Of a stretch of 64,000 nucleotides of DNA, positions 1 through 64,000 are shown one piece after another (position 1 is the first letter of the stretch; each line of letters begins with the position of its first letter). The translations under genes were made by a program, and so were the position numbers. Location: positions 620,001 through 684,000 of the forward strand of contig CAMRHE010000077.1 of the NCBI GenBank assembly GCA_947044405.1, given 5' to 3'. Origin of the DNA: Leptodactylus fallax. Taxonomy: Eukaryota; Chordata; Amphibia; Anura; Leptodactylidae. The notes under the pieces are model-generated. The model saw nothing but the letters and a program-made list of their open reading frames with translations. It did no database searches and was not told where the DNA came from.

Positions 1-1
1 T

Positions 2-3000
2 GAGTATAAAACCACCACTGTAAAGATCGACCAAACAGATACTATTACTAGCCAACAACAGTATACAACTTATAGAACTACAGAAGAGGAAAGTTCAGGT
101 TCCTATCCAGAGAATAACACCACTACTGCAGGGATAAAGCAGACAGATATTTTTACTATTGAGCAAAAGTATACAACTCATAGTACTACAAAGGAGGAAA
201 GTTCCATTTCTTATCCTGAGTATGACACCACCACTGTAGGGATCAACCAGACAGATAATTCTACTACTCAACAACACTATACAACCAATAGTACTACAAT
301 AAAGAATAGTTCCAGTTCCTATCCTCAGTATTACACCACCAATGTAGAGATTGACCAGACGGATACCTCTACTACTCAACAGTATACAACCTATAATACT
401 ACAGTAGAGGAAAGTTCCAGATCCTATCCTGAGTATGAAACAACCACTGTAAGGACCGACCAGACAGATACTTCTACTACTACAGTACTACTGTAGAAGA
501 AAATTCCCGTTCCTATCCAGAGTATGACGCCACCACTGTAAGGATCAACCAGACGGATACTTCTACTACTCAAGAACAGTATACAACATATAGCACTACT
601 GTAGAAGAAAGTTCCCGTTACTATCCAGAGTATGACACCACCACTGTAGGGATCAACCAGATGGATACTTCTACTACTAAAGAACAGTATACAACCTATA
701 GTACTACAGTAGAAGAAAGATCCGGTTCCTACCCAGAGTATGACACCACCACTGTAGGGATCAACCAGACGGATACTTCTACTACTCAACAACAGTATAC
801 AACCTACAGTACTACTGTAGAAGTAAATTCCAGTTCCTATCCTGAATATGACACCACCACTGTAAGAATCAACCAGACGGATACGTCTACTACTCAAGAA
901 TAGTATATAACCTATAGTACCACTGTAGAACAAAGGTCCGTGTCCTATCCTGAGTATGAAACCACCACTGTAAAGATCGACCAAATAGATACTTCTACTA
1001 CTCAACAACAGTATAATACCTACAGTAGTACTTTAGAAGAAAGTTCCCGTTCCTATCCTGAGTATGACACCACCACTGTAGGGATCAACCAGACGGATAC
1101 CTCTACTACTCAAGAACATTATACAACCTACAGTACTACTGTAGAAGAAAATTCCAGTTCCTATCCTGAGTATGACACCACCACTGTAAGAATCAACCAG
1201 ACGGATACTTCTACTACTCAACAACAGTATACAACCTATAGTACCACTGTGGAACAAAGGTCCAGTTCCTATCCTGAGTATGAAACCACCACTGTAACAA
1301 TCAACCAGTTGGATACTTCTACTACTAAACAACAGTATACAACCTACAGTACTACAGTAGAGGAAAGTTCCGTATCCTATCCTGAGTATGAAACCACCAC
1401 TGTAAAGATCGACCAGACGGATACCTCTACTACTCAACAACAGTATACAATCAATAGTATTGCAATGGAGGAAATTTCCGGTTCCTATCCAGAGTATGAC
1501 ACCACCACTCTAAGGATCAACCAGACAGATAATTCTACTACTCAAGAACAGTATACAAACTGCAGTACTACTGTAGAAGAAAGTCCCCGTTCCTATCCAG
1601 AGTATGACACCACCACTGTAAGGATCAACCAGATGGATACTTCTACTACTCAAGAACAGTATACAAACTACAGTACTACAGTAGAAGTAAGATCCGGTTC
1701 CTATCCAGAGTATGATACCACCACTGTAAGAACCAACCAGATGGATACTTCTACTACTCAACAACAGTATACAACCTACATTACTACTGTAGAGGAAAGT
1801 TCTGTATCCTATCCTCAATATGAAACCACCACTGTAAAGTTCGACCAGACGGATACCTCTACTACTCAACAACAGTATACAACCAATAGTATTACAATGG
1901 AGGAAATTTCCGGTTCCTATCCAGAGTATGACACCACCACTGTAGGGATGCACGAGATGGATACTTCTACTACTCAACAACAGTATATAACCTATAGTAC
2001 AACAGTAGAAGAAAGATCCGGTTCCTATCCAGAGTTTGACACCACCGCTGTAAGAATCAACCAGATGGATACTTCTACTACTCAAGAACAGTATACAACC
2101 TACAGTACTATTGTAGAGGAAAGTTCCAGGTTCCCATCAAGATTATGATACCACTATTGTATGGATAAACCAGGCAGATGCTTCTACTACTACTACTACT
2201 ACTAGTACTACTACTACTACTCAACAACAGTTTACAACCAATAGTACTACAACGCAAAGAATTTCTGGTTCATTACCAGAGAATGACACCACCACTGTAT
2301 GGATCGACCAGACGAATATTTCTACTATTCAGCAACAGTATACAACCAATTGTACTACAGTGGAGGAAAGTTTGGTTCCTACCAAGAGTATAATACTACT
2401 GTATTGTTCAACCACACAGGGACTTCTACTACTACTACTACTACTACTACTAAGCAACACCAGTATACGATCAATAGTACTTCAACAGAGGAAAGTTCCA
2501 TTTCTGATCCAGAGTATGACACACTACTGTAGGGATCGATCAGACAGATAATTCTACTACTCAACAACAGTATACAACCAATAGCACTACAACAGAAAGA
2601 AGATCTAGTTCACTTCCAGAGTATGACAACTCTACTGTAGGGATTGACCTGATGGATAATTCTACTACTCAACAACAGTTTACAATCTATAGTACTACCA
2701 TAGGTGAAGGTTCTGGTTCCCATCAAGATTATGATACCACTACTGTATGGATCAACCAGACAGATGCTTCTACTACTACTACTACTAGTACTACTGCTCA
2801 ACAACAGTTTACAACCAATAATACTACAACGGAAAGAAATTCTGGTTCATTACCAGAGTATGACAACACCACTGTAGGGATTGACCAGATGAACTTCTAC
2901 TACTCAACAACACTATACAACCTATAGTACTACAGCAGGAGAAAGTTCCAGTTCCCATCCAGAATATGATACCACTACTGTATGGATTGACCAGACGGAT

Positions 3001-3008
3001 GCTTCTAT

Positions 3009-3044
<36 letters not shown>

Positions 3045-3466
3045 GCAACAATTTACAACCAATAGTACTACTACAGAAAGAATTTACAGTTCATTACCAG
3101 AGTATGACACCACCACTGTACGGATTGACCAGATGGATAACTCTACTACTCAACAACAGTTTACAACCAATAATACTACAATGGAAAGAATTTCCGGTTC
3201 ATTACCAGAGTATGACACCACCACTGCATGGATCGACCAGGCGGATACTTCTACTACTCAACAACAGTATACAACCAATTGTACTACAGTGGAGCAAAGT
3301 TCCGGTTCCTATACAGAGTATGACACCTCCACTGTAGGGATCCACCAGACAGACATTTCTACTACTCAACAACAGTATATAACCTATAGTACTACACTAG
3401 AGGAAAGTTCCGGTTCCTACCCAGAGTATAATACCACTACTGTATTGATCGACCACATGGATACTT

Positions 3467-3521
<55 letters not shown>

Positions 3522-4900
3522 ACACCAGTATACGACCAATAGTACTACAACAGAAGAAAGTTCCAATTCTTATCCAGAGTATAACACCACCACTGTAAAA
3601 AATGACCAGACAGATAATTCTACTACTCAACAACAGTATACAACCAATAGTACTACAACAGAAAGAAGTTCTAGTTCACTACCAGAGTATGACAACTCTA
3701 CTGTTGGGATAGACCTAACAGATACTTCTACTAGTCAACAACAGTATACAACCTATAGTACTACAGTAGGAGAAAGTTCTGGTTCATATCCAGAATATGA
3801 TACCACAATTGTATGGGTCGACCAGACAGATGGATCTACTCCTACTACTACTACTACTACTACTCCTACTACTACTACTACTATTCAACAACAGTTTACA
3901 ACCAATAGTACTACAACAGAAAGAAGTTCTAGTTCACTACCAGAGTATGACAACTCTACTGTAAGGATCAAACAGACGGAAACTTCTACTTCTCAACAAC
4001 AGTATACAACGTATAGTATTACAATGAAGGAAAGTTCCGGTTCCTCTCCAGAGTATGACACCACCACTGTACGGATCAACCAGATGAATAATTCTACTAC
4101 TCAACAACAGTATACAACCTATAGTACTACAGTAGGAGAAAGTTTCGGTTCATATCTAAAATATGATAACACTACTGTATGGGTCGATCGGATGGATGGT
4201 TCTACTACTCCTACTACTACTACTCCTACTACTACTACTACTACTCAACAACAGTATACAACCAATAGTACTACAACGGAAAGAAGTTCCAATTCATTGT
4301 CAGAGTATGACAACTCTACTATAGGGATCAACCAGACTACTCAACAACAGTATATAACGTGTAGTACTACAATGGAGGAAAGTTCTGGTTCTTTTCCAGA
4401 GTATAACAGCACCACTGCAGGGGTTGAGCAGACGGAAACTTCTACTACTTATCAAAAGTATACAACCTATAGTACTACAGTATAGGAAAGTTATGGTTCC
4501 TACCCAAAGTATGACTCCACCACTGTAGGAGTCGACTAGATGGATACTTATACTATTCAACAAAAGTATACAACCTATAGTACTACATTAAAGGAAAGTT
4601 CCACCTCTTTTCCAGTTTAGGACACCCCCACTGTAGGGCTCGACCAGACGGATACTTTTATTACTCAACAACAGTATACAACCTATGGTACTACAATAGA
4701 GGAAAGTTCAGTTTCTTATCCAGAGTATGACACCCCCACTTGTAAGGATCGACCAGATGTATACCTCTACTATTCAAAAACAGTTTACAACCTATAGTAC
4801 TTCAATGGAAGAAAGTTTAGTTTCCTATCCAGAGTATGACTCTATCCAAAGGATTCTTCTGCTTCTCAATAACAGTATACAACCTATAATGTTACAGAAG
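2..4900 (+). pseudogene. Mucin-like Thr/Ser-rich tandem-repeat exon, decayed
   Basis: The region translates on the + strand as a tandem array of 36-residue (108-bp) units rich in Thr, Ser, Tyr and Gln; every unit contains a SYPEYDTTTV block followed by a DTSTTQQQYTTYSTT block. This is the composition of an O-glycosylated mucin or mucin-like cell-surface exon; the 5' end lies before the window. It is not open throughout. A 19-base deletion at about 482-490 shifts frame, CAG has become TAG at 901-903, and one- or two-base indels occur near 2127, 2370, 2523 and 2895. TAG stops occur at 4483-4485, about 4537 and about 4618. The longest intact stretches are 904-2148 and about 2895-4485. No signal peptide, cysteine-rich domain or membrane segment is visible. 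Most lesions are substitutions or unit deletions, so they look like real decay. The exact mucin cannot be named. Confidence 0.75.
2..4900 (+). repeat. 108-bp tandem repeat array with internal ACT trinucleotide runs
   Basis: The unit boundary motif tcctatccagagtatgac recurs every 108 bases, for example at 727 and 835. From about 2150 onward many units carry inserted (ACT)n runs coding for poly-Thr, with the longest pure run at about 3468-3520 and others at 2181-2222, 2770-2800, 3005-3042, 3841-3885 and 4203-4245. The runs appear only in the downstream half, so that half has a different expansion history from the upstream half. Confidence 0.9.
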
Positions 4901-5340
4901 AGGAAAGTTTCAGTTCCTATGCAGTGTATTATTCCACCACTGTATGGATTGAACAAATGGATACTTTTACTACTCAACAAAAGTATAAAACCTAAAGTAC
5001 TACAGTACAGGAAAGTTCTAGTTCCTATCCAGTATATAACACCATTACTGCAGGAATCACCCAGACAGATATTTTTACTGCTGAACAACAGTATACAACT
5101 TATAGAAATACAATAGGAAAATTCTGTTTCCTATCCAGAGTAGGACCCCACCACAGTAAGGTTCGACCAGACCGATACTTCCACTACTCAATGGCAGTAG
5201 TCTGATTTTGAAATAACCACAGTAAATATGGAAAGGTTCTTGCCACTCTTCCATGTACAGCACCACTATTAAAGAAATCAACATGACAGAAACTTCTACA
5301 ACAGTATACAACCCATAGTACTGCAACAAAAAAAAAGTTC

Positions 5341-6650
5341 TACGGCCAAACCATACACATCACTATCAGCCCCAGGAAGCTCCATGACTAGTCTTACCTC
5401 CACCACTTCATTATCAGGAATTACTACAGAGAGTTTTGGTCGTAAAACCACCACTCAGGTGACCAGTCATATGGAAGATAATACAGTAGTTAGAGAAAGC
5501 ATAAGTCCATCTTCAACCACTGATAAAAATGCCAAGAGCTCGAATAACTTCCCATAGTGTGAACTTTTCTGACAAAAAGATGTATGGTCAGGCTAGCAGA
5601 CTGTAGGAACAAGATGGATTCAGTTGTGAGACAACAAAGTCTGCCGCAGTGCAGTAGTCCAATAGTCCATCGGGCATAGCCTCGGCGACTGGAGAATCTG
5701 TGTATGAGTGAGTAGCCCTATTATGATCCACAGGGGCGCAGTATAAGAATAAACATCTGTTCCTGGACAAATCACAATTACCATGACATGGATTGGACAT
5801 AGGGAAAAAAAACTGTCTCCTTCAGACTCTGCAGCTCCATATCTACAGCTCAAGGAAGTATCATCAAAATATCATCACTGGTCCGAAAGCAGAAACCTCA
5901 GAAATTGTCTTAGTAGACTGAACTGCTACTTTGACTCCTTCCAACATAACTACCATTATTTCAGAAGAAAACATTAATAAGTACAACTGCAGTGACTTCA
6001 TCACATGTAGATTATAGCTTCATGGGAAACACTCTCACTAGCCCTACAAAATAATCAGGACAGATCACCATTCCTATATTTCTGGTTCTAAGGCAACTTC
6101 CTTATATCTGGAACTCACCGGTAGAGGTCTTAACTCCATTGTGTCCAATCCTGTTATTACTCCTCAAGTTATACACAGAACTTAATCCTCATAAATATTT
6201 ATACCAAGGCAAAGACAGCCACAAGTCTGATATCTCATGTGTCTACTGTATAAACCCTACATCAGTCAAAGAACACGTAACGCCCTCCGTCCATCAGCAT
6301 TACTAGTAGTTTATGTACAGACACTTCAGACCCTGAAGATGAATCTCTAGCCATCGACAAAAGTACAAAAGAAACGACGGTGTCCATTAAAAACATCAGG
6401 ATGGAAATCTCATCAACTGCAGATGACGCAGCAAATCAACAAATGCTAAAGAGATTGCCAAGTAGAGACGATGATCTAAAACCCATAACTTGGATTTAGC
6501 AACCAAAATCTTGATCAGATTAGGAGCTACTTTCAGTTCCTTTATTGATGTAGGAAAAAAAGATGGGTCAGCCAAGAGATGACAGTAACAGGTCATTGCT
6601 ATTGATGATGAATGACCAGTCAGGACCACCATGAGTGATTATAGACCAGG
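5341..6650 (+). pseudogene. Degraded Ser/Thr-rich continuation of the mucin-like gene
   Basis: Beyond the repeat array the sequence stays biased toward Thr/Ser codons in short open pieces. One such piece is about 5367-5558, reading through LTSTTSLSGITT before a TAG. No unit periodicity and no long frame remain. I read it as the non-repetitive downstream part of the same decayed gene, but it could equally be intergenic sequence with composition bias. Confidence 0.35.
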
Positions 6651-8275
6651 ACCAGCCATATATATGTCTATGGTGCAGCTCCCAGCTGTAGATTAACTGG
6701 GCGATCTATGTCCAATGTATTGTTGGAGTCAGACGTAAGAGGTGGGACATCTCCAGGAGTCATACTGGGACTGAAACTGCTCTGTAATTTTTGCACTTTT
6801 TTGCTAATACTGTGTATTATTATGTTATATATGTATATATAAAATTATTACAAGTAATTATAATTTATTTATTAAACCATGGTGCAGTTTATTCTCAGTG
6901 CCTGCACTTCATTGCATTGTTCATTCGTGTACCTTGGGTGGAGTTTTTGAATGAAGATGTCCATGTTATTGAACAAGCTCAGTCCATCTTGTGCTCGTAG
7001 ATATTCCTCTTCCATAATCTGAATAGTATTCAGTTAGGATGGATAACATAACATATGAATAAATGATATACACTGAGCCCTGCTGTATCTGCCAGGCATG
7101 GTCGTCTTTACTACTACTGATTGACCTTCTTAATCTCCACAAGTTTAACAAATTTGCCGCATGTCCAAATTTTTGTAAATCATTAGACATTATGATTAAT
7201 AAATCATTAGACACTGTGATAAATCTGGTGCAGTTTAATTCTGTCAAGTTCAAGTTTTCACTGTCTCACACTTAGTATTAGTAAATCTGGCCCAGTATGT
7301 GTGTATACTTTATATATACAGTGTGGGGAAGATTAACTAATCCTATCTAAAAGTGAGACAGTACAAAATTTAAACTTCACCAGATTTATCACAGTGTCTG
7401 ATGCTAGATGGTAATTCTGACCTGTCTTACTCTGTCTAGTCCGCATAATAGTTGGCTTAGTTTTCAACATAAAAAGTACCGCCTTTCTTGAATGCCACAC
7501 CTCTTTTCCAATGTGCTCCACCCCATTGTCGAGCAAGATGCAGAAAGGACATGCAGAAAGTGTTATTATATAAGGAGTAAAGTATGGTACATGTATGAAG
7601 AATTTACACCAGTTTTTTTGCATACCCAATAGAATATCTGCCCCATGTATAGTTATGCTCTGTATCTATCTGAGGTGTAACAAATAACAATGATGTCGGA
7701 TTGCAAAACTTGGAAGTGGGTTGTCACCAACATAATCCTTTAACTAACAGTTCAGCAGTGACTGCAGGCAGAACAACATGCGGCACCACCCTGATAGCTG
7801 AGCTAACAATATCCCTAGAACAGCTGATAGCACAGAAGCCAGAAATTAACTATTACTATGCTGCAGCTAAGAAGAACAGAATGCCTGAGAGCACCTGACA
7901 AGCTGTGCAACAGCGCCTCCACCTGTTAGGACCAATTGTGATGGGATCTAGTAAGGCTTGAGTGCAAACTTCAAAATGATGAGCCATGGGGCACTAATAT
8001 CCTTCTCAGGAACAAAAGAACTTTCTTATGGATGGTACCGTAGCTAAAAAGCCAAGTATAAAGAATCTTTCAGAATTCTTTGTGACATCCAGGATCTGGT
8101 TCATTTCATAGTCTGAACAGGAATTGTCAACAGGAGATGGAGATGTCTGGACCTTTGAGAAAAACTTCTTGCAAACCAGAAGGTGCAAAAGAGAAGTATG
8201 CAGAGTCAGGAATCCTGAAAGTAGGCGGCAAGTTTAATGGGTTTCCAGGCTAAATATATTGAAGACTTACATATA
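6651..8275. other. Intergenic stretch without a supported gene
   Basis: AT-rich sequence around 6790-6880 and one inverted repeat (listed separately) are all I can support here. The open frames are short and have no recognisable domain. Confidence 0.6.
7210..7398. repeat. Inverted repeat, probable MITE
   Basis: Arms at about 7210-7272 and 7346-7397 are near reverse complements; both carry gacactgtgataaatctggtg and an agtgagacagt block. They are separated by about 75 bases. This fits a short non-autonomous DNA transposon. Confidence 0.6.
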
Positions 8276-8545
8276 GGATAGGTCATCAATTTCAGACTGG
8301 TTGTGGTCCGACACCTCACACCCCTACTGATCAGCGGTTCACACCAGTAGGTACAGGAAAATACAAATGTATACAGAGAATGGAGCAGGACGTAGAAACC
8401 TGTGTTCTCTGTGAAGTGGTAAGGCCAGGTAACTACAGAGTTTTCAACTACCTTGTCTGTGTATGCCCCTGCATGAGATGCTGCTGTGAACAGCTGATCA
8501 GTGTGGGTGTCAGGTGTTGGACTACTGCCAGTCTGATATTGATAT
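8276..8545. mobile_element. Palindromic MITE
   Basis: The left end has a run around cagactggttgtggtccgac and gatcagcggttcac. The right end has their inverse, gtgaacagctgatcag and ccagtctgatattgat. The whole stretch can fold as one long imperfect hairpin, which is typical of MITEs. Confidence 0.6.
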
Positions 8546-8753
8546 AGTCTATATGGGTGATGTGTGTATGAGTGACGAGCTCATGTGTGTATATAGGCAT
8601 ATATACAGTAAATGATGAGTACTGTTGTGTAAGTCGGGGTATAGGTCACACCTACGTAGTAGGTAAGTGGTGCGGTCTCAGGAGACCAGTCATATACTGG
8701 ATTACTGAATAACACAGTCTAATCTACGACTTACAGCATTACCATCTCATCAT

Positions 8754-8759
8754 TTTATT
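8754..8759 (-). promoter_or_regulatory. Polyadenylation signal AATAAA of the first tail-anchored gene
   Basis: The plus strand reads TTTATT, which is AATAAA on the minus strand, about 100 bases after the proposed stop codon at 8858-8860. Confidence 0.5.
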
Positions 8760-8857
8760 ATAACAATCAAGTAAAAAATTCTAATTTAAGGAAATGTAAA
8801 AATTCTTCTGTTTTCTGAAGAGTTGTCTCAGGTGGCTGTGACTCCATGTTGTGCTAT

Positions 8858-11812
8858 TTAGTGCCTTCTCATCCAGATTGCACCACCGCCCAGTATGATG
8901 GCAACCACTGACACAATAAGTATCTACAAGACAAAAAATGTATAAACTGATATAGGAAACCTGTCACATCATCTACATCCTAAGTGCATATTTGTTATAT
9001 TAGATAGACATACAATGCCTAGATAAATAACACCACATAGTGCCCAGATAGTACTATACAGTGACTAGGTACATAATACCACACAATGTCCAAATAGTGC
9101 TATATAGTGCCTAGATAAATAACACCACATAGTGCCCAGATAGTACCATACAGTGCCCAGGTATATAATACCACACGGTGTCCAAATAGTGCCATATAGT
9201 GCCTTGATAAATAACACAACATAGTGTCCAGATAGTACTATACAGTGACTAGGTATATAATACCACACAATGTCCAAATAGTGCTATATAGTGCCTAGAT
9301 AAATAACACCACATAGTGCCCAGATAGTACTATACAGTGACTAGGTACATAATACCACACAATGTCCAAATAGTGCCATACAATGCCTAGATAAATAACA
9401 CCACATAGTGTCCAGATAGTACCATGCAGTGCCTAGGTATATAATACCACACAGTGTCCAAATAGTGCCATACAGTGCCTAGATAAATAACACCACATAG
9501 TGTCCAGATAGTACCATACAGTGCCTAGGTATATAATACCACACAGTGTCCAAATAGTGCCATACAATGCCTAGATAAATAACACCACATAGTGCCCAGA
9601 TAGTACTATACAGTGACTAGGTACATAATGCCACACAATGTCCAAATAGTGCTATATAGTGCCTAGATAAATAACACCACATAGTGCCCAGATAGTACCA
9701 TACAGTGCCCAGGTATATAATACCACACGGTGTCCAAATAGTGCCATATAGTGCCTTGATAAATAACACCACATAGTGTCCAGATAGTACCATACAGTGC
9801 CTAGGTATATAATACCACACAGTGTCCAAATAGTGCAATACAGTGCCTAGGTATATAATACCACACAGTGTCCAGACAATATCATACAGCAACTAGATAG
9901 ATAGTGCAGATAGTACCATATAGTGCCTAAATAAATAACACCACTGTGTTCAGATAGTGCCATATAGTGTCTAGATAAATAATAGCATACACTGTCCAAC
10001 TAGTACCATACAATGCCTAGATACATTTTATCTCACAGTTTCCAGATAGCCCAGGTTAGTAGTGTTATATATGGTCAGTGGTACATTTGATGGCTTCATC
10101 TCTCTGGCCAGGTATAGACAGTCATGTAGGGACCACTGTACAGTCCATGGGCCAGGAGAGGACTTGGCGATATTACATCTTCCAGACCACCCTGAATGAT
10201 CTGTTTGTACACAGGGATAAATAATTGTTCTTACCTGGCGCCAACGTTTCCTCCGAGCTGAAAAGACAAGTAAATGATAGTGAGAATTGAATATTACCAC
10301 ATGTCACAAGCTCTTCACATTTCACACAAATCCCTCTTATTATTAAAAAGGAAATCGCTAAAAAGATTTACAACATAGCAGTGAAAAAGGCCGTTCAGTA
10401 TGTACTGACACCAGAGAAGGAAGATGCAGATAAGTCACAGTATTATACATGGGTGAGGTGCAAACTATCACCATGTACCTACTCACACCTCGATCATGTA
10501 TGAGGGCTTATTGCATACTATAAGGTACCAGTCACACAGTTATGTGTAGTGCATAATGCTGGCTAACAACCTATTGGGTACCTCATACTATTAAAGGGGT
10601 TGTGCAGGATTAGAACACATGGCTGCTTTATTCTACTCAGGAAGAGACCTCATGTCCATTGGTCTTATGACAGTGCTACAGCTCTTTGCCATTAAAATGA
10701 ATGTGACCAACGGACATGATGTCACTTCCTGAGAAGAAGAAAGCAACCATGTTTTCTAATCCTGTACAACCCCTTTAAATCAACCCCTCGCATTGTGGGA
10801 CCCTTCTAATAAAAGATTGTCCAAATATAAATCATAGCCCTTGCCCCTCATAACCCCATGTAATATCCCATGGTCCATCCTCACCTTGTTCCTCAATCAT
10901 CTTCTCTATCTGTCTCAGTTTAGCCACTGTCCCTGGAGCCTGGCAGTCTCTGACTAGAGTATTTTTCTCTGTCAAGGTGAAGCAGAAGACCTCCATGGCT
11001 AGTCGCTGTAGACTGGGCTGGTTCTTTAGGATTCTGGTTCTGTGTCCATTGTTTCCATCATCATCCAGATCATCAATCACCACAATGACATTTTCTTTCC
11101 CTTGAAGACATTTCATCACAACCAGTTGATACAGATGTGAGTAGGGGACCTTGAAGGTCAATGTAGACTAGAGACATCCTCAATACTATATATTCAGTGC
11201 CCAAATAATAATGCCCACAATATACAGCCATAAAACCCTTAATGATGCCTGTATAAATATACCCATAATATAGCAGTATACAATAAAGAGGGTGGAGACC
11301 ATAAGACATTTTTATGACACTAATGAGTTTCAACCCCTGGAACTCCAGAACCAAATCTGCAGCATTTTATGTTTCCATTGGTGTGTAGTAGACACCATGA
11401 GTTTTGATCACTCAAGTGTTTTATGCTACCAGATCTGAGCTCTGTAGTTTGCTGCAATATGAAGAACCCTCAAAACATTGACTGTCAGAACAGTATGTGA
11501 TATATTTATTGACTATAGAATTTCACTGAACTTACCCTTCACGGATGATAAATACTCCAGTTCCTCATCATAGAGGGAGTCGGTGACATCTGTAATGTTG
11601 ACTCTTCCTCTCCTCTTTGTGTGATACAAGATGGCGAATGCACATCTCCTGGTTCCCTCTCTGAAGCTCTCCAGCCCATTGTTAGACACATAGACAGAGT
11701 GGATGCTCCACACATAGTGGATAGTGGACAGGTAACTGGCTAACCATTGGTATGAGCTTTCATCATCTCGAGAGAATATCCCAATATTTACTCTATTCCA
11801 CGGAAATTTCAT
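8858..11812 (-). CDS. Tail-anchored alpha/beta-domain protein, paralogue 1 (unrecognised family)
   Basis: I assemble four coding exons on the minus strand: 11812-11536, 11100-10885, 10257-10235 and 8923-8858. All have GT/AG borders and compatible phases (1, 1, 0), totalling 582 nt or 193 residues plus stop. Alternating hydrophobic strands are visible: VNIGIFSR near residues 8-15, VYVSNN, CAFAILYHTKRRGRVN, KENVIVVIDDL at the start of exon 2, and EVFCFT. The spacing suggests a Rossmann- or TIR-like fold; that is inference. The third exon encodes a basic patch (RRKRWRQ). The last encodes a hydrophobic helix (ILIVSVVAIILGGGAIW) ending MRRH, so the protein should be C-terminally anchored. The start is the first ATG in exon 1, after a pyrimidine-rich acceptor; an acceptor at 11872 would extend the exon upstream. 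A paralogue lies at 14329-19217. I know no named gene for it. Confidence 0.65.
9000..10030. repeat. Dimeric minisatellite, 46-bp monomers in 92-bp units
   Basis: The block caccacatagtg recurs at 9031, 9123, 9215 (variant) and 9307, exactly 92 bases apart. Each 92-bp unit is two related 46-bp halves, one containing ataacaccacatagtg and the other ataataccacacagtg. There are about 22 monomers. The array sits in the last intron of the tail-anchored gene. Open frames across it on the minus strand are an effect of the repeat and not genes. Confidence 0.9.
10591..10782. mobile_element. Palindromic MITE with AAAGGGGTTGT ends
   Basis: It begins ttaaaggggttgtgcaggatta and ends with the inverse taatcctgtacaacccctttaa. 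The interior also pairs (catgtccattggtc against accaacggacatg). Related ends occur at 21460, 33995, 48952 and 60565. Confidence 0.75.
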
Positions 11813-12035
11813 CACTGTTGGAAGAGAAGATAGTTTGAGGTGGAAGTGATTGTCCCCACCAGGAAACCAAGCTGTAAGATACATAAGAAGGTCTATAAGA
11901 AGGTCTACTCCAGTCTATGACCAAAGTGCTGTAATAATAATCAGATCTTTGCACCCGATGCCCATCATTCTGACATACATATATGGGATACTAGATCAGA
12001 CTCCACCCACTAATTGGCGATTGCAGAGGAATTCT

Positions 12036-12850
12036 GTAAAACATAAAAAAGCAATAATCCCCTTAAAACATAACTTTTATTGATTAGGTAAAAGAAATTT
12101 CCTGTGAGGTAAGTGTGTTAGTAATAACACATTATAAATACATGAGGTTTATGAAGATTGCAGTGATGTATCAGAGTATATCCGCAGGATACAAAATCCA
12201 TAGGCTATACCTGCAAACACTTTCTACAAGGCCCACCCACTCACCAGAATTTTCACAATTTTCAGTGGTGAAGTATACTGTATATATATTATGTATCGAT
12301 ATCCCAGTATTAGTAACTGCCCTTACTTTGTATCACATATGTAATATATTCACTAACCCCCAATGACCAGAGAAGGATGGTCTAAGGGTCTTAAAGAGAG
12401 TGAAATCCCCTAAGTCCCAGGAACCCTCTCCCTACATTATGGGATGATCCCTGACTGTAGAAGGCTGATCTCCCTACTCCTACATGTTTCTCCACACAAT
12501 ATATGGCTCTTCAGGGAGCTCTAGAGAATATTCTTGCATGTCTCAGCATAGCATAGCAGTGGCTATTTAGGGTTAGTGAATATATGACCACATCTAATAC
12601 AGGGCGATACAATGTAGGGACAGGTGGTTACTAGTACTGGGATAGCGATACATAATATATATAGGGAGTGGTGGGGCCTTGTAGGAAGTGTTTGCAGGTA
12701 TAACCTATGGATATTAGATCCTGCGGATAAACTCTAATATGTCACCACACTTTTCATATGATATGGGGAGATTATCCAACCTCATAAATTTCTTTTAACC
12801 TGAATAATAAAAGCTATGTTTTGGGGGGATTATTGCTTTTTCATATGTTT
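12036..12850. mobile_element. Foldback element with long inverted arms
   Basis: Three successive blocks of the left side recur inverted on the right side in reverse order. 12036-12110 pairs with 12780-12850 (aaaaagcaataatcc). 12175-12245 pairs with 12665-12735 (caaacacttcctacaaggcc-like). 12265-12362 pairs with 12570-12665 (tatgtatcgatatcccagta-like). Arms are about 330 bases around a spacer of about 200. No transposase is encoded. It lies in the presumed first intron of the adjacent gene. Confidence 0.75.
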
Positions 12851-12992
12851 CTCCCAGGTCGCAGATGCTGCAGATGACATGTCTATATGTTTTATAACAC
12901 TGGTGATACACACTATCCAGATAGCTCAGATATAACAGTGACGCTCGCCCTGGCGGCCATCTTGTGGCCCTATGATTATAACAGTATATTAC

Positions 12993-13173
12993 CTTATCTG
13001 TGGTATACACCGGCTCAGAGAGGGGCCTGGACATTCAGTCACATGATATGCCTGTGGCAATGCTGCTGCTCAAGGCCTGGATCCTGTGTGTGAAGTGAAG
13101 GGCGGACTGTGTTATGCAGGAGGAGCAGAGTTTAGTGAAACCTCCCTTTCAGAATCAAAAGTGAAACTTTCAC
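12993..13173 (-). promoter_or_regulatory. ISRE-like promoter and candidate 5' UTR exon of paralogue 1
   Basis: Position 13156-13173 reads caaaagtgaaactttcac, matching the interferon-stimulated response element pattern GAAANNGAAAC at all but one base. A second IRF-like block (agtgaaacctccctttc) is at 13135-13151. On the minus strand a candidate splice donor (ATAAG|GTAATA) follows at 12992/12993, which would end a non-coding first exon. The next acceptor is the one in front of the coding exon at 11.8 kb. No clear TATA box is seen. Confidence 0.45.
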
Positions 13174-13370
13174 AGAACAGGCCGATGGTAATTGGTGTAA
13201 TATATAATATAATGTCCTATAGTAACCCCGCACATCCCAGCAGGGCCCTGGATCCTGTAATACAGGGACAAGCACAGATCTTTCCTTATCTTTATTATAC
13301 AGGGCAGGGTGCCTTGGTGGGGCTGCGCCTGTAACCCTTTCATGTCTAGTCACTTCCTCCTTCATGTATC

Positions 13371-13580
13371 TTGGGCCATTATATATATATTGTCATCTTT
13401 ATACATCTTTTGTACTTTTTTGAGCCTCTTTATGTGACACATGTGTCTTGTGTTGTGTCTTATCCTTTGTCTGTGTCACCTGTATTATTATATTTGGTAT
13501 ATATTTTTTTCAATGTATTATTTATTACATTTTTATTAATAAATATATATTTTATATATTTTTGAGATTTTTTTGTTTTT
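13371..13580. other. AT-rich intergenic stretch
   Basis: Strongly T-rich sequence with several ATTTATT and TTTTTATTAATAAATAT runs. Read on the minus strand it contains AATAAA motifs that could serve as a poly(A) signal for the gene ending at 14329, but this is unproven. The rest of 13181-13870 shows no gene. Confidence 0.4.
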
Positions 13581-13872
13581 TCTTGACTAATTCTTTTTGT
13601 GTTGGAATATCAGTTTTGTTGTCAAGTATATATGGAGGTTTTCTTTGGTTAGTCACTTCCTCCTTTCCACAGTCTGTACAAAGTAAATGTAATAAAGAGA
13701 CGTAAATGTCTTCAGGGTCAGCCTCGGGGTGAAGCTCAAAGTCATTTTAATATTTGTAGATTTTATACATAAAAAAACATCAAGGAAGAAAAGGAAACAC
13801 AAAGACAATGGAAATATAATTAAACAGCCACAAGATGGTGGAAGAGCCGCAGTAAAGAGTAGTCCAGTACCT

Positions 13873-14412
13873 GACCAATATGTACAGGCACAGCACAGCC
13901 GCTATAATGTCCAAGGCATCACCACAGCAAGACCCTGTAGTTATATCTGTACACGGTCAATATGTACAGGAACAGCATGGCCGCCATAATGTCCAGGGCA
14001 TCACCATAGCAAGACCCTGTAGTTATATCTGTACACGGTCAGTATGTACAGGCACAGCATGGCCGCCATAATGTCCAGGACATCACCATAGCAAGACCCT
14101 GTAGTTATATCTGAACATGGTCAGTATGTACAGGCACAGCATGGCCGCCATAATGTCCAGGACATCACCATAGCAAGACCCTGTAGTTATATCTATACAC
14201 GGTCAATATGTACAGGCACAGAACAGCTGCCATAATGTCCAGGGCATTACCATATCAAGACCCAGCAGTTATACCACTACATGTCCAATATGTACAGGCA
14301 CAGCATGGCCGCCATAATGTCCAGGGTATCACCATAGCAACACGCTGCAGTTATACCAGTACACAACCAATATGTACAGGCACAGCACGGCCGCCATAAT
14401 TCCCAGAAGCCA
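13873..14412. repeat. 82-bp tandem repeat seeded by a transmembrane exon
   Basis: The block tgtacaggcacagcatggcc recurs at 13881, 13963, 14045, 14127, 14209, 14291 and 14373, exactly 82 bases apart. The rightmost copy overlaps the last coding exon of the second tail-anchored gene. The left copies are duplicates of that exon sequence running past its stop codon into the 3' UTR. Confidence 0.95.
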
Positions 14413-17400
14413 GAACCTGGAGGCGCTCATCTGTAAAAGCAAGAAACCAGTGTCAGCTCATGCTATGATAGAGATTTCATCAGTCTGAAATATTGAACTA
14501 ATATAACAACCCTGACCATTGGCTTATTATAAATGCATCCACCACCACCTCCAGATTTTTTTCATCCTTTAATAAACGACCTCTCCACTGATTGAAGGAC
14601 AGTTGGAATTTTTTCTCTAGCCCACACCATTCCTGAGCAATCCGTGCAGATAGTTTTTATGCCTGATTTGATAACTAGACTCCCTAATGTCAAGTGGGTG
14701 GAGACTCAGTGCTTCAGTCAGAGGAGCAGACAATGTTAGAGCTCAGAATCACACCCCTCACCTGCTCCTGCCTGACACCACCCACTTGACATTAGAGAGT
14801 CTAGATATCATATCTGACACCAAAACTAACTGCACTGTTTGATCAGGAATGATACGAACTAGATAAAAAAATCCAACTGTGCTGGTAACAGTGGAGTGGA
14901 GCTTATCAAAGGATAAAAAGAACTGGAGTTGGTGAAGGTGGTGACAGGTCCTCCTAAAAGACTGAGCCCCCTAGATGTACAGTACCTACTATCAGGGCCG
15001 TTTTAACACATTGGTGGGCCCTGTGCAAAGGTTTCATAAGTGTTCCTCCCCATCACCACAACTTAGAAATACTTGACCTGCACAAATTATAATGCTCCCT
15101 CAATGGCCCCACATAGTGTAACGCCCCTTAGTGGCTCTCACACAGTATAATGCCTCCCTAGTGGCCCCATACAATTTAATGCCCCTTGTAATGTTCCATT
15201 CCAGGTTGCCCCCACAGATTCATGTCCCCCACTCCACGGTTGCTCCCACAGTGTCATGTCCCCCTCAGGTTGCCCCCACAGTATTATGTCCCACCACACT
15301 GTGATGTCCCCCTCAGGTTGCCCCCACAATGTCATGTCCCCCCACCCCCAAGGTTGTTGCCACAGTATCAGGTCCCCCCACCCCCAGGTTGCCCCCATAG
15401 TGTCATGCCCACCCAGGTTGCCCCCACAGTTTCATGTCCCCACTGTATATATCAAAGAAAAAAACTAAACTTAATACTCACCTTTCCCACTTCCTCCGTT
15501 CACTCCTCTCTCTGGTTCCAGAGTCTTCAAGGAGCAACAGGTGAGATGTAAGTGATGCCACTACATCGCACCTTCTGCTACCAGGACATTGGGAGCAAAG
15601 ACAGAGGCTGGATGATGAAGTATAGCAGATAGCTTCCTACTTCATCACTGTCTTCAACTCATCGGCGTCCGGAGGACGTGTGTGTCACATATGTGTGCTT
15701 TTTTGATATTCTGCCACAAGATGTCTATGCTATATATGCCTGTATGCGGCTGCCCAATGGTTGCGTTTAGAATTGCAGTCTGTTCAGGGTCCACCATGTA
15801 CACCAGCACTACCATTATTTGTATGTTCATATTGCCTGCTCCCAAATGTACCATGTAACCTAGTTCTTCAGAGGATTCTGTCCATTTTACATAGATGTGT
15901 ACATGTGAACATTTATGAACAATGCTATAGATAAGTGGCCACCCAATGGCCAAAATGTCTTCTTCATTCATTTACCTCATAAGACCTTCCATTGAAACTG
16001 GAGTAGCAACAATATTGGTAGAACCATCGGAGACAGGACATAGATCGCTCTGTGAGAATGTGAGAAAAATAAGGGTGAAGTCACTCATGATTTATAAACT
16101 GCAAGATCAAAGAGACATGGAAGTAGCTATAGAACTAAAATCAATGTATAACTAGTGCTGGATAGACATGGATGACGTATAACTAGTACTGGATAGATAT
16201 GGATGATGCATAACTAGGTCTGGATAGATATGGATGATGCTTAACTACAGTAGTGCTTGATAGATATGGATGATGCATAATTAATGTTGGATAGATATAT
16301 TTGATGTATAACTAGTGCTCAATAGATATGAATGATGCATATCTAGTGCTCAATAGATATGAATGATGTATAACTAGTACTGGATAGATATAGATGATGT
16401 ATAACTAATGCTGGATAGATATGGATGATGTATAACTAGTGCTCAATAGATATGAATGATGCATATCTAGTGCTGAATAGATATGGATGATATATAACTA
16501 GTGCTGGCTAGATATGGATGATGTATAATTAGTGCTGATAGATATAGATGATGTATAACCAGTGATGGATACATTAAGATGATGCATAACTAGTGCTGGA
16601 TACATACATGGATGTATATCTGTATAATGTATAACTTACGGTGATGCAGGACTTTACTGAGTACGCCCCTCAGGTCTTCTGCTCTTTTGCCACCTGTCAG
16701 GGCTACAATCCTGATGTATTGGTGTTAATAGATATAAATGTAGATGTACAGATATTATAATGATGACAGATATTACACCTCATCTATCATCTATTCATCT
16801 GAATCTCTTGTCTATGAGGTTGTAGTTTGGCATCTATAATTGGAGACTCTCTTGGGTGGGTGGTCATACATGATGTAAGGCTGCCCTCCACACTCCACAG
16901 GCCCGGATGCTCACTCTACTGTACCTGTGATCATCTCCTGTATCCTGGATTTGTTGTAGGCATTGTTTGGGTTTATGTCGCCATCTTGCTTCGCCTGTGC
17001 ATTGAAGAGGAAAAGATCACGAGCCAGAATTCTGATACTGGGCTGGTTCTCCAGAATTCTGTGCTTTGCTTGCTCACTGTTGTCTTCTAGATCATCGATG
17101 ACCACAATCACATTGTTGACTCCTGCATATGAATAAGGCCAAGACTTAAGACCTAAACATGTATAGTATATTAGGACACTTGACCCTCTGAGGAGCTCAT
17201 CTATAGACGGGATGAGGGCTGGGAATTTAGCTGTTTAATTCATTCATCATTACAATAAGTAACAACATTCTTTAGTTTCCCAGAATCATGAAATCACCGC
17301 ATTGATGGAGGTCCTCAGGCCCCTTGCACACGACACGTTTGCTAGTTCAGTGAGCTATCCGGGTTTTTCCTGTCCGGTTTTGTGGCTGTGCTTCCAACAT

Positions 17401-19217
17401 CCATGTGCCGCCCATGCACCGGCCATGCCGTTCAACTACGGTGGGCGACCCGCACAGGGTCATGTGCAAGGGGCCTAAATTTGTCGGCACTTCCGGTCGC
17501 CATCTTGTTGTGTGAAAGAGAAGTGGATGATCCTTCCCATATATCTTCAGTTAAGGGCAAGCATCAAAGTAAAAGTGAAAGCTAATGGGAAGGCTGAGTT
17601 TTTGTGTGTTGGGGAAAATGCAGTGTTTTTAAAAATGTGTGCATTTTTTAAAAACATACCATGTTAATTTTACATGGAAAAATGGAGCGTTTTCAGCAAA
17701 GAAAGCAGTGAAAAAGACAAGCATTTTTGGGATTGCATTTTCTGCTTTTACTACAGTTTTTACACAGTATTTTTAGCTGCCAAAATGCAGCGTTTCCACG
17801 TGTGGCCTTAGCCTAAAAAGGTTATAAACCTTTTTGAAACTGATGCTATATACTTATGACTAATCATCCATTTTAGATCGCTGAAGGCCCAACCCTCGGA
17901 ATCCCCTCTGATCAGCTGTTTGAAGAGCCTGTGTGCAAGGTTTAAATAAGGTATTAGGTCAGAATGCCATACTTTTCCTAGTGGCTGGTCTGGTCATTGC
18001 AGAATTGTCTCATTCATTTGACGTACAGGCCATGGGTTGGTTGGATGGCCCCAGGTGGAGGGGTCCTTTACATATGATGACAGATTGACATTTCTTTGGT
18101 TAAGGACCCACATTGTGGAAAAGCTGCTTTTTTGGTTGCAGATTTTGCTGCGCTTTTTGAGCCAGAGGTGGTTACAAAAGGAATGGGAAATATAAATGAA
18201 TCACTTATACTTTTTCCTTCTGCTCAATCCACTCCTGACTTTGGGTTAAAAAAAAAAAAAAATGCAGCAAAATTTTGAAAAAAAAAAGTTTTCCACAACG
18301 AGGAGCATCAGCCTAATGCCGGGCAAAAACCGTAGCGTTTTACAGTCCCTGCAAAGTGGATTCTAGCAAATCCCATCCACACATTGTAGAAAAATACGTG
18401 CAGCAGAAATTCAGTGATTTCCAAAACTGCTGCGTTTTTGGAAATCGCAGCATGTCAATTATATCTGGAGGCTTCACTATCGGTATAATTGAAGCAGAAA
18501 GTCTGCAGAGGAAAATTCTGCAGACTTTTTGTGAAAACCAGTGAGGGAAAAACTGCAATGCATTTCGGCTGCGGTTTTTCCCGCATCGCACACAGTGGCC
18601 CGCTACGTGGGGCCTAAGCCTAAAGGAGTTTTCCCAATAACCTATCACTTATCCACAGGATGGATAATAAGTATCTGATCACTGGGACCTCCTCCCATTT
18701 TGAGAACAGGGGGTCCGCTGACCCTGTTTGATTGGAATTGCGCACGCTGTCGCTCCATTCCCAGTATATGGGACACATGTAGATAATCGAACACTGTACT
18801 CAGCCTTCTATATTGGTCCCATAAAAATTGAATGTAGTGGTAGTGCACATGCAAACAGGGACACTGGACCTCTGTTCTCATGACTGGAAGGAGTTACAGC
18901 GGTGGGATCTCCAGACATCAGACACATGCCACCAACCCTGTGCAGCATTTCACAGGTACCTTGATCTTACCAAGAACTCTGGATAACTCCCTCAGTTCAC
19001 TGTCGTATAAGGAGTCTGTCACATCAGTGACATTGACTCGTCCTCTCGTCCTTGAATGGTATAAAATAGCAAATGTGATCCTGCTGATAAGTAAAGCAGA
19101 ATGATTGGTGATCTCCACTGGACGGACGTTGTCCTTAGGAAGGAAAGTATAAAGGAACTGGAGTAACCATCGGTAGTTATCAATGCCGCATCTGGAGAAG
19201 ATTCCGACCGTTGCCAT
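14329..19217 (-). CDS. Tail-anchored alpha/beta-domain protein, paralogue 2 (unrecognised family)
   Basis: Five coding exons can be joined on the minus strand: 19217-18971, 17122-16925, 16693-16640, 16049-15976 and 14430-14329. They have GT/AG borders and matching phases (1, 1, 1, 0), giving 675 nt or 224 residues plus stop. The first two exons are clearly paralogous to those at 11812-10885. Shared blocks are VGIFSR, FAILYHSRTRGRVNVTDVTD, SLYDSEL, NVIVVIDDLED, RILENQPSI and LFLF. The C-terminal half differs: a basic/amphipathic segment (KRAEDLRGVLSKVLHH), a Cys/aromatic-rich exon (WFYQYCCYSSF), then a membrane helix exon (FWLLGIMAAVLCLYILVVYW). The ATG sits 14 bases into the first coding exon, suggesting that the upstream exon is untranslated. 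Function is unknown; a signalling or scaffold role at a membrane is inference. Confidence 0.6.
14545..14965. mobile_element. Palindromic MITE (family A)
   Basis: Ends near 14550 (accaccacctccag) and 14940 (ctggagttggtgaagg) are inverse. Internal blocks pair too (cccaccattcctgagcaatc-type against gatcaggaatg, and tcaagtgggtgga against ccacccacttgaca). A second copy lies at 32290-32610. Confidence 0.7.
15062..15445. repeat. Minisatellite of about 28 bp, C-rich
   Basis: Units of the type ggttgcccccacagtatcatgtccccc recur from about 15200 to 15440. More degenerate gtggccccacatagtataatgcc units lead in from 15062. It lies in the last intron of the second tail-anchored gene. Confidence 0.7.
16145..16625. 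repeat. 31-bp tandem repeat
   Basis: The block ctggatagatatggatgatg recurs at 16158, 16189 and 16220 and onward, about 31 bases apart, alternating with ataactagtg. It ends just before the small exon at 16640-16693. Confidence 0.85.
17315..17830. mobile_element. Two adjoining MITE-like repeats
   Basis: 17315-17480 begins aggccccttgcacacgac and ends gtcatgtgcaaggggcct, an inverted pair. 17590-17820 is a second low-complexity, A/T-rich palindromic stretch ending tggccttagcctaaaa. No coding potential is seen. Confidence 0.5.
18100..18615. mobile_element. MITEs with GGCCCCACGTTGCGG-type ends
   Basis: 18100-18312 and 18317-18615 are hairpin-forming elements. They share the core gttgcagattttgctgcg and ends related to caacgtggggccttagcc. 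Better-preserved relatives are at 23295-25087 (interrupted) and 25222-25429. Confidence 0.65.
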
Positions 19218-19660
19218 CTTTAGTGTCTAGTCTGTAGAAGATAAAAGGTCTATTCAAAGTATTCACTTCTTCTGGATTCACAAAACTACAAAAAAGAATA
19301 GTAACAATAGAAAGACATGAAACATGGTAGTATGTGCGTAGTATTACCCTAGAACTAGTATTCATAGCCATCAGGAGTCATTGGGGTTCTTCAAGAGCTT
19401 GGTCTGCCAGGGATCAACATCTTCTACTGTCTCTTCCTGTCCATCATCCATAGTGATGTTTAACTGCTCTTCACTTTTGATTTGGGTTTGATCCCTTTAG
19501 TTTCTCTGTAATATCAATCCCAGTATGCCGCTACCCTACTAGTTACACCTATGATCTCCTGGTATCTCAATGTGTTGTCCTGCATATTTGAAAACAATAA
19601 ACTGGATTATATCGAATGCACCCTGCATCATCTTCTGCTGTACCTATACCATAGATCCTA

Positions 19661-19826
19661 CATCAGGGGTAGGCAACCTTCGGCACTCCAGATGTTGTAA
19701 AACTACAACTCCCAGCATGCATACTTGCTCTGCCATTCTTGGAACTACCATGGAAGTGAATGGAGCATGTTGGGAGTTGTAATTTCGCAGCAGCTGGCGT
19801 GCCAAAGGTTGCTGACCCCTGTCCTA
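19661..19826. mobile_element. Palindromic MITE (ggcaaccttcggcactccag type)
   Basis: It starts caggggtaggcaaccttcgg and ends with the inverse ccaaaggttgctgacccctg. The interior has actacaactcccagcatg inverted as catgttgggagttgta. This layout is familiar from vertebrate hAT-type MITEs, which is recalled family knowledge and was not searched. Confidence 0.75.
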
Positions 19827-20306
19827 CATCTTTCTATTTACCCTGTATGACTGTCCACGCTGAGCGATCGAGGGACCATCTGGTGGCAGCTATCCAGAGC
19901 TAAATCTCCTAAAATCATTTATAGGGGTGAACCTTATTCCAACCCCAAAAGGTGAGCCTAAAACCTTCACCTCTAGATATACAGAAAGCAGAGTTAACCC
20001 AACTTGCTGCATCAGGATAAATTGCCAAAGTGTAATATCTTATTATAGACAACAACAAAAGCCAATGTAAAATCATTGTAAAAAAAAATCTTCAATGACT
20101 TCTTATTGGCTTTTGCTGTCTTCTGTGATAAGACATCCTGATGCAGAAATGGAGTTTAGTCTGCTACGTCTGTATTTCATTAGTTATACTCTGCACTTGA
20201 TTTTATCTATTCTTTCTCCCTCTTTCTCTACAGATTATATATATATACTGGGCATAAACAACAAAAACCTCCATGATATATAGAATACAGTAAGAAAACT
20301 TCTCAC

Positions 20307-20406
20307 CAGCTGTCCGTGCATTGCTGTATTGTCAGGGATCTTGTGTTACACTTACAGGAAGTCACAGGATCCCGGATTGCACAAGTTACTTTCAGTTTGA
20401 AATTCC
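20307..20406 (-). promoter_or_regulatory. Candidate first exon and IRF-like motif of paralogue 2
   Basis: On the minus strand the stretch 20406-20387 reads as an IRF/ISRE-like motif (CAAACTGAAAGT, one base from GAAANNGAAA). About 80 bases further on comes a clean donor (CAGCTG|GTGAGA, exon edge 20307). The next acceptor, CTACAG at 19232-19237, opens the first coding exon. The arrangement mirrors that proposed for the paralogue at 13.1 kb. Confidence 0.4.
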
Positions 20407-20410
20407 ATTA

Positions 20411-22930
20411 ACCTTTCAATGCCTGACCGGGGTTATTATTTCCAAAGTCTCCGCCATTCCTCGCTTGTCCTATAATAATAGCTATTTTGGTATACTCGTT
20501 GTGTGCACCAAGGCCTGTACACTACGTCACACCATTAACACTACACTACATTACATTATTGCTGAACAATGTCATTGTCTTCACCTTCCAGCACTGCCCA
20601 ACCCACCCCCTTCTCGGTAGTTTGTTAGATTGCTAGCCATATATTAACTATGTATTGTCACAGGTCCGTGTACGGGTCGTGAGCTTGGGAGGAAAAACTC
20701 AGGGTAGTTTTGTCTGTTTTGTGGCCCAGGCTCACTTCGAATATGAATGTGTCCATGGAGGGCACAGACAGCACACGGATATTATCTATGTGCTGACCAT
20801 GACGTTTTACTACGGATCCAGCACCAGCACACGGTCGTGTGCATTTAGCCATAATGAGGGAATTTAATAACTAATTAGAAAAAAAAAATAATTTGGTAAT
20901 TTTCATATCCAGACTAAGCAATAAACAGCAGTCAAAGGCCAGTGTTATGAGGAAGGGAAGGTCCATGGTTATAAGGCTGTTCCTTAATGGTCCAAATTTA
21001 ATGGTACTCGACTACCCCTGGTTAGGGTAACATTACTAAGACAGATAAATAGTAAAAAAAAAAAACAACAACCTCACACTCAGCCATCTAACACAATCCT
21101 CATTGATCATTTTATTAAAAAATAAATAAAAATAAGAAAAATTCCAAAACACTGAGTTGACCAAATCCAACAAAGTCCACGGGATACTGAAAACCTGCAG
21201 AGAGAAGAACAAACACACACATACCAAAAACAAAGGGTTAATAGCAGGGTTTATACTAAACTTGAAGATGTCTTCCTTCTTCCTCTATCTGTCCCCCCCT
21301 CCTTGTTTCCAATGCCTGTGAGTCTGCACTCGTACTGTTTGCTTGATAATTTTGTTTCAGTGAATGTATTATTACATTTCCTCCCTTGTTTGCAATTTTT
21401 GCAATTTTATTTAAAAAGTTAAAAGTGATAATTGTGTTTAATTCACTCCTGACACTTAAAGGGGTTGTCCAGGATAACTGGAAATCCCTACACTAATCTA
21501 AACACCCTCCTAATTTCTAAATAACATAATTAATCAAAACTGTATATTTACCCATATCCCTGGGGTGGTGGTGTGGCCAAGCCGGGCACATTTTCTGATT
21601 ATCTGGTTTCCCCATTTCCGGAAACGGATCGTCACTACTATTCCCCCTCCCATCCACCCCATTAAACTTACCTCTCGTCTTTCTTCCTTCGAGACGGGTT
21701 CTCCCTCTTCTCCAAGCGCTGCTCTTCGCACTGCTGCCAATAATCCACCTCTACTGCGCAGCTTCCACGTATGTGCAGAGAACAGAGCAGCGCTGGAGAA
21801 GAGTGCGCGCCTGCAGAATCAGTAAAGCAGGAGGCGCCGTCCCCCAGGAAGAAGCGTGGAAGGTAAGTATATAATGGGGTTGGGGGTTGGGCTGAGTAGG
21901 TAGGGAAGGGCGGGATAGCTAGAAACAGGGAGGGGTGTAAGGGAGGGAGGAGGGGGAGTGAGGAGGGAGAGAGAGAGGAAGGAGGGGGGGAGTAAGGTGA
22001 GAGGGGTTAGTGTGGAAGTTACATGGCAGGAAGCTGAACCATGTAAACAAATGCAGGACATACCAGGAGATTCCAGGGACACCCAGAAATCACTCAAAAC
22101 ACGGCTAAAGGTATATGGGTGCATTTATTAACCCATGAATAGCACTAACAGATATTTAAAAAATATTTTTTTTTTTTTGCCCGGAAAACCCCTTTAAGTC
22201 ACAATGCACGGCAAAAAAGAAAAGTATAGTTTTTGGAGAAAAAGAGGCCAAAAATAGAGCAGATAATTGGTAAATCTTTCTTGTTAGTCACTTTAACCCT
22301 TTAGTCATGACCAGCAGGCAGTAGGCTTGTCCTGATAATCATCCTAATGTTGTGGGGTCTCTACCACTTAACCCTTTGTGTGCCATGATCAATTTCCGAT
22401 TGCGACTTACTGTAGAAAAGGAGATGCAGAGAGTGAAACCCACTTTGTGTGATGGCTGATTCTTGTCATGTCACCAATTGAAGGACGCCATATATTGTCC
22501 CTGCACAGGGGTATACAGATATACAAAACCAGCCACAAGACTGGATGCACATGACTGTATGTTGGTTTATCATGATTCAGAGACATTTTGATCTCATATC
22601 TTAACCCCTTTCTGCTTTGCACCATACCACTGGGTCAAACTGAGTGTGTAGTTCATGTTTAGCCCTGTAATAATACTTGTATATCACATCGATGTAGCAG
22701 GCCTAGTACACTAAGAAACTCAGATTTCTATGTACAGTAAATATATCAGTAATGTAATTCCTAATAATTCACATATTCAGTGCTTACACACTGTATGTCC
22801 TAACGTATAAAACTGGACACAGCAGGATTTTATGTGTTTACCAACAAAAAAAATTTATTGAATTTTGAAGCAAACATAAAACAGAAGATTACTTGTTGGC
22901 TACATGGAAAAAGTTGTGACATGCACAAAA
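20411..22930. other. Intergenic, repeat-bearing, no gene seen
   Basis: 21460-22200 is bounded by aaaggggttgtccagg and cggaaaacccctttaa and looks like a long MITE of that end family. Simple A-rich and G-rich tracts occur at 21050-21140 and 21870-22010. No supported coding exon was found. Confidence 0.5.
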
Positions 22931-22943
22931 AGATATATATACA

Positions 22944-22984
<41 letters not shown>
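22931..22984. repeat. (TA)n microsatellite
   Basis: About 50 bases of almost pure TA dinucleotide. Confidence 0.95.
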
Positions 22985-22987
<3 letters not shown>

Positions 22988-23401
22988 TCATACAATAGAA
23001 CATTTGAGATCATAAACAATTAGTCGTGCAGATATATCATAAAGGTTGGTTAAAAGATGTAGCTTCAGAATGCGCAGATGAGTCTACAGGTGAAGGTAGA
23101 AATAACCATCAAGTACATGTCACACATAACAAATAAAAGAACAAAAAGGGTAAAAAGTAAAATGGAAACTTACTCCAATATTAGAGCAATAAGAAGTGCA
23201 TTAACAGGGAACATCAGAGATGGTGAACTACAATTTATTGCTAGAAGAAGCTACTGCCACGCCACTCCCTTTAAACTGGAGGTATTTTTGGTCTTTATGG
23301 CTACGGCCCCACGTTGCGGAAACGCAGCTTTTTTTGTTGCAGATTTTGCTGCGGTTTTTTGAGCCAAAGCCAAAGAATGGCTACAAAAGGAATGGGAAAT
23401 A

Positions 23402-24966
23402 CACTGTGTGCAGAATTATTAGGCAAGTTGTATTTGAGATGATTATTTTTATTATTGAACAACAACTATGTTCTCAATCAACTCAAAAGACTCATAAATA
23501 TCAAATACTTAATATTTTTGGAAGTTGGAGTGGGTTTTTTTAGATTTGGCTATCTTAGGAGGATATCTGTTTGTGCAGGTAACTATTACTGTGCAGAATT
23601 ATTAGGCAACTTAATCAAAACCAAATATATACCCATCTCACTTGTTTATTTTCACCAGGTAAACCAATATAACAACAGAAAATTTAGAAATAAACATTTC
23701 TGACATTCAAAAATAAAACCAAAAACAAATCAGTGACCGATATAGCCACCTTTCTTTACGATGACACTCAAAAGCCTTCCATCCATAGATTCTGTCAGTT
23801 GCTTGATCTGTTTACGATCACCATTGCGTGCAGCAGCCACCACGGCCTCCCAGGCACTGTTCAGAGAGGTGTACTGTTTTCCCTCCCTGTAGATCTCACA
23901 TTTTATGAGGGACCACAGGTTCTCTATGGAGTTCAGATCAGGAGAACAAGGGGGCCATGTCATTATTTTTTTCTTCTTTTAGACCTTTACTGGCCAGCCA
24001 TGCTGTGGAGTATTTGGATGCATGTGATGGAGCATTGTCCTGCATGAAAATCATGTTTTTCTTGAACGGTACCGACTTCTTCCTGTACCACTGCTTGAAG
24101 AAGGTGTCTTCCAGAAACTGGCAGTAGGTCTGGGAGTTTAGCTTCACTCCATCCTCCACCCGAAAAGGTCCCACAAGTTCATCTTTGATGATACCAGCCC
24201 ATACCAGTACCCCACCTCCACCTTGCTGGCGTCTGAGTCGGAATGGAGCTCTCTGCCCTTTACTGATCCATCCTCGGGCCCATCCATCTGGCCCATCAAG
24301 AGTCACTCTCATTTCATCAGTCCATAAAACCTTTGAAAAATCAGTCTTAAGATATTTCTTGCCCCAGTCTTGACGTTTTATGTTATGTTTCTTGTTCAAA
24401 GGTGGTCGTTTTTCAGCCTTCCTTACCTTGGCCATGTCCCTGAGTATCGCACACCTTGTGCTTTTTGATACTCCAGTAACGTTGCAGCTCTGAAATATGC
24501 CTAAACTGGTGGCTAATGGCATCTTGGCAGCTTTACGCTTGATTTTCTTCAATTCATTAGCAGTTATTTTGCGCCTTTTTTTTTTTCAACACGCTTCTTG
24601 CGACCCTGTTGGCTATTTGCCATGAAACGCTTGATTGTTCGGTGATCACGCTTCAAAAGTTTGGCAATTTCAAGACTGCTGCATCCCTCTGCAAGACATC
24701 TCACAATTTTTGACTTTTCAGAGTCCGTCCAATCTCTCTTCTGACCCATTTTGCCAAAGGAAAGGAAGTTGCCTAATAATTAAGCACACCTTATATAGGG
24801 TGTTGATGTCATTAGACCACACCCCTCCTCATTACAGAGATGCACATCACCAGATTTACTTAATTATAGTTGGCTTTCAAGCCTATACAGCTTGGAGTAG
24901 GACAACATGTATAAAAAGGATGATGTGATCAAAATACTCATTTGCCTAATAATTCTGCACACAGTG
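23402..24966 (-). mobile_element. Tc1/mariner-superfamily transposon, DD37E type
   Basis: The 1565-bp element has identical 25-base terminal inverted repeats (cactgtgtgcagaattatta plus ggcaa). A second inner repeat pair lies at about 23587-23610 and 24768-24790, an IR/DR layout as in Sleeping Beauty-like elements. The insertion lies at a TA-rich site. It encodes a transposase on the minus strand, listed separately. Confidence 0.9.
23730..24749 (-). pseudogene. Mariner transposase, two A-run frameshifts
   Basis: Three open pieces are collinear. 24749-24564 is an N-terminal helix-turn-helix (MGQKRDWTDSEKSKIVRCL). 24552-23938 carries the first catalytic Asp in VLWTDE and the second in MQDNAPSH. 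23963-23730 carries the third acidic residue in DLNSIENLW. Counting residues between the second Asp and the Glu, across the break, gives 37, which is the DD37E spacing of one Tc1/mariner family. Both frame breaks fall in homopolymer A-runs (around 24583-24592 and 23967-23973), so they may be assembly errors. The element may thus be young and close to intact. Confidence 0.85.
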
Positions 24967-25221
24967 GTATATAGGAAGTTCTTATACTTCTACCTGCTGT
25001 TAAATCCACTAATGGCTTTGGCTCAAAAAACCGCAGCAAAATCTGCAACAAAAAAATCTGTGTTTCTGCAACGTGGGGCCGTAGCCTATAAGTGATCTTT
25101 TTTATGTGCACATGTGTATGGGCAGAATCAATTCTACTTGGGTGAGGCGGAGAATAAGACAACCTCTATAATGATGGGCGAACATTCTCAAGATTGCTCA
25201 TTCACGGATATTTTTCTATCT

Positions 25222-25429
25222 AAGGCTAAGGCCCCACGTTGAGGAAACGCAGAATTTTTTGTTGCAGATTTTGCTGCAGTTTTTTAAGCCAAAGTCAGGA
25301 GTAGATTGAATAAGAATGGACAATATAAAGGAAGCTTTTAGACGTTTCACTCATGACTTTGGCTCCAAAAACAGCAGCAAAATCTGCAACAAAAAACACT
25401 GTATATCCGCAACGTGGGGCCTTAGCCTA
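25222..25429. mobile_element. Intact palindromic MITE, same family as the split one
   Basis: It runs from taaggctaaggccccacgtt to aacgtggggccttagcct with a pairing interior and no interruption. It therefore shows the empty state of the element split at 23.4-25.0 kb. Confidence 0.85.
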
Positions 25430-27385
25430 AAAGAGCACTTTTTGGACAGATGATCAGATCTTTGATGCAGACCAAAACTGTTCAATTGTCAGCATCACCT
25501 CCACCATGTAAACAAGATATGTGCAGCCAGTATGATGGAACTGTATGGGGGGTCAAACAATCACAGTGGTATCCTTCCCACCCCACAAGGGACCGCTGAT
25601 CAATGAAGCAGATACAATATCCACCGCAGTTTCTCCAGCAGAGATATGGTGTGCCTCGAAACATACAATTCAGTCTACCCCTGTAAAGTATCATCTTAGA
25701 ATTCATAATGGGAAACACAACGGAATATTTTTATAAAAAATAAAAAATAAAATAAATCAAGAACTAAGATCATGATGAGAGAGAATATATTTGATCTAGT
25801 TCTTTTTCCCATGAAATGTGAGGAGAGGATTTTAATACATTTGTACTGTACAACATACAGTATAATGGTTTAAGATCTTCCACCGTATACTTTATTTACT
25901 CTCTTGGTGCATGCCTGGCCCATTATAGCCTATGGACATATTTGGTATGTATATATGAGGAGCTTGTCCCAGTGTATTCATCCAATGTGCACATAAGTGA
26001 AGTGTGAATAGAGTCGTAATCATACTGTACATAATGATTAAGATATTGTATCATTATCACTGCTGAAGAAGACAAGACATGGCATTGCACAGTTAGACAT
26101 ATAACATTATTATTACTATTTCAGAGCTTTCTATTTGCGACTTAGTTTTTACTATATCTTAATATAAAACTGTTTTTACTATTTGGTAATATCCTATGTA
26201 GTGTATGAGGAGGAGTATAATGTCACATCTGCACGTTGATTTCCATTCTTTAGGTGTGCGGGAGGACCAGAAGAATGAAAAAACAGACAGCAGCGCATCC
26301 CGAAAATGACGGACACAAATGGAGCCCGATGGGCCCCATTGACTATAATGGGCTCCATCAGGTGCTCGTCTTGTGGCTGTTTTTTAGACTGAAACAGCCA
26401 GATGAAAAAGTCGGACTTACAGCACTTTTTATGATAATTTTGTGATGGATTTGTACTGGACGGACACACAATGCAGATGTGAACATAGCCTAACTAGTAC
26501 AGGGTTAAGCCGTGTTGTTTAATTTCTTAACTTATAGTGATAGATATCAGCAAAAATATAAATCTACTGGGCTCTGGAATATTATTGGGTATAAATCAGC
26601 TGGTGTCAATGGCAGAACCACTGCTGTAGCAGCCATAGTGTCCCCTGCTGGTGGTTTCATTCAGGCTAAACACGTACAAAACAAAATTGCTATTATTATA
26701 CTCTGGAGTCTCTTCAGACCGCAGAGTGTAATGAGCAGAGGCCTAGGGAAGGTGATTCAACATAACAGCGTTACTCACCTGTCCTTTGCTCAGCGCTGGT
26801 CTTCAGGCCTCTACAATGACATCACAGACTGCTGACGCCTCAGCGGTCACGTGAGTCGTAGCAGCGTCACTACAGGTGAGTAACACTGTTTGCTATGTTT
26901 GTTCACCTCCCCTGGGCCTCGACTCATTATACTCTGGGGTCTGACGAGAGCCCAGAGTTTAATAATAGTTTGTGGGTTGTGAACCACAAAATTTTCGTAT
27001 TCTGCAAAACCCACAATTTTTGTAATATTAGCATTGAACATCATAGGGTCCACTGTGAGACATTATACTGTATGAAGGCCACTATGGGACATTATGTGTG
27101 TAAATGGGGCGTTACACTACATGGGGGCCAGAAAAGGGAGTATTTTACTATGTGGGGGCACGATGTCATGTGGGGGTGGCGGGGCCCAATTCAAGAGTTT
27201 GCTATAGGTCCCAGTCTTTGCTAGTTACGCCCTTGGCTGGTGTGAAGTATCTTTTGACCTGTCACAGCTTATATAGCACCAACACATGGTCTAAGTCTTA
27301 ATATATTAACCAAGGAGATTCTTAATGACAAAAAGTGGCCTTCACAGAAGTGGATTAAGTGCTCATCATCACAACTTCCATCTTA
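25430..27385. other. Intergenic with inverted and degenerate repeats
   Basis: 26685-26770 and 26885-26975 are inverted copies (gtctgaagagactccagagt against actctggggtctgacgagag). 27040-27190 is a degenerate tandem of about 30 bases of the type actatgggacattatgtg. No coding exon is supported. Confidence 0.5.
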
Positions 27386-30300
27386 CTACATATTAAAGGT
27401 TTTCTTGAGACTTTCTTTGGCCATCTCCTTGGTCAGATTGTTCCATTCCTTCGGGTAGTCAGCTGGTTTTGCATGATACTGGCTTGCAAATTGGTCATTG
27501 AACTCTTTAAGAACAAATTTCCAATAATCGGCGGCTTTGATGCTGGGATCAGGCTGAATTCTCCAGTCGGGATAGTAATCTTTATATTTCTTATACGGAT
27601 GAGGTTTTTCATTGGTATCGCTATTCATGAATGTTCCATTTTCACAGACTGAAGTGGTACAAATATCGTGACAAAGAATTAATGATTCTGAACATCTGTA
27701 CGTTCCTAATCCTTTAGGTCGATGGACAGAGGCAAAATGTTCTTTGTGGTCTTCACCTCCTGCTTCACAAGGAACCTTGCAGAATGGACACTGCTTACCG
27801 CATCCAAACACCTTCTTAAACAGTTCATCTTGAGGTTTCACCGATACTCTTGAAAGTATAACATCTCTACCCAGTGCTTCTAATTCTGATAGGATTTCTT
27901 CTTTTGTGTCTGAAAGGAAGTTGTTCAGGTTTTTAATAAATTCCTTTGTGTTTGCCGAATTTTTGAAAATAATCGCTTTCATTTTTTCCTTCGGGAATAC
28001 CAAGTCACTGCTTAAATTATCCTGGAAATGATCAAGAAAATCTTCCAAATTATGATCCCACATTTCAAGACTGATGAGCACATCTCTGATCTTCTCTGTA
28101 ATACCTGAAAGGATCTTGATTTCCATTGTGATGAAGTTTTTGTATTTCCTTTTGACATATTTCAATATCCAGTTTTTCACGAACTTTTCATAGTTTCTGG
28201 AATACTTAACATATTTTTTAAATTTATTTTCTTCCAGAAGATCTAGGAGAACAGTGTACTGGAAAAACGTACGAGAGGTGTATGTTGCTGATCCTTCGGA
28301 CCTCATGATGTCATCGACAAGTTCAATGCCGAGATTTCGAATGATGTGATCAATGATTGCTGGTTTTAGACACGTGTCACAGATGCGTTTGGCGAGATTC
28401 TGGCTTTCATTCTTCTCTTGGAATACATCCATAAATGAGTTAAAGTATTCAGATTTCAATGTGTCCAGCTGTGAATGAGGGTCATTCTTTTTTATGAAGT
28501 TATTATGCATCTCCTGGAAATCATCAACAACATGTCCTAGTATTTTTAATTTTATGTCTAGCTCCTGTTCAGCCGGGATATTCCCTTCCTTTGTAAGACT
28601 GTCATCAATTATGTTCAGCAGCTGTTTACAGTAGGTGTCATCATAATCGCCATCTTTCCTGGCCTGTTCCTCGGAATATCTACAACATTTCTCTAGAACA
28701 GATTGAATAATATCCTCATGCTTCATATTTCCTTTCCACCATTTATAGGGGCTTTTAAAAAATGTATTAATTGATTTCATTTTCCCGCCAGTATGCTTTT
28801 TCTCAGGTTTTGGCAAGTGTTGTGTTTGGTTTAGTTTTTCATTTACTGCGGATCCCCTGTCTCTCATGGTCTTGGTGAGCTCTAGCAGCATGTCTTTCTC
28901 AATATCATGTTTTATGAGAGGCGTTACTCCTAACTCTTTGACTGTATCTTGCCACATAATCTCAAACTCCCTTGTCAACTTTGCATTGTCGAGCTGATGT
29001 TGTTTCTTTCTGCAATCTTCCATAAGGCTGGACACTTTGTGTTCGATCCCCTCAATGTACTGCATGCGTACTTTTTTTATTTTGTGTTGCTGTTTTTGGA
29101 TTTGCATTGCATTGATGTATTTATCCTGTGAGGACATTCTAAGGTTTTTTCCAAGCATCTTTGCGCTGTTTATAAAGTCTTCTTTGTATCTTATTAAATT
29201 AATACAATCTTTATTTTGTTGGAAATAATCTTCCACCCAGGTTATCATCTTATTCTGCTCAACTGAAATGATGTTTTCTAACTTAATACAACATTCTTTA
29301 CCTTTGTCTTCCAAAGTATCTTCAGATTGGTTTTTGATAATGGTTTCAGTATTAGTTAACCATTCATGGATCAATTTGTTGAATTTCCACTCTAACTCAG
29401 AATATTTCATGGACAGTTTGTTGTAGGCGCTGGCTACCAAGCTATTTCTGAAACTGAAGATAAAGTTCTCATGTTTGACTGCATTCCATAAGTCTTCCGT
29501 CCACTTAACAAATTGAGGAATAGTTTGTGCTCCAGTTTGGCTTTGCTTAATCATTTTTAGTAAATTTAGCTTCAATTCAGCAATGTGTTCACTGTATCCA
29601 GCACTGACTGGGGCCATTGGCGGGACACCTTGCCACAGACTTGGGATGTACCAATGGTGCTGTTCTGAATCATACTCCATAACATCAGAAAATACCTTAT
29701 ACTGAGGCTTCTTCTCCATGGTTGCCACAGTTCTGGTCATTTCATTTAGTTGTTCCAGCAGCTTATTCCGGTCTCTCATATTCTTTTCATGAGCCGAAAC
29801 ATCGCTCACATTTTGATGAACAAACTGGCAATTGGGCTTCTTTCCAATTTCTTTCATTCTGAGAAATGAATGGATCACTATCTGTATAATATCTTTCATT
29901 TCTGTTATATTTTCCATGGCCATATTTATTACAGTGATGTCACTTAACCCAACCACTAATGTAGCCAACTCATTGTCATGTTCATAACTGCCCTCCAGAG
30001 AATCTAGCTCGGGAGCTTTCAACCCTTCAGTGTCAATCACCAAAAGATATTCACAACCAAGCTCCACTTGGATGTTCTCCTTCACTTTAATAAGTGTCAT
30101 GAAGGCTCCTCGTGTGCATCGTCCACTGGCCACAGGGTACTGTAGACCAAACATGGTGTTCAGAAGTGTGGACTTCCCTGTGCTCTGTACTCCAAGCACC
30201 GTTATTACCCTTATTCTGCATCTGTCACCTGTCTTAGTGTTCACTTTATTAAGAATATCTGTTACCCATTGCACCGGGATCCTAGATGCATCACCATCGA

Positions 30301-32005
30301 TCAGTTCCAGCGGGTAGCCATCAAGCAGAAGATCAGCTGCTGCTTCAGAGAGATACTCGCATTCCATCTGATGTTTCCCTATGAAATTCCAAACCTCATA
30401 AAACTGAGACATCTCTCTCATGAAATGCTCAATTCCTAACGAACTGTCTGATATCTTCTGATCGATTTCTGTCAACTCTTTTGAGTTTCTGGCCTGAGAA
30501 TATTTCTCTTTATATATCTCCTGTAAAGATGTAAGAGTTTTCCTTGCTGCTAAGTCCAAATAATATTTTAACCAACTTAAAAAATAAAACTTTTCGGATC
30601 GATTTTTGGTTCCAATCCCTTTCATAAACTGAACGATTCCTTCCGGCATGTGACATTCCCACTGTTTCCTCCTTATGTCATCACATTTTCTTCTCAGCTC
30701 AGATTTGTATTTTTCCCCATTTTTATTGTGTTGTTGTTTCATCTGACAGAGTTCTTTTTCCAGTTTTGCTAAGTCTCTTAGAAGTTGCGCCTGCAGTTTC
30801 ATTGTTTTTTCTTTGTAGTTGACGACATCACTAATCTCTTCAGTTATTGCTTTGGCTTTTTTTTTCTGCAGCCTGGCATTCTTTTTCTCTTTCATCTACA
30901 CAGATCCCTTGCTCTATTGCTGTCTCGGCCATGTCTTCGATACTAAGGAAATTACAATTTTCTTTCTCCAACTTCATCAGAGCTGAGTGAATCTTCTTAA
31001 CAGTTGCAGCTTCATTTGTACTTTTTGTGATCACTAAGACATTGTCCTTCTTTGTTTCAGTCATGGACACCACTGACTCGAGAATATCCTCAATTTCTTC
31101 TCTGCTCTTTTGCTCTTCAGGCACAATAATGTAGAGAAAGGTGGTCTTGGAGTTTCTATATTTCAGTAATAATTCACATTGAGTCTTACTAACAGCTTCA
31201 GCAAAGATTACAACAACTGAAGATATCTCTGCTAGAAAGCCAAATGTCTTAACATTGTTCTCCAATTCCCCACGAAGGTTTGTAAAAGCAACAGGCTCAG
31301 CAAAGATGCCTTTACCAGCAGGAAAATACCAAGACATCTCTACCAGCCCCATTGATATATTCCTTTCTACATTTCCACCATCCATGTCTCTGTGAACAAA
31401 GATGTCTTGATAATGTTGTGTTGAAGTCAGAATTTTGTTTAGAATGTTAGATTTAGAAAGTCTGCATTTTCCCAGTCTCATAAAGGAAAAGGTTGGCATG
31501 GAAATTTTCACTAAATGTTCCTCCTGGAATCCTCTGCTCTCTGATAGGGATTGAGGTCGCCATTTCTTCACGATTCCCCTCATTGCCCACAGCATAAAGG
31601 TGCAATCAGGACCATCACTGGCTGGAAGCAACAGAGGGACAGAAAACTGACACATGGACATTTTTGATATCATCTCTTGTTGGAGGAAATGATCTGAGCA
31701 ATGCAAGATGGTGCACTGTAAGTCTAATGGATGGATACTGCCTGACATGTCACAGTCCACATCCAGGAGTAAGCTGCTATTCTTGCTAATTTCTGCTCTG
31801 TTCCCTATTGTACTGATATTCCTAGCCTCCTTATGCAAAGACATCAGTTTTCTTATATAATTCCAGGCTACATTTTCCATAGGAGAAAAGTCAGGTCTCA
31901 CACATTCCACTCCAATGTCAAGAACATCATGTAATGTAAGCTTGGACTTCTGGTAACTCTGAAAGTTCATCTTCATGAGAAGATCCTGGAAGCAAGTTCT
32001 CTTGT
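27386..32005 (-). CDS. Giant VLIG/GVIN-type very large GTPase exon
   Basis: This 4.6-kb exon follows an acceptor (TATTTTACAG) at 32006. The first part (to about 30860) has the N-terminal VLIG/URGCP region: HPLDLQCTILHCSDHF, a PLLLP block, and MPTFSFMRLG/LSKSNILN. The second part has the GTPase: P-loop GVQSTGKST at 30193-30170, RCTRGAFM as likely switch, and DTEG as G3. A long helical region follows, then a Cys-rich C-terminus (CGKQCPFCKVPC) with an HRPKG motif and a PYKKYKDYYPDW tail typical of VLIG proteins. Members are interferon-induced, mostly soluble GTPases of poorly known function. One base too many in an A9 run (30857-30865) breaks the frame; being in a homopolymer, it may be an assembly error. 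At about 1540 residues it is shorter than mammalian VLIG1 (about 2400). Confidence 0.9.
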
Positions 32006-32289
32006 CTGTAAAATAATCATAAATAATAGAAGCGATTATATTGACTTTTACAATGCATGTAAAAACGATCAATATCAGAGACAGAAAGGACTGTGCATCT
32101 ATATTGTGATTAGTACTAGTGCAGTACATTGTAACTTCCTGTAGGACCAACCTTTGAGGTCACAGAAAGGAAAGGAAATAAAGTGGAGGACCAGTGGAGT
32201 TTATGATGTTTTCAAACTTGAATTAAAACTTTGGGATTTCTGGGTTCTCTGGTCTCAACTTACCTAGTATGACTGCCAAATCTATATCT

Positions 32290-32610
32290 GATGAGGACCT
32301 TTCAGAACTTCCACCAACTCCAGCTCTTTGCATACTACAATAGAGGCTGCTCCACTGATTCCAGCACAGTTGGATTTTTTTTCTAGCCCCCACCATTCCT
32401 GAGCAATCAGTGATGTTAGTTTCAGCACCCAATAAGGTAATTAGGATCTCTACTCTGGGCAGTGCTGATCTGGAGCATATAGTCTAGGACTGCCCACCTG
32501 ACAGTGGAGAGCATAATTACTTAATTACTCCAATTACTATTATTAGATCCTGAAACTACACTGATTGCTCAGGAACGGTGGGGGCTAGAGAAAAGATGCA
32601 AAGAGTGGCC
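32290..32610. mobile_element. Palindromic MITE (family A, second copy)
   Basis: ccagcacagttggatttttt and accattcctgagcaatcag on the left mirror ctgattgctcaggaacggtgg on the right, and both resemble the copy at 14545-14965. It sits in the intron just upstream of the VLIG exon. Confidence 0.7.
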
Positions 32611-32812
32611 CCTGCCATGTGTGTCACCCTGGTTTATGTTTCCCCTGCCTAAAGAAGTTCTTTAAGTGATTTGAACCTGTGAAATGTGAGTTATTAGCTA
32701 TTTCTTGCTTATCGCTCAGGTTGAGTCTCTGTAGCGTGTGGCTTCAGCTCTGAGATTTCCAATTTAAAAGTTTTACATGTAGTTAAATCCAATAAATATG
32801 AAGCACACCCAC

Positions 32813-32884
32813 CTAATTTTTTGGGTTCTATCTTTAAATTTGCTTTGGGTAAATGGATATCCTCATACGTAGAAACAGAGAGAT
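32813..32884 (-). CDS. Linker exon of the CARD-VLIG gene
   Basis: This is a 72-nt exon between an acceptor (CTTTTGCAG) at 32885-32887 and a donor (TTAG|GTGGGT) at 32811-32812. It enters and leaves in phase 1, matching both neighbours. The 24 residues (including STYEDIHLPKANLKIEPKK) are hydrophilic and without a known motif. Confidence 0.6.
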
Positions 32885-33079
32885 CTGCAAAAGATGAATG
32901 TATATTATAAAATTAGTTTTAGCAAATAAAGTTGATTGGATATGCATGTATGTATGGAATAGTTAAAGAAGATGTTTAGTATGGAAAACTGAAAATCTGT
33001 TACAGAAAATGAGGTTGGGGTAAGGAGGTGGTCTTCTCAAAGATGTGGTCTTTTAGCGTGATTTCACTGTGTTAGTTAC

Positions 33080-33154
33080 CTTTGTCAGTATTTACTTCCT
33101 TTGGTTCCTCAATGTGACTTTTCTTTGTCTCTTGCCATGGAAAATCTTTCTCAT
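33080..33154 (-). CDS. Linker exon of the CARD-VLIG gene
   Basis: This is a 75-nt exon between acceptor CTTGTTATCAG and donor AAAG|GTAACT, phase 1 in and out. It encodes an acidic, charged stretch beginning DEKDFPWQETKKSHIEE. Its phase and location link the CARD exon to the VLIG exon. Confidence 0.6.
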
Positions 33155-33537
33155 CTGATAACAAGAAACATACGATTGTATAATCTATTGTAACAGGCAT
33201 CTGATCATTGACCCATTGTGCTACCAAACTGGTATTGCTTGAGGCCACCTCTAAAGGTGTTGTTCTAGCAAACTCCCAGATTTGCATCCTTTAGCTCCCA
33301 TACAGGTATCTGGACTTTGTTGCAGGAAGTCCGCCATGCCACTACCTCCTGAGGTGGTCCTAGTTTGGTAGCATCTGACTAGGCAGGTCAGGACTATGGT
33401 GCAGTGCAGTACAGAAACAGATAAAAATGCAAGGTGTGAATAATGGCTAAATATACGATAAAACATACAGATCACAGCTTTGTCTAAAACATAAATTTAG
33501 GACAGGACATAACACAGATAGCAGAGATATTGCAGAA

Positions 33538-33655
33538 GGTCAACAGATAATAGAAGCCATATGCTAACGGATAGCAGATAGCTGAAGCCATAGGCCAACA
33601 TGAGACAGGTAGTAGAAGTCATAGGCCAACAGGAAACATGTAACACAAGCAGATT
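33538..33655. repeat. Short degenerate tandem repeat
   Basis: Three to four copies of a unit of the form agatagcagaagccataggccaac, in an intron. Confidence 0.5.
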
Positions 33656-33994
33656 AGGACATAAACCAGACATGGTAGAAAGAAACTCAGACAAAACAGA
33701 AGCTTGTAATAGATTAAAAGCAGGAACTAACACATTGTGCAGCACACGTGAGACTAAATAAACAGACATAAATATGTATATACAGACAGGGATTGGCAAG
33801 AGGAAGTTTGCAGGTGAGAACACAAATCTTTAAAGAGACAGGCACACACACAGAGGTAGCCAGGCAGCTAGGCCCGCTGGGTAGGCAGTACGCCAGTGAG
33901 CACAGAGCGCCAGTGTTATACTTATCATGAACATATCTAAAAAGCAGCTACAGGAAAAATATCAAGAAAATACCAAATTCATTTCAGTGAACTT

Positions 33995-34260
33995 ATAGGG
34001 GTTGTCCAGAATTTTTTATTTATGGATTATGCTTAGGAGAGGCCATAAGTATCTGATCAGTGGAGGGGCAGACAGGCAGCCCATGCATAGATCAGCTGTT
34101 CAGGTCTACTTCTAATGCCCACACTATACACAGTATAGAGCCGGAAGCAGATGGCTCCATGCCCTGTATAGTGGCTGGGTGTCCTGACTGCAGTTCAGCT
34201 CCCATTGAAGTCAGTGGAGAAACTGCAGTTTTTTTTTACCAGTTCTAACTCCTTCGGAAT
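33995..34260. mobile_element. MITE-like repeat with aggggttgtccag end
   Basis: It opens ataggggttgtccagaattt and continues with the gataagtatctgatcagtgg-type interior shared with 18640-18700. The right end is eroded. Confidence 0.4.
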
Positions 34261-34463
34261 TTTTTTCCAGTTTCCCAATACATTGTACAAAATATAAAAT
34301 GAAGCTGTTATGAAGTACAATTTGTCTTGCAATGGATTTGTGAATGAAAAAATAAAAAAGTTATGGCTTTTGGAACATGGAAAATAAGAAGGAAAAATTT
34401 TAAAAAAGCTGCCGTGGAAAGGGGTTAATCAATAAACCCATCAGGTGGAATTTCTTCTCTTAC

Positions 34464-34726
34464 CTTGGTTTAGGTGCAAGCACTGGAGGAATGCTCTACA
34501 GGTCGCCTCATCTTTCTCAAGAATTATGTTCAGTAAGGAGCGTGCTTTTTGTTTCACACTACTTGTATTTTCAACCTTACGATATTCTTCCTGTGTGATA
34601 ATGTCCATTGAGTCACAATCATCCAGAAAGTCATCAAAGTTCTTCTGTAGAGCGGCCATAATCTCTTTTCTTGATCTTCGAATATAATTCACAGCCTGGT
34701 CTGAAGAGCCTGCCACCATTGCAGCT
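34464..34726 (-). CDS. CARD (caspase recruitment domain) exon
   Basis: The exon lies between acceptor CATCTTAAG at 34727 and donor CCAAG|GTAAGA at 34463. It encodes about 87 residues with the CARD pattern of amphipathic helices: AVNYIRRSRKEIMAAL, FDDFLDDCDSMDIITQEEYRKV, SSVKQKARSLLNIIL, and EATCRAFLQCL. CARDs mediate homotypic assembly in inflammasome, apoptosome and MAVS-type signalling. It enters in phase 2, exactly the phase left by the donor at 35546 of the upstream kinesin/repeat exon. It leaves in phase 1, matching the linker exons. An internal ATG at 34719-34717 could instead start a stand-alone CARD-VLIG protein. Confidence 0.75.
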
Positions 34727-35546
34727 CTTAAGATGAAATAGAAAAACTTGCTTAGAAGTATTGTCACATCATTCACTATCTTATCCTAGTTGGAATCAGG
34801 ATTGTAGAGTCAAAGTTGAGTCTAGTTTAGGTAGAGTCAGAGTTGGAAAAAAGTTACTCCGACTTCAAAATAAAATGATTAATAATTTAATTTACTTTCA
34901 TAGGAATTCAGTCACTACTTTTTTACTGCTTCTGTCTGACCATGGCTGTCAGCCATTATGAGTCGGGGTCAGAGTAGGAGTTGCAGTTGGACTTTGAATA
35001 AGAGAGGATGGGGGTTAGTGGTGGGTGGCTTATTGACTACATAACCATGGTTGGAAACTGCGACAGGCTGCAATTCACAACACGACCTCTGGGTGAAGTA
35101 AAATCATGTTTTTATTTTTAACTCATCTGGGATGAGCAGCACAAGATGAGTTTTGGCTTACTTACTTAAGCAAAGTACAGAATTGTGGTTCCCTTTAAAG
35201 TGAATTTCATGTGTCCTTTTTATTTCAGTTTGAGCATTTTTCTTACACAGAGCTCCAAATCCCATCTACTATACTACATATCTAATTCACATGGGTTAGC
35301 TTCTTGTGAATTCATACTGGCTAACACATGGAGATCATTCTGTGTGTGTCCCCGGCCTAAGATAGTTTTCATATATCTGCCCTTTGGTGCTCCAGACTCA
35401 ACAAAAGCCTTGAGTGAGGAGATCGCTTATATACATAATGAAATGTATTATGTTGAAATAAAAAGCAAGATGGAATGAATGTATAGGGTTAAAATGGGAA
35501 ATGTACAAGTGGAGTATAAAGATAGAAGGAGAGATTCAGTGCTTAC
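34727..35546 (-). other. Intron between repeat exon and CARD exon
   Basis: Delimited by a donor (ACAGG|GTAAGC) and the CARD acceptor. I see no ISRE, TATA box or other promoter sign in it, which favours one transcript over two genes. Confidence 0.45.
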
Positions 35547-38500
35547 CCTGTGTGTCTTTCACTTGTGCCATGTATTCCTGGGCTACTTGCAGACCTGGTA
35601 ATATTGTCTTCAAGAAAAAGTTCTGCTGGAGATGTTGGAGTATCATTTCTATCCTCTTCACTAGATGTCTTACTTTTGCTTCTTATATTTTGTTCCATCT
35701 CAGTCTTAGATATTGGATTAATGGAAATATCAAATTCATCACCTTTAAATATCTGGTTTTCGCCATCTGTATTTTCCTCTATTTCAGCCTGAGCTGCTGG
35801 GCAGAAGATATCAGTTTTATCACCACTTTTAGATATCAGGTTTCTGATATTTCGTTCTATTTGTTTGTTTTCTGTCTGAGATATTGAGGTGATGGAAATA
35901 TCAATTTTATCATCCCCTTTAGTTATTTGGCTTCCGGTATTTTGTTCTATTTCAGCCTGAGATATTGAGGTGATGGAGCCATCAGTTATATTATGCTCTT
36001 CTTGAGATATCTGAATTCCCGTATTTTGTTCCATTTCAGCCTGAGATGTTGAGAAGAGGGTGATATCAGTTTTATCTTCTTTGTCTTTAGATTGCTGATT
36101 TTGTCCCTCTAAATGATGTTTTGTTTCAGCCTGAGATGTTAACGTTAACGAGACATCACTTACATCATCTTCTTTAGATATCTGCTTTGCGCTACTTGTA
36201 TTTGCTTCCATTTCACCCTGAGATGTTGAGGTGGTGGAGAGATCACTTACATCATCATCTTTAGATATCTGGTGTTCACTACTTACATTTGTTCTATTTC
36301 AGTTTGACATATTGGGGTTATAGAAATGTCATCTGTGTTATCCTCTTTGGATGTCTCTCTCTCCATACATATACTTAGTAATGTTTCAGTCTGAGGTATT
36401 GGGATGATGGAAATATCAATTTTATCATTGTCTTTAGATTTCTGGTTTTGGCTTCTCAATTCTTGTTCAATTTCAGCTTGAGATGTTGAGGTGATGAAGA
36501 TGTCAGATTTTTCGTCTTCATCTTTGGATATCTGACTTTTACCACTATTATTTTGTTCTATTTCAGCCTGAGATATTGAGGTGATGAAGACATCAGTTAT
36601 ATTATTCTCTACTTTAGATATTTGGTCTCCTGAATGTTGTTCCATTTCAGCCTGAGATGTTGAGGTGGTGGAGAGATCACTTACATCATCATCTTTAGAT
36701 ATCTGGTGTTCACTACTTACATTTTCGTCCATTTCCGTTTCACATGTTGGGGTTATAGAAATGTCATCTGTGTTATCCTCTTTGGATGTCTCTCTCTCCA
36801 TACATATACTTTGTAATGTTTCAGTCTGAGTTATTGGGATGATGGAAATATCAATTTTATCATTGTCTTTAGAATTCTGGTTTTGGCTTCTCAATTGTTG
36901 TTCCATTTCAGCTTGAGATGTTGAGGTGATGAAGATGTCAGATTTGTCGTCATCATCTTTGGATGTCTCTCTCTCCATGCATATACTTTGTAATGTTTCA
37001 GTCCGAGTTGTTGGGATGATGGAGACATCAGTTATATTATGCTCTTCTTTAGATACCTGGTTTCTCGTATTTTGTTCCATTTCAGCCTGAGATGTTGAGG
37101 TGGTGGAGAGATCACTTACATCATCATCTTTAGATATCTGGTGTTCACTACTTACATTTTCGTCCATTTCAGTTTCATATGTTGCGGTTATAGAAATGTC
37201 ATCTGTGTTATCATCTTTGGATGTCTCTCTCTCCATGCATATGCTTTGTAATGTTTCAGTCCGAGTTGTTGGGATGATGGAGACATCAGTTATATTATGC
37301 TCTTCTTTAGATACCTGGTTTCTCGTATTTTGTTCCATTTCAGCCTGAAATGTTGAGAAGATGGTGATATCAGTTTTATCTTCTTTGTCTTTAGATTGCT
37401 GATTTTGTCCCTCTAAATTATGTTTTGTTTCAGCCTGAGATGTTAAGGTTAAAGAGACATCACTTACATCATCTTCTTTAGTTATCTGTGTTGTGCTAGT
37501 TATATTTGCTTCCATTTCACCCTGAGATGTTGAGGTGATGGAGAAATCAGTTTTATCATCATCTTTAGATATCTGGTGTTCACTACTTACATTTTGTTCC
37601 ATTTCCGTTACACATGTTGGGGTTATAGAAATGTCATCTGTGTTATCACCTTTGGATGTCTCTCTCTCCATACATATATTTTGTACTGTTTCAGTCTGAG
37701 TTGTTGGGATGATGGAAATATCAATTTTATCAATGTATTTAGAATTCTGGTTTTGGCTTCTTAATTTTTGTTCTATTTCAGCTTGGGATGACAGATTGAT
37801 GGAGATATCAGTTTTATCATCATCTTCTTTGGATATCTGACTTTCACCACTTAAATCTTGTCTCATTTCAGCCTGAGATGTTGAGGTGATGGAGAGATCA
37901 TTTTTATCATCATTGTTTTTGGTGATCTGTTTTTTGGTACTTAAATCTTGTACAATTTCGGCCTGAGATATTGATTTGATGGGGATTTTTGTACTGTCAA
38001 TCTGTTTTACACTACTTAAATCTGTTTCCATATCAGCCTGAGATGTGTTGATGGAAATATCATAATAATCTTTAGATATCTGACTTTGACTCCTGATATT
38101 TTGTTCATTTTCAGTCTGCGATGCTTGTTTGGAGCTACCCATTTTATTGTCATCTTTACATATCTGGCTTTCATTGCCTAATATTTGTTCCAGTTTATTC
38201 TGAGATGTTTGGGTGATGGGAACATCAGTTGTATCCTCTCTTTTAGGAATCTCTTTATAGCTCTTTAAATTTTGCTCCATTTCAGTTTGAGATGTTGAGT
38301 TGATGGACATTTCATTTATTTTATTATCATCCTCTTCATGATCATCATCGTCTTTAGATATTTGCTGTTTGCCGCTGAAATGCTGTTCTATTTGAACCTG
38401 AGATGTCAGATCGAAGGACATTGCAATCTTGTCATTATCTTTAGATATCATGTTGTCAAAGGATCTATTTTGCTCCATTTTAGTCACAGATGTAGAGCTG

Positions 38501-38735
38501 ATGGAAAAATCAGTTTCACCATTGTCTTCTTTTGACATCCGGTTTTCACAACTTAAATTTTCCAATTTAGTCTGAATTGTCAAATTGCTGAAAATTTCCA
38601 TTTTATTACCATCATTATCAACAGCAGCGTCTGTATCAGATTTTTTTAGTTCATTAGGTAAAATTAGTTTAGGGTTTCTGTCATCATTTTTATTTTCATT
38701 TGGAGATACTTTTATTTCTATGGTTGTATTTTTTT
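35547..38735 (-). repeat. Coding repeat of about 29 residues, roughly 30 copies
   Basis: Translated on the minus strand, units resemble QISKDDDKTDISITSTSQ followed by AEMEQN and a variable spacer; each is about 28-31 residues (about 87 bp). The product is acidic and Ser/Thr/Gln-rich, so it is probably disordered. Larger blocks of several units are nearly identical (for example around 36640-36840 and 37080-37280), showing recent duplication. Two one-base indels interrupt the frame: an A7 run at about 38729-38735, and a short A-run near 36285. Confidence 0.85.
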
Positions 38736-40651
38736 CTGTCACAGGAATCCTGATCTTCTAAATGTTTATTGTGACTGATTTCTGGAGATACAATAGATCT
38801 ATTCTGAGAAATATCATCCTTTTGACTGGAAGAACCTATTATTCTGGAGTCATTAGAAAATGTACACAGCGGCTCAGAGCTATTATCTCTATAAGACCAA
38901 TCACTGATGTCTGGACCAACACTCATGTCACTTTCTTCATGGATGGAATCATTTCCTGGTGGATTTTGTTCTTCAGGTTCATTTAAAAGGACATTAACAG
39001 CATCGTCTTCTTCCTTAGTGTTGGTGGGTTTAGAGTTCGGCTTACATAGTATGAAGGAAACTGTGGTCCCAAGTTGTATTCTATCTTCATGACTTAATGT
39101 AACGACTGTTAGGACTCTCAAACTATTCACAAAGGTTTCAGCATTTTTGTTGGGGGTGAGAAAAACTTTCCCATCTTCTATGTCAATCATACAATGCTCC
39201 AGCTCTATTCGAGGACCAATGACCTTGATGTCTTGAGAATCACCAGCACCAATTTTTGTTTTTCCTCCTAAATAATGCAGAAACAATTCATTCTGATCAC
39301 TATTGGTAGATAAGTTTATGAGATAACATTTATCTTTATCAACTCTAATTCCAGTATGCTCGACAGTGATTCCAAGGTTTTGGAGCTGATTTTGCCGTTC
39401 CAAGGCCGACATTTCAGTCTTCTTTAGCTTTTCTTCCCAGGAGACCTTTAGATCTCTCAGAAGCTTTTCTGATTCATTTAACTTTTCCTCCAGTTCCTGT
39501 TTGTAGTTAACTTCAGCTTGTTGAAGTTGTTCTCTCAGTCTTTTTACTTCTTCTTTCAGCTCAGTTATAGCCTTAGATTTGATGTCTTCGTTCACCGTTG
39601 CTTTGTTCACTATACGTTTGGCACTGTCGGCATAGTTCAAAGTGGAAAGAGTCTCCTGATAGTTAACTGAGGCTGGGCTTATTGTGGCCAACATTACAGT
39701 CTTGCTATTTCCTCCAAGATTATTTTTTAACAGCCAGGTGAGCTTTGAGTCTCTGTAATTCACATAAGTACTCTTCCTTTTACCATCGGATAATTCAGCC
39801 AATGAATTTATAACCAGACCAAGAAATGTAAGTGACTTATTGATGTTACTGCTTTCTTTCAATTGATCCCCAGTAGCTCCAGAAGTGGAAGTTCTTTCAC
39901 TTCCTGCCAAGTCCACCAGGCTAACCTTGCTGAGAAGTTCTTTCAGTACACCACGCTCAACCTGAAGTGTCTGTGTGACTGTGAGAGTGAATATTGCATG
40001 TGATCGACTGCTGTGTTCATTCATTTTTGTATTGGCAATCATCCGGCATTTGTTTCCTTCAAGTATCAGTGATTTTATGTCTTCGGTATTACTGACAACA
40101 TGATGAGACAAACCTTCTACATAAGGACCAAAAGTTTTGTGTTCTCGAACTTTAAGTGCCTTAAAGTCACTTGTGGGATACAAAAGATCTCTCACTTTCT
40201 CATTGTATATCTCTAAGTATGCGGCTTCAACTTGGAGACTTTTCAAGTGATTTATGTCTCTTCTGAATAAGGAGGAACATAATCTTGGCACCAGACCAGG
40301 CTGATCATCTGTCCCCATCATAGAAAATGTTTTTCCTGATCCTGTTTGACCGTAAGCAAAAATGCAACAGTTGAATCCTGCGAAGATGCTGTCAAGGATG
40401 TCTTCTCCGATTGTCTTAAAAATATCCTCCTGACTTGTATAAGTGGCTGGACCTTCATCATCTACAGACCAGAAACAGTGATCAAAGACAAACTCTTTTT
40501 GTGCTTTACAGTTCCCTTCATATGTGTGGGATGTGAATTTCAGGACGGTTTGTTTTCCTTCCATGTACACTACACATTCTGACTTCAGATCAATTTCTCT
40601 CTGATTCATCGGCCGCACCCTCACAGCCACTTTCACTTTGCTGTCCACCAT
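35547..40651 (-). CDS. KIF13-like kinesin-3 motor with FHA domain and repeat tail, intronless
   Basis: The ATG is at 40651-40649. Residues 1-360 form a kinesin motor with P-loop GQTGSGKTFSMMG, switch I NEHSSRSHAIF and switch II DLAGSER, then the kinesin-3 neck sequence (YADSAKRIVNKATVNED). A coiled coil (KEEVKRLREQLQQAE) and an FHA domain (about residues 430-540) follow, in the order seen in KIF13A/KIF13B; phrases such as REIDLKSECVVYMEGKQTVL place it nearest KIF13. KIF13 genes have many introns; here motor, coiled coil and FHA are one exon, as expected of a retrocopy. The exon continues into the acidic repeats and ends at a donor (35546/35547) whose phase fits the CARD exon. If unspliced, it would stop two bases into that donor. 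All catalytic motor residues are present, so it is probably not a dead copy. Acceptor TTTTTTCCTTCACAG precedes the 5' UTR part at 40735. Confidence 0.85.
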
Positions 40652-41227
40652 TTTCTGTGGCTGTAACTCAATGCAATTTGATAAAACGTAGCAATAATTG
40701 CTCTTTGGTCATTTTATGTTGAAACCTGTGAAGGAAAAAAGTAAAAACATGAGTTATATGCACAAAAATATAATACAATAAAATGACCAGTTTTAGTTTA
40801 TTGCATTAATACTACAACTGCTTTCCTGGTTTGTTTTAAACTTGTTTTAACTATTGTGATGTGTCTTCCTTATCTTTCTGCATGTTTCTAAAAAAAATCA
40901 TAAGTGGAAGAAGATAACCAGATTTGGGGCATTGTGTTTAATGCCACTTATCCAGACATACACGTGGACAAAATTGTTGGTACCCCTAATTTAATGAAAG
41001 AAAAACCCACAATGGTCACAGAAATAACTTGAATATGACAAAAGTAATAATATATAAAAATTTTATGAAAATGAACAAATGAAAGTCAGACATTGCTTTC
41101 CAACCATGCTTCAACAGAATTTTAAAAAAAAAGAAAACTAATGAAACAGGCCTGGACAGAAATGATGGTTCCCAGGTTTGAAGGGTGCCTCTTCCAGATG
41201 GCATGTTTCAGCTCCTTTTAAAGATGC

Positions 41228-44200
41228 TCACAGTCTCAGCTCCTTCCACCCTGCCCAGGTCTTAAGGAAACGAGCATGTGTCCTGGATTTCCAGCTTGAC
41301 AGTTCTTCGAAGCGTGAGATCTGATTAACTTTTTCCACCCATTCCATTTTTGATGGGGGAGCAGTACTTAGCCATTTGCGAGGAATAAGTGAATTGGCAG
41401 CCGATAAGAGGAGTGAGATAAGGTTGTTTCTCGATGGGGTATAGTATGCCGATTTTAGTGAGATCAGGACCATAGTTGGGCTGAGCTTAAAGGTCGGAGA
41501 AGAAAGTCGTCTAATCACTGATTGAATATCATTCCAAAACGGACTAATTACTGGGCACTGCCACCATATGTGCAACAAGGACCCACTCTGAGACTTACAT
41601 CTCCAGCAGGTGTCAGAATCTGATAGATTCATTTTGTGGAGCCATTGTGGAGTATGATACCATCTGGTTAGCAACTTATAGTGAGTCTCCTGTAGGCGCA
41701 CACAGGTGGAAAAGCCATGAGAATTTCGTAATACCTGTTTGACTTGCTCCTCTGAGAGGACCACACCCAACTCCATTTCCCAAGAAGTTAGGAAAGCCGG
41801 TTTGTGTATCCGAACAGGACTGACAAAAGTGGACAGGACATATGATGTCTTGGACAAAAATTTATTTCGAGCTATGAGGCTTCATTCGAAGGGAGTGAGA
41901 TCGACTTGTATTGTGTTAGCTGTCAGCCAGTCCCGCATATATTTATGCAGGTGGTGTTTATGTAGAAAGGACAGCGGTTTGTCAGAGACCAGCGATTCCA
42001 GTTTTGTAAAGTTCACCTCTGCTTTCTCACCAACAACCTCCAGCAGTCGGTGTGAAGTCAGGCGATGCCACATGTCTGAACAGGAAACCTTCGACCTTCC
42101 CAGCCAATCTGGTACAATGCCTATAGGGCTCAGAGGCGAAGGGGAAGGTGCCAGCGTTTCTTTCAATTCCCGCCATGTTTCACAGGCGCCTAACAGGATT
42201 TGATCAATTGATTGGGAGCTGCGATTTGGGGAGCCATACAGCCACAGGTCTACTTGGCAGGTCGGCCCAAATGTGCAGACAGAAAGTTTATGGAATAGTG
42301 AGGGTGGATCCGAGGAAGTGAGCTCAATCCAACGCTTCAATTGTATTGCTTTGTAATAACCCAAGACATCTGGCATGCCCATGCCACCCGCCACCTTCTT
42401 CTTCATCAAAAAACTTATAGAAAGCCGTGGGCGTTTGCCACGCCAGAGGAAAGTGGAGAAAAGACTTCTTAATGACTTGAAAAAATACGGGGGGAGGCGT
42501 ATGGGCAACATATGGAGTCGGTATAGGATCTTGGGAAGCACATAAGTCTGCAATAGATTTCGTCTACCAAACCAAGAAAACGGCATTCCTTGATAAGAAG
42601 CTAACATGGTGCGAATTTCCGTTAGTAGTGACTGAAAATTCTCTGTGTAGATGTGAGACGGGTCTGCTGTTAGTTGGACACCTAAATATTTAATGGATTT
42701 TGAGGTCCACTTAAAGGGCGTGGAGGCGGATACTTGTAGTGATTTTTTAGGGGGGAGAGAGACATTTAACACCTCCGATTTATCTAGATTGGCTTTATAT
42801 CCGGAGACTGAGCCATAGCGAGAGAGGAGTTCTACAATGGCAGGGAGCCCTTTCTCGGGGTTGGACACCATAAACAGAACGTCGTCTGCAAAGGCGGCGG
42901 AATGCATAGTTTGTGTTCCTATTTTAAATCCTGATATGTCTGGGTGAGCACGAACCGCCTGTAATAGGGATTCCAATACTAAAATGAACAGGGAGGGGGA
43001 AAGAGGGCAACCCTGTCTGGTCCCATTCGTAATATTGAAGCTGGGGGAAAGTGTGTCATTAATCTTCAAGCGAGCGTAAGGGGAACCATAGAGAGTGAAG
43101 ATCGCTTCTATATATTGAAGGGGGAAGTTAAATTTTTTTAGCGTGGCTTTCATAAATAACCAGTCCACTCTATCAAATGCTTTTTCAGCGTCTACTCCCA
43201 GCAAAAACAGGCTCGAGCGTGTTTTCCTAGCATGGGTGATAACGTGGAGTAAGCGATGGGAGTTATCCTTTCCCTCTCTGCCCAGAACAAAACCAGCTTG
43301 ATCTGGGTGAAGTAAGGAAGGTAGAAGATGTTTCATTCTAGTGGCCAATATTTTCGCCCACAATTTAAGATCGAGATTAAGGAGAGAGATAGGCCTATAG
43401 CTACCACAGGAGAGGGGGTCTTTCCCTTCTTTAGGAAGCAACGTAATATGTGCTTCTTGTGCTTGGCAGGGGAGTTTTTTCCCCGAAAGCAGGGCATTAC
43501 AGGATCTAGAAAGATGCGGTAGTAATTCTGATTGGAATACTTTATAGTATTGTAAGGGGAAGCCATCTGGACCTGGGCTTTTCCCTTTAGGGAAGCTATT
43601 TAGGACACATTTAATTTCTTCCAAAGAAATTGAGGACGTGAGTGTCGCAGCGTCTTCCGCCGACAGGGATGGCAGAGAGAGGGAGTTAAGGAATTCCTCT
43701 ATCCTATTTACTTTGCTTGTTGTAGCGGTCTCAGTGTCATTGGTGTTTAGATTGTATAGCCCAGTGTAAAATGAGAGGAAAGCCGAGGTTATGTCTTTGG
43801 TGGATTTGTGTGTGTTGCCTGCTTGATCTTTTATAACCGAAATAAAGCACTTGGCCTTTCGTTTCTTAATCAGCGAAGTCATAAGCTTACCCCCCTTGTC
43901 CCCATGTGCATAAAGCCTGTGTTGGTAGTGAAGAAAATGTTTAGCCGTTCGGACGTTAATGGCTAACTTTTAGCTTTTCCCGCAGAGTTTGGAGTTCAGT
44001 GCTTCTATTCAACTGTCTACTTGCCTTGCGTGTGTGTTCAATTGCCGCTATGTCTGAAAGAATTTTGTCTAGTTCTGCCTGAGTTTCCCTCTTGACTCTG
44101 GAGGCCAGGGATATGAAAATTCCCCTAATTACCGCCTTATGTGCCTCCCAAGTAATGGTGGGACAAGTATCTGCATTAGCATTTATGGCAAAGTACGACT

Positions 44201-45083
44201 CCATCTGCTGCCTGACGGTCCCAACTAGATCTGGGCGATCCATCAAAGCTTCATTTAATCTCCAGCACCAATCCCTTTGAGGCAGTTGGCGCAGTGTTAA
44301 CCTAGCCCATACTGGTGCATGATCGGACACCGATATAGAGTCGATGCGGGATTGCAGAGAATATGGGGCTAGATCTCTAGTGACAAAAATATAATCCAGT
44401 CTCTGATAGGATTGCCGAGGATTGGAAAAAAAGGAATAATCCTTCACGGATGGGTTGTGCAGACGCCAAAGATCGACCAAATGCAAGTCATTTAGGTCTT
44501 GCAGGAGTCTACCCAGTGCTTTCTGGGGAATAGATGATGTCCCTCTAGAGGCATCAAGAGCAGGGTTGAGAGTGAGGTTAAAATCGCCAGCTAGGATTAT
44601 AGAACCTTCTGCAAAGAGTTCCAGTGTGCGCAGAGCCTCAACAAGCCAAGCCACTTGGCCTTGATTGGGAGCGTAGAAATTGGCAAAGGTGTATTTATAA
44701 GTAGCGATAGTGCCTTTTAGCAGCAGAATTCTGCCCTCGGAGTCCTCATAAGTTTGAGAACACTGGAAAGGTACTGAGGAATGAAATAGAATAGAAACAC
44801 CCCTAGAGGAAGCAGTGGGATTCGTGGAGTGGAAACAAGTAGTGAACATTTTTGTGGGGAGGCGAGGGATTTTCCCTGTCTTGAAATGAGTTTCTTGAAG
44901 GAACGCCACATTTGTGTGTAGCTTACGGAGTATGGTAAAAATTTGAGATCTCTTATTCGGGGAATTTAGGCCATGGGTGTTAAAGGAAGTAAAAACTAAT
45001 TCGGACATGGTGGCCCTGAGACAATGTGAGTCCAATGGGTAAGAAGGGTGAGGAAGAGAGGGAAAGGAGTGGTATTTGAACAA
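41228..45083 (-). pseudogene. LINE ORF2: endonuclease and reverse transcriptase
   Basis: The AP endonuclease (45083-43956) shows NTHGLNSPNKR, FLQETH, AGDFNL, RLDYIF and SDHAPVW. The reverse transcriptase (43882-41885) shows SYRPISLLN, GVDAEKAFDRVDW, GTRQGCPLSP and the catalytic AFADDVLF. The C-terminal part (41857-41228) has a CWRC...HIWWQC knuckle. Lesions are a frameshift near 43965-43975 and an in-frame TGA at 41882-41884. The enzyme nicks DNA and copies its own RNA by target-primed reverse transcription. With so few lesions it is a fairly recent insertion. Confidence 0.9.
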
Positions 45084-46576
45084 ACAGAGGTTAGGTGGGA
45101 AGGTTTGGGTAGTGAGACAACCAGACGAGGAAGGGGAGGGGTAGAAAGGGAGAAGAGAGAGAGAGGTGAGGAAAGCTTAGATAGAGATAGAGAAGAGAAA
45201 GAGTACAAGAGCTAGGTTGGGCCCAAAATAATGCGCCCGTCAATAGATCAAATATTTAGCGGCAACGCCTGACAGCCGCTAAGCTTGTAACACTTACTCT
45301 GTCAATAGACAGAATATAAAAGGGATAGGGGAAACGGAGATGGTCCCAAACGTGACAGCCAACTACCATACCTTACAGGAGTGGTTGCGCACAGAGGCGT
45401 GTAACAATGGGGACTACATACAGGCAACAGTGTGTAAAAGATGTAAAGGTACACAAGAGATGTGAGAATTAGAGATATCCTACGGACACGTCTGGAAGGG
45501 CGGGGGGCGGGCAGTATGAGAGTGCAAATAGGCTCAGAGATAGTTGCCATAATTGCACCGAAATGAGCCCATGTCATATTATACAACATTAACAACAGAA
45601 TCAATACAATCCGGGATTACATAAACATCTCCAATGTGGTTATACCGAAATCCCTTATGGGGGTCTATCTCAGCAATATAGTTAGGGTGGTTAGTGCACA
45701 CACCCCTATGTATTAGGGCGGCATAACTTCCCGAAGCATCGGGAATCCCGGCACGACACCCTGCTATACAAAGAACCCACAAACCTGTGTGTGAGCCCCG
45801 CCCCCCCACCCAACTACCCGCCCCCCGATATTCCGCTGGTAGTAGTTAGTAATAGTTAGCTGTTAGTGATGGTTTTTGTGGTAACCCCTGAGAGTTAGCG
45901 ATAGGTACTGATTAGTGACAGTGAGTAATGATTAGTAATTGGCAGTTAGTAGTTAGTAGCAAGTAGGTTTACTTAGCAAGTTCCCTGACGTGCCTAGTGT
46001 ACACAGTGCAACGTGAAAATTTTGGTTCACTGAATGAGTATACTCCCTGCTAAAGTAATGAACCTCTTCCCCAACCTGGGCTCCCCCCGCCATCCGAGAC
46101 CACGGGGCCCCACGTGCCTGCTCCTCCTCCAAGGCACCATAAACGCATCACCGGCCCCGAAATCCCGGACGGGGGGCGGAAGGCCCCACAAATACAATTG
46201 TTAGTCAGAAAACCCACCCACAGACATGTATATCAAACATCTCAAACAGTTGGACTTCTCAGGGAATTGGGGGAGGGAGGGAACATGGTAGAGAGTGACA
46301 GAGCTCCAACCGCCCGTTTCCCGACATAGGGTGCCAGTCACTCCCACCGTGGGTGCTGCAGGTTGTGGAAAGTATGAAGGGGTGTGGGAGGATAGGTCCA
46401 GGGTAGAAGGTACCTTCAACCGCCAGCAGTCCCGGATATGAGTGCAAAACATAGGTACTTCACTTCTGGGCCAGTCCAGTGGGAGGGAATGGTACCACAG
46501 TGAATTTGCAAGAGGTGCCTTTCACACACAAGTCAGCTCCACGTAGAGGAACAGCTCAGTGGTAAGATTACCGACA
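45084..46576 (-). other. Spacer between LINE ORF1 and ORF2
   Basis: 1.5 kb without a credible frame. It includes a degenerate gttagtagttagtaa-type repeat at 45840-45965 and G-rich stretches. Confidence 0.5.
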
Positions 46577-47665
46577 TCAAGTGGATTCTTGTATGTGTCT
46601 CTTCAAGGAGGATTTCCTATGTCTTGGCGACCTGAGACGCTGTTGCTGGCCTTCCTGTTCAAAGCTGGGCAGTGACGGCCAGGAGTGTAAGTCCTCCGGG
46701 AGAGGCAACCACGAGGGAATCTCCATAGGGGGTATGTCGAGCAAGGCCCAGGCTTTGGAGAGATCTTCTGGTGAACGTATGACTATCCTGCGGCCTTGCT
46801 TAAGAACAGACAACCCGAAGGGAAAAAGCCATGCATACTGAAGGCCCCTTTCCCGTAGTGCCTCCAGCAGTGGACGTAACATCCGACGCTTTGCCAGGGT
46901 AGATGGCGCCAGGTCTTGGTATAGGTGGATCTCTGTTTGGGTATACATAAGTGGTCTTTTTTCCCTTGCAGCAGCTAGTATAGCAGATGTGTCCGCGGAG
47001 GACAGCAGCCCGCAGATTACATCCCTCGGTGGGTCAGCAGGGGAGGGTTTAGGTCTGACCGCTCGGTGGACCCTTTCTATGCGAACCGAGGCTGCCTTTT
47101 CCGCACCCATGAGGGATACAAAGATGGCCGACATCACCTCTCTCAGATCCTCAGAAGCAGGAGATTCCGGCAGGCCCTTAAGGCGCAGGTTCCTCCTGCG
47201 GTTCCGATTCTCCAGATCCTCCAGAGCATCGTATGTTCTGTTCAAGTGGGTGTGATGATCGGTGATACGCTGTGCCAGCAAAGAAGAGTGAAGGGTAATC
47301 GCTGAGCACGCCGACTCAAGGGAGTCCACTCTTTTGCCCACGGATTGTATGTCAGCCCGTATGTCAGAGAGCTCCGCAAGCACTGGGGCGATTGCTTGTG
47401 CCAGAGCCTTGCGAAGGAAGGACTTTGTAATCATCCCGGAGATAGCGTCTGTCCGGTCAGTACCCGACGCGCTGTCCAGATCTGAGTCCTCTGCCGCGTC
47501 TCCCGAGTGGGCCTCTTCCAGCGCCATCTTGCGCGCCACTGCAGGAGAACGCTGGACTTTCTTGCGAAAGAATTTATGCACCTCCGCTGTGTTATTCTTG
47601 CCCGTGGGGGTACCTGGTAGTTCCCCGCTTCTTTCTCTCAGTGTCTTGCCCATTCTTGTCCTCAA
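46577..47665 (-). CDS. LINE ORF1 RNA-binding protein
   Basis: About 360 residues, intact. The likely start is MGKTLRERSG at 47653. A coiled-coil region (SDIRADIQSVGKRVDSLES and following) leads into an L1 ORF1-type RNA-recognition segment (EDLENRNRRRNLRLKGLPE). The C-terminal domain includes FPFGLSVLKQGRRIVIRS. In L1-type elements this protein trimerises and coats the element RNA. Confidence 0.85.
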   Translation of the reverse strand: MRTRMGKTLRERSGELPGTPTGKNNTAEVHKFFRKKVQRSPAVARKMALEEAHSGDAAEDSDLDSASGTDRTDAISGMITKSFLRKALAQAIAPVLAELSDIRADIQSVGKRVDSLESACSAITLHSSLLAQRITDHHTHLNRTYDALEDLENRNRRRNLRLKGLPESPASEDLREVMSAIFVSLMGAEKAASVRIERVHRAVRPKPSPADPPRDVICGLLSSADTSAILAAAREKRPLMYTQTEIHLYQDLAPSTLAKRRMLRPLLEALRERGLQYAWLFPFGLSVLKQGRRIVIRSPEDLSKAWALLDIPPMEIPSWLPLPEDLHSWPSLPSFEQEGQQQRLRSPRHRKSSLKRHIQEST

Positions 47666-47729
47666 TTGAGTGTTTTAAGGCAGGTAGTGGCTTAGTGTCT
47701 GACGGAGCTGCAGGCTCAGACGTCCATCA

Positions 47730-47936
<207 letters not shown>

Positions 47937-48951
47937 TTAGATTTTTGTCTCATCTGTCCATAGTACATTCTCCCAGAAGCTTTGTGGCTTGTCAACATGT
48001 AGTTTGGCAAATTACTTTTGTCAGATTCAAGTTATTTCTGTGACCATTGTGGGTTTTTCTTTCATTAAATGAGGGGTACCAACTATTTTGTCCACGTGTG
48101 CACATCAAAACAGGAGAAAATATAAGGAAGGAAAAATCTGTAATTCTTCCCCTGCAGAAGAAGTCTTCTCAGCTATAGTGCCATGTTACTCCAGAGGTTT
48201 TTCTCCTTTCCTGACAAACAAGGCAGGAAACAATTTCTATTGGCTGGCCTGCAATGGACAGAGGATCACACTTGGGGCGTAAGTTGAAGCTTATGAGCTT
48301 CAGTACAAAATCTGAATCGGGACATTGTCTACTTTTTACCATTTAGGATAGTGGTTTATTTTATATGGCAGTGGGACCTTCAGGGTCCCCTGTGGGTCCA
48401 GGTCCCAGTAGAGACTGCTACACCTTCAACCTCTATGGCTACGCCTTTGATCACTATAGAGAGACCTGGATGTGGAGATAACACTGTGAACACCAGGCAC
48501 CAAATAATGTAAGCAATTGTAAGAACTCTTGAACACTTTGTAAATGCTAAACTCAGAATTTGTTGCTTGATTTATATAAAGATTATGGCCCACATTTATC
48601 AAGCCTTGAAAGTGGACAAAAAGTTGCCAAAATTTGGCACATTTTTGGCACACTGTGGCACATGTCAGCCTCTGTGCTCTGCTCACCACTTTTTTAGATA
48701 GTGGAAGGAGTAGGGCAGGAATCTAGGCAGGCCGGGGTTGTCGAAAACTGGCACGAGTTATATCACAAGTCTACACCAGTTCCTGTCTGGTATAGATTAG
48801 TGACATCTACATGTGCTAGAATTACTACTTTGCAATTCCAGCAAGTCGTGAGCCTGTTGGGGAATCCATTAAGATTGGTGTAAAAATCACCAGTCTTAAT
48901 AAATTCTCCCCTATGTTCTTTGTGGGATTATTCATGTAAAATAGATCTATC

Positions 48952-49352
48952 ACTTAAAGGGGTTTTCTCACCAAGAATATTTATCCTGTATTCATAGGAT
49001 GGAGGTTAAATAGCTGATAGGTGAGGGTTTTACCACTGAGACCCCCACCGAGGCTGAGAAAAAGGGTTGTTCATACATTGTGCATTCAGCCTGACAGCCT
49101 GAATATAGGCATGTCACTTGATGGACGAACTAATCCGCACCCCCATTCACTTCAATGGGAGCGTAGGAGATAGCCAAAGTACAGCACTTGGCTATCTTCA
49201 GCGTTCCTATTAAAGTACATGGGAGTGCCAACCAGCAAGTGGCATGGCTATATTCAGAATTGGTGGGGGTTTCAGTGGTCAGACCCCCACCGATCAGCTA
49301 TTTACTCTCAATCCATAGGATAAATACTCTGGTTGGCATAACCCCTTTAAAT
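48952..49352. mobile_element. Palindromic MITE with aaaggggtt ends
   Basis: Left ttaaaggggttttctcacca and right ggttggcataacccctttaa are inverse ends. The interior contains ccccaccgaggc-type and cagacccccaccgatcagct blocks, and tcataggatgga pairs with tccataggataa. Confidence 0.8.
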
Positions 49353-49639
49353 TGAATTAAGTAAATATGATGTCCTAGTTAAGAGCAGAGTATTAGGGAC
49401 AGAGCCTGACCTCTGAAGACTCCACCATGGAGAGCTGTAACAAAGCTAACCAGCCAAATGCCCCAAGAGTTTAGGAAACTCTTGGGGAATTTCCTCTGCC
49501 CAGTAATGACCAAATGAGCGGACATAAAAACTGAACTCCATGAACTATACCAAGAGTCCCCAGCCTTTATTGCAGACTATTTTTTCTGTGGCCCAGCGGC
49601 GGGGAGTGGAGATGAGGATGATGGGGTGGGGTTTTTGGT

Positions 49640-50480
49640 GGCTCATAAGAAAACACAAAAAAGTGCATATTTAATTATTACATACAGTTCCCTATACTTT
49701 ATTAAGGGAGATCTCTCTCCATATCATGCGTATAACTTATTGGTTGTATGAACATCTTCCTTAATAAAAAAATATGGGTAGGACGGGGGCCCTCACTCAA
49801 TTAGGGTGAAATGGATTAATAAAGTATAGGTAGGGCAGGGGGGACCATCACCCAGTTATAGGCCATAACTGCACTACCTATACTTTGTTAATGGAGATCT
49901 CCCCATATCCAAGACTGAATGTATGAATATGAAAAGAGCTCCCTTAATATGTATGTATTACATATAGTGCCCCCCCCCCCCATATTATTAACTTCAGGGA
50001 GCAACATAACTGTAATAGAGCCCTAATAGTGCCACCACCCCTACATGTAATATATTTAACTGTGGGATGGGGCGTTATAAATGTAATAGTGCCCCCCACA
50101 GCTAATAGCCCTGCCCCACGCACAGGTAATGTTATTAACTCTGGGGGGCGCACTATTAGTGTAATAGTGGCCTAATAGTGCCACCCACATACTGTTACTA
50201 TACTTACCAGGTTACTAATTCAGCTCCTGGAACCTTTTCTTGCACACAGGATGCGTGCTTCTTCTATTCTACTCCTGTGTCCCAGCGGCAGCATGGTAAA
50301 GGTTCTGGGATCAGAATAAAAGACACACCCATCCTGTATGCCACAACAGGTCCTGGGAGCTGCATTAGAAACCAGGTAAGTGATCTGTTGGTGTAGACTA
50401 CATAGGTCCCCAATAACCAGGCCGGTCCGGTACAAAGTGATCCACGGCCTGGTACTAGTCTGCGGACGGGTTATTGGGGA
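49640..50480. repeat. Degenerate repeats and poly(C) tract
   Basis: Several loose copies of taatagtgccccccac and attaagggagatctccc blocks, a C-run at 49970-49980, and an inverted pair near 50405-50500 (ggtccccaataacc against ggttattggggacc). No gene is seen. Confidence 0.5.
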
Positions 50481-52172
50481 CCTCTAAACAAGGCCACAGG
50501 ATAGACAACCTAGGAGGTGTCTGTTCCCATTTTACCAGCTCTGAGGCCTTAACCTCTTAAATAGAAACTATAGATACAACCCTTACCCTCTTCGAAGAAA
50601 ATAGGAGTCACAGGAACGATATTTGAATAAAAGCCTTGTCAGAATTGTGGGCCGAGACAGTCTAAGCGTAAGGAATTTGATATGCGGCCTGCTATCCCAC
50701 ACTGACAGTTCAGTGGTCTTAAAGGGGATTTCCAGGCTTATCAATTGATGAACGATTTTCATTGATAAATAAGAATACCCCACCTAGGTAGAATTGTCGG
50801 ATTGCTGCAAAACACGACATACAAGTAGTAATATAATAAACACCACTGTCCCTCACTTTTCTTTGCCAAAACACGACATACATTTAAGTCTCAGGCAGAT
50901 ATGTAAATTATTACAGGTGTGGTCTGATTAGGCTCACAGAGGCTACTTTTGGGTAAGGTAACTCTTGGTGAGATATTGTTGACTACTAGACATACAGTAG
51001 TCTTTATGACAAACTGTACATTGCAAAGAAATGATTTCCTGCTGAGAACATGTCATGTCCTTACCCAAGTGGACACATCTGCAGGGAAATCCCTCACGTA
51101 CAAATACATGTCCCATGTACAGAATTCAATAGCAGTGGTTTGTTAAATAAAATGTGGCCCCAAATGAGCCAAAACTATATGAAATCTGCAGCGTTCATAG
51201 AAGCAGCAAAGTGGATGAGGATTAAACAAATCTAATCCACAGGCCACATAAAAATTCAGCACATAAACCACACATGAGTTACTTTGCAGATTATAAATCC
51301 ACAGCATGTAATATACAAATTACTCCAATATAAGCTAATTATATTAATATAAACTAATTACTCCAGTATTCTCATTCCTTGTCACTTCAGATGACCCTAG
51401 GGGAGCAGGTACCATGGACTTTTGTTCATTATATCAACTCCATTCCAATAATTAATCAGAGAGCCTACTTGCTATTTAACCCCTTAGATGCTGCAGCCAA
51501 AGCTGGTCGTAGCTTCTAAGTGGTTTTACAGAAAACAAGTAAAAATAGATACATTTTCCACCTTTACTGAAAAAAAAAAATAAAATTTTGGCATCGCCAT
51601 AAACCTTAAAATTTAGATGGCATAATTTTCCTTTTATCTCATCTTTTAAAAACCAAAAAGTAATAAAAAACAATCAAAAAGCTGTATTTATCCACAAAAT
51701 ACAGTTCTCGTAAAGCTACATCGAAATAAGATGTAAAAAGTTATGAAAGTTGGAATGTAGAGAGGGATACAATGTTACTGTTTTAAGGCTAAAATATGTT
51801 AGACCACTAAAGTGTTAAGATGTATGGGAGTTATGTGCCAGGAATATTTACTGGAGCCATAAATTATAAATCTGCAATAAAGAGAAGTGACATTTTCGGG
51901 AGGATTTTTGCAATTTTAATGTGACTGTAGGGGTTAAAGGGGTTAAAGGAGAGGTGCGAGGCATTACCGAGTGAAGGTAAATTTGCTGCACAGTACATAA
52001 CACATGATGTATGTATGTTGGGGGGAGGGGAGGGGTTATTGTGATATTGTATGTAGGCTGGAGGGAATTGTGGGCCAGGGCTGATTTGTAGTCCCAGTTC
52101 GGTCCTGAGAGTGGGACAGAGTGAAGGAAAGAGAAAATGAGGCAGAGAAGGAAATAATCAGAACTTTCTTAC

Positions 52173-52340
52173 CCTCCTTGCAGGTTTAGTCACTTTTCTC
52201 CCACCCTGTATCCTTGCAGAGGATCTTATGTTTATCGCTCAGCCTCCAGGAAAAGACTGGAAAAGGGAAACTATTCTTAAAATAAATATCCCCCTCCATG
52301 CCAGAGCGTCCCAAAGTAGCCGTGAAACTTTCACTTTCAC
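52173..52340 (-). promoter_or_regulatory. ISRE and TATA promoter with first exon of the kinesin-CARD-VLIG gene
   Basis: Plus-strand 52324-52340 is gaaactttcactttcac, a strong ISRE (minus strand GTGAAAGTGAAAGTTTC). A TATA-like TATTTATTTTAA lies 36 bases downstream on the minus strand (52288-52277). A non-coding exon would run from about 52250 to the donor GG|GTAAGA at 52173. The next strong minus-strand acceptor in front of an ATG is that at 40736. Binding by IRF or STAT/IRF9 complexes is the usual function of such a site. Confidence 0.55.
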
Positions 52341-53064
52341 CTTTAACTTGTATTATAGGAAATCTCTTACATTCCTGATTTCTTACGTCTTACTGTATTG
52401 TCTGCTTTGTACAGTAAATTTTTTTTCCCTCCTCCCCATTTGCATTATCTATTATGGTTAATAAATCCTGAGATTGATAAGATTCCCATTGGTGTTTGTT
52501 GGTGATGGGATTGTATCAGCGAGTAGAGATGAGTGAATCGTAACACATCGAAGTGTATAATATAGGAAGAAGTGTATATATAGTACTAGGGGTAGGACCA
52601 GCAGTCAGCCATTGCTATATACTCTTCTCCCTACTGTATATCTTCCACTTAATGCAGACAATGCAACTTTGACAAAGGCCTGGGCTAGGCCGAAATGTCT
52701 CAGACCAGGGGCCTAGCTACGAAAGACTGGGCCTGATAGCAGACTTTTGCCTGAGCCCCCTCCACACACACAGTATAATGCTCCCATCATATATTCAGTA
52801 AAGACCATTGGGTCAAATTTCTGATGGATGTCTGTACATGTCTGAGTCCCACTAGGTGTCTATAGTATTTCAAAACACCTCCCTAGTTGTCAAAAGAGTA
52901 CAGCTGACGCGTTTCTAGGACAGTATTAGCCACTGTCCTGTCATCAGAGACATAAATTTACTAAATAGATATACTCTCAGAGAGCTATAGTATCCCCCCC
53001 GCTCCCCATCAGCTCTGATACATGGCTCATTTGAATGGGTTTTTAAAGCAATGCGTGGGTGTGC

Positions 53065-53270
53065 ACTTACTGGATTCGCAGCGCAGAGGGTGTAAGCGCG
53101 CACCTGCGCATTGCTTTAAAAACCCATTCAAATGAATGGGTTTTTAAGCAATGCGTCGCTATCCTTTCGCTATCCAGTCCCTATCCAGTGCCTATACAGT
53201 TTCCCGAGATTTTAGTCGGATTCGCGGCGGACGGACTCTGGCGCAAGTGTGAACCCACCCTTACAGGCAT
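53065..53270. mobile_element. Half copy of the palindromic 54-kb MITE
   Basis: It contains cattcaaatgaatgggtttt, gcaatgcgtcgctatc and gcaagtgtgaacccaccctt, identical in order to the right half of the element at 54359-54780. Confidence 0.75.
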
Positions 53271-53440
53271 CAGGATATGGTGACCCCAGGAAAGAGAAAT
53301 GAGCGCCTTTAGTTTTTGGCACCAATATAACTACACTGTCCTTACAACTCAGGGTTATCAATTGGCGATGACGCTGAGCTGTAAGGCCGGCCCCTCTGAC
53401 AGTGCAGTAATATTGGTGCCAAAACTACATTTCTGTGTTC

Positions 53441-53514
53441 TATAAATATAATTTCTGTTAGGAATGAAGGGGGAAGGGGAGGGAGAATTTTCTGGAAAAT
53501 AAAAGTGAAAGTTA
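53441..53514 (-). promoter_or_regulatory. Second ISRE-like and TATA pair
   Basis: aaaagtgaaagtta at 53501-53514 is one base from the ISRE core. TATAAATATA at 53441-53450 lies about 50 bases downstream in the minus direction. It may be an alternative promoter for the minus-strand gene, but no clear exon or donor follows. Confidence 0.3.
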
Positions 53515-54358
53515 GTGGACTCCAGACGTTAACTCTTGTGTGACCTATGCCTCCCCTTCCACCTCTAGACAGAACTGTTAAATACACAGGGGTCAGGTCA
53601 GGGTCCAGTAATGTGATGATGTAACTAGTAGTACAGGACATAGTGCAGAGGAGACGGTCACTAATACACTCCACACACATAAACCCTCATGGCAGATGTG
53701 ACCTGGGTAAGTGGAGTTATCACCATTACATGTACATCTATGGCACTTCAAAGGAGCCTCGAGCAAGGAGCAAGGAAGAACAATCAAACAAAAAACTGAT
53801 ACTTAACTAATCAAATATGCCTGAAATGAAGGAATAACCCACTGAACAGATATGTGACTGCTTTATAATACTCTGTAGTAAGTGATATATAACAGATGCA
53901 AATTGTCTCTAGTGTAACAGCTTCAGCAAGAGAAAAATATAAGACTAATGGTAGAAAATTACCCCCTGGTCCATCTGGTCTGGCTGCATTTTATTCCCTT
54001 TTTAGGATAGGCGTGTGTTATACCAGCCAGGTTACATTCACTTACTGGAGATTTCCCAACCACATCGGCTCGAAGTTTGCTTCAAGCATGTAATCTGCCC
54101 TGTCTAATCTCCTAAAACAGGAGAGATTACTGGGGGCTGGCCCACCAATGGACTGTCGTGCATGGATTTAAGGAGAGGATGATGGATGATGTTTTTTTAC
54201 TTAGTATTGGATCTATTTAATACATAACAGCCGATTATATCTCCCTCTTTTCTCAAGGGGCTGCTCTTCAGTTCATAGAGTCTCCTCACTTGACCCTAGC
54301 TCCAGCAGCAGGAGTTAGTGTGCGGCTAGGCACACTTATGTGCTGATGCAGACAGTGT

Positions 54359-54780
54359 TAGGGTGGGTTCACACTTGCGCTTGAGACCGTCCGCTGCCAA
54401 TCCGAGTGAAAATCTCAGGAAACTGGAAAGACACCGGATAGCGACAGGTTAGCGACGCATTGCTTAAAAACCCATTCATTTGAATGGGTTTTTAAAGCAT
54501 TGCGCGGGTGTCCGATTGCACCCTCTGCGCCGCGAATCCAGTTTTTTCGTCGGATACAAAGTCGGACATGCAGGACTTTGTGTCCGAGAAAAAAAATGGC
54601 TTTGCGGCGCAGAGGGTGCAATCGGACACCCGCGCATTGCTTTAAGAACCCATTCAAATGAATGGGTTTTTTAAGTAATGCGTCGCTAACCTATCGCTAT
54701 CCGGTGCCTATCCAGTTTCCCAAGATTTTCACTCGGATTGGCAGCAGACGGACTCAAGCGCAAGTGTGAACCCACCCTTA
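54359..54780. mobile_element. Palindromic MITE, Harbinger-like
   Basis: Arms of about 210 bases, from ttagggtgggttcacacttg to caagtgtgaacccaccctta, with a near-perfect inner hairpin (cccattcatttgaatgggtt on the left and cccattcaaatgaatgggtt on the right). A flanking TTA duplication would fit PIF/Harbinger target sites. Confidence 0.8.
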
Positions 54781-55560
54781 GTGCATAGTGGATGAAATTT
54801 ATCAAAACTGGTATTTTCAACACGAGTCTTCATATTCCCTGCAGTGGCAGAGGGTATGCCTCATTTATGACAAGAGGAGGAGAAGGAGGAAGAAGCCCTG
54901 GAAAAGAGAGGGGTTGGGGATGAAGTACCCTACTTGGTCAAAGGTGTGCATGCTGGCCCTGTAGGCCAGAGGAGGTAACACTTGTGCAAGTCCAGATCCC
55001 ATAAGAAGAATGCTCAGTCTGGGAGAGGAAAGGAGCAGAAGTCTGAGGAGGACAAGAGCCAAATAGCTGAACAGAGCTGACATCCTGGAAAAGAGGAGCA
55101 TTGCCTTTTTACACTGACTGTTCTTACCTGTTATGTTGCCTGAAAAATTACACCCCTGAGGATCACAGAAACAGCATCAGAACATGAGGAAATCTCGAGG
55201 TTCATATGTGACGTTATCAAAAACATTTATTTTCTACTGTGTCAGGAGAGGACCCCTATGGAGGTGAAGCTGGAGCAGAGACATATATGGTCTGCAGATG
55301 AAATAAGTTACCATAAATTAAGCTGACTGATCAAGAATCATAGACTCCTAGTTGGAAAAATATAAAGCAGAATACAAGGAAGATAAAAAGAAATATTCAT
55401 GAAGAAGACTGTGGGGAAAAATGAGAACCCCCCCCAACAGATACAAATCAAGATGAGAAACACACAGAAGAAGAATGACCAGAAGTGGTGGCTGTGAACC
55501 CTGACAATAAAGTCTCTCTGTTCACTTTGTGGTTCAACTTTCTCTTCTAAATTTACACAG
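54781..55560. other. No supported gene
   Basis: A purine-rich stretch (54860-55090) produces open frames on the minus strand that look like compositional artefacts. The rest is unremarkable. Confidence 0.5.
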
Positions 55561-55570
55561 ATATTCTACT

Positions 55571-55606
55571 CTGAAACACTTTCTGTTAATGGAGACTTTA
55601 TAAAAT
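55571..55606 (+). promoter_or_regulatory. Possible promoter of the P-loop GTPase relic
   Basis: ctgaaacactttctg at 55571-55585 resembles a spaced IRF site, and ctttataaaatg at 55597-55608 resembles a TATA box on the + strand. The GTPase exon lies 0.4 kb downstream. Confidence 0.25.
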
Positions 55607-56007
55607 GTCCTCCCTCTGCTTTTTGAGAGTCTTTTAAAGAACCCTCCCCTTATAGAAAACCATGAAGTCTATAAAAATAAGAAGATCCTGGATGTGAACT
55701 CTTCACAGATCAGGAAAGGGATAGATCTTCTATACTTGTGACTCTTATTTATTGCTGAGTCTATATGTATCTTACATACTGAGGCAGGGAGCAATAAGGA
55801 AAAACTATCCAGTTAAGAACCTAAATATTGATCCCAGTATTCAAATCCACCTGGATGTTCCACCTTAGGAAAGAAATGTAAGGATTGAACTATGTGTAGA
55901 TAAAGACTAAAGAAACATTTCCTTATAAGAGGTTGTATAAGATGGACTTTGGCTTCATGTCTTGTGTTTATTCAAACATATCACCAGCCATGGATGATGC
56001 AGAATAA

Positions 56008-56270
56008 AGGAGAAAGATCAGAAAATTCACGTTTGATGGATGTGAAAAGGGCACCCAGGGTTTTGAGCTGTTCGGGAATGTTGGCCATGGGAAGTCGTCA
56101 TTTATAAACAGCGCTATTTCTGTGTGGTTCAAAAATGGCTACAAGAACTGTGCAGATGCCGGGGATAATGACGGTAACTGAACAACAGAGAGATTGTCTT
56201 ACCCGCTAACCAAGAACATCATCCTGGTTGACAACAGGGGCTGTTCCAAAATGACCACCTTCACAGGAAG
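56008..56270 (+). pseudogene. P-loop GTPase exon with internal stop
   Basis: The + frame reads GFELFGNVGHGKSSFINSAIS with the P-loop GNVGHGKS at 56074-56097. TTERLSYPLTKN (switch-like Thr) and LVDNRGCSKM (D-x-x-G box as DNRG, 56230-56241) follow. This is the G domain of a GTPase of the immune-related or dynamin-like sort; I cannot name the family surely. A TGA at 56179-56181 interrupts it between P-loop and switch. A donor-like GAAG|GTGAGA follows at 56270/56271, so it was a spliced exon. No partner exons are found on either side with confidence. Confidence 0.65.
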
Positions 56271-56282
56271 GTGAGAGGAATA

Positions 56283-58020
56283 TCCGGTCTTCTTATAGGG
56301 GGAATCTAGGACATCATTACTGTATGTGTTCACCATGGATTTTATCACAGTTCAGTGACCAGACCAGTCCTGGATCTTTACAATGTACTGTATATGCTCC
56401 TGTTTGCAACCATGACTCAATGGATGTATTGTATAAATGACCATCAATGTACATGGTTCCCCGTAACTCTCATAAAGCACCTAAACAGTCAGTGTATGAG
56501 TGGGCTTCTATAATCACCTACACAGTCACCGTTGTAAATGTAAGGGCCACAGTGGTCACAGCTTCAACCAACCAAGGGGTCCACAGGTCACCCTTAACAT
56601 ACTTATTCTGTGGAGGAGGCTTCGGGGGGCACTGACAGGGGATTGGAATGATGGAAAGCTTGTGTGCTCAGACATGTTGTGAACACGTATTCATGGCAGT
56701 CTAGGACCAGATAGAGATGAAAAGGAAAATGTAAATGCTGTTCAAATGTATAGATAGGATGCACCTGATGGGTGTGAGGAGAAGTTGCTCAAGGGAGGCC
56801 TAAGGTGAGCTTTTGCACCAGGACCTGTGAGGCTTTAGTTACGCCTCTGTATGCAGTCCTAATATCTCAGTTTATGGATTGGAATACAGTAGGCTCTTCC
56901 ACAATTTGCCATGTTCTAGTATATTATATAGTAAGGCTAGGTTCACATCTGCGTTCGTTCACCATTCGGGGATTCTGTGCCCCCGTACTGCTTTGAAAAT
57001 GTGGAGAGAAAAGTTCTGCAAGCAAGACTTTTCTCTCCACATTTTTCTGGAGGAAACCCGGCGGACCCCATTATAGGCTACGGGGTCTGCAGGTTTCCGC
57101 GAGTAACCGCTTTTTAAGCGGATTGGGTTTCCATTTTTCAGGTCTCCAAGCGGACCTGAAGAACAAAAACTGCAACGCAGGTGTGAACCTACTGTTAGCT
57201 GAAGATTCTAATTCTGGAAGAACTTTTAGATGTAAGGTTCCCCATCCTTAAATTTGTGATAAGATTTCTCACATAAAATATTCATTTGAAGCTAATAACT
57301 TAGTTTATCTGGTTTAGGTTTTGAGTAAATGAACTATGGATCATCTGAATGTAGTCAAGATGTCACAGAAGAGAAGCAGTCTTCTAGATGCAGATTTGAG
57401 AGGCATCAAGTTAAGCCTAGTGGGCAGCAATAACCAGTGTCTGAGAGTTAGAGGTTCTTAAGGCCACCCTGGAGATAAACAGAACTTGGACACATTTAAA
57501 GGTTTTCTGCACTCATCAACCAGATATAAAGTAACGGAGACAGCACCAAACCCCATCACTCACTCTTTAAGGTGCCAGCACCTGGGCCACTGCTGGGTCC
57601 CTGCTTTTGGGTGAGTCCTGATTAGAACAGTAAAGCTATTGAAGTGTTCTTGGTTTATTATCATCACTCACTAGGTACCACTTCAATATTACAAGTAACA
57701 CATGGGAAGTCAGAGCAAAAGAGGCAGATCCAGGACAATTTGTAAATTGTTGGTGTGGTGGGGGAGTACTAAAATCAGAACTATTGTTATATTCAATTTT
57801 CATACAAGTTATTTGACCCCCCTTAAGGAAACTTGTTGCCTTTAAACCAGACGGTCAGGTGGAGTGAAGGATTCAAACTGGAAGACAGAATTGTGGAAGC
57901 AGAACCTTACGTGAAAGCCTCTGATTTCATTATCCCTATATTTGTGTATAGGTAAGAGATGAACATTTCTGGTCAATGTATAATCTTTATAACATCCCCC
58001 GTGATAAGATATCAGACATA
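56283..58020. other. No supported gene; one MITE
   Basis: 56930-57197 is a palindromic element from aaggctaggttcacatctgc to gcaggtgtgaacctactgtt with an inner hairpin (gagagaaaagttctgcaagc against gcaagacttttctctcc). The remainder shows no exon I can support. Confidence 0.6.
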
Positions 58021-58022
58021 TA

Positions 58023-59673
58023 CAGTCATATGAAAAAGGTTGGGCACCCCTATTAATCTTAATCATTTTTAGTTCTAAATATTTGGGTGTTTGCAACAGC
58101 CATTTCAATTTGATATATCTAATAACTGATGGACACAGTAATATTTCAGGATTGAAATGAGGTTTATTGTACTAACAGAAAATGTGCAATATGCATTAAA
58201 CCAAAATTTGACCGGTGCAAAAATTTGGGTACCCTTATCATTTTATTGATTTGAATACTCCTAACTACTTTTTACTGACTTACTGAAGCACAAAATTGGT
58301 TTTGTAACCTCACTGAGCTTTGAACTTCATAGCCAGGTGTATCCAATCATGAGAAAAGGTATTTAAGGTGGCCAATTGCAAGTTGTTCTCCTATTTGAAT
58401 CTCCTCTGAAGAGTGGCATCATGGGCTCCTCAAAACAACTCTCAAATGATCTGAAAACAAAGATTGTTCAACATAGTTGTTCAGGGGAAGGATACAAAAA
58501 GTTGTCTCAGAGATTTAACCTGTCAGTTTCCACTGTGAGGAACATAGTAAGGAAATGGAAGACCACAGGGACAGTTCTTGTTAAGCCCAGAAGTGGCAGG
58601 CCAAGAAAAATATCAGAAAGGCAGAGAAGAAGAATGGTGAGAACAGTCAAGGACAATCCACAGACCACCTCCAAAGAGCTGCAGTATCATCTTGCTGCAG
58701 ATGGTGTCACTGTGCATCGGTCAACAATACAGCACACTTTGCACAAGGAGAAGCTGTATGGGAGAGTGATGCGAAAGAAGCCGTTTCTGAAAGCACGCCA
58801 CAAACAGAGTCGCCTGAGGTATGCAAAAGCACATTTGGACAAGCCAGCTTCATTTTGGAAGAAGGTCCTGTGGACTGATGAAACAAAGATTGAGTTGTTT
58901 GGTCATACAAAAAGGCGTTATGCATGGGGTCAAAAAAACACAGCATTCCAAGAAAAACACTTGCTACCCACTGTAAAATTTGGTGGCTTTGTGCCATCAT
59001 GCTTTGGGGCTGTGTGGCCAATGCCGGCACCGGGAATCTTGTTAAAGTTGAGGGTCGCATGGATTCAACTCAGTATCAGCAGATTCTTGAGAATAATGTA
59101 CAAGAATCAGTGACGAATTTGAAGTTACGTCGGGGATGGATATTTCAGCAAGACAATGATCCAAAACACAGCTCCAAATCTACTCAGGCATTCATGCAGA
59201 GGAACAATTACAATGTTCTGGAATGGCCATCCCAGTCCCCAGACCTGAATATCATTGAACATCTGTGGGATAATTTGAAGCGGGCTGTCCATGCTCGGCG
59301 ACCATCAAACTTAACTGAACTGGAATTGTTTTGTAAAGAGGAATGGTCAAAAATACCTTCATCCAGGATCCAGGAACTGATTAAAAGCTACAGGAAGCGA
59401 CTAGAGGCTGTTATTTTTGCAAAAGGAGGATCTACTAAATATTAATGTCACTTTTCTGTTGAGGTGCCCATACTTTTGCACCGGTCAAATTTTGGTTTAA
59501 TGCATATTGCACATTTTCTGTTAGTACAATAAACCTCATTTCAATCCTGAAATATTACTGTGTCCATCAGTTATTAGATATATCAAATTGAAATGGCTGT
59601 TGCACACACCCAAATATTTAGAACTAAAAATGATTAAGATTAATAGGGTTGCCCAAACTTTTTCATATGACTG
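58023..59673 (+). mobile_element. Tc1 transposon, DD34E, long inverted repeats
   Basis: The element is flanked by TA (58021-58022 and 59674-59675). Terminal inverted repeats of about 210 bases start cagtcatatgaaaaaggttg and end with the inverse. Between them is a single transposase frame with one break. Confidence 0.92.
58421..59445 (+). pseudogene. Tc1 transposase, one frameshift
   Basis: The start is MGSSKQLSNDLKTKIVQ. A paired-like double helix-turn-helix with the AT-hook-like motif SGRPRK comes first. The catalytic domain has WTDETKIELFG, then QQDNDPKHSS, then DLNIIEHLW. Counting gives 34 residues between the second Asp and the Glu (DD34E). The frame is lost at about 58980-58995, where KFGG should continue to a GS-MLWGC segment; the downstream frame is open to TKY-stop at 59445. 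With only this lesion it is a young copy. Confidence 0.9.
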
Positions 59674-59675
59674 TA

Positions 59676-62600
59676 TAAGATACATACGGGAAATAGTAAT
59701 TTGTTTCGCAAATATTTTCGAGGTTCTCTCTCAAGTTTCATTTCAAAATGAACTGTGTTAAAGGTATATATATAAAGTCCAGGAGGGAATAGCATCAGAA
59801 CAAGGGGGCACAATCTGAAATTAGTTGGGGGAAGATCAGAAGCAATGTCAGGACTGTGGTTCCAGTTGGAAATGGCCCTTGGATAAGAGGTAGCTTGAAG
59901 CTCCTGAGCCCCAATGCAAAATGTGTAACATAACCCCCTAGCTATCATGTGCCGTTTATGATATTATTGGTATCTTGTTATATGGTAGAAGAATCTTGAG
60001 TCTGTCATTCACCAGGGCCAGGTGTGTATGCTACCTCTGTACCTCCTACAGCTACTCCACCGGACCTTGGTCATAGCATCACCAGGGCCAGAAACCATCT
60101 CCTTTTCCGATGGATGCTTGTAAATGTACAGAGTAGAAGGGTAACAGAGGATAATCGAGTAATATATCAGACTCCAGGGTACTGCAAAACCAGAGTTGGG
60201 TGATAGCTCAAACATAAACTAGACTGTTCTATGTGCTCCATTAGGTAACACCATCTTTCAAAGTGGCTTTTCAAAAAAATAAGCTACTAAAATACTAAAA
60301 TTATCCAGTGATGGGAGCAGATGTAAAATCATTTTTTTTATACCAACACTGTAACATCAACAGTGACCTACCACCTATAATGCAAACTACGGTGGGAGTC
60401 TTCGTCCCTTTCTCATCTCTTCCAATAGACTAGATGCTGTTCTGTAGGACTCACTGTTGGGCAATGTGATATTTACACTGGATGCAAACAGACATGCTTG
60501 AATTACTGACGCTTTGCCTTCCTGGCGTTCATTTGCTGTGCTGTGTTTTCTACTAAAAAGCAGCATTAAAGGGATTATCCAGGATTAAAAAAACGTAGCT
60601 ACTGTCTTCTCCTCTGGAAGTGACATCATGCCTGTTGTTCACATGGCCATGCTACAGTGCAGTCCCATTCATTTGAATGGAACTGAGCTATTGCCATGTG
60701 ATGTTACCAATGAATGTGATGTCAGTTCTTGAGAAGCTGAAGTGTATTCACAACAGGGAAATGTTGACTCAACAGAGAACCCTAGACAGAGAGAGTTGGA
60801 CAAAAATAGGATGGAGCATAATCCGCCAACCAGATCAACATTTAATTCTTAGTGAATGCCTAAATGTAGCGAAATACAGAGAATTAAAAAAGGCTACATC
60901 AAAAATGTACACGGACGACTGGTGTGAGGTTAGGAAAAATTGAACTGGTGTTTGACTGTAGATTGTATAATGATCCTTGGGTGTAGCAGCCATTGTTGCA
61001 GCATATCATAACTGGTGGTTGGTCAATGGTAAGGGCCCCATGGCTTCTTTTGGCTGTGGGCCCAGACAGTTTATGACAGGGGAGTAATGTGGCAGGATCA
61101 GTCTTTGTTGATGATTGACAGACTGAAGATTTAGGCAGTAATGTATGCATTATATAAAAATAGAATCATCTATAATTTGATTGCATCTTTTATCATATTT
61201 ACAACTTTATGCATCTATAATAAATCCAATCTCTGGTGACATTTTTTGTCTCAGGCTATTTTTTATTTTCGATTTGCATTGTTATGTTTCTAAACAGAGT
61301 ATAGTAGCTGGAGGCCCATGGGTGCCACAAATTAAAAAAAACATTCATACTCACCTTTCGTTATCTCCTTTGGGCCTCCTCGTGGGGTCGAGCTCTCCGT
61401 GTTTTCCTCCTAGTGGATTCTGGCACTCTTCTATGATGTCATGACACTCGGCATGCCCATGTGACTGCTGGTTTCCCAATTACAGGCCTCAGAGGTGACC
61501 CAGAGCCTATGATGTCACAGAAGAGCTTTGCACATCATTCGTGAAGAACCTTGCAAGATTTGTTCACAAATATTCTCAATGATAGCCCACCAGTTTAATT
61601 TTGGACCAAACTTTCCAACCGACAAATTATTGTTATACTCAAACCCCAGAGTAATCAGAGGCCCAGGGGATGTGAGGAAAAATAATAAACAGTTATACTC
61701 ACCTTCACTCCCTTGCGGCATTTCTCGTTCCTTCACAGGTGTTTCCGGTCCTGGGTGACGCCAGAGGCCCCATGGGCCATGACCATGTGGGGCAAGCCAA
61801 TGCCCCTAGGGCCACTGAGATCACCCAGGAGTCTGGAAGAGGCTGAAAGACGTCTAAAGATGCCTGCAAGGGAACACTGGGTGATGTAAGGGATCTGAGG
61901 AAAGGAAAGGGAAGGAGAATATTAGTGTTTATTATTTTTCTGCACATTCATCTGCAATGTCATCATCTTCCTTGCTTTTTTCTAACATATCATCATGGCC
62001 ATGCACATTCTCAGAATTTACGCCTGCAGATATTCCCTTACCTCCACAACCACCAACAGTCATCCTGTCTTCCCCCTCTGCTTGCACACAATGCTGACTG
62101 TTCACATCCAGCTTATCAAAAAGAAGAGGAACACTGCTCTGAGTAGAAGAAATAGATTGCTCAGCAGATGCCAGATCACTACCAGAGATCTGTGTTAGTG
62201 AAGAATGTGAAAGAGACACGGTTGACAGTCCAGAAAGGTCCTGCAGTAAATTACACATTATGTAGGAGTAGAGGAAGGGGGAACAGAAAGAAGTCTGACT
62301 CAAGATCACATCACTCTCAGATGAAATATCCTCCTGTGACTGTGATGAGCCAGCTAAACAATCAAAACACTTCATCAACATTATCAGGAAATACCACAAT
62401 TCTGTGGCTACTGGTGGTGCCTCCAAAACCAGAAACAGTGTTGCTCTTGTCACCCACATTCTTATTTTTAGTAGTAGTAGTTGTTGCTCAAGCGTTTCCT
62501 CCTCTTCCTCCTTTTGTCTGTTGCTTGCCCTTTTTTTTTTCCACTCATTTTTTTCTTTTTTAATTTTTTATTTATGAACATTTTCAATAAAAAAGAAACA

Positions 62601-62740
62601 TGAAATAGACAGCACACAGGCCATAAATATTAATAAACAAGCCAATGTCATATGACATTAGGGCGAGCAGTCTGAGGTCATCTCGCCAGGAGGAGCATGG
62701 GTAGAGTCAAAACAAAGCAGAGGGGAAAAAAGAGGAAAGA
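59676..62740. other. Intergenic, no supported gene
   Basis: 60565-60740 begins cattaaagggattatccagg, a MITE-family end. 61450-61760 has gttatactcaccttc-type repeat sequence. A 175-codon minus-strand frame at 61932-62459 is Ser/Asp-rich and of unknown nature; it could be part of a repeat. Confidence 0.45.
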
Positions 62741-63660
62741 GAAGTATATCAGGGAGGGTGAGAGAGAGACAGAAAGAAAGGGGGAGGATGTGGAGGAATA
62801 ACCAATGTGTTAAGTGTCGGGGAAAAGGAATATGCAGTGGGGGAGGGAGTACCTGTCGGCAGGTCCTCCATCAGGCATATCTTTTCAATTCTTTGAAACC
62901 AGAGTTCTAGAGACGGGGTTCCAGATGTCTTCACAAAGCTGGCACACAGGCTCGGGCAGCATTAATGAAGTGCCTTACAATGGAGACCTTGTTAGACTTC
63001 AGAGGAATGTCGCTCAGATGAAGCAGGAAGCACCCTGGAAAGAAGGCAAGGGTATAGTCAGTGAAGTAGGAGGCAATTCTCCAAACCTTATGCTAGAATC
63101 CAGACAGGATCGGGCAACTCCAGAAATGTGATGTGTATCCCCATTAGGGATAGAGCAGCGCCAGCATGAAGTAGGCACCGAGGGCATCAGTACATGCAGC
63201 TTAGTGGGAATATGGTACGAACAAAATAGAATCTTATAGCCTGCCTTTTGGAGCCTACTGGATAAAGAAGAGCTGTGGGCAAGGCTAAACAGCCTGGTTC
63301 TATGGGCATCAGAGAAGGTAATCCCCATTGGCGGAGGTAAGATAGGGGGAGGTCTGCGGAGAGCCCAACATGACATAGATAAGGGATAGAACGTACCGGA
63401 TAAAGCCAGAGCACAGAGACTCAAAGTCCATTTTTGCACGGACATACGCAGATAGACAAGGATGTCAAGAAATGAGTTAGCTGATGCACTCTCCAGAAAC
63501 ATAAGGAACAAGGTTCCACTGTGTCATGTAATACTGACAGCCATGTATCATTACAGATAAAATGAGAGGCTCTGCACCAACACGAACATGCCCAACGACG
63601 GAACAGAGGATTGTTGGTCCAAGGAGAAAACAATGGATTATGAAGTATTGGGCAAATCGG
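62740..63660 (-). mobile_element. LINE 3' fragment (L1/Tx1-type ORF2 C-terminus)
   Basis: On the minus strand, the frame at 63511-63014 contains SRLQKAGYKILFCSYHIP and a CWRC...GDTHHI knuckle. It is collinear with VRLQETHYKLLTRWYHTP and CWRC in the full LINE at 41.2-45.1 kb. It is truncated 5' and decayed. Confidence 0.65.
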
Positions 63661-63678
63661 AAATGGTTGTGGAGATAC

Positions 63679-64000
63679 AGGTGCAGCTCAATAAATTAGG
63701 GTATCTTTGAAACGTTTATTTCTTTAAGTAATTAAATTAAAAAAGTGACCTCCTATATTTTCTAGATTCTTTACACACAGAGTGTTCTATTTCAAGTGTT
63801 TTATTTCTGTAACTGTTGATTATGGATTACAGGTAATGAAAACCCAAATCTAAGAAAATTAGAATATTGTAAAAAAGTTCAGTATTGTAAAAAACAGCTA
63901 TTTCCTGGCTGCAGAGAACCTGTATAGTGGTGAAGAATCGCTGGTTCAGCACTATAGCCTGCAATACATGCATAGGCTGACTTCCTCACTTCTGGGCAGG
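63679..64000. mobile_element. Left end of another Tc1/mariner element
   Basis: It starts caggtgcagctcaataaatt and continues with AT-rich terminal sequence including aatctaagaaaattagaata. The transposase lies beyond the window. Confidence 0.5.

Follow-up and report, generated by a model that had tools for sequence, protein, structure and literature searches.

Human GVIN1 is a giant GTPase that forms coats and covers cytosolic bacteria (PMC11974893, preprint); in the available portion of that text on GVIN1 the word kinesin does not occur. In our literature searches no protein combining a kinesin with a VLIG or a CARD came up, in agreement with a preliminary description of the locus studied here, which knew of no protein joining a microtubule motor, a CARD and a VLIG.

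We analysed a 64,000-nt stretch of DNA from the frog Leptodactylus fallax (hereafter the window, on contig C77) and confirmed the kinesin-CARD-VLIG gene structure noted earlier from its letters (Table 1). All internal borders of the five exons read AG/exon/GT (slashes mark exon borders), and the donor of the kinesin exon is CACAGG/GTAAGC. The phases assigned previously, 2 at the kinesin/CARD junction and 1 at the other junctions, follow from the exon lengths, and exon arithmetic reproduces the total of 3378 codons, stop included: the exons sum to 10135 nt, which becomes 10134 nt when two extra As are removed and one missing A is added. The possible 5′-UTR exon part would have the acceptor CCTTCACAG/GTTTC; TTTACAG stands at that place in a second locus of the same genome, C819. 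The CARD exon of the window has its own ATG (34719-34717). At both loci an in-frame TAA overlaps the kinesin-exon donor (35545-35543 in the window), and since the donor GTAA contains this stop, a kinesin-only product is possible.

Table 1. Features of the locus and related matches in the window
Feature	Position	Strand	Length	Remark
Exon 1	35547..40651	-	5105 nt	Intronless; KIF13A-derived motor, neck/coil, FHA and repeat tail
Motor and FHA	39023..40651	-		Section matching KIF13A residues 1-551
Tandem-repeat tail of kinesin exon	35869..37982	-		Periods 84 to 435 nt
Exon 2, CARD	34464..34726	-		Phase 2 in, phase 1 out
Exon 3, linker	33080..33154	-		Also conserved at C819
Exon 4, linker	32813..32884	-		
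Exon 5, VLIG	27386..32005	-		URGCP domain, URGCP GTPase, C-terminal part
Possible 3′ part of 5′-UTR exon	40652..40725	-		Upstream of kinesin ATG; putative
Two matches to second C-terminal domain of ranoid kinesins	10964-11128, 11516-11806	-		
Two further matches to the same domain	16989-17126, 18954-19223	-		

Pfam searches of the window product detected Kinesin (3.2e-108), FHA (2.2e-11), CARD (4.9e-13), URGCP (1e-109) and URGCP_GTPase (1.2e-192), the CARD scoring 49.3 bits in the window and 44.8 bits at C819 at a cut-off of 23.9. The FHA domain sits behind the neck/coil, as required for a kinesin-3 of KIF13 type, and the URGCP domain and giant GTPase lie within one exon, save for a frame break near 30850. 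Stalk, DUF3694 and CAP-Gly gave no Pfam match in the three frames of the window kinesin exon, and the stalk and CAP-Gly domains of KIF13A are likewise absent from the domain lists of all seven fused predicted proteins found in other frogs (see below). The window motor contains GQTGSGKT, NEHSSRSH and DLAGSER, which we take to be the P-loop, switch I and switch II. P-loop and switch I are intact in 9/9 fused motors, and switch II reads DL(A/S)GSER in eight of them (DLAGSER in seven, DLSGSER in Hyla) and DLAGSEC in Leptodactylus P0001; the GTPase P-loop and DTEG occur in 7/7 fused database proteins. Between C77 and C819, dN/dS was 0.21 for the motor, 0.385 for coil-FHA, 0.27 for the CARD, and 0.33 and 0.23 for VLIG, values that measure both branches together and indicate that the motor is under constraint between these loci.

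A kinesin-motor search of the 2.5-Gb genome returned at least 128 matches, and a single open frame covers the complete model in at least four: the window, C819:357115, and motors on C146 and C114 with 41-43% identity to that of the window. C819 has the same order of kinesin exon, CARD, linker 3 and VLIG exon, with 82% identity to the window over 575 residues of the kinesin exon, 74% in the CARD and 78-84% in the VLIG exon. It keeps the donor AGG/GTAA, the AG acceptor and phase 2; its kinesin exon is uninterrupted, and the frame runs from the kinesin through CARD and linker into the VLIG for 1128 residues, until an A-run break common with the window. The kinesin-CARD introns of the two loci align at their edges only, and the repeat tail is short at C819 and long in the window. 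No counterpart of linker exon 4 was found at C819 (20 aligned bases only); similar residues occur in Bufo proteins and in Leptodactylus copy 2. AGG at C819 replaces the ATG of the window CARD exon, the first in-frame Met of the exon falling inside the CARD. A scan of the 20 kb upstream of C819 for the TTTCNNTTTC/GAAANNGAAA motif, made with interferon inducibility in mind, found no site. Recurrence of order, borders and phase at C819, together with fused predicted proteins elsewhere, indicates that the window arrangement is more than chance.

A search of frog proteins for a kinesin and a VLIG or CARD in one chain had been proposed in the preliminary description. We used region 1-560 of the C819 product as query against candidates of ~1257-4000 residues, scored the 7988 that shared most words, and listed the best 120. 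Among these 120 there are at least seven fused kinesin-VLIG predicted proteins in at least six hyloid species: Leptodactylus fuscus, Hyla sarda, Bufo gargarizans, Bufo bufo, Dendrobates tinctorius and Phyllobates terribilis (two). L. fuscus and P. terribilis belong to Hyloidea by taxonomy; the families of the others are those we presume, giving four families altogether. Motor precedes VLIG in all seven; kinesin, FHA and URGCP GTPase are annotated in every one and a CARD in six, and the seventh (P0006) aligns over the CARD region. All are gene predictions, the Hyla model being flagged LOW QUALITY. Six carry the database name "interferon-induced very large GTPase 1-like" and one is uncharacterized, and some listed rows are named as isoforms, X2 and X7 for instance; fused sequences are already public, under automatic names. 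Similarity-driven gene prediction can spread one error across species. Engystomops, Eleutherodactylus, Dendropsophus, Ranitomeya, Anomaloglossus and Rhinoderma, which we take to be hyloids, gave KIF13A rows and no fused row among the best 120 of 7988. Because a fused protein of ~1257-4000 residues should outrank KIF13A rows, it would in these frogs be unannotated, merged into a different row, of other length, or lost. A protein search with the CARD region gave five matches of 121 candidates, namely four fused proteins and the Leptodactylus VLIG P0121 (copy 2), and none of the dendrobatid fusions was in this set. The P0121 model begins in the repeat tail and continues into the CARD, without a motor. 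The nearest named relatives of the window sequences are those of L. fuscus.

The KIF13A gene of the same genome is spread over C31:9264662-9340814 (about 76 kb) in 19 of 27 matches. The motors of C77 and C819 match its residues 1-551 and 1-549, respectively, each in one frame and at 59%. This contrast bears out the earlier view of an intronless copy of an intron-rich parent and supports, at the level of gene structure, a retrocopy origin of the motor exon. A tree of 48 rows places the nine fused motors together (100/100), within the anuran KIF13A sequences; the motor groups there with KIF13A and not with KIF13B, which narrows the "KIF13-like" type given before. The retrocopy would be old and 3′-truncated, and a poly-A trace or target-site duplication would not be expected to survive. 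Five weaker CARD matches (29-36% identity to the window CARD) lie 2-13 kb upstream of a same-strand VLIG on C304 and C819, and the VLIG genes of C304 and the second VLIG of C819 have no such kinesin. An in-frame Met stands just before the CARD in all four of these five that were read. Such loci with their own Met make it likely that CARD-VLIG is the older form and the kinesin an addition. No Met occurs within the first ~40 CARD residues of Leptodactylus P0001, and its absence there and at C819 fits a start codon made dispensable. With the junction kept in two loci, the CARD start codon gone in one, and fused predicted proteins in at least six hyloid species, the capture of the kinesin as N-terminus proposed previously is supported. 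We put the probability of a fused gene with a KIF13A origin at roughly 0.85.

Related motors occur outside the hyloids. Kinesin-FHA proteins of 1020-1030 residues were found in Hyperolius (Microhyloidea by taxonomy), Aquarana, Mantella, Pyxicephalus and Rana temporaria, with shorter models in Lithobates and Staurois; these ranoid/microhyloid motors are known here from predicted proteins. In the tree, which holds 10 of the 14 listed frog rows, they are sister to the fused motors (100/100). Behind the FHA, six scanned proteins gave no credible Pfam match, and the predicted structure of this C-terminus has two Rossmann-like domains. The genome of the window contains at least 65 matches to relatives of the ranoid C-terminal part: 32 on C77 (four in the window, Table 1), 17 on C304, also the site of the main VLIG cluster, seven on C947, five on C460 and four on C608. 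With sister motors, and relatives of the ranoid C-terminus on C77, the simplest history would have the KIF13A copy arrive in this neighbourhood before the hyloid/ranoid split; different nearby genes seem to have been attached later to what was a single captured motor. It is improbable, in our judgement, that the sister grouping reflects long-branch attraction between two separate captures of KIF13A. Both groups are fast, with stems of 0.45 each and a joint stem of 0.56; however, a count over 8 ranoid, 9 hyloid and 12 KIF13A rows gave 26 states common to both groups versus KIF13A (25 residues and one gap) against 13 hyloid-only and 30 ranoid-only. Moreover, the KIF13 stalk domains are also absent from the six ranoid proteins scanned, and the relatives of their C-terminal domains sit on the contig of the window itself.

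The same stretch of DNA could be read as two adjacent genes, a stand-alone kinesin retrogene whose frame closes at the TAA, next to a CARD-VLIG gene that has a promoter of its own and starts at 34719. The donor/stop overlap at both loci, the ATG retained in the window CARD, the Met right before the CARD in the four kinesin-free matches read and the motor-less model of Leptodactylus copy 2 are all compatible with it. Yet C819 has AGG for this ATG, P0001 has no early Met, donor and phase are conserved, and the fused predicted proteins recur across species; we regard two genes as very improbable. A separate transcription start between 35543 and 34726, named in the preliminary description as evidence for such a reading, is accordingly unlikely for C819 and P0001, and the window copy retains an ATG that could serve it. 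Several products from one locus, a fused mRNA along with kinesin-only and VLIG-only forms made through alternative ends and starts, would account for the donor/stop overlap, the retained ATG, the motor-less P0121 and the isoform labels (X2, X7 and the like). This is also unlikely, though by no means negligible, and the CARD exon of C819 could hardly give a VLIG-only form.

In the window copy the kinesin exon has two one-base breaks, where frames overlap at 38696-38757 and 36283-36298, and the VLIG exon one. The preliminary description ascribed all three to A-run indels: three one-base breaks are indeed present, and those near 38733 (A7 run) and 30850 (A9 run, common to the C819 copy) lie on long runs and may be assembly artefacts. 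The break near 36285, by contrast, falls on a short run, A3 where sister repeats have A4, one A fewer, and is without a long-homopolymer artefact explanation. Across 20 VLIG loci of the assembly we found 13 frame breaks, 10 of them at an A-run of at least 6 (8/11 when the window and C819 are left out); by chance 0.98 would be expected on average, and 10 was reached in 0 of 5000 draws. Assembly errors and true A-run mutations give the same picture, and the clustering fits both. The window copy might be a pseudogene in decay, with the fusion still functional at C819 and in other species. It has three breaks, one off any long A-run, the kinesin exon of C819 is fully open, and A-runs of 7 to 10 stay unbroken in other open frames. 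On the other hand, with so many breaks on A-runs, assembly errors at homopolymers are a credible source of them, and dN/dS is below 1, though over both branches jointly. Because the A-run clustering fits true mutations as well, we raised our estimate for decay a little; it is still doubtful, but a serious prospect for this copy.

In the history that we propose for the fused gene, a KIF13A mRNA would have been reverse-transcribed and inserted among immune-type genes in a neobatrachian ancestor. In the hyloid lineage the 5′ part (motor, neck, FHA and a growing repeat tail) would have acquired a splice donor, so that it opened the coding sequence of a CARD-VLIG gene already in place there, and the former start codon of that gene could then be dispensed with. 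The product would be one chain of ~2300-3550 residues with a kinesin-3 motor, FHA, flexible repeat tail, CARD and VLIG GTPase. As the KIF13A stalk and CAP-Gly are gone, the VLIG would in effect be a fixed cargo: the immune GTPase would load itself on microtubules and be carried or held there, and CARD contacts and GTP-driven assembly would cluster many chains at a target. Transcription as a single mRNA, interferon control, motility and an antimicrobial effect of the fused protein are presumed in this scheme. We offer such a self-loading, CARD-clustered GTPase tentatively, at somewhat less than even odds. Equally tentative is a wider reading, in which a portable KIF13A motor serves neobatrachian cell-autonomous immunity, attached in hyloids to CARD-VLIG and in ranoids/microhyloids to a Rossmann-like pair (perhaps TIR- or GTPase-like) from the same neighbourhood. 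If true, immune effectors could propel themselves along microtubules without an adaptor; we know of no other example.

If the fusion is real at the RNA level, the predicted proteins of several hyloid families include an immune GTPase that brings its own microtubule motor, and one captured motor, seemingly on two different C-termini, would form a natural experiment. One could then test whether cell-autonomous defence is limited by transport along the cytoskeleton, and what giant VLIG GTPases gain from their placement in the cell. The locus also suggests a route by which a retrocopy may come to form the N-terminal part of a gene already in place, with one splice donor gained and the old start codon dispensable.

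Compared with known systems, the fused gene resembles KIF13A in its motor, neck and FHA, with catalytic motifs retained, and differs in being single-exon and in having a repeat tail and CARD-VLIG in place of stalk, DUF3694 and CAP-Gly. With the VLIG/GVIN/URGCP giant GTPases it shares a single giant exon that encodes both the URGCP domain and the GTPase, whereas a CARD and a kinesin motor stand in front of the frog VLIG; human GVIN1 is a precedent for a coat-forming giant GTPase (PMC11974893). The kinesin-free CARD-VLIG loci are alike in the placement of the CARD in all five cases, but their CARDs are divergent and have their own Met in 4/5, those read. The ranoid/microhyloid proteins, named KIF13A in the databases, have the sister motor and FHA but apparently end in two Rossmann-like domains, as modelled, and not in CARD-VLIG. 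TRIM5-CypA offers a parallel in origin, an immune gene that captured a retrocopy and yields a chimeric protein; there we take the retrocopy to supply the C-terminal, target-binding part, whereas in the frog fusion it would supply the N-terminal motor.

The fused proteins differ in the stretch between FHA domain and CARD: this repeat tail is short in P0008 (a predicted motor-VLIG protein of a hyloid frog) and at C819, the second kinesin-CARD-VLIG locus of the same genome, and reaches about 1000 residues in P0007, a predicted protein from Phyllobates. Judged from these three sequences, the distance from motor to GTPase is therefore fast-evolving. In P0007 the CARD-VLIG linker has itself turned into a tandem repeat, with units NSPEQEVKKSPTEESEKI.

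The two kinesin-linked VLIGs of the genome (L020 and L021; one lies in the window, one on C819) lose their frame at the same A-run, at about 1409 in L020 and about 2762 in L021; in two Leptodactylus proteins the frame is continuous across this site. The open frames beside the kinesin exon of the window, which resemble a LINE (reverse transcriptase, endonuclease and ORF1), had no match within 20 kb upstream at C819.

Features of the window and the basis of their assignment
Feature	Coordinates	Strand	Remark
LINE-like open frames	41228-47674	minus	by motifs; immediately upstream of kinesin exon
Ranoid kinesin-fusion C-terminal domain matches	10964-11128, 11516-11806, 16989-17126, 18954-19223	minus	sequence match
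Tc1/mariner-like transposase frame	23938-24585	minus	by eye
Tc1/mariner-like transposase frame	58367-59445	plus	by eye
Thr/Tyr-rich tandem-repeat open frames, long	1-4485	plus	opposite strand partly open too

The four minus-strand segments between 10964 and 19223 match the domain at the C-terminal end of ranoid kinesin fusions (DYSWLV...FGILYHTK...NVIVVIDD), and the family of this domain is expanded on the window's own contig, C77, and on C304, the contig with the main VLIG cluster.
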